The notes under the pieces: model-generated | Seen by the model: the letters and a program-made list of their open reading frames with translations, nothing else | Told to the model about the DNA's origin: nothing | Databases searched by the model: none | In this document: in pieces, positions 1 through 64,000 of the stretch | Position numbering within the stretch: the stretch's first letter is position 1 | Layout: each line of letters begins with the position of its first letter | Program-made: the position numbers and the translations under genes | From: Xanthobacteraceae bacterium | GTDB lineage: Bacteria > Pseudomonadota > Alphaproteobacteria > Rhizobiales > Xanthobacteraceae | Length of the DNA stretch: 64,000 bases | Assembly (NCBI GenBank): GCA_004297465.1 | Contig: SCUB01000023.1 | Coordinates: 186,001-250,000, forward strand | Direction of reading: 5' to 3'

Positions 1-565
1 CGCGCGCCCGGCGCAGCCGCACATAGAGCGCGCCGGCGCCACCGTGGCCGATATGGGCCTCCTCGAAGCCGATCACCAGCGCGCGCAAGTCAGGCCCGGC
101 GAGCCAGTGCGGCACCTGACGGCGCAGCACGCCGCGCTCGCCCTCGCCGCTGCGGCCCTTGCCGGTGATGACCAGCGCCAGCACCGCGCCGTCCTCCCGC
201 GCGGCGCGGATGAAGCGGATCAGCGCGCCGTGGGCCTCGGCCTGAGTCATGCCGTGCAGGTCGATGCGCGCGTCGATGGCCAGATGGCCGCGCGCGATGC
301 GCGAACGCTGGCGGCGGTCGAGGCCCGCGGGCTTCGGCGCGGGCGGGACCGGCGCGGCCTGAACGCGCGCGGGCGGCGGCTGCACGGCAGGCCTGGCCTG
401 CGATTCTGTTTGCGACTTGGGCGGGGCGGCGGCCTGCGGGGACGTTACCGGCTTTGCCCGCGGTTTCTTCTTGATGGGGCGCGCATCCTTGACCACGGTT
501 TCCCACAATGCGCGTTCCTCGTCCGACAGCGCGCGGCGGCGGGGCGGCGGCCTGAGGCGGGTCAT
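1..565 (-). CDS. Smr-domain protein (3' end cut by window edge)
   Basis: Small MutS-related (Smr) domain protein, a family with nuclease or nucleic-acid-binding activity. The first ~95 residues are a basic, proline- and alanine-rich linker. The Smr domain follows, with the DLHG motif at residues 102-105 and the glycine-rich ITGKGRSGEG loop near 133-142, both hallmarks of the fold. About 188 codons are visible, so the domain is essentially complete and only the last few residues can be missing. The ATG at 563-565 overlaps the TGA of mltA (ATGA), which implies translational coupling in an operon Tim44-like - mltA - smr. The cellular role of stand-alone Smr proteins in this order is not established. 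Confidence 0.88.
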   Translation of the reverse strand, partial: MTRLRPPPRRRALSDEERALWETVVKDARPIKKKPRAKPVTSPQAAAPPKSQTESQARPAVQPPPARVQAAPVPPAPKPAGLDRRQRSRIARGHLAIDARIDLHGMTQAEAHGALIRFIRAAREDGAVLALVITGKGRSGEGERGVLRRQVPHWLAGPDLRALVIGFEEAHIGHGGAGALYVRLRRAR

Positions 566-1896
566 CGGGTCGGCCCCATGCCGCGCGGGTTTGCGCCGGA
601 TTTGCGCGCGCCGGTTTCGGGGCGCGGCGACGGCAGCGGCGTCGCCTGTGCCGGTTTAACCTCCGCCGGTTTTGCATCCGGCTGCTGCGGAAACAGCCTT
701 GCGATCTTCTGCGCCGGCCGCGGCGCCGGCAGCGGCTGACGGCGCGCCGCGACCGCCGGATCGAGCGCCCTCGGCACCAGGATCGCGAACTGCGCCGGGT
801 GGCGCAACTGCCCGGCGATGCGGCCAGCCTCGGGGCCGGCGCCGAAATAGATGTCGGCGCGCGCCGGGCCGATGATGGCCGAGCCGGTGTCCTGCGCCAC
901 CATCAGGCGGCGGAACGCGGCCTCGCTCGGCAGATCGCCGGCGATGAAGAACGGCGTGCCGTAGACATGGAGCGCCTTGTCGACCGCGATCGAGCGGCCG
1001 GCGGTGAGCGGCACCCCTTGCGCGCCACGCGGCTCATCGGCGTCCGAAAGCTTCACCTCGCGGAAGAACACATAGGAGCGGTTCTGCCGTCTGAGCTCGG
1101 CGGCACCGCCGGGATTGTCCTCCATCCATTGGCGGATGCGCTGCATCGACATCTCTTCCCTGGGGATGATGCCGCGCTCGATCAGCACCCGCCCGACCGG
1201 CGTATAGGGATAGCCGTTGTGGGCATCGTAGTTGAGTCGCAGCACCGAGCCGTCGTCGAGGCGCACGCGCGCCGAGCCCTGGATCTGCATGAACAAGAGG
1301 TCGGTCTGGTTCTTCAGCCAGCACAGTTCGAGCGAGCGGCCGGCCAGCGCGCCGTCCTCGATCTCGCCGCGGTCGTAGTACGGCACCAGCTTGCGCCGGC
1401 CGATCTTGCGGAACACCTCGCCCTTGTTGGGCAGGCCGGCCGAACTCTGCCGGTAGCCGCGCACGAACAGGTTCGCGGGCCGGCGATAGACCGGAACCGG
1501 AAAGGCCTCGCTCGGGCTGCGCGAGCCTTCGAGGATGGGCTCGTAATAGCCGGTGACGAAGCCGGCCGCCTCGCCGAGTCGCGCGATGCGCAGCGCGACG
1601 AAATGGGTTTCGAAAAACGCCCGCGCCGCAAGATCCCCGCCGTGGACGGCGCGCGCCGCAAGACATGGCGCGCGCAGCGAATGGCCGAGCGCCTTGGCGT
1701 CAGGCTCATTGGATGCGCTGGCACCGATGCTGCGGCAACTGGCGACAAAGGCGGCGAACGCCGCCTTGTGGTCGTCGCCTGGCCAGCCCGGCAGATCGGC
1801 CCACGCCACCGGTTCGAACTGGCTGTCGGGCATGGTGAAGGAAGGCGCGGGCTCGCGCGCGCGGGCGAAAGCTTCAATGCCGGATGGAAGCATCAT
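562..1896 (-). CDS. mltA: MltA-type membrane-bound lytic murein transglycosylase
   Basis: Lytic transglycosylase that cleaves peptidoglycan glycan strands to 1,6-anhydro products in the periplasm. The MltA core holds GYYEPILEGS, and the C-terminal 3D domain holds AQDTGSAI and ADIYFG, which supply the catalytic aspartates. A proline-rich tail follows. The start is uncertain. The ATG pair at 1891-1896 is the first ATG after the upstream stop but leaves little signal peptide. Reading upstream in frame gives an Arg-rich stretch before the hydrophobic AALLAALMML segment, so a start inside the preceding gene (ATG codons as far as 2052) or a TTG at 1911 is possible. The gene sits between a Tim44-like gene and smr, as in related genomes. 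Confidence 0.9.
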   Translation of the reverse strand: MMLPSGIEAFARAREPAPSFTMPDSQFEPVAWADLPGWPGDDHKAAFAAFVASCRSIGASASNEPDAKALGHSLRAPCLAARAVHGGDLAARAFFETHFVALRIARLGEAAGFVTGYYEPILEGSRSPSEAFPVPVYRRPANLFVRGYRQSSAGLPNKGEVFRKIGRRKLVPYYDRGEIEDGALAGRSLELCWLKNQTDLLFMQIQGSARVRLDDGSVLRLNYDAHNGYPYTPVGRVLIERGIIPREEMSMQRIRQWMEDNPGGAAELRRQNRSYVFFREVKLSDADEPRGAQGVPLTAGRSIAVDKALHVYGTPFFIAGDLPSEAAFRRLMVAQDTGSAIIGPARADIYFGAGPEAGRIAGQLRHPAQFAILVPRALDPAVAARRQPLPAPRPAQKIARLFPQQPDAKPAEVKPAQATPLPSPRPETGARKSGANPRGMGPTR

Positions 1897-1942
1897 GAGC
1901 GCGGCCAGCAAGGCCGCGCCCGAAGTTGCGCGCGGACGCGCG

Positions 1943-2650
1943 CTAACGCCCGGCCTCGGTGGCGACCAGCTTCCAGTTCGGATCGCGGGACGAAACGTCG
2001 CGGGCAAATGTCCAGACATCGGTGACATCCGTAACCTGATCCGGGTTGCCATCGACCACCGCGCCGGCCTTGTCGCGCGTCGCGGTGACGATCTGCGAAA
2101 TGAAGCGGATGGTCAGTTGCGCCAGCTTGCCGCGCAAGTCGGCGCCGATCAGTTCCGCCCGTTCGATGGCGACGAAGCGCGTCTCCATGCTCTCGCCGCG
2201 CGATTCGCGGCCGCGGATCGCCTGCTCGAAACCGTCAAGGACCTCCGGCGACAGCAAATCCTTGAGGGTGCGGCGGTCGCCCTGCGCGAACGCCGAGACG
2301 ATCATTTCGTAGGCGTTGCGCGCGCCGGCGAGAAAATGCTGGGCGTCGAAGCCGTGGGTTTCGCGCGCCACCGCGTCGAGCCCGCGCGCGACCGCCGAAT
2401 CGGCCTCGGCCACGCCCTTCCAGCGGTCGGCGGCCGGAACCGGCTCGCTCGCGGCGGGAGGCGTCGGCTCGGCGGTAGCGGCGCGCGGCAGCGGGATCAC
2501 CTTGCCGGACGCGGCACCGGCCTGGTCGCGCGCCGCCGGCGCGTCGAGCGGGGGCCGTTCCTGTCCGGTCCGCTGTCCCAGCACGCTGCGCAGCCGGAAG
2601 AAAATGAACACGGCCAGGGCCAGGAAGATGATGGTGTAAATGTCAAACAC
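1943..2650 (-). CDS. Tim44-like domain membrane protein
   Basis: Tim44/TimA-type protein of about 235 residues. It has an N-terminal membrane anchor (FDIYTIIFLALAVFIFFRLR), a variable Pro/Ala-rich linker, and a C-terminal Tim44-like domain with the family's conserved pattern of a basic helix and a beta-sheet pocket. The mitochondrial homologue tethers the import motor to the inner membrane; the bacterial role is not settled. I chose the GTG at 2648-2650 because family members begin with (M/V)FDIYTII. A TTG 24 bases upstream is also open. It is the first gene of the minus-strand run leading into mltA and smr. Confidence 0.85.
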   Translation of the reverse strand: MFDIYTIIFLALAVFIFFRLRSVLGQRTGQERPPLDAPAARDQAGAASGKVIPLPRAATAEPTPPAASEPVPAADRWKGVAEADSAVARGLDAVARETHGFDAQHFLAGARNAYEMIVSAFAQGDRRTLKDLLSPEVLDGFEQAIRGRESRGESMETRFVAIERAELIGADLRGKLAQLTIRFISQIVTATRDKAGAVVDGNPDQVTDVTDVWTFARDVSSRDPNWKLVATEAGR

Positions 2651-3267
2651 GTGATCTTGCGCCTTTCGCACCAATCAAGAGTGTCGCGGAGGATAACGCC
2701 TTCATCCGCGATGATGGCTGACGCCCCACCCGGAACCGGCCGCTCCCGTACTCTGATTCCAGCATATGGGCATCTTAAGGCAGAACGCCAAACGGCGGAC
2801 GGCCATGGCGATTGATGACTGCTCGCCGCCCCACCTCGACCCGCGAGGAGCCCGCCAGAACGGGTCGAGCGTGAATCGTGTCGCAAATTCTAGACCATCC
2901 AGCCTTGGGAGCAACCCAAGCTCGTGGCTTTGCCGCAATGAATGGCCACAGGGGCATGAAGCCGGCCCGGCCGTTTTTAGGAAAAATTGCACCTGGACAA
3001 GAAGATAGACGACCCGCCGGACGCCGAAGGCGTTGTTTTGGCGCCATTATCCTTGTCGAGCCCGTGAAAGCTGTGATAGCCAGTCGCCCGGACCGGGCCC
3101 GTCCCGAACTGCTGCGCGGTGGAAGACATTCCCCGAAAACGGCGGATGAAGTGCTGGCATGCCCTGATCTCGGGACATGGATACCCGATTTTGGATGCCC
3201 GATTTTGGATTTATGAGCGCGGCGGAGTGCATGGATATGCCGGGCGCGCTCCAACGGAGGTAGTTCG
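2651..3267 (+). other. Intergenic region between Tim44-like gene and secB
   Basis: About 600 bases separate two divergently oriented genes, and I find no convincing coding sequence on either strand. A 13-base direct repeat (CCCGATTTTGGAT) lies at 3184-3196 and 3198-3210. The secB ribosome binding site ACGGAGG is at 3254-3260. In several related genomes I recall an fxsA gene here; nothing FxsA-like (a short protein with four membrane spans) is recognisable, so the gene may have been lost or lie elsewhere. Confidence 0.5.
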
Positions 3268-3744
3268 ATGACCAACGGCAACGGTTCCCCGCCCGAGGGG
3301 CAGGCCACTCCCCAGCTCAACGTGCTGGCGCAGTACATCAAGGATCTGTCGTTCGAGAACCCCAACGCCCCGGCCTCGCTGACCCCGACGCAGCAGCAGC
3401 CCGCCATCAACATCCAGATCAACGTCACCGCCAACAATCTGGCCGAGCATGATTATGAAGTGGTGCTCAAGATCGAGGGCAAGGCCGACCAGAGCGGCCA
3501 GGTGCTGTTCAATTTCGAACTGAGCTATGGCGGCGTGTTCCGGGTCCAGAACGTGCCGACGGAAAACCTGCATCCGCTGGTCATGATCGAATGCCCGCGC
3601 CTCCTGTTCCCGTTCGCGCGCGAGATCGTCGCCAAGGCGGTGCGCGACGGCGGCTTCCCGCCGCTGCTGCTCGACCCGGTGGATTTCGTCGGCCTGTACC
3701 GCCAGAACATGGCGCGGATGCAGCAGCAGCCGGCCACGGCGTAA
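3268..3744 (+). CDS. secB: SecB protein-export chaperone
   Basis: Cytoplasmic tetrameric chaperone that keeps presecretory proteins unfolded and hands them to SecA. The 158-residue length is normal for alphaproteobacterial SecB. Family features are the [10 protein letters not shown] strand, the acidic [10 protein letters not shown] segment and the [27 protein letters not shown] region (given in pieces: NVPTENLHP, then [10 protein letters not shown]). The ATG at 3268 has a strong Shine-Dalgarno sequence (ACGGAGG) seven bases upstream. It is convergent with dnaQ; a hairpin separates the two genes. Confidence 0.97.
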
Positions 3745-3763
3745 GACCACGGCATAAGACAAA

Positions 3764-3784
3764 GAGGCCGGTTCAGCCGGCCTC
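3764..3784 (-). terminator. Hairpin between convergent secB and dnaQ
   Basis: Perfect inverted repeat GAGGCCGG-TTCAG-CCGGCCTC. Read on the minus strand it is followed by TTTGTCTTA, so it can end the PPSR-maf-coaE-dnaQ transcript; on the plus strand there is no T tract. It overlaps the dnaQ stop codon at 3773-3775. Confidence 0.55.
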
Positions 3785-4462
3785 GCCGTAATCCTTCCAG
3801 ATCGTCTTGTCGCCAAGCGTCGCGACAAAGCCCGCATGGGCGGCCCGCTCGGCGTCGCTGACGCGGCTTGCGAGGGCTTGCGGCCGCTGGCGCCGCACCA
3901 TCTCGGCCTGCCCGGCCGCCGCCGCGCGGGTCTCGCCCAGCACGAGCTGGGCCTGCCGCGCTCCGATCAGCTCGATATAGACCTCGGCCAGCAATTCGGC
4001 ATCGAGCAGCGCGCCATGCTTGGTGCGGCGCGCGTTGTCGACGCCGTAGCGCGCGCACAGGTCATCGAGGCTGTTCTTGCCCGGGTGCTTGCGCCGCGCC
4101 AGCAACAGCGTGTCGATCAGGCGGTGGCGCTCGACCGGCGGCCGTGACAGGCGGCCAAGCTCGGCGTTGATGAAGCCGATGTCGAACGCCGCGTTGTGGA
4201 TGACGAGCGGGGCCTCGCCGATGAAATCGAGAAAGGCGTCGGCGACGCCGGGGAAGGTCTGCTTGTCGGCCAGGAATTCCGTCGACAGGCCATGCACCGC
4301 GAAGGCTTCCGCCGGCACGTCGCGTTCGGGGTTTATGAAGCAGTGGAAGGTCTGGCCGGTCGGGAAGCGGTTCAAAAGCTCGACGCAGCCGATCTCGACC
4401 AGCCGGTCGCCCTGCTCGGGGAACAGGCCGGTGGTTTCGGTATCGAGCACGATCTCCCGCAT
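3773..4462 (-). CDS. dnaQ: DNA polymerase III epsilon subunit (3'-5' proofreading exonuclease)
   Basis: Proofreading exonuclease of the replicative polymerase, DEDDh class. ExoI is DTETTG at residues 7-12 (D7, E9). ExoII is HNAAFDIGF at 89-97 (D94). ExoIII is H149 with D154 in KHGALLDAEL. The length of 229 residues is typical, with a C-terminal clamp- and polymerase-binding tail. It is the last gene of the overlapping minus-strand operon PPSR-maf-coaE-dnaQ, and the gap to coaE is only 21 bases. The operon leads away from the putative origin, so a replication fidelity gene sits beside oriC. Confidence 0.96.
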   Translation of the reverse strand: MREIVLDTETTGLFPEQGDRLVEIGCVELLNRFPTGQTFHCFINPERDVPAEAFAVHGLSTEFLADKQTFPGVADAFLDFIGEAPLVIHNAAFDIGFINAELGRLSRPPVERHRLIDTLLLARRKHPGKNSLDDLCARYGVDNARRTKHGALLDAELLAEVYIELIGARQAQLVLGETRAAAAGQAEMVRRQRPQALASRVSDAERAAHAGFVATLGDKTIWKDYGEAG

Positions 4463-4483
4463 GATTTTTCCCGTGTTGCTGCT

Positions 4484-5107
4484 TCAGCGCGTCCGCCGCG
4501 GCATGGTAGCAACGCGGGCGAGGATTTCGGCGATGCGCGCCCGCACCGGCTCCAGTCCGTTCGAGGTATCCACAACAAAATCGGCCCGCGCGCGCTTCTC
4601 GGCGTCGGGAAGCTGGCGCGCCAGGATGGCGTCGAGCTTGTCGGCGGTCATGGCCTCGCGCTCCAGAATCCGGGCGCGCTGCATGTCGGGGGGCGCCGAC
4701 ACCACCACCACCGCATCGACGGTCTTGTCGCCGCCGGTCTCGAACAGCAGCGGGATGTCGAGCACCACGACCGGCGCGCCGGCGCGCGCCACGGCCGCCA
4801 GAAAGGCCTGCTGGCGCGCCCGCACCAGCGGGTGCACGATGGCTTCGAGCCGGGCCATCGCCTCGGCATCGCCGAGCACGCGGGCGGCGAGCTTCTGGCG
4901 GTCGATCCGGCCATCCGTGCCGACGCCGGCAAACGCCGCCTCGAGCGGCGCGACCGCCTCGGCCTCGTACAGCGCGTGCACGGCGGCGTCGGCATCATAG
5001 ACCGGAACGCCGGCCTCGGCGAAGAGCTTGGCCGTGGTCGACTTGCCCATGCCGATCGAGCCGGTCAGGCCGAGGATGAAGGGCCGCGTGGTCGTACGCG
5101 CCGTCAT
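4484..5107 (-). CDS. coaE: Dephospho-CoA kinase
   Basis: Phosphorylates the 3'-hydroxyl of dephospho-CoA, the last step of coenzyme A synthesis, in the cytoplasm. The P-loop [12 protein letters not shown] begins near residue 13. [11 protein letters not shown] and VLDIPLLFE are the other family signatures. 207 residues is a usual length. The ATG at 5105-5107 overlaps the maf TGA (ATGA), so translation is coupled. The coaE-dnaQ adjacency is widespread in Alphaproteobacteria. Confidence 0.97.
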
Positions 5108-5712
5108 TGCCGCATCCAGCTCTCGCGGCGCAGGAATTCGAGCAGCGGCAACAGCGGCAGGCCGAGGATGGTGAAATGGTCGCCGTCGATCGCGGCGAAC
5201 AGCTGCACGCCGAGCGCTTCGAGCTGATAGCCGCCGACGCAGCCCAGCACCGCGTCGCCCGCCTCATCGAGATAGGAGGCGATGAAGGCGTCGGACAGTT
5301 GGCGCATCGTCATGCGCGCCACCGCGACATGCGTGAACAGCACCGCGCCGTCGCGGGCAAGCGCCGCCGCCGCATGCAGTTCATGGCTTTCGCCGGCGAG
5401 CGAGCGCAATTGCGCCGCCGCCTCGTTCCGGTCGCGCGGCTTGGAGAAGCGCCGCTCGCCCAGCGCCAGCGTCTGGTCGGCGCCCAGCACCAGGCGGCCG
5501 GGCGCGCCACGGCTCACCGCCAGCGCCTTGGCGCGGGCCAGATGCGCGGCGACGTCGCCAGGCTTGTTCGCCCCGCTGTCGCGCTCGACGGCGCGCTCGT
5601 CGATGTCGGCCGGCCTCACCTCGGCCGGAATGCCGGCATTGCGCACCAGCATGAGCCGCGACGGACTCTTCGACGCCAGGATCAGCGCATCGGACGACAG
5701 CCACTGGCTCAT
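5104..5712 (-). CDS. Maf-family nucleotide pyrophosphatase
   Basis: Maf/YhdE-type enzyme that hydrolyses non-canonical or modified nucleoside triphosphates to monophosphates (house-cleaning); some members affect septum formation. The N-terminal signature ASKSPSR at residues 13-19, the [11 protein letters not shown] strand with its catalytic Asp, and the C-terminal [11 protein letters not shown] motif are all present. The start is the ATG at 5710-5712, which overlaps the stop of the upstream gene (ATGA). An open reading further upstream exists but has no family similarity. 202 residues. Confidence 0.94.
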
Positions 5713-6551
5713 TGCTCGATCCGCTGCCGCTGCCGGTCGGTCAAAAGCTTCATGATGGCGGCCGCGGTCTCCTCGATCGAACGGCGCGTCACATCGATCA
5801 GCGCCCAGTCGTATCTGGCGCACAGCCGGCGCGAGAACGTTACCTCCTCGGCCACCGCCTGGCGGTCGACATACTGGTCGTCGTTGCTGTGCGCGCCCAG
5901 CCCCAGGAGCCGGTTCTGCCGGATCTGGACGATGCGCTCGGGCGTGGCGTGCAAGCCAACCACCAGCGGCTTCCTCAGCTCGATGAGCTGCGGCGGGATC
6001 GGTATGCCCGGCACCAGCGGAATGTTGGCGGCGCGCACGCCGCGATTGGCGAGATAGATCGAGGTCGGGGTTTTCGACGTGCGCGACACCCCCACCAGCA
6101 CGACGTCGGCGTTCTCGAGATCGTCGACATGCTGGCCGTCGTCATGCAGCATGGTGTAGTTGAGCGCGTCGATCCGCTTGAAGTATTCGCTGTTGAGCGT
6201 GTGCTGGGCGCCGATGCGGTGCGTGGTCTCCTTGCCGAGATAGGACTGGAACAGCGCCAACACCGGTCCGATGATGGAAAGGCTCGGCACGTTGATTTCG
6301 CGGCACTTGGCCTCCAGGCCATCGACAAGCTCCTTGTCGAGCAGCGTGAACAGGACGATGCCGGGCGCTTCCTCGATCTCGGCCAGCACGCGCTCGAGCT
6401 GCTTCTGGCTGCGCACCAGCGGATAGACATGCTCGACCGCGTTGACGTTGGCATATTGCGCGGCCACGGCGCGCGCCACGGTGGTCAGTGTCTCGCCGGT
6501 CGAATCCGACACCAGATGCAGATGGAAGTAGCTGCCGCTTTGGGGACTCAT
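5709..6551 (-). CDS. PpsR-type kinase/pyrophosphorylase regulatory protein (DUF299)
   Basis: Bifunctional serine/threonine kinase and phosphorylase family that regulates PEP synthase or pyruvate phosphate dikinase by ADP-dependent phosphorylation. The nucleotide-binding segment [11 protein letters not shown] lies at residues 154-164, and [11 protein letters not shown] near 11-21 is the conserved N-terminal motif. 280 residues, typical. The ATG at 6549-6551 is chosen because the family starts just before this motif; a longer frame to 6587 would run into the origin region. This is the positional equivalent of the gene that flanks the Caulobacter origin opposite hemE. It is the first gene of the operon with maf, coaE and dnaQ. 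Confidence 0.93.
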
Positions 6552-6938
6552 GCCGGTAAAGCCGTGACGGGAAAAGCTGTGAATCACTGGGGAGCGAACG
6601 GGGCCGCCGCCGCCCGCCGCCCGCGGGCCGGGGACAACCCGGCATCTTGTTCACAATCCCTTCAATCTGGAATTCATCCAGGCTCGCGTGAAATGATAAA
6701 TGGCGAATGTGGATTTGTCTCTGGATTTCGCGTCGTGGAAATCGATAATAAGGCCGTCAAACGCGGCCGCCATCGCCTTCCGAAGCTCGCCGTGGAATCC
6801 GGGGATAACAGCCAGCACTGTGGACAGACTGGGGCCGGCAACGGGATGGCGGCGGCATGAGTCCTATCCACGGTCAAGGAATCACTAACCTAAGAATCAA
6901 ATAGAATTATTTAAGGACGAGCGGATGAGGACAAAGCG
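6552..6938 (+). other. Putative chromosomal replication origin (oriC)
   Basis: This 387-base non-coding stretch lies between divergent PPSR and hemE genes, the same flanks as the Caulobacter origin. Degenerate DnaA boxes (consensus TTATCCACA) are TTGTTCACA at 6647-6655, AAATCCACA (minus) at 6708-6716, TTATCCCCG (minus) at 6800-6808, CTGTCCACA (minus) at 6819-6827 and CTATCCACG at 6864-6872. Each has two mismatches. GANTC sites (CcrM methylation) occur at 6581, 6795, 6859, 6879 and 6894, plus 6545 just inside PPSR; about 1.5 would be expected by chance. An AT-rich tract at 6883-6916 could be the unwinding element. Location and pattern support an origin, but no box is perfect and I cannot compute skew. 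Confidence 0.7.
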
Positions 6939-7964
6939 ATGAGCAAGCCCGTGCTTGAGGTCCTGAACGGGCGTGCCGTCAACACGCCGCCGGTCTGGAT
7001 GATGCGGCAGGCGGGCCGCTATCTGCCGGAATACCAGGCGGTGCGGACCAGGGCCGGATCGTTTCTCGACCTGTGCTTCAATCCGGAACTTGCCGCCGAG
7101 GTCACGCTGCAGCCGATCCGGCGCTTCGGCCTCGATGCCGCGATCCTGTTCTCCGACATCCTCGTCATTCCCCACGCGCTGGGCCAGACCGTGACGTTCA
7201 GCGCCGGCGAGGGTCCGCTGCTGACGCCGCTGGCCGATCGGGCCGCGATCGAAGGCTTGCGCGGAACGGTAGACGACGCGGTGCTGGCGCCGGTCTATGA
7301 GACGATCCGCCGCGTCAAAACGGAATTGCCGCCTGCGGTGACGTTTCTGGGGTTCTGCGGCGCGCCGTGGACGGTCGCGACCTACATGATCGCCGGACGC
7401 GGCACGGCAAGCCAGGCCCCGGCCCGGCTGTTCGCCTACCGCGAGCCGGACGCCTTCGCTGCCCTGATCGACATCCTGGTGGAAAATTCGATCACTTACC
7501 TCGCGCGCCAGATCGAGGCCGGGGTCGATGCCGTGCAGCTGTTCGACACCTGGGCCGGCGTGCTGCCGCCGGAGGAATTTGCCCGCTGGTGCGTCGAGCC
7601 GACGCGCCGCATCGTCGAAGGCGTGCGCGCGCGCCATCCGGGAGCGCGGATCATCGGATTCCCGCGCGGCGCCGGCACGCAGCTTGCCGGTTTTATCGAC
7701 GCGGTGGCGGTTGACGCGGTGAGCGTCGACTGGAGCACCGACCGCGCCTTCGTGCGTCAGGCGATCCAGCCGCGCGTCGCGGTGCAGGGCAATCTCGATC
7801 CGCTGGCGCTGCTGGCGGGGGGCGCGGCGCTCGATCGCAGCGTCGCGGCGATCCTGCGCGACTTCGGCGGCGGGCGCTTCATCTTCAACCTTGGCCACGG
7901 CATTCTGCCGGAGACGCCGATCGCGCATGTCGAGCGGATGCTGGCGCGGGTGCGTGGCGGCTAG
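6939..7964 (+). CDS. hemE: Uroporphyrinogen decarboxylase
   Basis: Decarboxylates the four acetate side chains of uroporphyrinogen III to give coproporphyrinogen III in cytoplasmic heme synthesis. The signature [12 protein letters not shown] is at residues 21-32, and [13 protein letters not shown] is the second family motif. 341 residues, full length. The start ATG at 6939 is preceded by GAGGACAAAGCG. It begins immediately to the right of the putative origin and is followed by hemJ, a later enzyme of the pathway. Confidence 0.97.
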
Positions 7965-8016
7965 TCATGATTTCAGCGGCGGCGCGGGCGGGACAAGCCG
8001 ATGCGGGGTGACGGCG

Positions 8017-8439
8017 ATGTATGAGTGGCTCAAGGCGTTCCATGTCATCGCCGTGATCGCGTGGATGGCGGGCATGTTCTATCTGCCGCGCCTGTTCGTC
8101 TATCACTGCGAGGCCGAGCCGGGATCGAAGCAGTCCGAAACCTTCAAGGTGATGGAGCGGCGGCTGCTCAAGGCCATCATCAACCCGGCCATGATGGTGG
8201 TGTGGATCCTGGGATTGTGGATGGCATGGGACGGCGGCTGGTTTTCGGCGCCCTGGTTCCAGCTCAAGCTGGTTCTGGCCACCGTGATGTCCGGCCTGCA
8301 CGGCTTCCTGGTGCGCTGGGTGCGCGCCTTCGCCGCCGACGCCAATCCGCACAGCCAGAAATTTTATAGGATAATCAATGAAATACCGACGGTGCTGATG
8401 GCCGGCATCGTCATTCTCGTCATCGTAAAGCCATTTTGA
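8017..8439 (+). CDS. hemJ: HemJ-type protoporphyrinogen IX oxidase
   Basis: Integral membrane enzyme that oxidises protoporphyrinogen IX to protoporphyrin IX in bacteria lacking HemG/HemY. 140 residues with four hydrophobic spans. The N-terminal MYEWLKAFHVIAVIAWMAG carries the conserved His near residue 9, and RRLLKAIINPAM carries the conserved Lys. The ATG at 8017 is chosen because it starts this conserved block; the in-frame extension upstream overlaps hemE and is not similar to the family. It lies 52 bases after hemE, probably in one transcript. Confidence 0.94.
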   Translation: MYEWLKAFHVIAVIAWMAGMFYLPRLFVYHCEAEPGSKQSETFKVMERRLLKAIINPAMMVVWILGLWMAWDGGWFSAPWFQLKLVLATVMSGLHGFLVRWVRAFAADANPHSQKFYRIINEIPTVLMAGIVILVIVKPF

Positions 8440-8467
8440 CGGGTCACGGATTGCAAACCACGCGCTT

Positions 8468-8495
8468 GTCGCTTGCGTAAGCGACGCCGGTTTTC
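8468..8495 (+). terminator. Hairpin after hemJ with short T tract
   Basis: Perfect 7-bp arms GTCGCTT and AAGCGAC around a GCGT loop (8468-8485), followed by GCCGGTTTTC. It could end the hemE-hemJ transcript. It overlaps the proposed -35 element of the rho promoter, so the two functions may compete or only one may be real. Confidence 0.45.
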
Positions 8496-8501
8496 TATAG
8501 T
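8473..8501 (+). promoter_or_regulatory. Candidate sigma70 promoter for rho
   Basis: TTGCGT at 8473-8478 and TATAGT at 8496-8501 with a 17-base spacer. The -10 matches five of six consensus positions and the -35 is weaker. The predicted start near 8508 gives a leader of about 180 bases for rho. Confidence 0.5.
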
Positions 8502-8507
8502 TCCCCT

Positions 8508-8689
8508 ACCCCTCCGAATGTCGCAGATGCGCTTGCGTTCCGGTCTGGATGGACCGGCCACCCGCATCAGGTTCAGGACCCGGTTTTCGGTAACCTGCGC
8601 CGTCATGTCGACCTTACGACCTCCCAGTTTCCGCGCCGGGCTTTGAAAAGCCGTCTCCTCACCGCGCGGATGTTCCACAGGATTACCCC
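8508..8689 (+). promoter_or_regulatory. Long structured 5' leader of rho
   Basis: This stretch holds no gene. A nested hairpin is evident: outer arms GATGCG (8526-8531) with CGCATC (8563-8568), inner arms CCGGTC (8540-8545) with GACCGG (8552-8557). A second small hairpin GGCTTT/AAAGCC lies just after 8630. C-rich single-stranded stretches (for example near 8503-8516) could act as Rho loading sites. Rho is known to autoregulate by premature termination in its leader in several bacteria; that it does so here is inference. Confidence 0.45.
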
Positions 8690-9955
<1,266 letters not shown>

Positions 9956-9998
9956 GGGATCTTCGCATGCGATCGCGGCGCGGCTGATCCTCACGTCA

Positions 9999-12020
<2,022 letters not shown>

Positions 12021-12110
12021 GACCGCCACAATGGCCTATGGCGACATGGACGATCAAGCCGCGCGCCGATCACGATACCGGCAGGGCGGGCGCGGAAAGC
12101 CTTCGCATTA

Positions 12111-12126
12111 ATGGTTTAGTAACCAT
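12111..12126 (+). repeat. Short inverted repeat just upstream of mnmE
   Basis: ATGGTT-TAGT-AACCAT is a perfect inverted repeat that ends five bases before the mnmE start codon, where a Shine-Dalgarno sequence would be expected but is absent. It could be an operator or a translation-control hairpin. The region is AT-rich compared with its surroundings. Confidence 0.4.
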
Positions 12127-12130
12127 ATAA

Positions 12131-13465
12131 ATGATTGATAAATCAACGATATTTGCACTGTCATCGGGCCGGCCGCCGGCCGGCGTGGCGGTGATCCGGA
12201 TTTCCGGACCGCGCGCCGGGGCGGCGCTCGAGGCGCTCGGTGGCGGGCGGCCGCAAGCCCGGCGGGCGCATCTCGCCATGCTGCGATCTGCTGGCGGCGA
12301 AGCCATTGACGAAGCGCTGGTGCTGTGGTTTCCGGCGCCGCACAGCGCCACCGGCGAGGATGTCGCCGAGTTGCAGCTCCATGGCGGCCGCGCGGTGATC
12401 GCCGCGGCGCTCGCGGCGCTGGGGGAGGTCGCGGGCTGCCGTCCGGCCGAGCCGGGCGAGTTCACCCGCCGCGCCTTCGAGAACGGCCGCATCGATCTCA
12501 CCGCCGCCGAAGGCCTGCACGATCTGATCTTCGCCGAGACCGAGATGCAGCGCCGCCAGGGGCTGGCCCAGCTCAAGGGGCTGCTCGGCCACAAGGCCGT
12601 GGACTGGCGGGCGCAGCTCATCGCCGCGTCGGCGCTGATCGAGGCCGGCATTGATTTCTCCGACGAGGGCGACATTCCGGCGGAGCTCATGGCGCCGGCG
12701 CTCGACACCATCGCCGCGCTGCATGGCGAAATCGCCGCGCTGCTGGCCGGCCCGTCGCGCGCCGAGCGGCTGCGCGATGGTCTGGTGGTGGCCATCGTCG
12801 GGCCGCCGAACGCCGGAAAATCCACGCTGCTCAACCGTCTGGCGCGGCGCGAGGCGGCCATCGTGTCGCCGCACGCCGGCACCACGCGCGATGTCATCGA
12901 GGTCCATCTCGATCTCGCCGGCTATCCGGTGACGCTGCTCGACACCGCGGGCATCCGCATGACCGACGATCCGGTGGAGCAGGAGGGGGTGCGCCGGGCC
13001 GAGGCGCGCGCCGCCGCCGCCGATCTGGTGCTGTGGCTGGTGGACGCCAGCGCGCCGCGAGCGAAGGCAAGCCCGCCCGTGGGCGGCGCGCCGGTGTGGA
13101 CGGTCCGCACCAAGACCGACCTGGTGGCTGGATCGCTCACGCAGGGCCAGACCGGGCAGGGCGGGTTCGCCATCGCGGCGGGCGAGGAATCCGGGCTCGA
13201 ACGGCTGGTCGCGGCGCTGGCCGGCGCCGCTCAGGAGTTCCTCGGCGGCACTGAGTCGGGGATCATCAGCCGCGCCCGGCACCGTCTGCTGCTGCAGGAA
13301 ACCGCCGGGGCGCTGGCGGCGGCGCTGGCGGCGGGCGACAAAGATGAAGAAATCGTTGCCGAGGAAATCCGGATCGCGGTTCGCAGCTTGGGAAAACTGC
13401 TCGGAAAGATCGATATCGAGGACGTGCTCGACCGGATTTTCAGCGAATTCTGTATTGGAAAGTAA
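12131..13465 (+). CDS. mnmE: tRNA U34 modification GTPase MnmE (TrmE)
   Basis: With MnmG it forms the complex that adds the (carboxymethyl)aminomethyl group to U34 of certain tRNAs. It has an N-terminal tetrahydrofolate-binding domain (to about 115, with [13 protein letters not shown]), a helical domain, an inserted G domain with Walker A GPPNAGKS at 224-231 and DTAG near 273, and the C-terminal CIGK whose cysteine is essential. 444 residues. No Shine-Dalgarno sequence precedes the ATG; an inverted repeat sits there instead. mnmE-mnmG-rsmG-parA-parB is a classic near-origin cluster. Confidence 0.97.
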
Positions 13466-13485
13466 TTCTGGCTTTAATGTTCAGT

Positions 13486-13501
13486 TGTTTCACGTGAAAC
13501 A
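13486..13501. other. parS centromere site 1
   Basis: Perfect 16-bp palindrome TGTTTCACGTGAAACA, identical to the widely conserved ParB binding site. It lies in the mnmE-mnmG intergenic region, 2.7 kb from parA. Confidence 0.95.
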
Positions 13502-13529
13502 AGATGCGGTGCTTTAGTACCGCATAGTG

Positions 13530-13545
13530 TGTTTCACGTGAAACA
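13530..13545. other. parS centromere site 2
   Basis: A second perfect copy of TGTTTCACGTGAAACA, 44 bp (centre to centre) from site 1, in the same intergenic region. The paired spacing suggests a strong ParB nucleation point. Confidence 0.95.
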
Positions 13546-13625
13546 TTGCGCCGCGCGGCGCTAGGATCGCGCGGCAATCCGGGGTAGAACGCCGTCGCGT
13601 TCGAGGCGCGAAAGAGGCGCGGGCG

Positions 13626-15500
13626 ATGGCCGCAACATTCGATGTGATCGTGATCGGCGGCGGGCATGCCGGCTGCGAGGCCGCGGCCGCGGCCGCCCAC
13701 ATGGGTGCCCGCACCGCGCTGCTGACCCATCGCTTCGCCACCATCGGCGCCATGTCGTGCAATCCGGCCATCGGGGGGCTGGGCAAGGGTCATCTGGTGC
13801 GTGAGGTCGATGCCCTTGACGGCCTGATGGGCCGGGTGGCGGATGCCGGCGGCATCCAGTTCCGCCTGCTCAACCGCCGCAAGGGCCCGGCGGTGCGTGG
13901 ACCCCGGGCGCAGGCCGACCGCAGGCTCTATGCCGCCGCCATGCAGGCGGCGATTTGCACAATCGCCAATCTGACCGTCATCGAGGGCGAGGCCGACGAT
14001 CTCATGGTCAGGGACGGGCGGGTCACAGGCGTGCGGCTGGCGGACGGCCGCGAGCACGGCGCCGGCGCCGTGGTTGTCACCACCGGAACGTTTCTGCGCG
14101 GACTGATCCATCTCGGGGAGAAGTCCTGGCCGGCGGGCCGCATCGATGAAGCCCCGGCGCTGGGGCTGTCGGCCAGCTTTGAGCGCCACGGCTTTGCGCT
14201 GGGCCGGCTGAAGACCGGCACGCCGGCCCGGCTCGACGGCGCCACCATCGACTGGCGGGCGGTCGAGATGCAGCCGGGCGACGATCCGCCCGAACCGTTC
14301 TCCATGCTGACCGGCCGCATCGCCACGCCGCAGATCGAATGCGGCATCACCCGCACCACCGAGGCCACCCATGCGGTGATCCGCGCCAACGTGCATCGCT
14401 CGCCGATGTATTCCGGCCAGATCCAGAGCCGGGGGCCGCGCTACTGCCCCTCGATCGAGGACAAGATCGTCCGTTTCGGCGATCGTGACGGCCACCAGAT
14501 CTTCCTCGAACCGGAAGGGCTGGACGATGCCACGGTCTATCCCAACGGCATCTCCACCTCGCTGCCGGAGGAGGTGCAGGCGGCGATCCTGGCCACCATT
14601 CCCGGCCTCGAACGGGTGCGGATGATCCGGCCCGGCTATGCCATCGAGTACGATCACGTCGACCCGCGCGAACTGACCCCGGCGCTGGAGACGCGGCGCC
14701 TCAAGGGGCTGTTCCTGGCCGGCCAGATCAACGGCACCACCGGCTACGAGGAGGCCGCAGCCCAGGGCCTTGTCGCCGGGCTCAATGCCGCGCGGCGCGC
14801 CGGCGGCGGCGGCTCCATCGTGTTCGACCGCGCCGACGGCTATCTCGGCGTCATGATCGACGACCTAGTGACGCGCGGCATTTCCGAGCCGTACCGCATG
14901 TTCACCTCGCGGGCGGAATACCGGCTGACGCTGCGCGCCGACAACGCCGACCAGCGCCTGACCGGACGCGGCATCGCGCTTGGCTGCGTCGGGGCGGAAC
15001 GGGCGCGGCACCACGGGGCCAAGATGCGGGCGCTGGGCGAGGCGAGGGCCCTGGCGCGCTCGCTGTCGCTGACCCCGACCGAGGCGGTTCGCCATGGCCT
15101 TGCGCTCAACCGTGACGGCCAGCGCCGCACCGCGTTCGAACTGTTGTCCTATCCCAACCTGACGCTGGGGCGGCTGGCCGCCATCTGGCCGGAGCTGGCG
15201 GCGATTGCCCCGGCGATCGCCGTCCAGCTTGAAACCGACGCCAAATACGACGTCTATCTCGCCCGGCAGGCCGCGGACGTCGAGGCGTTCCGCCGCGACG
15301 AAGCGCTGGTTCTGGGCGAGGCCATCAACTATGCCGAGGTGCCGGGGCTCTCCAACGAGGTCCGGCAGCGGCTCGAGGCGGCGCGGCCGCACACCGTCGG
15401 CCATGCCGCCCGCATGGACGGCATCACGCCGGCGGCGCTGGGAATTCTGGCGGCTTTCTTGCGCCGCGCCAGCCGCAACGACGGCGTGGCCCAGGCTTGA
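13626..15500 (+). CDS. mnmG: tRNA U34 modification FAD protein MnmG (GidA)
   Basis: FAD-dependent partner of MnmE in synthesis of cmnm5U/nm5U at the tRNA wobble position. The dinucleotide-binding motif [10 protein letters not shown] is at residues 11-20, and [21 protein letters not shown] is represented by [10 protein letters not shown] near 48-57. The family signatures [16 protein letters not shown] and the C-terminal helical MnmE-binding domain (YPNLTLGRL) are present. 624 residues, full length. Overlaps nothing; rsmG follows after 11 bases, so the two are probably co-transcribed. Confidence 0.97.
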
Positions 15501-15511
15501 GGAAACGTCCC

Positions 15512-16258
15512 ATGACCAGAGCCGCGGCATCGAAAAGCTTCGGGTCCGGGCCGCCGGTGGCGGACGCGCTGGCGCGCGATCGCGAAGCGGCGCTGGCGCT
15601 GACCCCTGTTTCACGTGAAACAGCCACGCGGCTCGACCGCTATCTGGCCCTGCTGATGGAGTGGCAGCGCAAGACCAACCTGGTGGCGCCCTCGACGCTC
15701 GATTCCCTGTGGACGCGGCATGTCGCCGATTCGCTGCAGCTCACGCGGCTGACGCCGCAGGCCCAAATCTGGGTTGATCTCGGCAGCGGCGGCGGCTTTC
15801 CCGGCGTCGTGCTGGCCTGCGCGCTGGCGGAGACGCCGGGCGCGACGGTGCATCTCGTTGAACGCAACGCCAAGAAGGCAGCGTTCCTACGCGAGGCCGC
15901 GCGCGTGACCGGCGCGCCGGCGCTCGTGCATCGGGCGGATATCGGGGATTTCGTGGATAGTTTCGCCGGCCCGGTCGATTGCGTCACCGCGCGGGCGCTC
16001 GCACCGCTTAAGGTGCTGGCAGGCTTCATCGCCCCGCTGATCCGGCGCGGCGCCAGGGGCCTGATCCTCAAGGGTCAAGATATAGAAGCTGAATTGACCG
16101 AAGCCGCTAAATGTTGGAAAATTCAGGCCGTGCGCCATCCCAGTCTGACTGACGCCGACGCCTGCATCCTTGAAATCCTGCAACTTGAGGCGATCGCGGC
16201 GCAGTCCTCAAATCAGGCCGGCAGAACCGCCGCCGAATCGGGCCATGACAGAAAATAA
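15512..16258 (+). CDS. rsmG: 16S rRNA (guanine527-N7)-methyltransferase RsmG (GidB)
   Basis: Methylates G527 of 16S rRNA using S-adenosylmethionine. The SAM-binding motif VDLGSGGGFPG is at residues 88-98. 248 residues. The ATG at 15512 is preceded by GAGGAAACG; an earlier in-frame codon overlaps mnmG. The coding sequence contains a perfect parS site that encodes residues 33-37 (VSRET) in a poorly conserved N-terminal segment. Its 3' end overlaps the parA start by 14 bases. Confidence 0.95.
   Translation: MTRAAASKSFGSGPPVADALARDREAALALTPVSRETATRLDRYLALLMEWQRKTNLVAPSTLDSLWTRHVADSLQLTRLTPQAQIWVDLGSGGGFPGVVLACALAETPGATVHLVERNAKKAAFLREAARVTGAPALVHRADIGDFVDSFAGPVDCVTARALAPLKVLAGFIAPLIRRGARGLILKGQDIEAELTEAAKCWKIQAVRHPSLTDADACILEILQLEAIAAQSSNQAGRTAAESGHDRK
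15607..15622. other. parS centromere site 3, inside rsmG
   Basis: Third perfect TGTTTCACGTGAAACA, lying inside the rsmG reading frame. A 16-bp palindrome surviving in coding DNA at this distance from parA (about 0.6 kb) indicates selection for ParB binding. Confidence 0.93.
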
Positions 16259-17102
16259 CGATATATATCAACAAGATACTCAAGGCGGCCCAAGTCCCGC
16301 GATGATTCCGCGGGTGCTGGCGCTGGCCAACCAGAAGGGCGGCGTCGGCAAGACCACCACCGCCATCAATCTTGGCACGGCGCTGGCCGCCATCGGCGAG
16401 CGCGTGCTGATCGTCGACCTCGATCCGCAGGGCAATGCCTCGACCGGGCTCGGCATCGACCGCCGTAACCGCGACTGCTCGACCTATGACGTGCTGATCG
16501 GCGAGGCCTCGCTGCGCGCCGCGATCCTGCCGACCGCGGTGCCGCGCCTGCACATCGCCGCTTCCACCATGGATCTGTCCGGCCTCGAACTCGAACTCGG
16601 CCAGGCCCGCGACCGCGCCTTCCGGCTGCGCGACGCGCTGCGCGCGCTCAACGCCGGCCGCGCCGGGGAATCCGACTACACCTATGTGCTGATCGACTGC
16701 CCGCCGTCGCTCAACCTTCTGACCGTCAACGCCATGGCCGCCTCCGACGCCATCCTGGTGCCGCTGCAGTGTGAGTTTTTCGCGCTCGAAGGCCTCTCGC
16801 AGCTGCTTTCCACCGTCGAGCAGGTGCGCTCGACGCTCAACCCGAACCTGACCATCCACGGCATCGTGCTGACCATGTTCGACGCCCGCAACAACCTGTC
16901 GAGCCAGGTGGTCGCCGACGTGCGCCAGTTCATGGGCAGCAAGGTCTACGACACCATGATCCCGCGCAACGTGCGCGTCTCGGAAGCGCCGTCCTACGGC
17001 AAGCCGGTGCTGGTGTACGATCTCAAATGCGTCGGCAGCGAAGCCTATCTCAAGCTGGCGACCGAGGTGATCCAGCGCGAGCGCGATCTGCGCGCGCAGT
17101 AG
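16245..17102 (+). CDS. parA: Chromosome-partitioning ATPase ParA
   Basis: Deviant Walker-type ATPase that moves ParB-parS complexes along the nucleoid. The deviant Walker A KGGVGKTTTA is at residues 31-40, followed by VDLDPQGNASTGLG and the Walker B strand YVLIDCPPS. 285 residues. The ATG at 16245 overlaps the end of rsmG, and no better start is available. The 20 residues before the Walker strand are polar and typical of chromosomal ParA. Forms an operon with parB (67-base gap). Confidence 0.97.
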   Translation: MTENNDIYQQDTQGGPSPAMIPRVLALANQKGGVGKTTTAINLGTALAAIGERVLIVDLDPQGNASTGLGIDRRNRDCSTYDVLIGEASLRAAILPTAVPRLHIAASTMDLSGLELELGQARDRAFRLRDALRALNAGRAGESDYTYVLIDCPPSLNLLTVNAMAASDAILVPLQCEFFALEGLSQLLSTVEQVRSTLNPNLTIHGIVLTMFDARNNLSSQVVADVRQFMGSKVYDTMIPRNVRVSEAPSYGKPVLVYDLKCVGSEAYLKLATEVIQRERDLRAQ

Positions 17103-17169
17103 TAACAGTAGAGGCGTGGGGATAGTGATGAGCAGCGACGGCGCGGCAATGCGCGCAAGGGAGACGACA

Positions 17170-18054
17170 ATGGCGGACGAAGCGCGTTCACGGCTCGGCC
17201 GTGGACTGGCGAGCCTGATCGGCGATGTCGGCGGCGAATCCGCCAAGGCGGAGCGTCCACGCGGCGCGCGCCGGGTGCCGATCGAATTCCTGCGCGCCAA
17301 TCCGCGCAATCCGCGCCGGGCTTTCGCCGAGGCTGAGCTCGACGAGCTGACCTCGTCGATTCGCGAGCGCGGCGTGATCCAGCCCATCGTGGTGCGGCCG
17401 GTGCGCGGCGCGCCCGATGCGTTCGAGATCATCGCCGGCGAACGGCGCTGGCGCGCGGCGCAGCGCGCCGGCCTGCACGAGGTGCCGATCGTGCCGCTCG
17501 ACGTCGGCGACACCGAGGCGCTCGAGATCGCTATCATCGAGAACGTGCAGCGCGCCGATCTCAATGCGCTGGAAGAGGCGCGCGGCTATCACGCGCTCGC
17601 CGACGACTTCAGGCGCAGCCAGGAAGACATCGCGCGCATCGTCGGCAAGAGCCGCAGCCATGTCGCCAACATGATGCGGCTGACCCGGCTGCCGGAAGCA
17701 GTGCAGGCGCTGATCGCGTCCGGCGAACTCAGTGCCGGTCACGCCCGCGCGCTGCTCAGCCTGGCCGATCCCGAGGCGGCGGCGAAAAAGATCGTCGCGC
17801 AGGGCTTGAGCGTGCGTCAGGCCGAGGAGCTGGCGCACGAGGCCGGCGTGCCGCAGCGGCCACAGGTCAAGCCGCGCGGCGGCAAGACCAAGGACGCCGA
17901 CACCGTGGCGCTGGAGCGCCGGCTGTCCGATGCGCTCGGCATGAGCGTGAGCATCGACGACCGCGACGGCCGCGGCGCGGTGAGCATCCGCTACCGCGAC
18001 CTCGAACAGCTCGACGCCATCATCCGGCGCCTCGAAGCAAACAAGACCAGCTAG
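17170..18054 (+). CDS. parB: Chromosome-partitioning protein ParB
   Basis: CTPase/DNA-binding clamp that loads at parS and spreads. It has an N-terminal ParA-interaction segment (RLGRGLASLIGD), the CTP-binding GERRWRA motif at residues 90-96, ENVQRADLNALEEARGY, a helix-turn-helix (about 160-182, SRSHVANMMRL) that reads parS, and a C-terminal dimerisation domain. 294 residues. The start at 17170 is chosen for the AAGGGAG Shine-Dalgarno sequence; earlier in-frame starts add non-conserved residues. Three cognate parS sites lie 1.5-3.7 kb upstream. Confidence 0.97.
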   Translation: MADEARSRLGRGLASLIGDVGGESAKAERPRGARRVPIEFLRANPRNPRRAFAEAELDELTSSIRERGVIQPIVVRPVRGAPDAFEIIAGERRWRAAQRAGLHEVPIVPLDVGDTEALEIAIIENVQRADLNALEEARGYHALADDFRRSQEDIARIVGKSRSHVANMMRLTRLPEAVQALIASGELSAGHARALLSLADPEAAAKKIVAQGLSVRQAEELAHEAGVPQRPQVKPRGGKTKDADTVALERRLSDALGMSVSIDDRDGRGAVSIRYRDLEQLDAIIRRLEANKTS

Positions 18055-18131
18055 ACTAGCGAAGCGGATCAAGCCCGCGCATGACGCGGGAGAAATCCAG
18101 ACACTGATTCGTCATTGCCGGACTCTCCTTT

Positions 18132-18304
18132 GTCATTGCCGGGCTTGACCCGGCAATCCAGCTTCCTTTTTGCGAAAATCGAGGGCGAGCCCGCATGGAT
18201 GCCCGGGTCAAGCCCGGGCATGACGAGGAGAGAGCCGGGCATGACGAGGAGAGAGGCAGAGCGCGCAAAATGATGGCGAAGCGTGACCGCTACTGCTAGC
18301 GCGC
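18132..18304. repeat. Direct repeat, left copy, flanking the ahpD-like/tetR cassette
   Basis: Starts with GTCATTGCCGGGCTTGACC, passes through two GC-rich palindromes (GGGCTTGACCCGG type and CCCGGGTCAAGCCCGGGC type) and ends GAAGCGTGACCGCT...CTAGCGCGC. It is near-identical, in the same orientation, to 20255-20404. The main difference is a roughly 20-base internal tandem duplication (around 18230-18250) present only in this copy. Together with 18055-18131 and 18305-18417 it fills the gap between parB and the AhpD-like gene; I see no coding sequence in that gap. Confidence 0.85.
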
Positions 18305-18417
18305 GGTCAACCCAGCCTGGCAGCTCCGTGCTCCGGCTGAAACCGCCCAATCGATCACCCCCGGACCTCGGCCGACGAGCGGCCGCGGGCTCGGCTTAAG
18401 ATCTTGTTGGAAATCGA

Positions 18418-18990
18418 TCACCGGCCCATCGAATAGAATTCGTCGTTGGGGCGCATGCTCGTGACGTTCGCGAGGCGGTTGGAGAGCCCGAAGAAGGCCG
18501 TGATCGCCGTGATGTCCCACGCGTCTTCCTCGGTGAAGCCGTGCGACTTGAGCGTTTGCAGATCGGCTTCGCCGACCTTGTTCGCTTCGGCCGAAACCTT
18601 GACGGCGAAGTCGATCATCGCCTTCTGGCGATCCGTCAGGTCGGCCTTGCGGTAGTTCGCCGCCACCTGATCGGCGATAAACGGATTCTTCGCGCGAATG
18701 CGCAGGATCGCGCCATGCGCCACGACGCAATATTGACACTGGTTCAGGCTGCTGGTCGCGACCACGATCATTTCGCGCTCGGCCTTGGTCAGATTGCCCG
18801 GCTTCTCCATCAGCGCGTCGTGGTAGGCGAAGAAGGCGCGGAATTCGTCGGGACGATGCGCCAGAATGAGAAACACGTTCGGGATGAAGCCGGATTTCTC
18901 CTGAACGGCCAGAATGCGCTCACGGATGTCGTCCGGCATGTCGGAGAGCGCGGGGACCGGGAAGCGGCTGACGGGCTTGTCGTTGCTCAC
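18418..18990 (-). CDS. AhpD-like peroxidase-related protein
   Basis: Carboxymuconolactone decarboxylase/AhpD superfamily protein of 190 residues. The redox motif is CQYCVVAHG (C85, C88, H92), matching the CxxCxxxH catalytic site of AhpD-type alkylhydroperoxide reductases. The substrate is unknown. It is the last gene of a minus-strand trio (TetR regulator, AcuI-like remnant, this gene) and may be under the same repressor. Composition looks slightly less GC-rich than the flanking parB and holA. The trio is enclosed by direct repeats, suggesting it was acquired as a unit. Confidence 0.85.
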   Translation of the reverse strand: MSNDKPVSRFPVPALSDMPDDIRERILAVQEKSGFIPNVFLILAHRPDEFRAFFAYHDALMEKPGNLTKAEREMIVVATSSLNQCQYCVVAHGAILRIRAKNPFIADQVAANYRKADLTDRQKAMIDFAVKVSAEANKVGEADLQTLKSHGFTEEDAWDITAITAFFGLSNRLANVTSMRPNDEFYSMGR

Positions 18991-19018
18991 GATTTCGGTT
19001 TCCTGTTGGGGATGGGTT

Positions 19019-19471
19019 CTACGGGATCGGGACGATGACGCGGCCGCGCACCGCCCCTGCGATCAGCTTCTCGGCGACAGGGATGGCTTCGTGCAGGGCG
19101 ACGGTCTGCGTCATGCATTCAAGCAGGGACGGATCGAGAAGCTGCGCGAGACGCCGCCAGGCTTCGATCCGTTCGCCTCGCGGGCACATCACGCTGTCGA
19201 TGCCGGCGAGCGTGACGCCGCGCAGAATGAAGGGGGCGACGGTCGCCGGTTCGGAAGCTTCGACGACACCGGCGAAGTCGATGCCCGGAACCATCGGGAA
19301 CTTGCGGACGACCGGGGTCTTGCCCGTGATCGCGAGCGCGTCCTTGTAGTTCAGGGTCGAACAGGCGACGCGCACCGTCACATCGCCTTCGGGCAGGCGG
19401 TCTTCCGAGAGTTCCGCCAATCCGACGCGCTGCCCGCCGGCGTCCTTCTCGATCAGGATCGCATTGAACAT
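19019..19471 (-). pseudogene. AcuI/YhdH-type acrylyl-CoA reductase remnant with in-frame internal deletion
   Basis: The reading frame is open for 150 residues, whereas family members have about 330. Residues 1-74 match the N-terminal catalytic domain (AILIEKD, STLNYKDALAITGK, PMVPGIDFAGVVEAS). The next residues (PATVAPFILRGVTLAGIDSV) match the C-terminal part that normally follows the Rossmann domain. The whole NADPH-binding domain (GxGGVG loop) and the segment before it, about 150-180 residues, is missing without a frameshift. Known intact relatives reduce acrylyl-CoA in the cytoplasm. This product should be inactive. It lies three bases from the TetR gene, in the arrangement seen for acuR-acuI. 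Confidence 0.8.
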
Positions 19472-19474
19472 GGA

Positions 19475-20140
19475 TCACATTCTCCGGGACTGAACTGGCG
19501 TTTCGAGGAGCTTGAAGTAGCCGTCGGCGAATTCATCGAGCGCGACCGGGCTTCTTTCGAGCTTGGCGCGCAGAACCGCGCCTTCCCATCCGATCCAGAA
19601 GAATGAGGCGAGCCGGTCGCAGTCGAGGTTGTCCGCGATCTCTCCAGCCGCCTGCGCCGCGCGCAGGCATTTCGCGGTTCGCGCTTCCCAGTCGCGAAAG
19701 ACGGACGCAAGGCGGTCGCGGAATACTTCCGGCAGCGCGCCCATTTCCTGACCGAGATTGCCGACGAGACATCCCCTGCGGAATTCGTGGCGCCGCATGC
19801 CTTCCCGCGCGTCGGCGACGAAATCTCTCAGCCGTTGCAGCGGCGGGCGCGTTTCCTGTTCAAACCAGCGATCCAGCTTGCGCGCGAAGAAGTCGGCATA
19901 GGCGTCCACGAGCGTCAGCCCGAACGCCGTCTTGCTGTCGAAGTAGTAATAGAACGAGCCCTTGGGGATGCCGACCGACGACAGGATTTCGTCGAGGCCG
20001 ACCGCACTGAAGCCTTTCTCGGTCAGGATCGCGACGCCGGCGCGAACGAGGTGCGTGCGCGTCGCGTCAACAGCGGTCTGGTCCTTGGGCGGCCGCCCGC
20101 GTTTGCGCTGAGGCTGTGAAGGCGCTGCTGCCGGTGTCAT
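19475..20140 (-). CDS. TetR-family repressor (AcuR/NemR-like)
   Basis: Transcriptional repressor of 221 residues. After a basic N-terminal extension (KRGRPPKD), the TetR helix-turn-helix spans about residues 25-72, with the recognition segment GIPKGSFYYYFDSKTAFG. The C-terminal ligand-binding domain contains RRGCLVGNLGQEMG, typical of the AcuR/NemR/YcdC-like group that senses acrylate or electrophiles. The ligand here is unknown. The start ATG is 10 bases from a palindrome, ATAGACCGATCGTCTAT, which is probably its own operator. It heads the cassette of an AcuI-like remnant and an AhpD-like gene. Confidence 0.9.
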   Translation of the reverse strand: MTPAAAPSQPQRKRGRPPKDQTAVDATRTHLVRAGVAILTEKGFSAVGLDEILSSVGIPKGSFYYYFDSKTAFGLTLVDAYADFFARKLDRWFEQETRPPLQRLRDFVADAREGMRRHEFRRGCLVGNLGQEMGALPEVFRDRLASVFRDWEARTAKCLRAAQAAGEIADNLDCDRLASFFWIGWEGAVLRAKLERSPVALDEFADGYFKLLETPVQSRRM

Positions 20141-20150
20141 GCGCGATTAA

Positions 20151-20167
20151 ATAGACCGATCGTCTAT
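20151..20167. promoter_or_regulatory. Palindromic operator of the TetR-family gene
   Basis: ATAGAC-CGATC-GTCTAT: perfect 6-bp inverted arms with a 5-bp spacer, ending 10 bases upstream of the tetR start codon. As I recall, it resembles the TAGACC...GGTCTA boxes bound by NemR-type repressors. Autorepression is inferred from position. Confidence 0.75.
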
Positions 20168-20254
20168 GAAAGTCAAGCGCGCTCCCGAAATCCGCCGCCG
20201 GTCGGCTGTCCCCCCTGGGTCGTGGTCCATGGCGGGCGTTTGGCCCGATCCGTC

Positions 20255-20404
20255 GTCATTGCCGGCTGACCCGGCAATCCATCTTCCTTTTTGCGAAAAT
20301 CGAGGGCGAGTCAGATGGATGCCCGGGTCAAGCCCGGGCATGACGAGGAGAGAGGCAAAGCGCGTAAATGATGGTGAAGCGTGACCGCTGCCAGACTAGC
20401 GCGC
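20255..20404. repeat. Direct repeat, right copy, flanking the ahpD-like/tetR cassette
   Basis: Near-identical to 18132-18304 in the same orientation, from GTCATT through CTTCCTTTTTGCGAAAATCG and the CCCGGGTCAAGCCCGGGC palindrome to GAAGCGTGACCGCT and CTAGCGCGC. The end of the repeat overlaps the holA stop codon (20396-20398), so the left copy appears to carry a duplicate of the holA 3' flank. The rest of the gap 20168-20254 shows nothing. Confidence 0.85.
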
Positions 20405-21430
20405 CGGCGCGCGCCGCGCCGAAGCCGACAGCGCCAGCAGCGTGCGCTGCGCGATGGCGTGCGCCAGCAGCGGACGGCGCCGCACTTCGAGAGAGGCCTC
20501 CGCAAGCTGGGCCATCGCCTGGCCGAGCCGCTCCACGCTCCAGGCCCGCAACGCCGCGTCGATCGCCGCGGCGCGCGAGAAATGCAATTTCGGAAACGTG
20601 CGCCGCTTGGCCTCGTCGGCGCTCTCGCCGGCGGCCATGGCGAGCCGCGTCTTGTGCAGGAGCGCCGCCAGCCGCTGCGCCACCGACATCACCGCGGCGG
20701 GCGCGATGCCGGCGGCATAGGCCTTGGTCAGCGCATGCTCAAGTTCGGCGTGATGCCCGGCGAAGGCGTTGTCGGCGATCGGGTCGAGGCCGAGCGCGGA
20801 GGCGTCGGTGATGATGGCGCGCACGTCGTCGAGCGTCACCTCGCGCCCGCCCGCGGCATAGAGCGCGAGCTTGCGCAACTCGTTGCGCGAGGCAAGGCGG
20901 TCGCCGCCGATGAGCGTCATCAGCGCGGCGCGCGCATCGGGCGCGATGCGCAGGTTCGATTCGCGCAGCTCCTGGTCGATCAGTCGCGCTAGATCCCGCC
21001 CGCTGTCGAGGTAGCAGGCGATCGCCACGGCATTTTTGGCCCGCTCGACCGCCTTGCGCAGCGGCGCCTCGCGGCGCAATTCGCCGGCCTCGATCACCAC
21101 GCGGCAATCCTTGAGCGAGACCGCCAGCAACGCGTCGACGGCCTTGATGACGGTGCTCGCGCCGGCCTTGACATGGATGGCGCGCCGGCCGCCGAACAGC
21201 GGCACCGTGAGGGCTTCGTCGACCAGACGGTCGGAATCGTTGGCGAGGACATCGCCGTCGAGGCGCGTCACCGCGAACGGGTCGTCGGCATTCTCGACCG
21301 CGCCGCGGACGAGCAGGCTTGCGCGTTCGGCGACCAGTCCGGTATCGGGGCCAAACAGCAGGATCACCGGCCGGGCGGGATCGGGGCTGGCGAGGAAGGC
21401 GTCGATGTCGCGATTGGGCAACGCTACCAT
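20396..21430 (-). CDS. holA: DNA polymerase III delta subunit
   Basis: Clamp-loader subunit that opens the beta sliding clamp. 344 residues. The N-terminal domain carries LLFGPDTGLVAERA, equivalent to the degenerate P-loop region of HolA, and the C-terminal part is the helical collar domain (LHKTRLAMAAGES). The ATG at 21428-21430 has GAGGTGG directly upstream; a GTG two codons earlier is also possible. It lies 20 bases downstream of lptE in the order leuS-lptE-holA, all minus strand. Its 3' end touches a repeat that marks the edge of an inserted cassette. Confidence 0.93.
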   Translation of the reverse strand: MVALPNRDIDAFLASPDPARPVILLFGPDTGLVAERASLLVRGAVENADDPFAVTRLDGDVLANDSDRLVDEALTVPLFGGRRAIHVKAGASTVIKAVDALLAVSLKDCRVVIEAGELRREAPLRKAVERAKNAVAIACYLDSGRDLARLIDQELRESNLRIAPDARAALMTLIGGDRLASRNELRKLALYAAGGREVTLDDVRAIITDASALGLDPIADNAFAGHHAELEHALTKAYAAGIAPAAVMSVAQRLAALLHKTRLAMAAGESADEAKRRTFPKLHFSRAAAIDAALRAWSVERLGQAMAQLAEASLEVRRRPLLAHAIAQRTLLALSASARRAPAR

Positions 21431-21449
21431 TGCCACCTCGTTTCCGGCG

Positions 21450-22028
21450 TCAGCCGCCGGAGATGAAGAACGAGGCGAGGCGCTGGCTGATGTTGTCGGC
21501 GATCACCTTGGCGGCGCGGTCCTCGGCGTCGCGGGCGCCGCGGGCGCGGGCGAAACGCTGCTCCTGACCGGGAATGTTGTACGACACCCGGGCGAAGGTG
21601 TTGCCGGTTATCACCACCTTGTCGGTGGCGATGTCCCTGAGTTCATAAACCGCGTCGATGCCATAATTCTCGACGTCGGGACGCGCGGTGGTGACGTCGA
21701 CCACGACGCCGGCGCGGTTGGTGGTCAGGCGCACGGCGAGGCGGTGGGTCGGGGCGCCGGTGGCGCCGCTGCCATTGAAGCTGAACAGCAGCGCATTGCG
21801 CACCTCGATGCCGAGGCGCGCCTCCTTGCTCGCGGCGCTGATCGGCTGCACCTCCACGGCGGAGAGCTTGTCGCGCAGCGCCGAGGTGCCGGCCATGGTG
21901 TGGTCGCCATACATCGGCTGGAAGCACCCCGCGGCCGCCGCCGCGATGGCCGCGATGGCCACGAAGCGGGCCGCTGTCCCGATCCGGCTGCGAAACCCGG
22001 TGCGCGACCAAATGCTAGCCAACGACAT
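21450..22028 (-). CDS. lptE: LPS-assembly lipoprotein LptE
   Basis: Outer-membrane lipoprotein partner of LptD in lipopolysaccharide insertion. 192 residues. A signal peptide with an Arg-rich N-region and hydrophobic AAIAAAAA stretch ends at the lipobox AAGC (Cys35), followed by FQPMYG, typical of alphaproteobacterial LptE. The start overlaps the leuS stop by 14 bases. The leuS-lptE-holA arrangement is widely conserved, which supports the assignment despite low sequence conservation in the family. Confidence 0.88.
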
Positions 22029-24648
22029 TGACGATCCTTTGCGGAACGATGATCACCTTGCGCGGCGGCTTGCCGTCAAGCGCCCGTTTTACCGCATCGA
22101 GGGCCAGAACGGCAGTCTCAATTTCGGAATTCCGGGCGGCCCTGGGCACTGAAATATCGGCCCTTTTCTTGCCATTGACCTGCACCGGCAGGGTCATGGT
22201 GTCCTCGACCAGCAGGTCCGGCTCGACCGTCGGCCACGGCGCCTGCGACACCAGCCCGGTCTGGCCCAGCGCGCCCCAGCACTCTTCGGCCAGATGCGGC
22301 ATCATCGGCGCCACCAGCCGCACCAGGATCTCGAACGCCTCGCGCGCTGCGGCGGCATAGACCGGATCCGTTTCAATGTGGCGGATGGGGTCGTTCACCA
22401 CCTCCTGCAACGTGCCAACGAAGGTGTAAAGCTTGGCGATCGCGGTGTTGAAGCGCAGCCGTTCGAGGGCGTCGGAAACATCGGCGAGCGTGCGATGGGC
22501 AATCATACGCAGCGCTTTGGCGCCAATATGACCGTTTGCCGTCATCGGCGTGCCCGGCGCCGGCAGGTGCGGCGCCGCGGTCGCCACCAGCCGCCACACG
22601 CGCTGCACGAAGCGCCAGGCGCCCTGCACGCCGTCCTCGGTCCAGATCACGTCGCGGTCGGGCGGCGAATCGGAGAGCATGAACCAGCGCGCGGTGTCGG
22701 CGCCGTAGCTGGCGATGATGTCGTCGGGGTCGACGGTGTTGCGCTTCGACTTCGACATCTTTTCGATCGAGCCGATCTCGACCGGCTCGCCGTCGATGAG
22801 CAGGGTGGCGCGGCGCGCCTCGCCGTCGGCCTCGATCGTCACCTCGGCCGGCGAAGCGAAGCTGCCGTCGGCCTTGCGGTAGGTTTCGTGCACCACCATG
22901 CCTTGCGTGAACAGACCGGCGAACGGCTCGTCGATGCCGACATGGCCGGCCACCTTCATGGCGCGGGTGAAGAAGCGCGAATACAGAAGGTGCAGGATGG
23001 CGTGCTCGATGCCGCCGATATACTGGTCGACCGGCAGCCAGGCGTTGGCCGCGGCCGGATCGGTCGGCGCCTCGGCGTTCCACGGATCGGTGAAGCGCGC
23101 GAAGTACCACGACGAGTCCACGAAGGTGTCCATGGTGTCGGTTTCGCGCCGCGCCTTGCCGCCGCATTGCGGGCAGGCGACGTGCTTCCAGGTCGGATGG
23201 CGGTCGAGCGGATTGCCGGGGCGGTCGAACTCGATGTCGTCGGGCAACCGCACCGGCAGATCCTTCGCCGGCACCGGCACCACGCCGCAGACCTCGCAGT
23301 GGATGATCGGGATCGGGCAGCCCCAGTAGCGCTGGCGCGAAATGCCCCAGTCGCGCAGGCGGAAGTTGACCTGGCGCTGCGCGACCGCGCGGTTGCCGAG
23401 CGTGGCGCGCTCGAGCCGCACCGCCACCTCCTCCTTCGCCGCCGCGATCGTCATGCCGTCGAGGAAGCGCGAATTGATGAGGCGGCCGTCGCCGTCATAG
23501 GCCACGTCGGTGATGACGAAGCTGGCCGGGTCCTGGCCTTCCGGGCACACCACCGGGGTGTTGCCGAGCCCGTATTTGTTGACGAAGTCGAGGTCGCGCT
23601 GGTCGTGGGCGGGGCAGCCGAAGATGGCGCCAGTGCCATAGTCCATCAGGATGAAGTTGGCGACGTAGACCGGCAGCGTCCATGACGGATCAAACGGGTG
23701 CACGGCGCGGATGCCGGTATCGAAACCCTGCTTCTCCGCGGTGTCGATCAACTCCTGCGCGGTGCCGGTGCGCTGGCATTCGGCGATGAAGGCTTGAAGC
23801 GCCGGATTGTTTTTGGCGGCAGCGGCGGCGAGCGGATGGTCGGGCGAAAGCGCCATGAAGCGCGCGCCGAACAGCGTGTCGGGACGCGTGGTGAAGATCT
23901 CCAGCTCGCCCTCGCCGTTCGGCGTGGTGGCGGTATCGAGCGCGAAGCGCACCAAGAGGCCCTCCGAGCGGCCGATCCAGTTGCGCTGCATGGTGCGCAC
24001 CTTGTCGGGCCAGCGCTCGAGACCGTCGAGCGCGGCCAACAGGTCTTCCGAGAAACGGCTGATCTTGAAGAACCACTGCGTCAGCTCGCGGCTCTCGACC
24101 GGCGCGCCGCTTCGCCAGCCGCGTCCGTCGATCACCTGCTCGTTGGCCAGCACGGTCTGGTCGACCGGATCCCAGTTGACCTTGGACTGCTTGCGCTCGA
24201 CCAGACCCGCCTTGAGGAAGTCGAGGAACATGCGCTGCTGGTGCTTGTAGTAGGCCGGATCGCAGGTCGCGATCTCGCGCTTCCAGTCGAGCGACAGCCC
24301 CATCGACTGCAGCTGTTTCTTCATCGCCGCGATGTTGTCGTAGGTCCAAGCCTTGGGATGGACCCTGTTGGCCATCGCCGCGTTCTCGGCCGGCATGCCG
24401 AAGGCGTCCCAGCCCATCGGATGCAGCACGCTGAAGCCGCGGGCGCGCTTGTAGCGCGCCACCACGTCGCCCATGGTGTAGTTGCGCACATGGCCCATGT
24501 GGATGCGCCCCGACGGATAGGGAAACATCTCCAGCACGTAGTATTTCGGGCGCGGGTCGGCGTTGGCGGTGGTGAAGATGCCCTGCTCGTCCCAGAGGCG
24601 CTGCCAGCGCGGTTCGGCTTCGCGGGGGTTGTAGCGGTCGTTGCTCAT
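22015..24648 (-). CDS. leuS: Leucyl-tRNA synthetase
   Basis: Class I aminoacyl-tRNA synthetase charging tRNA-Leu. The HIGH motif appears as HMGH at residues 50-53 (after YPSGRI), and KMSKS is at about residue 630 ([12 protein letters not shown]). The editing (CP1) domain lies between and carries [10 protein letters not shown]. The C-terminal anticodon-binding domain is complete. 877 residues from the ATG at 24646-24648; a GTG five codons upstream is also open. First gene of the leuS-lptE-holA operon. Confidence 0.98.
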
Positions 24649-24759
24649 CGAATCGGCTGTCACTCGGGCAGAGGTCGCGGGGACGGGGTGAAAAATCGCG
24701 CCGACTAGGCCACGAATGACCCCGAAGGGTCAACGGGTTGGGTGAGGAATCGCCAGGGG

Positions 24760-26454
24760 TCAGGCGGCCGGCGCCATGGCCGCGGCCACTTCCATTTCCG
24801 GCCCGGCGAGGGTTTCGACCACCCCGTGGGCCACCACCTGGTTGCGGCCGCGCCGCTTGGCCGCGTAGAGCCCGGCATCGGCGGCGTCGATCAGGTCCTG
24901 AACCCGGCTCGTCGCCGTGGGGAGGAGCGCGGCGGCGCCGACGCTGACCGTGACGCAGCCGTCGTCGGTCGACGTATGGGCGATGCCAAGCCGTTCGACC
25001 GCCGCGCGGATCTGCTCGGCCATGGCCGCCGCGCGGCGCTCGTCGGCATTGGGCAGCAGCAGCAGGAATTCCTCGCCGCCATAGCGCGCGGCAAAGCCGG
25101 GGATGGAGTTGGCGATGTCGGCGAGGGCGTCGCCGATATGGCGCAGGCAGACGTCGCCCTCGGGGTGACCGTAGGTGTCGTTGAACTGCTTGAAATGATC
25201 GACATCGATCATCAGGAGGCCGAGCGGCTCGCCGGTTTCGATGGCGTGCATCCATTCGTAGTCGAGCCGGCTCTCGAAGCCGCGCCGGTTGGCGAGCCCC
25301 GACACCAGGTCGACCGAGGCCAGCACCGTCAGGCGGTTGTTGCTGGCGCGCAGGTCGCGCTCGCGATCGGCGAGCTGCGAGGCCATGCTGTTGAAGGCCC
25401 TGGCCAGCGGCTCGAATTCCTTCGGCAGCCCCTGTCCGGTGACGCGCGCCTTGAGGTCGCCGCGGCCGAACCGGTGGGCGGCGAGCGAGAGCAGGCGGAT
25501 CGGCCGGATCAGCAGCCGTTCGCCGAGCAGCCAGGCGCCCAGCAGGATCAGCAGGCTGACCAGGCCGAACTGCACGTAGGCGTTGCGAATCTCGCGGTCG
25601 ATGGCGCCGAGCACCTTGTCCTCGCCGATGCCCACCACCAGACGCGCCTGCGTGCCCGGAACGCGCACGAACGCGAACAGCGCCGGGCGGCCGTCGGCCT
25701 CGGGCGCCGATTCGAGACCCTGGTCGGTGGCGAGAATCTTCTGCCGCAGCTGGTCGGGAAACTGCCGCGCGGCGCGGTCGTCCGCGCCGGATGGGTCGGC
25801 CAGCGCCACGCCGGCGCTGTCGACCAGCCACAGGCCGACGCCGGGCCGGACTTTGGCATGCGCCATCAGGTGCATCAGCCAGCCCAGGTTGACGGGCGCC
25901 ATCATCACGCCCGACTGCATGTCGCCGGCCTGACCGAGCGGCAGCACGGCCATCACCGAGGACTGCTGCCGGGTCCGGCTGATGATGTAATCGCTCAGCA
26001 CGAACGAGCCGGTCGAGGTCGCCTGCTGGAAATAGGGCCGGTCGGAGATGTCGAGGCCTACGGCCTTGGGCAGGGTCGAACAGGTGATGCGGCCGTCGCC
26101 GCCGACGATGGAAATGTTGTGAATCCAGTCGACGGCGGCGAGGAAACTGTCCTGCAGCAGGGCGCAGCCCTGCTCGCGGGGGCCGTGCGCATGAATCCGC
26201 GCGGCGGTGGTGAGGAGCGCCTGCACCATGGCGATGACGTCGCGGTGGGTGTCGGCCCCGCGCCTGGCCAGCTCCACCAGTTCGTTCGAGGCGGTTCGGA
26301 TCTGATTGAGCCGGGTCTGCTCCAGATCGCGCACGCGGTCGAGCATCAGGGGCACGGCCAGAATCAGCGCGATCAGGATCAGGCGCGCACGAATGCTCAG
26401 AAGAGCCTTGAGTTTGGCCCGGTATTTGGCAAATCTGAAACTCGCGCGCGGCAT
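24760..26454 (-). CDS. Membrane-bound diguanylate cyclase with periplasmic sensor and HAMP domain
   Basis: 564 residues. Membrane segment one is about residues 20-38, then a periplasmic dCache-like sensor (about 40-285) with the DISDRPYFQ motif common in ligand-binding PAS-like folds. Membrane segment two is about 290-308, followed by HAMP (RPIRLLSLAAHRFGRGDLKAR) and a C-terminal GGDEF domain. The catalytic loop is YGGEEF near residue 460, so diguanylate cyclase activity (2 GTP to c-di-GMP) is expected. The RxxD inhibitory site normally five residues before this loop is absent (PGFAARYGG), so product feedback is probably lacking. Monocistronic, convergent with nothing; leuS lies downstream on the same strand. 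Confidence 0.92.
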   Translation of the reverse strand: MPRASFRFAKYRAKLKALLSIRARLILIALILAVPLMLDRVRDLEQTRLNQIRTASNELVELARRGADTHRDVIAMVQALLTTAARIHAHGPREQGCALLQDSFLAAVDWIHNISIVGGDGRITCSTLPKAVGLDISDRPYFQQATSTGSFVLSDYIISRTRQQSSVMAVLPLGQAGDMQSGVMMAPVNLGWLMHLMAHAKVRPGVGLWLVDSAGVALADPSGADDRAARQFPDQLRQKILATDQGLESAPEADGRPALFAFVRVPGTQARLVVGIGEDKVLGAIDREIRNAYVQFGLVSLLILLGAWLLGERLLIRPIRLLSLAAHRFGRGDLKARVTGQGLPKEFEPLARAFNSMASQLADRERDLRASNNRLTVLASVDLVSGLANRRGFESRLDYEWMHAIETGEPLGLLMIDVDHFKQFNDTYGHPEGDVCLRHIGDALADIANSIPGFAARYGGEEFLLLLPNADERRAAAMAEQIRAAVERLGIAHTSTDDGCVTVSVGAAALLPTATSRVQDLIDAADAGLYAAKRRGRNQVVAHGVVETLAGPEMEVAAAMAPAA

Positions 26455-26561
26455 TCCTGTACCCCAATTCCCGCCTGTGAATTTAGCGGCGTCGGATCAA
26501 GAAGCCTTTGGGGTAACCGCTAAAATTTGAATCGTTCGGAGAAAATTCCCAGGTGGCCGTC

Positions 26562-27254
26562 ATGTCGTCCGAGCCCAGCGCACCCGTTTCTTCGTCATCC
26601 GTCGCGGGCCTCGCGGCGGTCGAGGCGGCGCTGGCGCGCGCCTGCCTCGATGCCGGGCGGCCGCGCGCGGCGGTGACGCTGGTCGCGGTGTCGAAGACGT
26701 TTCCGGCCGAGGCCATCGTGCCGGTGCTCGAGGCGGGACAGCGCACGTTCGGCGAGAACCGCGTGCAGGAGGCGCTGGCCAAGTGGCCGGCGCTGAAAGC
26801 GCGCCATCCCGATGCCGCGCTGCATCTGATCGGACCGCTGCAGTCGAACAAGGCCGCTCAGGCGGTGACGCTGTTCGACGCCATCCATTCGCTCGACCGT
26901 CCGAGCCTGTGCGCCGCGCTGGCCAAGGCGATCGCCCAGCATGGCCGCCATCCGCTGCTGTTCGTGCAGGTCAACACCGGCGCCGAGCCGCAGAAGGCCG
27001 GCGTGCTGCCGGAGGCCGCCGACGGCTTCATCGCCGCCTGCCGCGACGATTACGGGCTCACCATTTCCGGCCTGATGTGCATCCCGCCGGTCGACGAGCC
27101 GCCGTCGCCGCATTTCGCGCTCACCGCCAAGATCGCGGCGCGCAACGGCCTGGCGCTGCTGTCGATGGGCATGAGCGCGGACTTCGCCGCCGCGGTGCGG
27201 CTCGGCGCCACCCATGTGCGCATCGGCTCGGCCATCTTCGGCCATCGCGGCTGA
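26562..27254 (+). CDS. YggS-family PLP homeostasis protein
   Basis: Pyridoxal 5'-phosphate-binding protein of the YggS/PROSC family, which buffers PLP and affects amino-acid homeostasis; no catalytic activity is known. 230 residues, fold-type III barrel. LVAVSKTFPAEAI carries the PLP-binding Lys (K45), FGENRVQEAL and HLIGPLQSNKA follow, and LSMGMSADF and RIGSAIFG bind the phosphate. The ATG at 26562 has AGG upstream; a GTG three codons earlier is open. Transcribed divergently from the diguanylate cyclase and convergently with the L,D-transpeptidase. Confidence 0.95.
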   Translation: MSSEPSAPVSSSSVAGLAAVEAALARACLDAGRPRAAVTLVAVSKTFPAEAIVPVLEAGQRTFGENRVQEALAKWPALKARHPDAALHLIGPLQSNKAAQAVTLFDAIHSLDRPSLCAALAKAIAQHGRHPLLFVQVNTGAEPQKAGVLPEAADGFIAACRDDYGLTISGLMCIPPVDEPPSPHFALTAKIAARNGLALLSMGMSADFAAAVRLGATHVRIGSAIFGHRG

Positions 27255-27257
27255 GCT

Positions 27258-27857
27258 TCATGCGATGACGATGCGGGTGGCCGGGCCGAGCCGCGCCAGA
27301 AGCTGCCGCATCGCCGGCAGCGGGAGCGCGACGCAGCCGGCGGTCGGCGCCAGCCCGGCGCGCGCCAGATGAATGAAGACGGCGCTGCCGCGCCGGGCGA
27401 CGCGCGGCCGCGTGTTATGGTCGAGCTCGACGATGAAGTCATAGAGATGGTCGGCGCGGGTCAGGCGGTCGCCGTCGGTCGTGCCGGTGCGCCGGATCGG
27501 CCGGTTGTAATGGCGGCTTTGCGGATCCTCGCACCAGGCATCTTCGGGTTTGAGCCGGCGCACCGGCATGAACGTGCGCGGACGGACATGGCGGTCGGCG
27601 CGCCACCACAGCCGCACCGGACGGAACGCGCCGCGCGGCGTGGCGCCGTCGCCCTCCCATTTGTTGGCGCGGATGCCGGAGCGGCCGAGCGCGACCGGGA
27701 CCGCGCGGCCGCCGCAGATCAGCCAGCCGCGGCTGGGCTGGCCGGCGGCATGCCGGATCCGGATCGTGGAGGCTGCTCCAGACCCTGTCCAAGCCGTTGA
27801 AAATGCGGGATGACTCACCGTTTGAAACAACTCCTGCTTGCGCTTTTGGCGCGGCAT
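27258..27857 (-). CDS. L,D-transpeptidase family protein (YkuD-like)
   Basis: Catalytic-domain-only L,D-transpeptidase of about 199 residues. The active-site pattern is H163 followed by TAGC with catalytic Cys175 (FIHLARAGLAPTAGC), equivalent to the family HxnS/TxGC motif. ANKWEGDGATPRGAF is the usual N-terminal motif (kin to 'GDGrTPeG'). Enzymes of this type form 3-3 peptidoglycan cross-links or attach proteins to the wall in the periplasm. No clear signal peptide is seen from the ATG at 27855-27857; a GTG at 27816-27818 after AGGAG is an alternative start. It ends only four bases from the convergent yggS-like gene. Confidence 0.85.
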   Translation of the reverse strand: MPRQKRKQELFQTVSHPAFSTAWTGSGAASTIRIRHAAGQPSRGWLICGGRAVPVALGRSGIRANKWEGDGATPRGAFRPVRLWWRADRHVRPRTFMPVRRLKPEDAWCEDPQSRHYNRPIRRTGTTDGDRLTRADHLYDFIVELDHNTRPRVARRGSAVFIHLARAGLAPTAGCVALPLPAMRQLLARLGPATRIVIA

Positions 27858-28052
27858 GCTCTATTTCGCCAGAGGATTCCTCGTCATCCAAGGGGGTGGC
27901 TGACCCGCCATCGGCTTTTTTCTTCTTTTGGGGGTGTGCTCTGCCGTGGCGGGACAGCGGTTCATGCGCGTGATTACACGTCAAGACAGTGCAGCGCACG
28001 AGGCGGCTGCAGTGATGTTGCCGCATCCGATCACGCCTCAGGATGATACGTC

Positions 28053-28739
28053 ATGGCCAATGCCCGCAAGATTCTGATTGTCGACGACGACCCAGACCTG
28101 CTCGACGCCCTGGTCGAACAGCTGGCGCTGCATGACGAATTCGAGGTCGCGGCGGTCGATACCGGAGCCAAGGCGGTGCAGACGGCGCGCACCACGCCGC
28201 CCGATCTCGTCATCATGGATGTCGGCCTGCCCGATACCGACGGCCGCGAGGCGGTCCGCATGCTGCGCAAGAGTGGCTTTCGCGCCCCGGTCATCATGCT
28301 GACCGGGCACGATACCGATTCCGACACCATCCTTGGGCTGGAGTCCGGGGCCAACGACTATGTGCAGAAGCCGGTGCGCTTCGCCGTGCTGCTGGCGCGC
28401 ATCCGCGCCCAGCTGCGCCAGCACGAGGCCAGCGAGGACGCGGTGTTCTCGATCGGGCCGTACAATTTCCGGCCCGGCGCCAAGATGCTGGTCGGCGCCA
28501 ACGCCAAGAAAGTGCGGCTGACCGAGAAGGAAACCTCGATCCTGCGCTTTCTCTACCGCGCCGGCCCCCACGCGGTGTCGCGCGAGACGCTGCTGCAGGA
28601 AGTGTGGGGCTACAATTCCGGCGTCACCACCCACACGCTGGAGACCCACATCTACCGGCTGCGGCAGAAGATCGAGAAGGACGCGGCGCATCCCGCGATC
28701 CTCATCACCGAGGCCGGCGGCTACAAGCTGGTGCCGTGA
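28053..28739 (+). CDS. OmpR/PhoB-type response regulator
   Basis: Two-component response regulator of 228 residues. The receiver domain (1-120) has the acidic pocket DDD at 11-13, phospho-acceptor D56, T84 and K106. The C-terminal winged-helix DNA-binding domain (about 130-228) has LTEKETSILRFLY and THTLETHIYRLRQKIE. No histidine kinase lies nearby, so its partner is unknown. A cyclic-nucleotide-binding protein follows 24 bases downstream and is probably co-transcribed. The 195 bases upstream (27858-28052) contain no gene that I recognise. Confidence 0.94.
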   Translation: MANARKILIVDDDPDLLDALVEQLALHDEFEVAAVDTGAKAVQTARTTPPDLVIMDVGLPDTDGREAVRMLRKSGFRAPVIMLTGHDTDSDTILGLESGANDYVQKPVRFAVLLARIRAQLRQHEASEDAVFSIGPYNFRPGAKMLVGANAKKVRLTEKETSILRFLYRAGPHAVSRETLLQEVWGYNSGVTTHTLETHIYRLRQKIEKDAAHPAILITEAGGYKLVP

Positions 28740-28763
28740 TGGCCTGTCCGTGCCCGAGGGCCC

Positions 28764-29216
28764 ATGTCGATCCATGACGACCTTGCCGCGCTGGAGCGCG
28801 TCGCGCTGTTGCGGCTGCTCGGCCGCGAGGCGCTGCGCATGCTGGCGGTCGGCTCGGAGACGCAGCGCGTGCATCGCGGCGATACGCTGTTCCGCGAAGG
28901 CGACGCCGCCGATTGCGGCTACGCGGTGCGCGACGGCGCGCTGCGGCTGACCGACGCGCAGGGCGGCGAGCGCCGCGCCGGGCCCGGCGCGCTGATCGGC
29001 GAGACCGCGCTGATCATCGAGGTGCCGCGCGACGCCACCGCCCTCGCCGAGGAAACCTCGACGGTGATACGCATCAGCCGCAGCCTGTTCCAGAAGGTGC
29101 TGGAGAGCGACGCCGAGGCGGCGGTGCGGCTGCGCGAGGCCTTCGCCGCGCGCACCACGCAGATAACCGCCGAGATCGCGGCGGTCAGGGCGCGGCTAAC
29201 ACAGCACAAAGATTAA
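28764..29216 (+). CDS. Cyclic-nucleotide-binding domain protein without DNA-binding domain
   Basis: 150 residues consisting of a single Crp/cAMP-binding beta-barrel: LLRLLGREALRMLAVGS, a beta-roll with GDTLFREGDAAD, and the phosphate-binding-cassette region GALIGETALIIEVPRDATA. The classical RxxxxxR phosphate-binding arginine is replaced by PRDATALAEE, close to the family pattern. It lacks the C-terminal helix-turn-helix of Crp/Fnr regulators, so it is not a transcription factor by itself. GAGGG precedes the ATG. It follows the response regulator and probably acts with it, though how is unknown. The AT-rich island begins at its stop codon. Confidence 0.85.
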   Translation: MSIHDDLAALERVALLRLLGREALRMLAVGSETQRVHRGDTLFREGDAADCGYAVRDGALRLTDAQGGERRAGPGALIGETALIIEVPRDATALAEETSTVIRISRSLFQKVLESDAEAAVRLREAFAARTTQITAEIAAVRARLTQHKD

Positions 29217-29232
29217 TTCCTAGGGCGACAGC

Positions 29233-29892
29233 ATGTCTCGTCTGTTCATATTTGCCGACGAAGCTGGGTGTTTTAATTTCAGCAGAGCCCAAGGTGCCAG
29301 TCGATACTACATAGTTTGTACTATTTCGTCGGATTCTTGCCACGCACTCGCTGCTGATCTGATCCAACTTCGTAGAGAGCTTATTTGGGATAAGGCCCCC
29401 ATAGGGGAGTATTTCCATTGTTCAGAAGACAAACAACAAATACGAAATAGGGTGTTCGAGTTACTTCAAAATCATAATTTTTCTGTTCAGGCTACAATTA
29501 TGGAGAAATCAAAAGCCCTTCCTCATATCAGATCAAGCAATCATGGTTTTTACCAATATGGTTGGTTTTATCATTTCAAATATGCAGCACCAAAAATAAT
29601 AGGACGAGCTGCCGAACTGCAAATTACAACAGCCTCAGTTGGTACTCGCAGAGGACAAACCCATTTTACGTCAGCAGTGAATGACGTGATTCAGCAAGTA
29701 GTCAGAAATAAAAAGTGGGCAACCAATTTTTGTAGATCAATTGCAGACCCGTGCTTGCAAGCGGCTGATTACTGTACTTGGGCCATACAGAAAAAATGGG
29801 AATCAAACGACACTCGGTCGTACGATCTAATAAAAAATAAAATTGTCCATGAAGTGGACATGTGGGCGCACGGCACTACCCATCATTATTAG
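29233..29892 (+). CDS. DUF3800 domain protein on an AT-rich island
   Basis: 219-residue protein of the DUF3800 family. N-terminal FADEAG (D9, E10) matches the family's leading DESG-type motif, YFHCSEDKQQIR is a central motif, and the C-terminal LQAADYCTWAI (D179) matches the terminal ADxxA motif. I recall the fold as RNase H-like, with these acidic residues as candidate metal ligands; nuclease activity is inference. The gene is strikingly AT-rich (30-47% GC in 60-base lines I counted, against roughly two thirds or more in neighbours) and uses AT-ending codons, so it is almost surely horizontally acquired. It sits between convergent, vertically inherited genes. The function is not known. Confidence 0.85.
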   Translation: MSRLFIFADEAGCFNFSRAQGASRYYIVCTISSDSCHALAADLIQLRRELIWDKAPIGEYFHCSEDKQQIRNRVFELLQNHNFSVQATIMEKSKALPHIRSSNHGFYQYGWFYHFKYAAPKIIGRAAELQITTASVGTRRGQTHFTSAVNDVIQQVVRNKKWATNFCRSIADPCLQAADYCTWAIQKKWESNDTRSYDLIKNKIVHEVDMWAHGTTHHY

Positions 29893-29901
29893 AATAGTAC
29901 A

Positions 29902-29966
29902 CGACCCGACTTCCAAGCTATCCGGTAGGAAGTACCCGAGGGCGCTTGTCGCAAGGAGCCGGGTCG
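29902..29966 (+). ncRNA. Foldable RNA-like segment downstream of the DUF3800 gene
   Basis: A compact GC-rich block within the AT-rich island. A perfect 7-bp outer stem pairs 29902-29908 (CGACCCG) with 29960-29966 (CGGGTCG). Inside it, ACTTCC (29909-29914) pairs with GGAAGT (29928-29933), and CTTG (29945-29948) pairs with CAAG (29952-29955). Together these form a three-way-junction shape starting ten bases after the stop codon. The 3' strand CGGGT can also pair with a nearer ACCCG (29934-29938), giving an alternative fold. It may be part of the mRNA 3' end, an independent RNA or a recombination site. I do not recognise a known family. Confidence 0.35.
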
Positions 29967-30022
29967 CGGAGTTATTCCAGAAATGACAATGCTAAAATAA
30001 CACCGAGCAATGTGCATGTGAA

Positions 30023-30048
30023 TCCCTAGAAGGGAATATATTTTCTTG
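30023..30048 (+). terminator. Weak terminator-like hairpin at the end of the island
   Basis: TCCCT-AGA-AGGGA followed by ATATATTTTCTTG. The stem is only five base pairs, so efficiency is doubtful. It would end a transcript covering the DUF3800 gene and the folded segment. The remaining island sequence to 30080 is AT-rich and featureless. Confidence 0.35.
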
Positions 30049-30080
30049 TTGATTTACAAAATGTTAGGGACGGCGCGCGC

Positions 30081-30896
30081 TCACAGCTCCAGCACGGTGG
30101 TGACCGGCACGTGGTCGGACGGCCGCTCCCAGCCGCGCGCGCGGCGCGCGACGTGGAACCCGCCGACGCGCCCGGCCAGCGCCGGCGACACCCAGATGTG
30201 GTCGAGGCGGCGGCCGCGGTCGGCGGCCTGCCAGTCGGCGGCGCGGTAGCTCCACCAGGTGTAGAGCTTCTCGCTCAGCGGCACCCTGGCGCGCGCCACG
30301 TCGATCCAGCCGCCGCGGTCGCGCACGGCGAGAAGCTTCTCGCATTCGAGCGGCGTGTGCGAGACCACGTCGAGGAGTTGCCGATGCGACCACACGTCGT
30401 GCTCGTGCGGCGCGACGTTGAGGTCGCCGACCAGCACGTGATGATCGGCATCGCCCGGATGCAGCTCGGCGCAGTCGCGCATCTCGTCGAGGAAGGCGAG
30501 CTTGTGGGCGAATTTCGGATTTGAAGCGGGGTCGGGAATGTCGCCGCCGGCCGGCACGTAGAAATTATGCAGCGTCAGCGGCCGCGCCAGCCCGGCGCGC
30601 GCGCCGAGCATCACCGAGACGTGGCGCGAATCGAGGTTGTCGCAGAAGGTGCGGATGTTGGTGGCCTCGAACGGCAGACGCGATAGCACCACCACGCCGT
30701 GATAGCCCTTCTGCCCGTTGAGCGCGACGTGCTCGTAGCCGAGCCGCTTGAAACGCTTGAGCGGAAACTTGTCGTCGGGACACTTGGTTTCCTGCAGGCA
30801 CAGGATGTCGGGCCGCACCGCCTTGACGAATTTCGCCACCAGCTCGATGCGCAGCCGCACCGAATTGATGTTCCAGCTCGTGATGGTCAGGGACAT
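30081..30896 (-). CDS. xthA: Exodeoxyribonuclease III / AP endonuclease
   Basis: Mg-dependent 3'-5' exonuclease and abasic-site endonuclease of base-excision repair. 271 residues of the EEP fold: SWNINSVR at 7-14, LQETK with catalytic E36, GDLNVAPHEHDV (Asp/Asn of the active site, near 154) and the C-terminal SDHVPV with catalytic H262. Full length. It converges on the AT-rich island; its stop codon lies at the island's right edge. The LolA-like gene is 30 bases upstream, on the same strand. Confidence 0.96.
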   Translation of the reverse strand: MSLTITSWNINSVRLRIELVAKFVKAVRPDILCLQETKCPDDKFPLKRFKRLGYEHVALNGQKGYHGVVVLSRLPFEATNIRTFCDNLDSRHVSVMLGARAGLARPLTLHNFYVPAGGDIPDPASNPKFAHKLAFLDEMRDCAELHPGDADHHVLVGDLNVAPHEHDVWSHRQLLDVVSHTPLECEKLLAVRDRGGWIDVARARVPLSEKLYTWWSYRAADWQAADRGRRLDHIWVSPALAGRVGGFHVARRARGWERPSDHVPVTTVLEL

Positions 30897-30926
30897 GCCG
30901 GGGAATGCACCCGCGCCGCGCGCGCG

Positions 30927-31757
30927 TCAGTTGCGGTAGTTGGTGTAGTCGATCTTGAACAGCGCCGGATCGAGCTTCTTCGAGAAGTCGAGGTTGTAGA
31001 CCGCGACGGTGGTATCGTAACCCTGCGGATCGGTCACCGTCCACTGCTTGAGCTGGAGGTCCTTGGCGCCGAGCATCATCATCAGGCGGCTGGTGCCGAT
31101 CAGCGCCTGCTTCTCCTCGATCACCACGGTGACGAACATATCGTCGCCCGATACGCCGACCAGGTTGGTGTCGCGCACGAGGTCGATGCGGTCGGACAAG
31201 AGATAGCGCAACGGTGTCTGCGATAGCGGGTAGAGATCCTGCGTCGCCAGCTTGCGGTCGCGCACGATCACCGAGGAGCCGTCGGCGACGACATCGATCG
31301 GCGACGGCGGATCGTATTCAAACCGCACCTTGCCCGGCTTCTGGATGTAGAAGTCGCCGGTGGTGCGGCCGCCGTCGGGGCCGATCTGGACGAAATTGCC
31401 CGACAGCGATCCCAGCGAGGACAGGTAGGCGCTGACCTTGCCGGCCAGCGCGCGCTGGCCGGCGTCGAGCGTGCCGGGCGTGGCCAGCGGGCGCGGGCCC
31501 GGCAGCACCGGCGTCGGCGGGGTTGCGGAGCGCTGGGCCATGGGGGGCGCCGCCGGGATGGCAATCGGCGGCGTCGGGCGTTGGCTGTTCTGGGCGAACG
31601 CGATGTCGCGCGCCCTGGGGGCGGGCCGCGGGATGGGAATGGCGTCCTGGGCCCGAGCCGGCAGGCCCGGACCGATGGCCACGCCCGCCATCACGAGAGC
31701 GGCCGCCGCGCGCCGGGCGCGCGCGGTGGAGGCTGCCCGAATCGCGACGCCGAACAA
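30927..31757 (-). CDS. LolA-like outer-membrane lipoprotein carrier protein
   Basis: Periplasmic LolA-family protein (about 276 residues). The carrier domain spans the C-terminal two thirds: SSLGSLSGNFVQ, the FYIQKPGKVRFEYDPPSP signature, and the DNLxF-like tail. A proline-rich linker precedes it. I chose the TTG at 31755-31757 because it follows CGCAGG and gives a normal signal peptide (Arg-rich N-region, AAAALVMAGVAIG core, cleavage near ARAQ). An ATG-free longer frame runs up to 31859 but into tandem duplications. Known LolA ferries lipoproteins from LolCDE to LolB; the long proline-rich linker is unusual for classical LolA. Confidence 0.85.
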   Translation of the reverse strand: MFGVAIRAASTARARRAAAALVMAGVAIGPGLPARAQDAIPIPRPAPRARDIAFAQNSQRPTPPIAIPAAPPMAQRSATPPTPVLPGPRPLATPGTLDAGQRALAGKVSAYLSSLGSLSGNFVQIGPDGGRTTGDFYIQKPGKVRFEYDPPSPIDVVADGSSVIVRDRKLATQDLYPLSQTPLRYLLSDRIDLVRDTNLVGVSGDDMFVTVVIEEKQALIGTSRLMMMLGAKDLQLKQWTVTDPQGYDTTVAVYNLDFSKKLDPALFKIDYTNYRN

Positions 31758-31821
31758 GGAAACCTGCGGACAATACAGCAAGATACGTGGTTCCGTCGTC
31801 GTGAATGGAGCCCGGCATCGG

Positions 31822-31865
31822 CGTGGCCGGCACGCACAGAGTCCGTGGCCGGCACGCACAGAGTC
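31822..31865. repeat. Perfect tandem duplication of a 22-bp unit
   Basis: Units at 31822-31843 and 31844-31865 are identical (CGTGGCCGGC ... ACAGAGTC). It lies upstream of the LolA-like start, directly next to a second tandem repeat. Confidence 0.9.
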
Positions 31866-31890
31866 AATATTCCAGAATCAATATTCCAGA
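31864..31890. repeat. Tandem duplication of a 14-bp AT-rich unit
   Basis: TCAATATTCCAGA at 31864-31876 and again at 31878-31890, separated by one A. It continues directly from the 22-bp duplication, so two independent slippage-type expansions meet here. Confidence 0.85.
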
Positions 31891-32074
31891 GCATAGTCCA
31901 GAGCGTGATTCATCCGAAAACCGGTTCCCGCGCGGTCGCGGACACTGGGTGCTTCGGATCGGAGCGCGCTCTAGCCCGGCGCTGTGGCGATTTGGCGGCG
32001 TTCGAATCGGCCGGCGGCGCATTATCGCAGGTCAGGCCGGGTGAGAGAATGTGGAAAAAAGCGCCCGCTCGGAC
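31891..32074. repeat. Intergenic remnant of a dispersed palindromic element
   Basis: Contains GAGCGTGATTCATCCGAAAA, CCGGTTCCC and, near 31955-31973, CTTCGGATCGGAGCGCGCTCT. These pieces resemble the 'GAGCATGATCC-GAAAA-CCGGTTCCC' intergenic repeats I recall from Bradyrhizobium-type genomes. The rest of the gap before the ftsK stop shows no gene. Confidence 0.4.
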
Positions 32075-34531
32075 CTAATACCGGCCGCCATCCTCCTCGC
32101 CGATCAGGATCTCGCGCTTGCCGGCGTGGTTGGCCTGGCCGACGATGCCTTCCTCCTCCATCCGCTCCATGATGGTGGCGGCGCGGTTGTAGCCGATCTG
32201 CAGCCGGCGCTGGATGTAGCTGGTCGAGGCCTTGCGGTCGCGCTTCACGATCTGCACCGCCTGGCTGTAGAGATCGTCGGCGCCGCCGCCCATGGCGGTG
32301 GCGTCGAACAGCGCGCCGTCCTCGCCTTCCTCTTCCTCCGCGGTGACCGCTTCGAGATATTGCGGCACGCCCTGCGCCTTGAGGTGGCGCACCACCTTCT
32401 CGACCTCGTCGTCGGACACGAACGGCCCGTGCACGCGGCTGATGCGGCCGCCGCCGGCCATGTGCAGCATGTCGCCCTGGCCCAGGAGCTGCTCGGCGCC
32501 CTGCTCGCCGAGGATGGTGCGGCTGTCGATCTTCGAGGTGACCTGGAACGAGATGCGGGTCGGGAAGTTGGCCTTGATGGTGCCGGTGATGACGTCGACC
32601 GAGGGCCGCTGCGTCGCCAGGATGACATGCAGGCCGGCGGCGCGCGCCATCTGCGCCAGGCGCTGCACCGCGCCCTCGATGTCCTTGCCAGCGACCATCA
32701 TCAGATCGGCCATCTCGTCGACGATGACGACGATGAAGGGCAGCGGTTCGAGATCGAGCTGCTCCTCCTCGTAGATCGCCTTGCCGGTTTCCTTGTCGAA
32801 CCCGGTGTGCACGGTGCGCGTCAGCTCCTCGCCGCGCGCCTTCGCCTCGACGAGCCGCGCGTTGTAGCCGTCGATGTTGCGCACGCCGAGCTTGGCCATC
32901 TTCTTGTAGCGCTCCTCCATCTCGCGCACCGCCCATTTGAGCGCGACCACCGCCTTCTTCGGATCGGTGACGACCGGCGTGAGCAGGTGGGGAATGCCGT
33001 CATAGACCGACAGCTCGAGCATCTTGGGATCGACCATGATGAGCCGGCACTGGTCCGGCCTGAGCCGGTACACCAGGCTGAGAATCATGGTGTTGATCGC
33101 GACCGACTTGCCCGAGCCGGTGGTGCCGGCGATCAGGAGATGGGGCATGCGCGCCAGATCGACGATCACCGGATCGCCGCCGATGGTCTTGCCCAGGCAC
33201 AGCGGCAACTTGGCCACCGAGTCGCCGTAGTCTCGGGTGGCGAGCAGTTCGCGCAGGTAGACCTTCTCGCGATGCGGATTGGGCAGTTCGATGCCGATGG
33301 CGTTGCGCCCCGCCACCACCGCGACGCGCGCCGACACCGCGCTCATCGAGCGGGCGATGTCGTCGGCAAGCCCGATGACGCGCGACGACTTGATGCCGGG
33401 CGCGGGCTCCAGCTCGTACAGCGTCACCACAGGGCCGGGATGGGCGTTGGCGATCTCGCCGCGCACGCCGAAATCCTGCAAGACCCCTTCGAGCATCTTG
33501 GCGTTGTCGGCGATGATGTCGGCGCTCAGCGTGGTGCGCTCGGAGGCCTTTGGCGCGGTCAGCACCGACAGCGGCGGCAGCACGAACTTGCCGGAGGTCC
33601 TGGCCTTGACGGGGCGCGGCCGGCGCGGCGCGCGCACCGGCTCGGCGTCCTCCTCCTCGTCTTCCGCTTCTTCCTCATTGGCGTCGGTCTCGAAGCCGCC
33701 ATGCGCCGGCTGCAGCGGCGCATGGCCGCCGAGCCGCGGCTCGCAGCGCTCGAAGCGGGCGCGCTTGACCGCGGCGCTGTCGCCGCCGACCAGCCAGCCA
33801 TAGAGGTGCGCGAACAGCCGCGTCAGGCGGGCCTTCGCGCTCAGGAGTTCGTGGACGATGAAGCCCAGCGACACCGAGCGGCGGTCGTCATGGTCGGCGG
33901 CCTCCTCGTCGTCCTCGTCGAGGCGGACCGGACGCCGCGCGGCATCCTCGTCTTCGTCGTCTTGCGCGCCGGCGCCGCTCGCGAACACGAAGGTCGCGAA
34001 GGTAATGGCGCCGAGCACGAGGCCGAGCCCGAGCCGCTGCAGCCAGCCCGGCGGGCCCAGCACCATCGCCGGCACGCGCACCAGCGCATCGCCGATGACG
34101 CCGCCGAGCCCGGTCGGCAGCGGCCATTTCACGGGAGCCGGCCAGCAGGCGGCGAACCCCGCCGCGCTGGCGAGCGCGAGAATCCAGCACGCCAGACGCA
34201 GCGCCTCGCGGTCGAACGGACGGTGCATCACCATGCGCCAGCCCCAGGTCGCGACCGGCAGCACGATCATGATGGCGCCCAGCCCGAAGATCTGCATCAT
34301 CAGATCGGCGCCGATGGCGCCGGCATAGCCGAGCAGATTGCGGATCGGATGCGAGGTGGCGTGGCTCAGGCTCGGGTCCTGCACCGACCAGGTCATCAGC
34401 GCCGCGGCCATGGCGGCGGCAAGCCCGATCAGGCCGAGCCCGGCCAGCTCGCGCATCCGGCGCATCAGCATGTCGCGGATCTGCTCGGGCAGATAGCCGA
34501 GGATCGGAAGGCTGCGTTCGATCGCTGGCAT
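32075..34531 (-). CDS. ftsK: DNA translocase FtsK
   Basis: Septum-anchored DNA pump that coordinates chromosome-dimer resolution with division. 818 residues: an N-terminal membrane domain with four hydrophobic segments (to about 185), an acidic linker rich in Glu/Asp and Arg/Pro, the RecA-type motor with Walker A GTTGSGKS near 468-475 and Walker B VIVDEMADLMM, and the C-terminal gamma winged helix (RRLQIGYNRAATIMERME) that reads KOPS sites. The linker is short, as is usual in Alphaproteobacteria. It lies 33 bases downstream of the aminotransferase gene. Confidence 0.97.
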   Translation of the reverse strand: MPAIERSLPILGYLPEQIRDMLMRRMRELAGLGLIGLAAAMAAALMTWSVQDPSLSHATSHPIRNLLGYAGAIGADLMMQIFGLGAIMIVLPVATWGWRMVMHRPFDREALRLACWILALASAAGFAACWPAPVKWPLPTGLGGVIGDALVRVPAMVLGPPGWLQRLGLGLVLGAITFATFVFASGAGAQDDEDEDAARRPVRLDEDDEEAADHDDRRSVSLGFIVHELLSAKARLTRLFAHLYGWLVGGDSAAVKRARFERCEPRLGGHAPLQPAHGGFETDANEEEAEDEEEDAEPVRAPRRPRPVKARTSGKFVLPPLSVLTAPKASERTTLSADIIADNAKMLEGVLQDFGVRGEIANAHPGPVVTLYELEPAPGIKSSRVIGLADDIARSMSAVSARVAVVAGRNAIGIELPNPHREKVYLRELLATRDYGDSVAKLPLCLGKTIGGDPVIVDLARMPHLLIAGTTGSGKSVAINTMILSLVYRLRPDQCRLIMVDPKMLELSVYDGIPHLLTPVVTDPKKAVVALKWAVREMEERYKKMAKLGVRNIDGYNARLVEAKARGEELTRTVHTGFDKETGKAIYEEEQLDLEPLPFIVVIVDEMADLMMVAGKDIEGAVQRLAQMARAAGLHVILATQRPSVDVITGTIKANFPTRISFQVTSKIDSRTILGEQGAEQLLGQGDMLHMAGGGRISRVHGPFVSDDEVEKVVRHLKAQGVPQYLEAVTAEEEEGEDGALFDATAMGGGADDLYSQAVQIVKRDRKASTSYIQRRLQIGYNRAATIMERMEEEGIVGQANHAGKREILIGEEDGGRY

Positions 34532-34564
34532 GTCAGTGGCTTCCCGTCATTTCGTTCGCCGCCA

Positions 34565-35779
34565 TTATCCCAGCACCCCCACCAGACGCCGCAGCGCCTC
34601 GGCGGTGATGTCGCTGTCCTGCACCAGCGCGACGCGGATATAGCCGTCGCCCGGATTGCCGTCCGGCGCTTTCGCGCGCGCCAGGTAGCTGCCCGGCACC
34701 ACGCGCACGCCGGCCTGCTTCCACAGGCGCAGCGCCGCCGCCTCGTCGCCGCCCTGCGCGCTGACATCGAGCCACAGGCAGAAGCCGCCGGCGGGGCGAT
34801 GATAGCCATAGCGGCCGCCGAGGATGGCGTCGGCCAGCGCGAACTTCTCGGCATAGCGGCGGCGGTTGTCGGCGACGTGCGCCTCGTCCTGATAGGCCGC
34901 GACCGCGACATGCTGGGCCGGCACCGGCACCTGCGGCGCGACGATGTTGCGCAGCTCATGAAACGAGGCGATGAAGCGTCTGTCGCCGGCGACGAAGCCG
35001 ACCCGCAGGCCCGGCAGGTTGGAGCGCTTCGACAGCGACTGGAACGCGACGACGTTGGCGAAGTCGCCGCCCGCCACCGCAAGCATGCTGCTTGGCGCCT
35101 CGCCGGTGTAGATTTCCGAATAGCACTCGTCGCTGAACACCAGAAAGCCGAAGCGCTCGGCGAGCCCTCTGAGACGCGCGAAATAGGCCGGCGACGCCAC
35201 CGATCCTTGCGGGTTGGCGGGGGAGGCGATGTAGAAGGCGAGCGTGCGCGCCAGCAGTGTTTCGTCGAGCGCGTCGAGGTCGGGCAGGAAGCCGGTGTGG
35301 CGGGTCGCCGGCAACAGCACCGGCTCGCAGCCGGCGGCCTGGGCCGCGACCAGATAGGCCGGATAGAACGGGTTCGGCATCAGGATCGCGGGACGCCCGG
35401 CGCGCTCGCCAAGGAAATTGCGCGCCGCGAGCGCGGCATAGAACAGCCCTTCGCGGGAGCCGTTGAGCACGAGAATCTCGGTTTCGGGATCGACCGCGCG
35501 GGCCAGGGCGAAGCGGCGCGTCAGCCAGCCGGCGGCGGCGCGGCGGAACGGCTCGATGCCGCGCGACAGCGGATAGCGGCCGAACTCGGCGATGTGGCCG
35601 GCCAGCACCGGGGCGACGAAAGGCGGCACCGGGTGCTGCGGCTCGCCGACGGCGAGGCTGATCACCGGCTGGCCCGGCTCGGTGGTGCCCAAAAGCGCCG
35701 CCAGCCGCGCAAACGGCGAGCGTTCCCCGAGCCGGAAGCCGGGGACGGCGGAAGCCGGAGAAGGGGCCGAACCAACCAT
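34565..35779 (-). CDS. PLP-dependent class I/II aminotransferase, DapC-like
   Basis: Fold-type I aminotransferase of 404 residues. Conserved elements are NGSREGLFYA, the PNPFYPAY motif, SPANPQGS (substrate-carboxylate Asn), SDECYSEIY (PLP-ring Asp) and SLSKRSNLPGLRVGF, in which the Lys near residue 250 forms the Schiff base. Sequence and its place next to ftsK suggest N-succinyldiaminopimelate aminotransferase (lysine/peptidoglycan precursor synthesis), but the substrate cannot be read with certainty. The ATG at 35777-35779 starts a normal N-terminus; the longer open frame upstream is not conserved. Confidence 0.85.
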   Translation of the reverse strand: MVGSAPSPASAVPGFRLGERSPFARLAALLGTTEPGQPVISLAVGEPQHPVPPFVAPVLAGHIAEFGRYPLSRGIEPFRRAAAGWLTRRFALARAVDPETEILVLNGSREGLFYAALAARNFLGERAGRPAILMPNPFYPAYLVAAQAAGCEPVLLPATRHTGFLPDLDALDETLLARTLAFYIASPANPQGSVASPAYFARLRGLAERFGFLVFSDECYSEIYTGEAPSSMLAVAGGDFANVVAFQSLSKRSNLPGLRVGFVAGDRRFIASFHELRNIVAPQVPVPAQHVAVAAYQDEAHVADNRRRYAEKFALADAILGGRYGYHRPAGGFCLWLDVSAQGGDEAAALRLWKQAGVRVVPGSYLARAKAPDGNPGDGYIRVALVQDSDITAEALRRLVGVLG

Positions 35780-35937
35780 CGATACTCGCGGCGTGACAGG
35801 ACGGACGGCGCGCGCAAAGGGGGCGCAACGCGCGTCAGCCCCCGGGAATGCGCGGGCGCCGGAGGCATCCCACACCTTAGGCGGGGCGAGGTTAAGACCC
35901 GATTAACCATCGGCGCGCCGGGACGCTCGCGGGCGCT

Positions 35938-35975
35938 GAAAAATGAAGGGCCCCGGCATTTATACCGGAGCCCTT
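35938..35975 (-). terminator. Intrinsic terminator after the first amtB
   Basis: Inverted repeat AAGGGCCCCGG / CCGGAGCCCTT (35946-35975) with an 8-base loop and one mismatch. On the minus strand it is followed by CATTTTTCAG. It ends the glnK-amtB transcript. Confidence 0.7.
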
Positions 35976-36057
35976 CGACGGCGGGGCGTTTGCCGGGGGT
36001 TGCCCCGACCGCTGGCACGGAACGGGAGGCTTTGCGTCCCGTGCCGCTCCTGTCGCC

Positions 36058-37500
36058 CTACATGTTGTAGGCGCGTTCGGTGTGGTCGGTGAGGTCGAGG
36101 CCCTCGCGCTCTCTCTCGATGCTCGGGCGCAGGCCGACGATGACGTCGATCACCTTGAGGATGATCGCCGTGCCGACGCCGGACCACACCAGCGTGGTCA
36201 GCACCGCCTTGCCCTGCGCGATCATCTGCGTGACCATGTCGTAGTCGCCGACCTTGCCCGCGACATAGTCCATGATGCCGGTGCCGCCGAGCGCCGGGCT
36301 GACCAGGATGCCGGTGCCGAGCGCGCCGATGATGCCGCCGACGCAGTGCACGCCGAACACGTCGAGCGAGTCGTCGTAGCCGAAGGAGTTCTTCACCACG
36401 GTGACGAAGAACAGGCAGGCCACGCCGACGACGAGGCCGAGCACGATCGCGCCCATCGGACCGGCATAGCCCGCCGCCGGCGTGACCGCGACGAGGCCCG
36501 CCACCGCGCCGGACAGCGCGCCGAGCACCGAGGGATGGCCCTTGGTGATCCATTCGGCGAACATCCACGACAGCGCCGCCGCCGCGGTGGCGACGAACGA
36601 GTTGGTCATGGCGAGCGCCGCGCCGCCGGTGGCCTCGAGGTTGGAGCCGGCGTTGAAGCCGAACCAGCCGACCCACAGCAGCGAGGCGCCGATCATGGTC
36701 ATGGTCAGCGAATGCGGCGCCATCAGGTCGCGGCCGTAGCCGATGCGCTTGCCGACGAGCAGCGCGCCGATCAGGCCGGCGATGCCGGCGTTGATGTGCA
36801 CCACGGTGCCGCCGGCGAAGTCGATGGCGCCCCACAGGAACACCTGGCCGGCGTCGGCCATCACCTCGTCGAGCTTGGCCTGGGCCGCGGTCTTGGCGGC
36901 GGCGTCGGCGGCGTCCGCGACGGCTTTCGCCGCCTCGACGATGGCGTCGGGGCCGGCCCAGTACCACACCATGTGCGCGATCGGCAGATAGATCAGCACC
37001 AGCCACAGCGGAATGAACAGCGCGATGGCCGCGAACCGCATGCGCTCGGCGAACGCGCCGACGATCAGCGCCGGCGTGATCGCCGCGAACGTCATCTGGA
37101 AGCAGACATAGATCAGCTCGGAGATGTTGGAGCCGGCGGTGAAGGTCGCCGCCATCGAATCCGGCGTGACGCCGGCAAGGAACGCCTTGGAGAGGCCGCC
37201 GATATAGGGCGAGCCGCCGGTGAAGGCGAGGCTGTAGCCGAACAGCGCCCACAGCACGACGACGACGCACACCGTGTAGAACACGTGCATCAGCACCGAG
37301 AGCATGTTCTTCGAGCGCACCAGGCCGCCATAGAACAAGGCAAGGCCGGGAATGGTCATCAGCAGAACGAGCACGGTCGAGGTCAGCATCCAGGCGTTGT
37401 CGCCCTTGTTGACGGTGGGCGCGGCATAGGCCGCGGTGGCGGCGGTGAGGCCGACGGCAAGGGCGGCCAATCCCGCGCGGTATGGACGTGAAAACGTCAT
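36058..37500 (-). CDS. amtB: Ammonium transporter AmtB (copy 1)
   Basis: Ammonium channel of 480 residues with an N-terminal signal peptide (GLTAATAAYA) and eleven membrane helices. Key residues: DFAGGTVVH (the Asp equivalent to D160), the twin histidines in LPIAHMVWY and FGVHCVGGIIG, and the C-terminal cytoplasmic tail that binds PII. An insertion of about 35 Ala/Lys/Asp-rich residues (AKAVADAADAAAKTAAQAK region) between helices is unusual compared with copy 2. It lies 35 bases downstream of its glnK. The two form the first of two tandem glnK-amtB pairs. Confidence 0.96.
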   Translation of the reverse strand: MTFSRPYRAGLAALAVGLTAATAAYAAPTVNKGDNAWMLTSTVLVLLMTIPGLALFYGGLVRSKNMLSVLMHVFYTVCVVVVLWALFGYSLAFTGGSPYIGGLSKAFLAGVTPDSMAATFTAGSNISELIYVCFQMTFAAITPALIVGAFAERMRFAAIALFIPLWLVLIYLPIAHMVWYWAGPDAIVEAAKAVADAADAAAKTAAQAKLDEVMADAGQVFLWGAIDFAGGTVVHINAGIAGLIGALLVGKRIGYGRDLMAPHSLTMTMIGASLLWVGWFGFNAGSNLEATGGAALAMTNSFVATAAAALSWMFAEWITKGHPSVLGALSGAVAGLVAVTPAAGYAGPMGAIVLGLVVGVACLFFVTVVKNSFGYDDSLDVFGVHCVGGIIGALGTGILVSPALGGTGIMDYVAGKVGDYDMVTQMIAQGKAVLTTLVWSGVGTAIILKVIDVIVGLRPSIEREREGLDLTDHTERAYNM

Positions 37501-37535
37501 AGGTGTTGCTCCTGTTGGAAGGGAAATTCGCGCGC

Positions 37536-37874
37536 TCACAGCGCCGCGTCGTCGGCCTCGCCGGTGCGGATGCGCACGGCGTGGTCGAGGTTGATGACGA
37601 AGATCTTGCCGTCGCCGATCTGCCCGGTCTTGGCCGCGGCGGCGATCGCCGTGACGGTCTGCTCGACCTGGGTGGAGGCGATGGCGACCTCGATCTTGAT
37701 CTTGGGGAGGAAGCTCACGGCGTATTCGGCGCCGCGGTAGATTTCGGTATGGCCCTTCTGCCGGCCATAGCCCTTGACCTCGGTGACGGTGAGGCCGTGG
37801 ACGCCAATGCCGGTCAGCGCGTCGCGGACCTCTTCCAGTTTGAATGGCTTGATGATGGCCATAACGATCTTCAT
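37536..37874 (-). CDS. glnK: PII signal-transduction protein GlnK (copy 1)
   Basis: Trimeric PII protein of 112 residues that senses ATP/ADP and 2-oxoglutarate and blocks AmtB when nitrogen is plentiful. T-loop [15 protein letters not shown] contains the uridylylation tyrosine (Y51); B-loop [11 protein letters not shown] and C-loop RIRTGE are intact. Paired with amtB copy 1. A sigma54-like promoter lies about 110 bases upstream, consistent with NtrC-type nitrogen control. Confidence 0.96.
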   Translation of the reverse strand: MKIVMAIIKPFKLEEVRDALTGIGVHGLTVTEVKGYGRQKGHTEIYRGAEYAVSFLPKIKIEVAIASTQVEQTVTAIAAAAKTGQIGDGKIFVINLDHAVRIRTGEADDAAL

Positions 37875-37982
37875 CGGTTCTATCCCTGCTCAAGGCCCGG
37901 CTCGGAAATACGGCCGGGCGGTCTCAGCCAAGCTTTCACCACGCGAAGAAGTCGGCCCCGCGGGCCCAGCTGAGGGAATAGA

Positions 37983-37998
37983 ATCAAACCGCGTGCCA
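37983..37998 (-). promoter_or_regulatory. Sigma54-type promoter for glnK-amtB (copy 1)
   Basis: On the minus strand TGGCACG-CGGT-TTGAT, against the consensus TGGCACG-N4-TTGC(A/T). The -24 element is perfect with correct spacing, but the -12 GC is GA. An inverted repeat TTTTGC-GGC-GCAAAA at 38038-38052 lies upstream and could be an enhancer site, although it is not a clear NtrC box. The 352-base gap to amtB copy 2 contains no gene. Confidence 0.6.
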
Positions 37999-38157
37999 AC
38001 TGCCGCGCATTTGCTAACGGATTATGAATCCAGAACTTTTTGCGGCGCAAAAGAGGAGCGCGGCGAGCAGGCGGCGCCGCCGCTCAAATCCTCATCAGGA
38101 TTGCCTAGATTTCAGGCGGCAACAGAAAGCCGCCGCATTCCTGCCTATCCGAACAGC

Positions 38158-38184
38158 AAAAAGGCCGGCCTCGCGGCCGGCCTT
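38158..38184 (-). terminator. Intrinsic terminator after amtB copy 2
   Basis: Perfect 10-bp stem AAGGCCGGCC / GGCCGGCCTT with a TCGC loop (38161-38184), followed on the minus strand by TTTTTGCTG. A strong rho-independent terminator. It separates the second pair from the downstream first pair, which therefore needs its own promoter. Confidence 0.88.
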
Positions 38185-38226
38185 CGATGGTGACGTATTA
38201 CGGATTCCAAGCGGCGCCTGGCGCGC

Positions 38227-39564
38227 CTACTGCAGCGCCTCGCCGTGCTGGGTGATGTCGAGGCCTTCCATCTCGTGGTCGGGTCCGACGCGCAGCGGCA
38301 CCAGCGCGCCGACCACCTTGAGCAGCACGAAGGTCGCGGCGCCCGACCAGACGAGCGTCACCGCGACGCCGTAGAGCTGGATCAGGAGCTGGCGCGGGTT
38401 GCCCTCGATCAGGCCCGCGGTGTCGCCGATCGCGGCGGTGGCGAACACGCCGGCAAGCAGCGTGCCGATCAGGCCGCCGATGCCGTGGACGCCGAACACG
38501 TCGAGCGAATCGTCATAGCGCAGGCGCTGCTTGAGCGCGGTGCAGGCCCAGAAGCAGACACCGCCGGCGATCACGCCGATCACCAGCCCGTGCCAGGGCG
38601 CGACGAAACCCGAGGCCGGCGTGATGGTGCCGAGCCCGGCCACCGCGCCGGAGATCATGCCGAGCACCGAGGGCTTGCGGCGCGAGGCCCATTCGATCGC
38701 GGTCCAGGTCAGCGCGCCGGCGCAGGCCGCAAGGTGCGTCGCGGTGATGGCGAACACGGCGCGCGAACCGATGCCGAGCGCCGAACCGCCGTTGAAGCCG
38801 AACCAGCCCACCCACAACAGCCCGGTGCCGATCACCGCCAGCGACAGGTCGTAGGGCGACAGGTTCTCCGAGCCGTAACCGCGCCGCGCGCCCATCACCA
38901 GCGCGGCGACGAGGCCGGCGACGCCGGCGTTCAGATGCACCACGGTGCCGCCGGCGAAATCGAGCACGCCCGCGCTCTGCAGGAAGCCGCCGCCCCACAC
39001 CCAGTGCGCCAGCGGCACATAGACGACGGCGAACCAGCCGAACGAGAACAGCACATAGGCCGAGAACCGCATGCGGTCGGCCACGGAGCCGGCGACCAGC
39101 GCCACCGTGATGATGGCGAAGGTCATCTGGTAGAGCATGAACAGCGCCTCGGGGATGGTCTTGGCCGCCGGGTTGACGCTTTCCATGGTCATGCCGCCGA
39201 GGAACAGCCGGTCGAGCGTCCCGAGCCACGGCCCGTCGCCGACGAAGCTGAGGCTGTAGCCGAACGCCACCCACAGCACCGACACCATCGCGACCGCGGC
39301 AAGGCTCTGCGCCATGGTGGCGAGCACGTTCTTCTTGCGCACCATGCCGGAATAGAACAGCGCCAGGCCCGGAATCGTCATCATCAGCACCAGCGCGGTC
39401 GCGACGATCATCCACGCCGTGTCGGCCGGATCGATCTTGCTCGCGCCCTGCGCCAACGCCTGCGGCGCCGCCAGCAGCATCAGGCCCGCCCCCAGCGCGG
39501 TCGGCGCGGCAACGCCGCGCGCGCGGCGCATCATCGCCGTCATCATCATCCCCAGGCCCCCCAT
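38227..39564 (-). CDS. amtB: Ammonium transporter AmtB (copy 2)
   Basis: Second AmtB, 445 residues. Signal peptide (LMLLAAPQALAQG), eleven helices, DFAGGTVVH, and the twin histidines in VPLAHWVWG and FGVHGIGGLIG are all present, so it should conduct ammonium. It lacks the long Ala-rich insertion of copy 1. The start is ambiguous among ATG codons at 39564, 39549 and just after; the ATG triplet at 39549 follows a GGGGGGCC stretch. It follows its own glnK by 25 bases and ends at a strong terminator. Confidence 0.95.
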   Translation of the reverse strand: MGGLGMMMTAMMRRARGVAAPTALGAGLMLLAAPQALAQGASKIDPADTAWMIVATALVLMMTIPGLALFYSGMVRKKNVLATMAQSLAAVAMVSVLWVAFGYSLSFVGDGPWLGTLDRLFLGGMTMESVNPAAKTIPEALFMLYQMTFAIITVALVAGSVADRMRFSAYVLFSFGWFAVVYVPLAHWVWGGGFLQSAGVLDFAGGTVVHLNAGVAGLVAALVMGARRGYGSENLSPYDLSLAVIGTGLLWVGWFGFNGGSALGIGSRAVFAITATHLAACAGALTWTAIEWASRRKPSVLGMISGAVAGLGTITPASGFVAPWHGLVIGVIAGGVCFWACTALKQRLRYDDSLDVFGVHGIGGLIGTLLAGVFATAAIGDTAGLIEGNPRQLLIQLYGVAVTLVWSGAATFVLLKVVGALVPLRVGPDHEMEGLDITQHGEALQ

Positions 39565-39589
39565 GACATAATGAGCTAAATCGCCGTGC

Positions 39590-41041
<1,452 letters not shown>

Positions 41042-41142
41042 TCATCAGTCGCGGCTTGGCGCGGGAAGTCAAGATCGCGCCGCCGCGGAGCTGATGCTAC
41101 AATCCGCGCCAGCGGATGCGCAAAACGACGTGGAAAGCCAGC

Positions 41143-42363
41143 ATGACCCGGCCCAACAGCATTGTCATCGGCGGCGGCGCGTTCGTCGGCCTCACGCTGG
41201 CGCTGGCGCTGCGCCAGGGGCTGGGCGACGCGGTCGACGTCGTGGTGGCCGACCCGGCGCTGGCGCAGCGCCCGAGCCGCGATCCGCGCGCCTCCGCCAT
41301 CGTCGCCGCCTGCCGGCGGCTGTTCGAGGCGGTCGGGGTCTGGGACGAGGTCGCTCCCACCGCGCAGCCGATCCTCGACATGGTGATCACCGACAGCCGG
41401 GTCGAGGACGCCACGCGCCCGGTGTTCCTGACCTTCGCCGGCGAGGTCGAGCCGGGCGAGCCGTTCGCCCACATGGTGGAGAACCGCTACCTGATCGACG
41501 CGCTGCAGACCCATGCGCTGGCCGCTGGCGTCGACCTGCGGCCGTGCGCGGTGACCGGCTTCACCAGCCGGTCCGATGGCGTCACGGTGGATCTTGGCGA
41601 CGGCACCGTGGTCGAGGCGAGCCTCCTGGTGGCGGCCGATGGCGCGCGTTCGGCGTTGCGCGAGCGCGCCGGCATCGCCACCAACGGCTGGGACTACGAT
41701 CAGGCCGGCATCGTGGTGACGGTCGAGCACGAGCGCGACCACAAGGGCTGCGCCGAGGAACATTTCCTGCCCGCCGGGCCATTCGCCATCCTGCCGCTCA
41801 AGGGCCGCCGCTCCTCGCTGGTGTGGACCGAGCGGCGCGCCGAGGCCGAGCGCATCGTGGCCATGCCGGCCGACGAATTCCACCGCGAGCTTGAGCAGCG
41901 CTTTGGCCTGCACCTTGGCGAGGTGCGGGCCGTGGGCGCGCCGAAATCGTTTCCGCTCGGCTACTTCGTGGCGCGCTCGTTCGTCGGCGAGCGGCTGGCG
42001 CTGGTCGGCGATGCCGCCCACCTCATCCATCCGATCGCCGGACAGGGGCTCAATCTCGGGCTCAAGGACATCGCCGCGCTCGCCGAGGTCATCGTCGACG
42101 CGGCGCGGCTCGGCATCGATCCGGGACAGGCCGACGTGCTGGAGCGCTACCAGCGCTGGCGCCGCTTCGACACCATGGCGATGGGGGTTGCCACCAACAG
42201 CCTCAACCTGCTGTTCTCGAATCACTCGCTGGTGCTGCGCGCGGTGCGCGACATCGGCCTCGGCGTGGTCGATCGCATCGCCCCGCTGAAAAGCGTCTTC
42301 ATCCGCCAGGCGGCAGGATTGTCGGGCGAAGTGCCGCGGCTGTTGCGCGGCGAGGGCCTGTGA
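41143..42363 (+). CDS. UbiH/UbiF-family FAD-dependent monooxygenase
   Basis: Flavoprotein hydroxylase of the ubiquinone-biosynthesis type, 406 residues. N-terminal Rossmann motif IGGGAFVGLTLA near residues 8-19, the middle motif VAADGARSALRE, and the C-terminal FAD motif LVGDAAHLIHPIAGQGLNLGLKD at about 287-309 (quoted here as GDAAHLIHP and GQGLNLGLKD). Which ring position it hydroxylates cannot be told. The ATG at 41143 has GGAAAG upstream. Confidence 0.9.
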   Translation: MTRPNSIVIGGGAFVGLTLALALRQGLGDAVDVVVADPALAQRPSRDPRASAIVAACRRLFEAVGVWDEVAPTAQPILDMVITDSRVEDATRPVFLTFAGEVEPGEPFAHMVENRYLIDALQTHALAAGVDLRPCAVTGFTSRSDGVTVDLGDGTVVEASLLVAADGARSALRERAGIATNGWDYDQAGIVVTVEHERDHKGCAEEHFLPAGPFAILPLKGRRSSLVWTERRAEAERIVAMPADEFHRELEQRFGLHLGEVRAVGAPKSFPLGYFVARSFVGERLALVGDAAHLIHPIAGQGLNLGLKDIAALAEVIVDAARLGIDPGQADVLERYQRWRRFDTMAMGVATNSLNLLFSNHSLVLRAVRDIGLGVVDRIAPLKSVFIRQAAGLSGEVPRLLRGEGL

Positions 42364-42442
42364 TCGCCGGCAGGCCGCCGACCCACGCATCCATGCGATG
42401 TCGCCATGGAGGCTGGATCGCCGGGTCGATGACAAAATAAAA

Positions 42443-42649
42443 TCAGTCGATCTTGCGGGCTTCCTCGGGAAGCATGATCGGGATGCCGTCGCGTATCGGG
42501 TAGGCGAGCTTGGCGGCGCGCGAGATCAGTTCCTGCCGCGCGGCGTCGAATTCCAGCGGCCCCTTGGTGACCGGGCACACCAGGATTTCCAGCAGCTTGG
42601 GGTCGACCGTGCCCTCGTGGCGCGGGTTCACGGAAGAAGTCTCGGGCAT
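42443..42649 (-). CDS. Trm112/YcaR-like small protein
   Basis: 68-residue Trm112-like (UPF0434) protein: [30 protein letters not shown] and the acidic end EEARKID. In most members one zinc-knuckle cysteine remains (ILVCP), as here. The eukaryotic relative activates methyltransferases; the bacterial role is unclear. The ATG at 42647-42649 is preferred for its GGAG; an ATG four codons upstream is possible. Confidence 0.88.
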
Positions 42650-42762
42650 CGGCGGCTCCATCGCAGCGGAATGTCGTCACCTGCTCATAGCGCGTCCCGC
42701 GCGAAACAGCATCCCGTTTTCGCAAGGGGGGAGGGCGCGGCGAAATTCGTTTTGGAAAAAAG

Positions 42763-43443
42763 CTACTGCAGCGAGGATTCGCCGCTTGAGGCGGTCTTCT
42801 TCTTGGCGAGGTCCATCTGGGTGACGGCGACGAGGATTTCGGCGCGGGTCTTGAGGTCGGGGGCTTCCAGGAGCGCCTGCTTCTCGGCCGGGCCATAGGG
42901 CGACATCATCGCCAGCGCGTTGACGAGAGCCTCGTTGGGCGCCTGCTCGATGCCGTCCCAGTCGGCCTTGAGATTGTTGGCGTCGAGATATTCGGTCAGC
43001 GTCGCCAGCAGCGTGTCGCGGTCGACCGCCTCCTCGCCCTTGCGGGCGATGAAGTCGTCGGCGAACGGCTGATAGGTCACCTGACATTGCCGGTAGGGCG
43101 TGGTCACCGCCAGTTCCTCGACAATGCGGTAGCGCGCAATGCCGGTGAGTTCGATCAGGTAGCGGCCGTCGCCGGTCTCGGCGAACTGGGTGATGCGGCC
43201 GACGCAGCCGATGCGGAACAGCGCCGGCCGCTCCGGGTCGGCGTGGCGCGACTGGTCCGGCTGGATCATGCCGATCAGACGGTGGCCGTCGCGCAGCGCG
43301 TCGTCGATCAGGGCGAGATAGCGCGGCTCGAAGATGTTGAGCGGCATCTGGCCGCGCGGCAGCAGCAGCGCGCCCGGCAGCGGAAATACTGGAATGACCG
43401 GGGCGAGATCGCCGGGATGGCGATAGACGGCATTCATCGGCAT
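42763..43443 (-). CDS. LON substrate-binding-domain protein
   Basis: 226-residue protein made of only the N-terminal (LAN) domain of Lon proteases: IPVFPLPGALLLPRGQMPLNIFEPRYLAL is represented by VFPLPGALLLPRG and LNIFEPRY. There is no ATPase or peptidase part. In human cereblon the same domain binds substrates, but the bacterial function is unknown. It lies 39 bases downstream of the thioredoxin gene and upstream of the Trm112-like gene on the same strand, a trio that I recall as conserved in related genomes and that suggests a protein-quality role. Confidence 0.9.
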   Translation of the reverse strand: MPMNAVYRHPGDLAPVIPVFPLPGALLLPRGQMPLNIFEPRYLALIDDALRDGHRLIGMIQPDQSRHADPERPALFRIGCVGRITQFAETGDGRYLIELTGIARYRIVEELAVTTPYRQCQVTYQPFADDFIARKGEEAVDRDTLLATLTEYLDANNLKADWDGIEQAPNEALVNALAMMSPYGPAEKQALLEAPDLKTRAEILVAVTQMDLAKKKTASSGESSLQ

Positions 43444-43482
43444 CGTCGCATCTCCAAGGGACCGCGTGTGAACTCCCGGGCG

Positions 43483-44382
43483 TCAGGCGAACAGCACGGA
43501 GGAGAGTTTCTTGCGGCCTTCGATGGTGGCTTCGTCGGCGGCTCCCCACGCCTCGAAAAACTGCACAAGCTGCCTGCGCGCGCCGTCGTCGTTCCATTTG
43601 CGGTCGCGCCGGACGATGTCGATGAGATGCGACACCGCTTCGAGCCGCCGGTTGCCGGCATTGAGCGCCAGCGCCAGATCAAACCGGGTCTGGTGGTCGA
43701 GCGGGTTGGCGGCGAGCTTCTGTTCGAGGTCGGCCAGCGGGCCGAGCGATTTGGCCTGCTCGGCGATGTCGAGCATGGCTTGCGCGGCCGTGACGGCGGC
43801 GTCGCCTCGCTTGGCCTCTGGCACCAGCGCCAGCGTCTTGGTGGCGAGTTCGAGCGAGCCGGTTTCAATATAGCAGCGCGCCAGACCCGCGAGCGCGGTG
43901 ATATTGCCGGCGTCCTCGCCGAGCACCTGGGCAAACAGTGCCGCCGCGGTTGCCGCATCGCCCTCCACCAGCGCGGCTTCGGCCTCCTTGAGGAGATCGG
44001 CGGCCGGGCCCGTCGGCGCGCCCTTGGTGAGGCGGTCGATGAACGCCGTGACCTGGCCTTCCGGCAGCGCCCCCATGAAGCCGTCGGCGGGCTGGCCGTT
44101 GGCGAACGCGATCACCGCCGGGATCGACTGGATGCCCATCTGCTGGGCCACCGCCGGGTGTTCGTCGATGTTCATCTTGACCAGCTTGACCCGGCCCTTG
44201 GCGGCGCGCACCGCCTTTTCGAGAATCGGCGTGAGCTGCTTGCACGGGCCGCACCACGGCGCCCAGAAATCGATCAGCACCGGCTGATGCTTCGATTCCT
44301 CGATGACGTCCGCCATGAAGGATTGGGTGGTGGTTTCCTTGATCAGCGTGTCGGCGGTCGCCGCGCCCCCGTCCTGCAACAT
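43483..44382 (-). CDS. Thioredoxin with TPR tail (CnoX/YbbN-like)
   Basis: 299 residues. The thioredoxin domain (about 15-125) has the active site WCGPC (C44, C47) and the cis-Pro segment SIPAVIAF. The C-terminal half is tetratricopeptide-like helices (about 140-299), as in YbbN/CnoX, which protects proteins under oxidative stress and hands them to chaperonins. Unlike E. coli CnoX, whose site is SxxC, the full CxxC is retained, so reductase activity is possible. The ATG at 44380-44382 starts a normal N-terminus. Confidence 0.93.
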   Translation of the reverse strand: MLQDGGAATADTLIKETTTQSFMADVIEESKHQPVLIDFWAPWCGPCKQLTPILEKAVRAAKGRVKLVKMNIDEHPAVAQQMGIQSIPAVIAFANGQPADGFMGALPEGQVTAFIDRLTKGAPTGPAADLLKEAEAALVEGDAATAAALFAQVLGEDAGNITALAGLARCYIETGSLELATKTLALVPEAKRGDAAVTAAQAMLDIAEQAKSLGPLADLEQKLAANPLDHQTRFDLALALNAGNRRLEAVSHLIDIVRRDRKWNDDGARRQLVQFFEAWGAADEATIEGRKKLSSVLFA

Positions 44383-44596
44383 CGTGTCCTTTGTCCTTTG
44401 TCGCGTCAGCGCGCAATTGCGCAAAAAAGCCGATACCGGTTTGGCGATGGGAATACGCGCCAGCCGCAAAAATGCTTTGCGGCCAAGCTCTATCACAGCC
44501 ATCCGACCGGCTATAGATGGCGCCTCGTCATTGGTTTTCAATTGCCCGGGGGCGGACGGGGCCGGGAGGCGGATCGGAACGGGGCGTTGAGGACTG

Positions 44597-44625
44597 TTGC
44601 AATACCCGGCCGGTTTTGGCATAGG
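44597..44625 (+). promoter_or_regulatory. Sigma70 promoter of tRNA-Gly
   Basis: TTGCAA at 44597-44602 and CATAGG at 44620-44625 with exactly 17 bases between. Transcription would start near 44632, about 33 bases before the mature tRNA. Confidence 0.6.
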
Positions 44626-44664
44626 TTCCCGGCGCGGCCTGGCCCGCGCGCTGAAAGCTCGGAT

Positions 44665-44739
44665 GCGGGTGTAGCTCAGGGGTAGAGCACAACCTTGCCA
44701 AGGTTGGGGTCGAGGGTTCGAATCCCTTCGCCCGCTCCA
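44665..44739 (+). tRNA. tRNA-Gly (anticodon GCC)
   Basis: Complete 75-base cloverleaf including encoded CCA. The acceptor stem GCGGGTG pairs with CGCCCGC (one G-U). The D arm has the usual GTAGCTCAGGGGTAGAGC. The anticodon arm CAACC-TTGCCAA-GGTTG shows GCC. The T arm is CGAGG-GTTCGAAT-CCCTTCG like. A T5 run follows at 44741-44745. Glycine tRNA genes are frequent integration sites; here only short tandem repeats follow, and no integrase. Confidence 0.98.
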
Positions 44740-44744
44740 GTTTT

Positions 44745-44789
44745 TCAAAGACGTTCTTCTCAAAGACGTTCTTCTCAAAGACATCAATA
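44745..44789. repeat. Tandem 15-bp repeat after tRNA-Gly
   Basis: TCAAAGACGTTCTTC at 44745-44759, again at 44760-44774, then a partial third copy (TCAAAGAC) from 44775. The units begin six bases after the tRNA 3' end. Confidence 0.85.
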
Positions 44790-44817
44790 CGATAGCTAAG
44801 ACGCGATAGCCAAGACG
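44790..44817. repeat. Tandem 14-bp repeat following the 15-bp repeat
   Basis: CGATAGCTAAGACG at 44790-44803 and CGATAGCCAAGACG at 44804-44817 (one mismatch). It abuts the preceding repeat array and ends 23 bases before the DUF2794 stop codon. Confidence 0.8.
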
Positions 44818-44840
44818 CGGCAGCCGATCCGGCTGAGCGC

Positions 44841-45209
44841 CTAGACCAGCGCCAGCTTGCGATCGATGGCGAGCAGCACCCGGTCAAGCTCGTGGCCGCG
44901 GCGCAGGATCAGTCCGCCGGCCGTGATCACGCTGTAAACGCCCTGCCGGCGCGCCAGGCGGGGCGCCTTCTCGATGCGGTAGATCGGCATGTCCGAGGCG
45001 CGGCGGAACACGGAAAACACCGCGCGGTCCCTGAGAAAGTCGATGGCGTAGTCGCACCATTCGCCGGCCGCGACCATGCGGCCATAGAGGTCGAGAATGC
45101 GGTCGAGTTCCCGCCGGTCGAAGGTGACCTGGTGTGGAGCGGACGAGCCATGGCCCTGTTCCGCTCCGGTCAACTCGCCCGGCTCGGTTTCGCCGGACAT
45201 CGTGCTCAT
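44841..45209 (-). CDS. DUF2794 domain protein
   Basis: 122-residue protein of the alphaproteobacterial DUF2794 family; no function is known. A disordered N-terminus (to about 28) is followed by the conserved block VTFDRRELDRILDLYGRMVAAGEW, quoted as FDRRELDRILDLYGRMV, then YRIEKAPRLARRQG and HELDRVLLAID. AGGAGG lies 6 bases before the ATG at 45207-45209, so the start is secure. It has no signal peptide or membrane span and is probably cytoplasmic. Confidence 0.9.
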   Translation of the reverse strand: MSTMSGETEPGELTGAEQGHGSSAPHQVTFDRRELDRILDLYGRMVAAGEWCDYAIDFLRDRAVFSVFRRASDMPIYRIEKAPRLARRQGVYSVITAGGLILRRGHELDRVLLAIDRKLALV

Positions 45210-45422
45210 GCGGCGCCTCCTGTCGGATGCTTGTTCCCATGATCCTCCCAGTCGGGCCGACCCGCAAGGGCCGACAGCGATTCATGCGCAGCCGCGAGAG
45301 GCCGCCCGGCACGCCTGGGGGCCTTGCGCCGGTCCTCACGCCAACGTTAACGGATTCATAATACCGCCAAAATTCGGCCCCGCGCCCGCCCCGCTGCATT
45401 GCGATCTAACCCGAACTGCGAT

Positions 45423-45570
45423 GGCTCGGTTCTGCCGTGCCGGATTCCTCAGCCCCCAGCCCCCTGGCGCGCGCGGGAACCGAGCCTGATCGCCGACGTC
45501 CCCAGGCTACCGCAACAAGCCTGCCGCAATCCCCCCATCACTTGCGGGCCAGCCGTGCTGGCCCGCTTTG
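45423..45570 (+). ncRNA. Candidate small RNA with intrinsic terminator
   Basis: In a 443-base gap with no gene, three helices lie in series on the plus strand. A 10-bp stem GGCTCGGTTC (45423-45432) pairs perfectly with GAACCGAGCC (45477-45486) and encloses a small hairpin CCAG-CCCC-CTGG. A second hairpin CAGGC (45503-45507) pairs with GCCTG (45519-45523). A C-rich single-stranded stretch CCCCCCAT follows, then a perfect terminator hairpin (45544-45566). This layout is that of a trans-acting small RNA with an anti-Shine-Dalgarno-like region. The 5' end and promoter are not clear (a CATAAT at 45356-45361 is one option). I do not recognise its family. Confidence 0.5.
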
Positions 45571-45573
45571 CAT
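45544..45573 (+). terminator. Intrinsic terminator of the candidate small RNA
   Basis: Perfect 10-bp stem GCGGGCCAGC / GCTGGCCCGC with a CGT loop (45544-45566), followed by TTTGCATT. There is no plus-strand protein gene upstream for it to terminate. Confidence 0.75.
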
Positions 45574-45652
45574 TCCAGGCCTTCGGCGCACGAGAATCCG
45601 CCGTCCCAATGCGAGGGCGGGCTGCGGAAAACCAACCGTGCTGGATAAAAGC

Positions 45653-46483
45653 CTAATTCAGCTCGACATAGGCGGCACCGAGCATCGGACCCGGCGCATC
45701 AAGGCTGCCGCGCTGGATAAAGACGACGGCGGCATCGACGCCCTCGCTCCGGATGCTTTCCAGCGGCACGTCCCAGTTCGCCGTCGCGCCGTTCCAGTTG
45801 TCGATCTTGTGCCAGCGCCGCACCACATTGTGGTAGACCACCTGGCGGTCGCGGTTCTCGCCGCGCCCGATGCTGACCGCGATCTGGCGGGTCAGCGCGC
45901 AGATCCAGACCTCGCTGGCGGAGGCAGCCTTGGCTTGGCCGACCGCGACCTTGAGGCGGTCCTTGGCCAGCGACAGCGTCACCGGGACGGCGTCGTCACC
46001 AAGACGCGCCTCGCCGATCGCTTTCTCGATCCTGGCGCGATCGTTGCCGACCACCTGGACGCGGCCGTTGACGATCATCTGCGGCGTATAGACATCGCGG
46101 TCGCCGCGCGCGCGCGAATAGGCGCGCTGCCGCGCGGTAAAGCGCGGACTGGCCAGCGTGTCCTTCCAGCCGAGATAATCCCAGTAATCAACCGGCAGGC
46201 TCAGGGCGACGATCGACGGGTCGGCGGCGAGATCGCCCAGCAGACGGTCGGCCGGCGGGCATGACGAGCAGCCCTGGCTGGTGAACAGCTCGACCACCGT
46301 GCGCGTCGGAAGCCCGGCATGCGCCGGTTCGGCCCGCGCCGATGCCGGCGCGAACAGCCCGGCCACCATGAGGCCGAGCAGCATCATCGTCGTGATCCTG
46401 GCGCCGAATTTCGCGGCTGTGGCCGTGATCCTGGTCATCGTGCCGGTCGCCGCCGGCACCGCAGAGTCTGCCGATTCATGCAT
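45653..46483 (-). CDS. DUF1223 secreted thioredoxin-like protein
   Basis: 276 residues. N-terminal signal peptide (TTMMLLGLMVAGLFAPASARA) and a DUF1223 domain with VELFTSQGCSSCPPADRLL, shown here as LFTSQGCSSCPP (C72, C75), a thioredoxin-like CxxC site. The family is common in Proteobacteria and its function is unknown; the fold suggests a periplasmic thiol-disulphide role. The start could be the ATG at 46481-46483 or the one at 46436-46438 (MTRITATAA), since neither has a well-spaced Shine-Dalgarno sequence. Confidence 0.88.
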   Translation of the reverse strand: MHESADSAVPAATGTMTRITATAAKFGARITTMMLLGLMVAGLFAPASARAEPAHAGLPTRTVVELFTSQGCSSCPPADRLLGDLAADPSIVALSLPVDYWDYLGWKDTLASPRFTARQRAYSRARGDRDVYTPQMIVNGRVQVVGNDRARIEKAIGEARLGDDAVPVTLSLAKDRLKVAVGQAKAASASEVWICALTRQIAVSIGRGENRDRQVVYHNVVRRWHKIDNWNGATANWDVPLESIRSEGVDAAVVFIQRGSLDAPGPMLGAAYVELN

Positions 46484-46696
46484 CCTCGATCACCCACCCC
46501 AGTGCATCATTTTAAAAGGCAACGTTTTTAAATTGAACTGCTTGTAAAGCGCATCTGGCCGTTTCGTGCAGGACAGTCCGGAAACAAACGTTTCTTGTCT
46601 TCCCGCATCACACGCAACACACGCATTACGCGCACATGAAAACTGAAAGCGCCGGCTTCAACCCGTGATGCATCAGCACCAACATGCCTTGCGCAA

Positions 46697-46727
46697 ACAA
46701 AAAGGCGGCCCTTGATAGGCCGCCTTT
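46697..46727 (-). terminator. Intrinsic terminator of acnA
   Basis: AAAGGCGGCC-CTTGATA-GGCCGCCTTT (46701-46727), 10-bp perfect stem. On the minus strand it is followed by TTGTTTGCGC, giving a run of five T residues. It lies 41 bases after the acnA stop. The remaining gap to 46484 is less GC-rich, with ACGC-type low-complexity sequence, and no gene. Confidence 0.9.
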
Positions 46728-46767
46728 CCATCACCTGCCACTCACTTCACGGTGAGGTCGGTTGTGA

Positions 46768-49488
<2,721 letters not shown>

Positions 49489-49711
49489 GATCAGGAATCC
49501 CCCTTGATCGGTTCAGGAGATCGACCGTCAAGATCAGGACCGGGGAGCGGCTCTTGGGAACGCGACAGAAATGGCGGTATTTAAACACTGCCAGCCCTGA
49601 TCGCGGGGCGCGACCTCCAATGTCCTGCAAGCGGCGCGGCCGATGCTGGATGGGGTGGCTTATAAGAAATTTTTTTATGCGCCGCCATACCAACAATGGT
49701 CTTTCGGAGTG

Positions 49712-49735
49712 CATGCCGGTGAACTTTACGGCATG
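49712..49735. promoter_or_regulatory. Inverted repeat between acnA and ccmA
   Basis: CATGCCG-N10-CGGCATG, perfect 7-bp arms, about 40 bases upstream of ccmA and 220 upstream of acnA. Its spacing fits an operator for a dimeric regulator. The rest of the 288-base divergent gap holds an AT-rich tract (49660-49680), probably promoter DNA. Confidence 0.35.
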
Positions 49736-49776
49736 ACAGGCCGATGGGTTGGCACCATGACCGCGACGGGATGGCG

Positions 49777-50403
49777 ATGCGGCTGACGGCAACGGGGCTG
49801 GTTTGCGTGCGCGGCGGGCGCGAGGTGTTCTCGGGCCTCGACCTTGCGGTTTGCGGCGGCGAGGCGCTGGCGATTACCGGGCGCAACGGCGCCGGCAAGT
49901 CGTCGCTGCTGCGCCTGTTGGCCGGGCTGATCCCGCGCGCCGGCGGCAGCCTAGAACTGAGCGGCGGCGACGGCGAACTGACGCTACCCGAGCAGGCGCA
50001 CTATCTCGGCCACCACGACGCCCTCAAGCCGGCGCTCTCCGTGATCGAGAACCTCCTGTTCTGGCACGACTTTCTCGGCGGCGACGGCGCCGACCCGCAG
50101 CAGGCCCTGGCCGCTGTCGAGATCGACCATATCGCGGGCCTGCCGGCCGGCTACCTGTCCGCCGGGCAGCGCCGGCGGCTGTCGATCGCCCGCCTTCTCA
50201 CGGTGCGGCGGCCGGTCTGGCTGCTCGACGAGCCGACCTCGGCGCTCGATACCGCCGCGCAGGCGACGCTCGCCGGCCTGATGACCGGCCATCTCGCCGC
50301 CGGCGGCCTGATTCTCGCCGCCACCCATGGGCCCCTCGGCCTGGCCGCGCCGCGCCGCCTGCATATCGGACCGCCGCTCGCAATTTCGACGGAGCCGGCA
50401 TGA
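49777..50403 (+). CDS. ccmA: Heme-exporter ATPase CcmA
   Basis: ATP-binding subunit of the CcmAB(CD) complex, which releases holo-CcmE during cytochrome c maturation. About 208 residues: Walker A GRNGAGKS at 35-42, ABC signature [13 protein letters not shown] and Walker [13 protein letters not shown]. The start is uncertain among in-frame ATGs at 49744, 49771 and 49777; the last fits family length and has GGGATGG upstream. Its stop overlaps the ccmB start (ATGA). The operon is ccmABCDG; ccmE, ccmF and ccmH are not in this window. Confidence 0.93.
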
Positions 50404-51068
50404 CCGCGCTCGCCGCCCTGATCCAGCGTGAACTGCGCATCGCCCTGCGGGTCGGCGGCGGCGCGCTGATCGGCGTGCTGTTCTTTCTCACCGTGGTGGT
50501 GCTGATGCCGTTCGCGATCGGCCCGGACCTGGCGCTCTTGAAGCGCATCGGCCCGGCGATCCTGTGGCTCGGCGCCATGCTGGCGAGCTTGCTCACCCTC
50601 GACCGCCTGTTCACCGCCGATCACGACGACGGTTCGCTCGACATCATCGCCATGAGCCGGATGCCGCTGGAGATCACCTGCGCCGCCAAGGCGTTCGCCC
50701 ACTGGCTCGCCTCCGGCCTGCCGTTGATCGTGGCGACCCCGATCCTCGGCCTGATGCTCAACCTCGACCCCGCCGCCACCACCGCGGTGGCGCTGACCTT
50801 GCTGATCGGCACCCCGGCGCTGACCTTCACCGGCATGATCGGCGCGGCGCTGGCGGTGACGCTGCGGCGCGGCGGCCTGCTCTTGTCGGTGCTGGTGCTG
50901 CCGCTCTCGATCCCGATCCTGATCTTCGGCGTCGCGGCCTCCAACGCCGCGGTGGTCGGGCCGACGCCGTTCGGCACGCCGTTCACCATCCTGGCCGCGC
51001 TGACGCTGACGAGCCTGGTGGTCGGCCCGTTCGCCGCCGCCGCCAGCCTGCGCCAGGGGCTGGACTGA
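50400..51068 (+). CDS. ccmB: Heme-exporter membrane protein CcmB
   Basis: Integral membrane partner of CcmA, 222 residues with six predicted spans. Conserved features are [11 protein letters not shown] at the N-terminus, [18 protein letters not shown] and the [11 protein letters not shown] loop. It works in the inner membrane in CcmE release. ATGA overlap with ccmA. Confidence 0.94.
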
Positions 51069-51141
51069 CCTTCCAAAAAACAAAGTTCTGCTTGATCCTG
51101 CTCAATTGCCGCGCAACCCGGGCCCCGGTATCACCTCCGCC

Positions 51142-51879
51142 ATGACGCTGACCGAACTCGCCAATCCGACCCGGTTCCTCGCGCTGGTGGCGCGTCTGAT
51201 GCCGTGGCTGACGGCCGCGACAGCGCTGCTGCTCATCGCCGGCCTCTATCAGACCTTCGCGGTGGCGCCCGACGACTACCAGCAGGGCGCCACGGTCAAG
51301 ATCATGTTTCTCCACGTGCCGTTCGCCTGGCTCGCCATGTTCGGCTGGGCCATCATGAGCATCTCGGCGCTGGGCACGCTGGTGTGGCGCCATCCGCTCG
51401 CCGACGTCTCGGCCAAGGCGGCGGCACCGATCGGCGCCGCGTTCACCTTCCTGTGCCTGGTCACCGGCGCGCTGTGGGGCCGCCCGATGTGGGGCACCTA
51501 TTGGGAATGGGACGCGCGGCTGACCTCGGTGCTGATCCTGTTCCTGATGTATCTCGGCGTCATGGCGCTGTGGCGCGCGGTCGAGGATCCGTCGCGCGCG
51601 GCGCGCGCGGCGGCGGTGTTCACGCTGGTCGGCGCCATCAACCTGCCGATCATCAAGTTCTCGGTCGACTGGTGGAACACGCTGCACCAGCCGGCCTCGG
51701 TGCTGCGCCTCGGCGGGCCGACCATCCACATGAGCATCCTGGCGCCGCTCATGGTGATGGCGCTGGCGTTCTCGCTGATGTTCGTGACGCTGCATCTGGC
51801 CGCCATGCGCAACGAGATCCTGCGCCGCCGCATCCGCACCCTGCATCTGATGCAGGCCGCCGCGCCACGCGCGGGTTGA
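51142..51879 (+). CDS. ccmC: Heme-handling membrane protein CcmC
   Basis: Six-span membrane protein that attaches heme to CcmE. 245 residues. The periplasmic tryptophan-rich WWD-type motif appears as [13 protein letters not shown], and the two heme-ligand histidines are in FLHVPFAW and TLHQPASV. The start ATG at 51142 lies 73 bases after ccmB and has no clear Shine-Dalgarno sequence; a TTG 12 codons earlier is open. Confidence 0.95.
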
Positions 51880-51892
51880 GGAGAGAAGCGCC

Positions 51893-52096
51893 ATGAACCT
51901 TGGCCAGCATGCCGGCTTCATCGTCGCCGCCTATGGCGTGGCGGTTATCGTCGTGACCGCGCTGATCGGCTGGATCGCCGCCGACTACCGCCGCCAGACC
52001 CGCACGCTGCGCCGGCTTGAGGCCAGCGGCATCACCCGCCGTTCGGCCGCCATCGCGCCGGCCGCCGGCACCGCGCCAAGCAGGGCCGCGCCGTGA
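51893..52096 (+). CDS. ccmD: Heme-exporter protein CcmD
   Basis: 67-residue small membrane protein with one span ([22 protein letters not shown], here [15 protein letters not shown]) and a basic cytoplasmic tail ([13 protein letters not shown]). It is needed to release holo-CcmE from the CcmABC complex. Preceded by GAGGAGAGAAGCGCC. Its stop overlaps the ccmG GTG start. Confidence 0.92.
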
Positions 52097-52686
52097 GCGG
52101 GGCCGAGGCATCCGCGCCGGAAGCACGGCGGCGGTGGCTCGCGCTGATCCCGCTGGCGCTGTTCGCGGCGCTGGCGGCGCTGTTCTTCTTCCGCCTCGGC
52201 AGCGGCGACACCACCAGGATTCCTTCGGCGCTGATCGGCCGTCCGGCGCCCGACACCGCGCTGCCGCCGCTCGCAGGCCTGATGCGCGACGGCGTCGCGA
52301 CGCCCGGCCTCGATGCCGCGACGCTCAAGGACCGCGTCAGCGTCGTCAACGTGTGGGCGTCGTGGTGCGTGCCGTGCCACGACGAGGCGCCGCTGCTGGT
52401 GGAGATGGCCAAGGACCCCCGCTTCCAGATCGTCGGCATCAACTACAAGGACACCGCCGACAACGCGCGCCGCTTCCTCGGCCGCTACGGCAATCCATTC
52501 GCCGCCGTCGGCGTCGACGCCAATGGCCGCGCCTCGATCGAGTGGGGCGTCTACGGCGTGCCGGAGACCTTCATTGTCGGCCGCGACGGCCGCATCGCGT
52601 TCAAGCTGGTCGGGCCGATCACCCCGGACAACCTCCAGCCGGTCCTGATGCGCGAGATCGACAAGGCGCTGGCCGCGGCCCCCTGA
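52093..52686 (+). CDS. ccmG: Thiol:disulfide interchange protein CcmG/DsbE
   Basis: Membrane-anchored periplasmic thioredoxin that reduces apocytochrome c or CcmH for heme ligation. 197 residues: one N-terminal anchor ([17 protein letters not shown]), then a thioredoxin domain with WCVPC (C92, C95) and [12 protein letters not shown] holding the cis-Pro region. GTG start at 52093 overlapping the ccmD stop. Last gene of ccmABCDG. Confidence 0.94.
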
Positions 52687-52750
52687 CAATCACGAAAAGT
52701 TTTTGGACGTTTATCCGCCGTTCATGCGCCGGCCATTTCGCCGCCACGAA

Positions 52751-52786
52751 CTGTAGTACAGTCGGGCCGCTGCAATTGAGCAGCGG
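52751..52786 (+). repeat. Two adjacent palindromes between ccmG and the helix-hairpin-helix gene
   Basis: CTGTAGTACAG (52751-52761, perfect 5-bp arms) followed by CCGCTGC-AATTGA-GCAGCGG (52767-52786, 7-bp arms). The second could form a hairpin ending the ccm transcript, but there is no immediate T tract (GGGACAGGCGTTTT follows). Confidence 0.4.
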
Positions 52787-52875
52787 GGACAGGCGTTTTC
52801 CCTATTTTGATCCGCATGCGGCGAAAACCCATGCACGCCCACCCCGATCGACCGTCCTGAGGAGGGACAACCCCC

Positions 52876-53250
52876 ATGCGTCACGTCACGCTTGCCACCC
52901 TGACCGCCATCGGCCTGTTGTTCGCAGTGCCGGCGATGGCGCAGACGACCCAGCCCGCGCCCGCCACCAAGATGGCGCCCATGGCCCCGCCCAAGGCGGA
53001 TTCGAAAATGGCGCCGATGGCGCCCAAGGATTCGAAGATGGCTCCCGCCAAGCAGGAGCTGCTCGACATCAACTCGGCCAGCGCCGCCGACCTCGAGGCC
53101 CTGCCGGGCATCGGCAAGGTACGCGCCGAGGCGATCATCAAGGGCCGCCCCTACAAGGGCAAGGATGAGCTGGTCGAAAAGAAGATCGTGCCCGATGGCG
53201 TCTACAAGGGCATCAAGGACAAGATCATCGCCAAGCAGCAGAAGTCGTAA
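52876..53250 (+). CDS. Secreted helix-hairpin-helix (ComEA-like) protein with KMAP repeats
   Basis: 124 residues. A clear signal peptide (TLATLTAIGLLFAVPAMA, cleavage before QTT) is followed by a low-complexity linker of K-M-A-P-M-A-P-type repeats (about 30-58). A helix-hairpin-helix domain follows (DINSASAADLEALPGIGKVRAEAII, quoted as NSASAADLEALPGIGKVRA) that binds DNA without sequence preference. ComEA-type proteins bind incoming DNA in the periplasm during transformation; whether this one does is unknown. GAGGAGG lies before the ATG. It stands alone. Confidence 0.85.
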   Translation: MRHVTLATLTAIGLLFAVPAMAQTTQPAPATKMAPMAPPKADSKMAPMAPKDSKMAPAKQELLDINSASAADLEALPGIGKVRAEAIIKGRPYKGKDELVEKKIVPDGVYKGIKDKIIAKQQKS

Positions 53251-53324
53251 GGACTCGCGTGAAGGCATCCCATCAAGCAGCGCGCCGGGCTTATTTTCCG
53301 GCGCGCCTGTCTTCCCTCGCCTGT

Positions 53325-53615
53325 CATGGCCGGGCCTGATCTCTCCGTCGTCATTGCCGGGCAACCGGGTTTCGCCAGCGGCGAGCCCGGCTGTAAACTT
53401 GACCCGGCAATCCAGCTCGCGAAACCGCAACGTCGCGGAGAAGCCCCATGGATGCGCGGGTCAAGCCCGCGCAAGACGAGGATGCATGGCGCGGGTCATG
53501 CTCGGGCCTGACAAGGAGGAGGGCCTCTCATTTCGTCACCACCGGGCTTGACCCGGTGGTCCATCGTCGAAGAACAGAATGGATTGCCGGGTCGAGCCCG
53601 GCAATGACGAGGAGG
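53325..53615. repeat. Cluster of dispersed palindromic repeats
   Basis: Several units of the GTCATTGCCGGG...TTGACCCGGCAATCC / GGGTCAAGCCCG...GACGAGGA type lie in tandem with sequence decay, filling most of the 388-base gap between the helix-hairpin-helix gene and yciB. The same family occurs at 18132, 20255 and 59929. No gene is seen here. Confidence 0.75.
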
Positions 53616-53638
53616 GGATTGCGCAGCAGTCTACTAGT

Positions 53639-54208
53639 CTAGGCGCCGCCGTCCGCCGGCTTCTCGTGACGCCTGAGCAGCGGATACTGCGCGGCGCCGA
53701 ACAGCATGGTCAGCGGCAGCGCGCCGAACGCCTTGAACGCCACCCAGACATCGGTGGTCTGGGTGCGCCAGACGATCTCGTTGAGCACCGCCATGGCGAA
53801 GAAGAACAGCGCCCAGCGCAGCGTGAGCTGCCGCCAGCCCGCCGCGGTGAGGCTGAACACCTGGTCGAACACATGCGCGATCAGCGAGCGCCCGAATAGA
53901 AGCCCGCCCGCCAGCACCGCGCCGAACAGCGTGTAGATGATGGTCGGCTTCATCTTGATGAAGGTGTCGTCGTGCAGCGCCAGCGTCAGCGTGCCGAACA
54001 CCAGGACGACGACGGCGGAGACGATCGCCATCACCGGCAAATGCCGGGTCAGCGCGTAGGAAACCGCCAGCGCCACGACGATGGCGACCATGAACGCGCC
54101 CGTCGCGACGAAGATATTGAATTTCGCGTTGGCGGCGAAGAATACCACCAGCGGCCCCAGTTCGGTCGCGAGCCTGAACAGCGGATGCGGCGCGGCTTTC
54201 TCACCCAT
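53639..54208 (-). CDS. yciB: Inner-membrane septation protein A (YciB/IspZ)
   Basis: 189 residues with five or six hydrophobic segments. [15 protein letters not shown] at the N-terminus, [13 protein letters not shown] and LNEIVWR are the family hallmarks. It is needed for normal envelope integrity or septation in some bacteria; the biochemical role is unknown. It follows ftsY by 6 bases on the same strand, an arrangement conserved in Hyphomicrobiales. Confidence 0.93.
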
Positions 54209-54214
54209 CGCGCG

Positions 54215-55168
54215 TCACGCCTCGTCGTCGAGGCCGGCGATGGCGCGGGCGAAATCGCGCGCCGCGAATGGCGCCAGATCGTCGATTCCCTCGCCGACGC
54301 CGATGAAATGCACCGGCAGGCCGAACTTCGCCGCGATCGCGACCAGGATGCCGCCGCGCGCGGTGCCGTCGAGCTTGGTCATGGCAAGCCCGGTGACGCC
54401 CGCGGTTTTGCGGAACGCCTCGACCTGGGCCAGCGCGTTCTGCCCCACGGTGGCGTCGAGCACCAGGAGCACGGCGTGCGGCGCGCTGGCGTCGACCTTG
54501 CGGATGACGCGCGTCACCTTCTCCAGCTCGCCCATCAGCTCGGCCTTGTTCTGCAGCCGCCCGGCGGTGTCGATCAGGAGCACGTCGGTGCCCGCCTCCT
54601 TCGCCGCGGCCAGCGCGTCGAACGCCAGGCCCGCGGCGTCGGCGCCGTGCTCGCGCGCCACCACGGGCGCGTGCGTGCGCGCGCCCCAGATCTTCAATTG
54701 CTCGATGGCGGCGGCGCGGAAGGTGTCGCCGGCCGCCAGCATCACGGCGCGGCCCTCGGCGCGGAACTTCGCGGAAAGCTTGCCGATGGTGGTGGTCTTG
54801 CCGGAGCCGTTGACGCCGACCACGAGGATGACGAACGGCTTGCGGCCCGCGTCGATCGCGAGCGGCGCGGCGACCGGCGCCAGCGCGGTCTCGACCTCGG
54901 CGGCGACCACCGCCTTGACCTCGTCGGCGGAGATCGCCTTGTCGTAGCGGCCCCGCGCCACCGCGGCGGCGATGCGGGCGGCGACATCGACGCCGAGGTC
55001 GGCGCGCAAGAGCACCTCCTCGATGTCCTCGACCATCGCGCCGTCGAGCTTGCGCTTGGTGACGAGATCGGCCACCGCGCCGCCGAGCGAGGCCGAGGTG
55101 CGCCTGAGGCCGGCGGAAAGCCGCCGCCACCAGCCCTGCTTGCCCTGAGTCTGCGTACTGTCGTTCAT
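54215..55168 (-). CDS. ftsY: Signal recognition particle receptor FtsY
   Basis: SRP-GTPase receptor that targets membrane proteins to the translocon. 317 residues: a short basic N-terminus (no long acidic A domain), a helical N domain to about 105, and a G domain with Walker A GVNGSGKTTT at 118-127, DTAGRLQNK near 200 and TKLDGTARGG near 262. The ATG at 55166-55168 is right; the frame is open further upstream only because it lies opposite another gene. Ffh, its partner, lies 5 kb away on the other strand. Confidence 0.96.
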   Translation of the reverse strand: MNDSTQTQGKQGWWRRLSAGLRRTSASLGGAVADLVTKRKLDGAMVEDIEEVLLRADLGVDVAARIAAAVARGRYDKAISADEVKAVVAAEVETALAPVAAPLAIDAGRKPFVILVVGVNGSGKTTTIGKLSAKFRAEGRAVMLAAGDTFRAAAIEQLKIWGARTHAPVVAREHGADAAGLAFDALAAAKEAGTDVLLIDTAGRLQNKAELMGELEKVTRVIRKVDASAPHAVLLVLDATVGQNALAQVEAFRKTAGVTGLAMTKLDGTARGGILVAIAAKFGLPVHFIGVGEGIDDLAPFAARDFARAIAGLDDEA

Positions 55169-55228
55169 GCGGCGACCGTGATAGCGGTTTCGCCCGTCAA
55201 ACGAAAGCCGCCCGAGCCCACGATCGCC

Positions 55229-55972
55229 ATGACCGCTAAAGCCGGCCGACCCCTGCCCGACCTCATCGCGCCCGACGCCATGCTGGCGCGGCTCCTGCAT
55301 CGCGACGGGCTGATGCTGGTGATCGACAAGCCGGCCGGCGTGCCGGTGCATCGCGGCCCGCGCAACGCCGCCGACAAGAGCGGGTTCTGCCTCGAGGACG
55401 GCTTCGACGCGCTCAAATTCGGCCTGCCGCAGCGCCCCGTTCTGGCGCACCGGCTCGACCGCGAGACCTCCGGCTGCCTGGTGCTCGGCCGCCACCGCAA
55501 GGCCACCGCGCATCTCGGCCTGCTGTTCAAGCACGGCCGCATCGCCAAGACCTACTGGGCGGTGGTCGAGGGCGGCCCCGAAGCCGACAGCGGCCGCATC
55601 GACCTCGCCCTCGGCCGCCTGAACCCCGAGCGCGGCTGGTGGCAGAAGCCCGACCCCGAGGGTCAGCCGGCGGTGACCGACTGGCGCGTGCTCGGCCGCG
55701 GCGACGACCTCGCCTGGCTGGCGCTCGAACCGGTGACCGGACGCACCCACCAATTGCGCGTGCATTGCGCGGCGATGGGCTGGCCCATCGTCGGCGACGC
55801 CATCTATGGCCGCGCGCCGCGCGTCGGCGGCCCCGGCCTGCACCTGCATGCGCGCGAGATCGTGGTGCCGATCCAGAAGAACAAACCGCCGGTCTCCGTC
55901 ACGGCGCCGGCGCCGGAGCATATGCGCGCGCGCCTTGCCGCCTGCGGCTGGCCGGGCGACGCCCAAAGCCGA

Positions 55973-55993
<21 letters not shown>
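55229..55993 (+). CDS. RluA-family pseudouridine synthase
   Basis: 254 residues. The catalytic motif HRLDRETSG carries the essential Asp (D77); IDKPAGVPVH, RIAKTYWAVVEG and GRTHQLRVHCAAMG are the other family motifs. It lacks an S4 domain. Whether it acts on rRNA or tRNA cannot be read (TruC- or RluA-like). The ATG at 55229 starts the conserved region. Its 3' end overlaps the convergent mtaB gene by 21 bases. Confidence 0.92.
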
Positions 55994-57246
<1,253 letters not shown>

Positions 57247-57250
<4 letters not shown>

Positions 57251-58119
57251 GCCGCGCCGGAAAACAGCGCCGGGTCGAAGCGGCCCTCGTAATCGAGCTC
57301 GGCCGGCCCGGTCATCAGCACGTGGTTGTCGGCCTCGCGCCAGTCGATGGTGAGTTCGCCGCCGGGCAGCCTCATGCGCACCGTGCGTGCGGTGCGCTTG
57401 AGCCGTGCCGCCGCCACCGCGGTCGCGCAGGCGGCCGAGCCGCACGCCCTGGTCAATCCGGCGCCGCGCTCCCAGGTGCGCATGACGATGTGGTCGCGCG
57501 AAACGATGTGGGCCAGCGTGATGTTGGCGCGTTCGGGAAAGATCGGATGGTTTTCCAGAAGCGGCCCGCAGCGCGCGAGATCGTGGGCCTCGATGTCGTC
57601 GACCCAGAAGATCGCGTGCGGGTTGCCCATGTTGACCACCGAGGGCGAATGCAGGATCGGCGCGTCGATCGGTCCGATCTGCAGCTCGATGGCGCGGGTG
57701 TCGCGGAATTCCTCGGCGAGCGGGATGTCGCGCCAGTCGAAGCGCGGCTCGCCCATGTCGACCGTGAACAGCTCCGGCGACGGACCCTTGCGGCAGGCGA
57801 TCAGGCCGGCGCGGGTCTCGAAGGTCAGCGCGTCGCGTCCGGTCTCGGCGAACATGCGCCGCGCCACGCAGCGCATGCCGTTGCCGCAGGCGCCCGATTC
57901 CGAGCCGTCGTTGTTGAAGATGCGCACGAACGCATCGGTGCCGGCGAGCCGCGGCGGATAAAGCGCCATCAGCTGGTCGTAGGGCGCGCCGCCGGGACCG
58001 GCCACCGCGCGCGCCTCCGCGGCGCTGATCGGCACCGGATCGGCGCGCATGTCGACGATGACGATATCGTTGCCGATGCCGTTCATCTTGACGAAGGCGT
58101 GGTTGGCGAGCGCGCTCAT
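57247..58119 (-). CDS. dapF: Diaminopimelate epimerase
   Basis: Converts LL- to meso-diaminopimelate for lysine and peptidoglycan. 290 residues. The two catalytic cysteines are in [13 protein letters not shown] (C78) and [11 protein letters not shown] (near 227); [15 protein letters not shown] is the N-terminal motif. The ATG at 58117-58119 is used; the longer open frame upstream is not conserved. A DapC-like aminotransferase elsewhere in the window may serve the same pathway. Confidence 0.97.
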
Positions 58120-58354
58120 TCTGGCCTTGGGCCGCTGGGGTTCGTTGCTGGCCTGTCTTATATGGCGAAACGGGGCGAAATGGCCAGTATGGCGGTTGTT
58201 GGGCGGCGCGGGTGAACCATCTGTCACGGGACGAACCGCACCGGCCATGCTAGGTTCGCGCGCGCCTTGCCGTTACGTGGCGCGGCCGAAAAGCCGTCCG
58301 TTCCGCCTGGATCCGATCGAAGGGGCCGCGCCCGCGGCCGGAAAGACAGTGTCG

Positions 58355-59074
58355 ATGCAACGCTTGCTGATGCCCCGTTTCCTGCTCCGCCGCGCCGCGC
58401 CCGTGCTGGCCCTCATGCTGCTCGCCGCCGCGCCCGGCGTCTTCGCCCAAACCCCGGCCAGCCCGGCCCCGGCCAGCTCGGAGACAGCCAAACCGCCGGA
58501 GGCCGCCAAGCCGGCCGAAGCCGTCCCCGCCGCACCGCCCGCCACCGCGCAACCGGCTCCCACAACTCCCGCCGCGCCGCCGCCGGCCGCGACGGCGCAG
58601 CCGGCCGATCCGTTCGGCGAGGAGACGACGCTGACCGCCCGTCCGGTGCTCAGCCTCAAGGGCACCGCCAACTGGGATACCGCGTTCGAATCCATCACCG
58701 ACAGCTTCAAGAAGCTGTTCGCCGCGCTCGACAAGCTCGGGCTCAAGGCCAGCGGCGCGCCGCTCGTGGTCTACACCTCGACCGACGACACCGGCTTCGT
58801 CTACCGCGTCGAGGTGCCGGTCGACGAAGTGCCGAAGACGCTGCCCAAGGATGTCAGCGGCGGCAAATCGCCCGAGGGCAAGGTGCTGAAATTCGTCCAT
58901 CGCGGCTCCTACGACAGCATGGACAACACCTACGAGGCCATCACCAACCATCTCGACGACAAGAAGCTGGAAGCCCAGGACACCTTCATCGAGGAATACA
59001 CCACCGATCCGCTGAAGACCGCCGAGGACAAGCTGGTCATCAACGTGTTCGTGCCGCTCAAGGCCCCCAAATGA
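58355..59074 (+). CDS. Secreted GyrI-like domain protein
   Basis: About 239 residues. A signal peptide (Arg-rich start, APVLALMLLAAAPGVFAQ) is followed by a Pro/Ala-rich linker (about 35-85) and a C-terminal GyrI-like small-molecule-binding domain with VYTSTDDTGFVYRVEVPV, EGKVLKFVHRGSYDSM and NVFVPLK. In cytoplasmic relatives this fold senses drugs or inhibits gyrase; a periplasmic form must do something else. Start choices are ATG 58355 (after GGAAAGACAG) or ATG 58370. Its TGA overlaps the next ATG, so the two periplasmic proteins are translationally coupled. Confidence 0.82.
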   Translation: MQRLLMPRFLLRRAAPVLALMLLAAAPGVFAQTPASPAPASSETAKPPEAAKPAEAVPAAPPATAQPAPTTPAAPPPAATAQPADPFGEETTLTARPVLSLKGTANWDTAFESITDSFKKLFAALDKLGLKASGAPLVVYTSTDDTGFVYRVEVPVDEVPKTLPKDVSGGKSPEGKVLKFVHRGSYDSMDNTYEAITNHLDDKKLEAQDTFIEEYTTDPLKTAEDKLVINVFVPLKAPK

Positions 59075-59775
59075 CCGCGCGCGCGGTGCTCGCCATTGCC
59101 CTTGTCCTGACGGCGCTGCCGGCATTCGCGCAGGCGCCCGTCAAGCCGCCTTCGACGCTCACCGTCACCGGCGAGGGCAGCGTCTCGGCCGCGCCGGACC
59201 TCGCCGAGATCGACGGCGGCGTCACCGCGGAAGCGAAAACCGCGCGTGAGGCCAGCGAGACCGCCGCCAAGGCGATGGCCGAGGTGGTGCGCGCGCTCAA
59301 GGCCGCCGGCATCGCCGACAAGGACATCCGCACCACGCGCATCTCGTTATTCCCGCAGAGCGCGCCGGCGCGTTCCCCGCAGCCGGCGCAGATCACCGGC
59401 TACCGCGCCGCCAACCATGTCCGCGTCAGCGTGCGTGATCTCGCCAGGGCCGCCATGGTGCTCGACACCATGCTGGCGGCCGGCGCCAACGAGATCGGCA
59501 ATATCGGCTTCCTGATCGCCGAGCCGTCACCCCCGCTCGACCTCGCCCGCGCCGCGGCGATCGCCGACGCCCGCCGCAAGGCCGAGGTCTACGCCAAGGC
59601 CGCCGGCGTGACGCTGGGCAGCCCGCTCAGCATCAGCGAGGAGGGCAGCGCGCCGCCGCTGATCCAGATGCGGCGGATGGCGGTGGGCGCCGCCGCCGCG
59701 CCGACCCCGGTCGAGCCGGGCGAACTGACGCTGCGGATCAATGTGAGCGTGACCTACGAGATCAAGGCGCCCTGA
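59071..59775 (+). CDS. SIMPL-domain (DUF541) periplasmic protein
   Basis: 234 residues with a signal peptide (AVLAIALVLTALPAFAQA) and a SIMPL domain: LTVTGEGSVSAAPDLAEI, VVRALKAAGIADKDIRTT, ITGYRAANHVRVSVRDL, AAAIADARRKAEVYAKAAG (each quoted in part). The domain was first found in a mammalian IRAK-associated protein. Bacterial members are periplasmic or surface proteins, some linked to stress tolerance. Coupled to the GyrI-like gene by an ATGA overlap. Confidence 0.9.
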   Translation: MTARAVLAIALVLTALPAFAQAPVKPPSTLTVTGEGSVSAAPDLAEIDGGVTAEAKTAREASETAAKAMAEVVRALKAAGIADKDIRTTRISLFPQSAPARSPQPAQITGYRAANHVRVSVRDLARAAMVLDTMLAAGANEIGNIGFLIAEPSPPLDLARAAAIADARRKAEVYAKAAGVTLGSPLSISEEGSAPPLIQMRRMAVGAAAAPTPVEPGELTLRINVSVTYEIKAP

Positions 59776-59928
59776 CGGGCTTCCTTGACTTTGCCGCCGC
59801 CTGCGGCTTTAAGTCCGGCGGAAATCGTCAAAAGACGTTCTTTTGACCCGCCGACCGGCCCCTGAGGGACCGGAGGCCAACGCCCGACAGCGCGATGCGC
59901 CCTCGGGCGTAAACGTGTTTTGGAGCCT

Positions 59929-60002
59929 GTCATTGCCGGGCTCGACCCGGAAAATCCATCGCTTCGAAAGATGGATGCCCAGGGTCAGGCCCGGGCATGA
60001 CG
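59929..60002. repeat. Single dispersed palindromic repeat unit upstream of ffh
   Basis: GTCATTGCCGGGCTCGACCCGG ... CCCAGGGTCAGGCCCGGGCATGACGA, the same family as at 18132, 20255 and 53325. It ends 14 bases before the ffh start codon, so it forms part of the ffh leader. The rest of the 240-base gap shows nothing more. Confidence 0.75.
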
Positions 60003-60015
60003 AACGGATGGATCG

Positions 60016-61587
60016 ATGTTCGACACCCTGTCGGAACGGCTTGGCGGCATTCTCGACCGGCTTACCGGGCGCGGCGCGCTCTCGGAAGCCGACGTCGACG
60101 CCGCGATGCGCGAGATCCGCCGCGCGCTGCTCGAGGCCGACGTCGCCCTCGACGTGGTGCGCGATTTCACCGCGCGGGTGCGCGAGCAGGCCATCGGCGC
60201 CACCGTGGTCAAGTCGGTCACGCCGGGCCAGATGGTGGTCAAGATCGTCCATGACGAACTGATCGCCACGCTCGGCGCCGATGGCCAGGGGATCGACCTC
60301 AACGCGCCGCCGCCGGTCGCCATCATGATGGTCGGCCTGCAGGGCTCGGGCAAGACCACCACCACCGCCAAGCTCGCCCGCCGCCTCGCCACGCGCGACA
60401 AGCGCAAGGTGCTGATGGCCTCGCTCGACGTGCGCCGGCCGGCGGCCATGGAGCAGCTCGCGGTGCTCGGCCGCGACATCGCCGTCGACACGCTGCCGGT
60501 GGTGGCCGGCCAGACCCCGCCGCAGATCGCGGCCCGCGCGCTGGAAGCCGCCCGGCTCGGCGGCTACGACATCGTTCTGCTCGACACCGCCGGCCGCACC
60601 ACGCTCGACGACGAGATGATGGCGGAAGCCGCCGAGGTGAAGCGGACGGCCAATCCGCACGAGGTGCTCCTTGTCGCCGACTCGCTGACCGGCCAGGACG
60701 CGGTCAACCTCGCGCGCGCCTTCGACACCCGCGTGGGCTTAACCGGCATCGTGCTGACCCGCGTCGACGGCGATGGCCGCGGCGGCGCCGCGCTCTCCAT
60801 GCGCGCCGTCACCGGCAAGCCGATCAAGCTGATCGGCACCGGCGAGAAGACCGACGCGCTGGAGGACTTCCATCCTTCGCGCATCGCCGGCCGCATCCTC
60901 GGCATGGGTGACGTGGTGTCGCTGGTCGAGAAGGCCGCCGCCACCATCGACGCCGAGAAGGCCGCGCGCGTCGCCGAGCGGATGCGCAAGGGCGCGTTCG
61001 ACCTGTCCGACCTGCGCGAGCAGCTCACGCAGATGCAGAAGCTCGGCGGCCTCGGCGGCCTGATGGGCATGATGCCCGGCGTCGCGAAAATCAAGAACCA
61101 GATCGCCTCCGCCAACCTCGACGACAAACTCCTGAAGCGTCAGGTCGCCATCATCGACTCGATGACGCGCGGCGAGCGCAAGAACCCCGATATCCTCAAG
61201 GCCAGCCGCAAGAAGCGCATCGCCGGCGGCGCCGGCGTCAAGGTCGAGGAGATCAACAAGCTTCTCAAGATGCACCGAACCATGGCCGACATGATGAAGG
61301 CGATGGGCGGCAAGGCGGGAAAGCGCGGGCCGATGGCCGGGCTCGCCAACATGATGGGCTTCGGTGGCGGCATGCCGTCGCCGGAAGACATGGCCAAGCT
61401 CGCCGAAAAAATGCCGGGCGGCCTGCCCGGCGGCATGGCGAACCTGCCGAAAGACCTGCCGAAGAATTTTCCCGGGCTGGGCGGCGAAACTCCCGGCGGC
61501 GGACTGCCACCCGGTTTTCCGGGCCTTCCTGGCCTCGGCGGCAAACCGCCGTTGCCGTTCGGCCTGCCGCCGGGGAAGAAGAAATAG
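60016..61587 (+). CDS. ffh: Signal recognition particle protein Ffh
   Basis: SRP54 homologue that binds signal sequences and 4.5S RNA. 523 residues: N domain to about 95, G domain with Walker A GLQGSGKTTT at 107-116, DVRRPAAMEQL, DTAGR and TRVDGDGRGG, and a methionine-rich M domain with the RNA-binding GGGMPSPEDM region. The C-terminal ~90 residues are a long Gly/Pro/Leu-rich tail (PGGLPGGM, PPGFPGLPG, ending PPGKKK), longer than in E. coli Ffh. The ATG at 60016 is the first in frame. It heads ffh-rpsP-rimM-trmD-rplS. Confidence 0.97.
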   Translation: MFDTLSERLGGILDRLTGRGALSEADVDAAMREIRRALLEADVALDVVRDFTARVREQAIGATVVKSVTPGQMVVKIVHDELIATLGADGQGIDLNAPPPVAIMMVGLQGSGKTTTTAKLARRLATRDKRKVLMASLDVRRPAAMEQLAVLGRDIAVDTLPVVAGQTPPQIAARALEAARLGGYDIVLLDTAGRTTLDDEMMAEAAEVKRTANPHEVLLVADSLTGQDAVNLARAFDTRVGLTGIVLTRVDGDGRGGAALSMRAVTGKPIKLIGTGEKTDALEDFHPSRIAGRILGMGDVVSLVEKAAATIDAEKAARVAERMRKGAFDLSDLREQLTQMQKLGGLGGLMGMMPGVAKIKNQIASANLDDKLLKRQVAIIDSMTRGERKNPDILKASRKKRIAGGAGVKVEEINKLLKMHRTMADMMKAMGGKAGKRGPMAGLANMMGFGGGMPSPEDMAKLAEKMPGGLPGGMANLPKDLPKNFPGLGGETPGGGLPPGFPGLPGLGGKPPLPFGLPPGKKK

Positions 61588-61666
61588 CTTTCACGCTCCG
61601 TGACACTTGAACACCAACGACACAGAACACCAACGACACATCTGACTTCACGAAAGGAAACCGAAA

Positions 61667-61984
61667 ATGTCCGTCGTACTTCGCATGTCCCGCGCCGGCA
61701 CCAAGAAGCGCCCGTTCTATCACATCGTCGTCGCCGACTCGCGCTTTCCGCGCGACGGCCGCTTCATCGAGCGGCTCGGCTACTACAATCCGCTGCTGCC
61801 CAAGGACAACGCCGACCGCCTCAAGCTCGACCTCGACAAGGTGAAGGCGTGGCTGGCCAAGGGCGCGCAGCCGTCCGACCGCATCCTGCGCTTCCTCGAT
61901 GCCGCCGGCGTCGCCAAGCGCGAGGCGCGCAACAATCCGCAGAAGGCGGTGCCGCGCAAGGAGCGCAAGGCCGCCACGGCCTGA
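61667..61984 (+). CDS. rpsP: 30S ribosomal protein S16
   Basis: 105 residues; 16S rRNA-binding assembly protein of the small subunit. [24 protein letters not shown] is reduced here to its motif [18 protein letters not shown], with [12 protein letters not shown] following. AAAGGAAACC precedes the ATG. Two AAC-ACCAACGACACA direct repeats (about 61608-61640) sit in the leader. Conserved ffh-rpsP-rimM-trmD-rplS operon. Confidence 0.97.
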
Positions 61985-62009
61985 TCGCGGGCGCGGAGGA
62001 CGCGAGCCC

Positions 62010-62570
62010 ATGGTCCCGGAAAGCGGCAAACCGGGTTTTCCGGATCGGGACCATGCGCCCCACGCGCCGGCGCGCATCTGCGTGGCGCGGGTCGGCGCCG
62101 CCCATGGCGTGCGCGGCGAGGTGCGGCTGTGGCCGTTCACCGAAGACCCGATGCGGCTGCGCGACTACGCGCCGCTGGAAACGGCGGACGGCGCAACGGC
62201 CTTCGACATCACGAGCCTGCGCGCGGCCAGGGATCATCTGGTGGCGCGGTTTGCCGGCGTCACGACCCGCGACGCCGCCGAACGGCTCACCGGCCTCGAA
62301 CTCTACGTGCCGCGCGCGCGGCTGCCGGCGCCGGACGAGGGCGAGTTCTACCATACCGACCTGATCGGCCTTGCCGCCGTCTCGGCGGACGGCGAGGCGC
62401 TCGGCCGCGTCGTCGCCGTGCATAATTTCGGCGCCGGCGATATCATCGAACTCGCCCCGCCGTCCGGCGGCGCGACCATGCTGCTGCCGTTCTCCGACGC
62501 CGTGGTTCCGACGGTCGACCTCGCCGGCGGCCGCATCGTCGTCAAGCTGCCGGAATCGGCGCCGGAATAA
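62010..62570 (+). CDS. rimM: Ribosome maturation factor RimM
   Basis: Assembly factor for the 30S head that binds S19. 186 residues: the N-terminal RimM domain begins [21 protein letters not shown], given as [16 protein letters not shown], and a PRC-barrel follows ([34 protein letters not shown]). The start ATG at 62010 has GGAGGA nine bases upstream. Confidence 0.95.
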
Positions 62571-62610
62571 CCGAAAAAAGCGGGCGCTCAACAGGGGACA
62601 CTGCTTAACG

Positions 62611-63327
62611 ATGTGGACCGCCACCGTCCTCACCCTGTTTCCGGAGATGTTTCCCGGGCCGCTCGGCCATAGCCTGGCCGGCCGGGCGCTGAGCGCCGGG
62701 CTGTGGCTCCTTGAGCCGCGCAACATCCGCGACTACGCCACCGACACCCACCGTAGCGTCGACGACACGCCGGCCGGCGGCGGCCCCGGCATGGTGCTGC
62801 GCGCCGACATCGTGGCCCGCGCCATCGATGCCGCCGACACCGGCGAGCCGCGCCCGCGCCTCCTGATGAGCCCGCGCGGGGCGCCGCTGAGCCAGGCCAG
62901 GATCCGCGCGCTGGCCGTCGGGCCCGGCCCGCTGATCGTGTGCGGCCGCTTCGAGGGAGTGGACCAGCGGGTGATCGAGGCGCGCGGCCTCGAGGAGGTC
63001 TCGCTTGGCGATTACGTGCTGTCGGGCGGCGAGGTCGCCGCCATGGCGCTGATCGACGCCTGCGTCCGGCTGCTGCCGGGGGTGATGGGCAAGACCGCCT
63101 CCGGCGAGGAGGAGAGTTTTACCGATGGCCTGCTCGAATATCCCCATTACACCCGGCCGCAGGAGTTCGAGGGCCGCCCGATCCCCCCGGTGCTGCTGTC
63201 GGGCGACCACGCCAAAATCGCCGCCTGGCGCCGCGCCGAGGCCGAAACCCTGACCCGGAGCCGCCGTCCCGACCTGTGGGCCGCCAGGAGTCCCGAAAAG
63301 GCGCCAAAAAAGCGCGGGGACGGGTGA
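62611..63327 (+). CDS. trmD: tRNA (guanine37-N1)-methyltransferase TrmD
   Basis: SPOUT-class methyltransferase making m1G37, which prevents +1 frameshifting. 238 residues. The trefoil-knot motifs are [24 protein letters not shown] and [10 protein letters not shown], and [17 protein letters not shown] lies in the linker. The ATG at 62611 starts the conserved [14 protein letters not shown] block. Confidence 0.97.
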
Positions 63328-63479
63328 CAAATGCCCGCCGGTAGCGTATAGCGGCGCCGACCCCGCATGCCGGAAGGCTCAGGCGCCTCTTCAAGGGCGC
63401 GCCGCCGGACGATGCGACGCCGAACAAACCGATGCCGATTAAAGGCGCTTCGTCCAGCGCCGCCGATGGAGATTTCGCG

Positions 63480-63881
63480 ATGAACCTCATTCAGACGCTC
63501 GAACAGGAGCAGATGGCGAAGCTGTCCGCCGGCAAGACCATCCCGGAATTCGCCCCCGGCGACACCGTGATTGTCAACGTCAAGGTGGTGGAAGGCGAGC
63601 GCAGCCGCGTGCAGGCCTATGAGGGCGTTGTCATCGCCCGCGCCGGCGGCGGCCTGCACGAGAACTTCACCGTGCGCAAGATTTCCTACGGCGAGGGCGT
63701 CGAGCGCGTGTTCCCGCTCTATTCGCCGATGATCGATTCGATCAAGGTGGTGCGCCGCGGCAAGGTCCGCCGCGCCAAGCTGTATTATCTGCGCGGCCGC
63801 CGCGGCAAGTCGGCGCGCATCGTCGAGAAGCAGGACCGCCAGAACCAGACCGGCAACGCCGCCGCCGCGGTCAACGAATAA
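63480..63881 (+). CDS. rplS: 50S ribosomal protein L19
   Basis: 133 residues; located at the 30S-50S interface. [11 protein letters not shown] at the start, [26 protein letters not shown] (shown as [14 protein letters not shown]) and [28 protein letters not shown] are the family core. The ATG at 63480 follows GGAGA; the longer open frame is not conserved. The Asn/Ala-rich C-terminal tail ([13 protein letters not shown]) is common in Hyphomicrobiales. Last gene of the ffh operon. Confidence 0.97.
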
Positions 63882-63908
63882 GCCCGTTTTACAAGGCTAT
63901 TTTGCTGC

Positions 63909-63942
63909 AAGCGCCGGGGCTCACGTCCTGGCGCTTTGCTTT
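63909..63942 (+). terminator. Terminator-like hairpin after rplS
   Basis: AAGCGCC-N14-GGCGCTT (63909-63936) followed by TGCTTTCTGG. The stem is seven base pairs and the T tract is interrupted, so it is moderate. It would end the ffh-rplS transcript. Confidence 0.55.
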
Positions 63943-63967
63943 CTGGAGCGTGCGGGATAAGCGGCGC

Positions 63968-64000
63968 CTATTTGCCGTTGGCGAGCGGCCCGTTCATCAT
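63968..64000 (-). CDS. Possible 3' end of a minus-strand gene at the window edge
   Basis: Read on the minus strand the last 33 bases translate as MMNGPLANGK followed by TAG at 63968-63970. This could be the C-terminus of a gene that starts beyond the window. Too short to identify. Confidence 0.25.
   Translation of the reverse strand: MMNGPLANGK

Follow-up and report, generated by a model that had tools for sequence, protein, structure and literature searches.

The chromosomal origin of Caulobacter crescentus, Cori, is bordered by hemE and a COG1806 gene, contains an AT-rich region of about 40 bp together with weak DnaA boxes (moderate G-boxes and very weak W-boxes), and has parS within 8 kb (PMC1914354, PMC4468827). 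Several GANTC sites are also present in Cori (PMC3973325). In the rearranged origins of Wolbachia, Ehrlichia and Anaplasma, one of the usual border genes near the origin has been replaced (PMC1914354). For ten Bradyrhizobiaceae genomes, a rule published with Ori-Finder places the origin beside gidA and takes TGTTTCACG as the DnaA box, a choice made because the predicted origins adjoined gidA and held TGTTTCACGTGAAACA (PMC2275245). This rule was reused for Oligotropha carboxidovorans, whose genome paper reports four tgtttcacg boxes in the putative origin (PMC3091675).

The locus described here lies in a stretch of 64,000 nt from a Xanthobacteraceae bacterium (the window, to which positions refer unless contig coordinates are given). 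It resembles Cori in its hemE and COG1806 flanks, its AT-rich region, its weak DnaA boxes, its nearby parS and its several GANTC sites, as judged by a comparison of features. Cori has five CtrA sites, whereas the interval described here has no TTAA-N7-TTAA though ctrA is encoded, and the single IHF consensus scanned, WATCAANNNNTTR, has zero matches on either strand of 6501-7000 with no mismatches allowed. The Bradyrhizobium-type relatives of the window resemble Wolbachia, Ehrlichia and Anaplasma in that one usual border gene has been replaced near the origin. They differ in which gene was affected: in those genera hemE is kept and COG1806 is replaced, whereas the Bradyrhizobium-type clade keeps PPSR (COG1806) and hemE is gone.

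We conclude that 6552-6938 is very probably the DnaA-dependent chromosomal oriC, of the known alphaproteobacterial PPSR/hemE type. This assignment draws on the cluster of DnaA-like boxes, a unique conserved core, the PPSR/hemE context, parS and parAB nearby, and, in the best of five segment models, a skew break about 3 kb away. As an origin it is ordinary; the interest lies in the relatives, with a displaced marker gene, a predicted origin that appears to fall on parS, and one box at which regulatory sites of two types occur.

Gene neighbourhood of the origin interval

The genome is a 27-contig draft of 3.12 Mb, and the window lies on contig C7 (373,877 bp), where the interval occupies 192.55-192.94 kb. 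PPSR (PRK05339.1, 347.5 bits) and hemE (TIGR01464, 404.9 bits) border the interval, and hemE is followed by hemJ (UPF0093), rho, mnmE, mnmG and parAB (Table 1). Beside parAB are three copies of the parS palindrome TGTTTCACGTGAAACA; they lie 6.6-8.7 kb from the core, and the draft has no others even with two mismatches allowed. The genome also encodes a full-length DnaA with the segment GGRDHTTVLHA, which presumably has a role in reading the DnaA box.

Much of a preliminary description made from the letters alone is borne out by these data. It had placed an origin between PPSR and hemE, with parS about 7 kb away, by analogy with Caulobacter; both flanking genes are now identified, they correspond to the hemE and COG1806 flanks of Cori (PMC1914354, PMC4468827), and the three parS sites are exact. 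The AT-rich tract reported at 6883-6916 is indeed present, as are six GANTC sites in 6545-6898 (at 6545, 6581, 6795, 6859, 6879 and 6894), the first of them inside PPSR and outside 6552-6938. The description had also reported five 9-mers within two mismatches of TTATCCACA; the cluster stands and the count does not, there being seven in 6552-6938.

Table 1. Features of the very probable origin and its surroundings, with positions in the window.
Feature	Position	Strand	Remarks
PPSR gene (PEP synthase regulatory protein, COG1806/DUF299)	5712..6551	-	PRK05339.1
oriC interval (very probable), PPSR start codon to hemE start codon	6552..6938		densest DnaA-like window of C7; position kept in relatives
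DnaA-like box TGATTCACA	6578..6586	-	overlapped by GANTC 6581..6585
GANTC	6581..6585		overlaps box 6578-6586
DnaA-like box TTGTTCACA	6647..6655	+	TTCACA at or near the same place in 9/11 aligned sister-clade rows
DnaA-like box AAATCCACA	6708..6716	-	inside block TGTGGATTTGTC, present in 5/11 aligned sister-clade rows
GANTC	6795..6799
DnaA-like box TTATCCCCG	6800..6808	-
DnaA-like box CTGTCCACA	6819..6827	-
Conserved origin core CATGAGTCCTATCCACGGTCAAG	6856..6878	+	23 bp; PWM 23.9
GANTC (GAGTC)	6859..6863		in core; directly abuts box 6864-6872
DnaA-like box CTATCCACG	6864..6872	+	two mismatches to TTATCCACA; core centre, adjoins AT-rich tract
AT-rich tract, probable DNA unwinding element	6874..6916		AT-richest 40-mer begins 6874
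GANTC (GAATC)	6879..6883		in AT-rich tract
GANTC (GAATC)	6894..6898		in AT-rich tract
DnaA-like box TTGTCCTCA	6926..6934	-	past AT-rich tract; may be chance
hemE	6939..7964	+	TIGR01464
hemJ (UPF0093)	8017..8439	+	adjoins interval in Bradyrhizobium-type clade
rho	8690..9955	+
parS TGTTTCACGTGAAACA	13486..13501		exact 16-mer
parS	13530..13545		exact 16-mer
parS	15607..15622		exact 16-mer
parA	16245..17102	+	AAA_31, 200.6 bits
parB	17116..18054	+	ParB_N, HTH_ParB, ParB_C

A cluster of weak DnaA-like boxes beside an AT-rich tract

The seven DnaA-like 9-mers of the interval (two on the plus strand, five on the minus) all have exactly two mismatches to TTATCCACA, none being better. A two-mismatch scan of the whole of C7 identifies 6552-6938 as its densest 387-bp window, with seven boxes against four in the runner-up and a mean of 0.34. 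Similarly, dinucleotide shuffles of the interval hold 0.72 such 9-mers on average, and none of 2000 reaches seven. Exact TTATNCACA occurs at seven sites genome-wide, none of them on C7.

AT content is 74% over 34 nt from 6883 and 79% from 6880. Within the interval, stability is lowest in the 40 bp at 6875-6914. As low a level is seen at 0.012% of contig positions, and a 40-mer at 12107 is slightly less stable still. The basal unwinding system (BUS), a DnaA box with DnaA-trios, requires three or more 3'-NAN-5' trios no farther than 16 bp from a DnaA box. The window is like the BUS in that a DnaA-like box adjoins the probable unwinding tract, and unlike it in that, by eye and unscored, the box at 6864-6872 has no 3'-NAN-5' run on the required strand and side. 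A run of three can be read by eye beside the weak box at 6926-6934 and is probably due to chance.

This arrangement suggests how the origin could work. DnaA would bind the cluster of weak boxes cooperatively, with the box at 6864-6872 anchoring an assembly that extends into the AT-rich tract at 6874-6916. The assembly would open the tract, the helicase would load there, and replication forks would depart bidirectionally from the interval. ParB bound to the three parS sites would then segregate the newly copied origins.

A conserved core at the same place in relatives

Around the box nearest to the tract lies a core, a 20-base pattern of which is unique genome-wide at up to three mismatches. 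Alignment and a position weight matrix (PWM) search across 123 PPSR-side intervals give the consensus nnTGAGTCnAATCCACnGnCAAA with a GANTC-bearing AT-rich tract after it, and place the core at the same PPSR-side position in most of the relatives examined. The 123 intervals comprise the window, 18 hemE-adjacent relatives, 24 of 26 further PPSR loci and 80 loci that are the best 80 of 589; three were excluded, namely L023 (cut by the contig start), L049 (no upstream sequence) and L057 (a weak, distant match). For the 24 further loci a fixed 480 nt was taken, counted from the aligned start of PPSR, and several therefore extend into hemE; other intervals may include a few PPSR codons. Counts over the 123 loci are non-independent trials, since the loci are related and some come from near-identical organisms (e.g. 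L005/L155, L035/L141 and L047/L173).

A non-circular PWM was trained on 50 relatives that have hemE next to the interval, leaving out the window and all loci without hemE. Its top site on both strands of C7 is at 6856 (23.9; the next site scores 12.8). It also reaches at least 10 in 25 of 34 origins without hemE, compared with 2.9% of shuffled intervals. The nine lower-scoring origins are L032, L033, L037, L135, L136, L140, L145, L199 and L203. The exact family-wide pattern GAGTCNNATCNACNGNCA was found in 23 of 198 genomes (24 sites, against four for a reversed-pattern control), which is too strict as a measure of conservation, and the PWM was therefore used.

GANTC and CtrA-type sites

Six GANTC sites in 6545-6898 compare with a contig mean of 0.56 per 354 bp. 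Two other C7 windows, at 217.7 kb and at 351.8 kb (overlapping rpmA/rplU), also have six, and the five sites inside 6552-6938 are a weak excess when taken alone, as 92 of 2000 shuffles reach five. The excess is weak on the window sequence by itself and carries weight only through the relatives. Within the 123 related PPSR-side intervals, the AT-richest 60 nt, chosen without the PWM, holds at least one GANTC in 109, with a total of 210 sites, where 200 rounds of shuffling gave 41.3 on average and never more than 58; density is 28.5 per kb there and 7.2 in the remainder. Of the 81 loci whose core score is 10 or more, 46 have a GANTC abutting the box, a count that is biased upwards because the selecting PWM includes those columns.

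GcrA is encoded on contig C15, and one RAMA-domain protein, encoded on contig C1, is taken as a putative CcrM. The preliminary description had coupled oriC with control by CcrM methylation. The oriC part is retained, and the CcrM part is kept as a mere possibility. CcrM is reported to be unnecessary for the control of initiation in Caulobacter, though its overproduction leads to extra chromosome copies there (PMC3973325). Overproduction had no significant effect on ori1, the DnaA-type origin of A. tumefaciens (PMC11514494), and a review describes once-per-cycle replication in Caulobacter as seemingly controlled by CcrM (PMC6090056). The origin at 6552-6938 may possibly be under such control.

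Pairs of the form TTAA-N6..8-TTAA are absent from 6301-7000, the sole TTAA of the interval being at 6911; the preliminary description had likewise seen no clear CtrA half-site pair (TTAA-N7-TTAA), and none occurs in the sister clade either. The ctrA gene is on contig C2, and its product, a close relative of CtrA, is 84% identical to the Caulobacter CtrA sequence used as query. Elsewhere among the relatives such sites do occur: TTAA-N7-TTAA is found in 34 of the 123 intervals against a shuffled mean of 0.55, and a spacing of 7 alone stands out, spacings of 3-6 and 8-14 occurring in 0 to 6 loci. The window and 32 loci without hemE, which fall together within one starred 60-row group on the PPSR tree, have none, and the two loci without hemE that do have the pair (L199 and L203) fall outside this group. 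The CtrA-type site TTAATCAACCGTTAA covers the core DnaA-like box in L030, L044, L047, L048 and L173, and a CtrA-type site covers the AT-rich tract in L013, L022 and L029.

These patterns lead us to a tentative and rather doubtful proposal, that in Hyphomicrobiales origins regulation is concentrated on the DnaA box next to the unwinding tract. GANTC sites abutting the box and within the tract would make opening CcrM-dependent, hemimethylated origins being less ready to fire, and in other lineages a CtrA-type site (TTAATCAACCGTTAA, TTAAGAATCTCTTAA) would lie over the same box or tract; the window lineage and the Bradyrhizobium-type clade would have the GANTC form alone.

Probable displacement of hemE in the Bradyrhizobium-type clade

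In the best 80 of 589 confirmed PPSR loci, the next gene across the interval was sought as hemE, hemJ or rho; it is hemE in 55, hemJ in 24 and none of these in one. All but two of the hemJ-next loci (22) are records of Bradyrhizobium, Rhodopseudomonas, Tardiphaga or uncultured organisms and belong to one clade; L199 and L203 are distant. Ten further family members with hemE elsewhere retain a similar interval beside PPSR.

The PPSR tree has 122 rows and was made by a quick method with SH-aLRT support only. It places the window as sister (99) to a 30-row Bradyrhizobium-type clade, all without hemE at this place. The label of hemE adjacency (L045 and L185 unlabelled; L044 scored as adjacent because its record begins inside hemE) needs five changes on the tree, three of them forced by starred branches. 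From the outer relatives, we infer that hemE left the origin in the Bradyrhizobium-type clade and was not gained elsewhere. The window genome, sister on this tree and still with hemE at its origin, thus shows how the marker gene could drop out.

We further note that where hemE lies away from PPSR it is preceded by GTGTATCAG, perhaps a promoter element, in eight of ten loci (L007, L010, L011, L015, L018, L019, L020 and L026), with a variant in L003 and none in L006.

GC skew and a possible inversion

The preliminary description had expected the GC-skew minimum at this site. On C7 the cumulative minimum is at 327,010, which does not agree with this expectation, and the best-fitting segmented model does break close by. 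With only one break allowed, the model sets it at 116 kb. When one to five segments are compared, the BIC is best for four (2557.8, against 2558.9 for five); the boundaries then fall at 196, 231 and 327 kb, and G minus C per base averages -0.013, +0.020, -0.013 and +0.013 in the successive segments. The 196-kb break is about 3 kb from the interval, and the 231-327 kb block is reversed.

Comparison with the closed 4.59-Mb genome G027 bears on this block. Matches to the G027 stretches compared were found for 64 of 310 called C7 genes, and those at 186-229 kb are mostly in one orientation. For five genes at 299-309 kb the match is to G027 659-680 kb and the orientation is reversed; they and C7 227-229 kb match neighbouring places in G027 in opposite orientations. 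This reversed gene order leads us to suspect that the 231-327 kb block (window 45000-64000 and beyond) is perhaps an inversion.

In G027 itself, the best single break of the 583-983 kb region is at 786-787 kb and the core is at 784.25 kb. The fit is almost equally good for a break at 810-818 kb, and cumulative skew over this region is lowest near 820 kb, some 36 kb from the core, a distance that lowered our confidence in the oriC assignment very slightly; farther along the genome, another change in the sampled skew falls between 3.0 and 3.2 Mb. In the closed 8.0-Mb genome G024, with PPSR at 956 kb and hemE at 7.09 Mb, the sampled skew passes from negative at 900-920 kb to slightly positive at 960-980 kb, a turn around PPSR and not hemE in a noisy series of 20 samples with further sign changes.

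Alternative placements of the origin

The published rule for the Bradyrhizobiaceae (PMC2275245), with its reuse for Oligotropha carboxidovorans (PMC3091675), would put the origin in the mnmE-mnmG (gidA) gap at 13466-13625, only 6.6 kb away and so inseparable from the PPSR side by skew. It concerns the same neighbourhood, mnmE-mnmG with parS, and sets oriC on the gidA-side parS palindrome, whereas the evidence here favours the PPSR side. Its DnaA box, TGTTTCACG, is half of the parS palindrome, and such halves are present in the window as parS; the gap has zero TTATCCACA-like 9-mers and zero GANTC. We compared the two sides in the best 80 of 589 loci. Of these, 71 offered 3 kb or more of available sequence, and 27 yielded a parS-like site with no more than two mismatches; the PPSR interval was set against a stretch of the same length with the first parS-like site at its middle. 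The PPSR interval is richer in DnaA-like 9-mers in all 17 hemJ-next loci with a parS-like site (means 5.2 vs 0.6), where it is also more AT-rich on average, and in nine of ten hemE-next loci (5.5 vs 1.5); in L178, L179 and L213 the first parS-like site falls inside the PPSR interval itself. A wholly different DnaA box is unlikely in these relatives, given that GGRDHTTVLHA is present in nine of ten DnaA loci, the tenth being cut short. For the window we therefore regard a gidA-side origin as very improbable. The comparison indicates that the published MISPLACEMENT, that is, the predicted Bradyrhizobiaceae origin and its "species-specific DnaA box" TGTTTCACG, describe parS, and it is more likely that the Bradyrhizobium-type origin lies between PPSR and hemJ, some kilobases from the published site. 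This gives origin work in Bradyrhizobium and Rhodopseudomonas a specific place, PPSR-hemJ, to address; our searches of the open literature brought up no paper correcting the Ori-Finder placement.

An origin near 327 kb, where the cumulative skew of C7 is lowest, is very unlikely: that place is outside the 12 densest box windows of the contig, has no parS, and is one of the change points bounding a block that may be inverted, while the runner-up place for boxes and GANTC combined (351.8 kb) overlaps ribosomal-protein genes. Least credible of all is an origin beside dnaA at C7 57.4 kb. Such origins are common in other phyla, and there is a weak core-like match (10.0) at C7 57398, but this site too falls outside the 12 densest box windows, has no parS, is 135 kb away, and shows no skew break in models of up to five segments. 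The core could also be read as merely the promoter of hemE/hemJ (or PPSR), with GANTC sites that serve GcrA. In keeping with this, it lies about 80-100 nt upstream of hemE in most hemE-adjacent loci, two weak promoter-like matches occur on the minus strand, and GcrA prefers promoters with methylated GANTC (PMC8116508). The core, however, remains beside PPSR where hemE is absent and hemJ follows at a different distance, and it is single-copy and accompanied by a cluster of DnaA boxes, so that we give this reading very little credence; a promoter and the origin may share this DNA. The interval between PPSR and hemE thus remains our preferred origin.

Other features of the window and contig

The weak core-PWM match at C7 57398 lies just before dnaA (57453) and could be a DnaA autoregulation site or due to chance. 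An ORF at 29233-29892 with a DUF3800 match lies where GC content drops to 49% (29001-30000), the only clear dip in the window, and is perhaps a recent insertion. An Rfam scan of the entire window gave four matches (tRNA, ffh, BjrC174 and BjrC68), none near the origin: BjrC68 is at 35938-36020 (minus strand), BjrC174 at 45335-45509 (plus) and ffh at 59866-59917 (plus). The BjrC68 and BjrC174 families are named after the Bradyrhizobiaceae.
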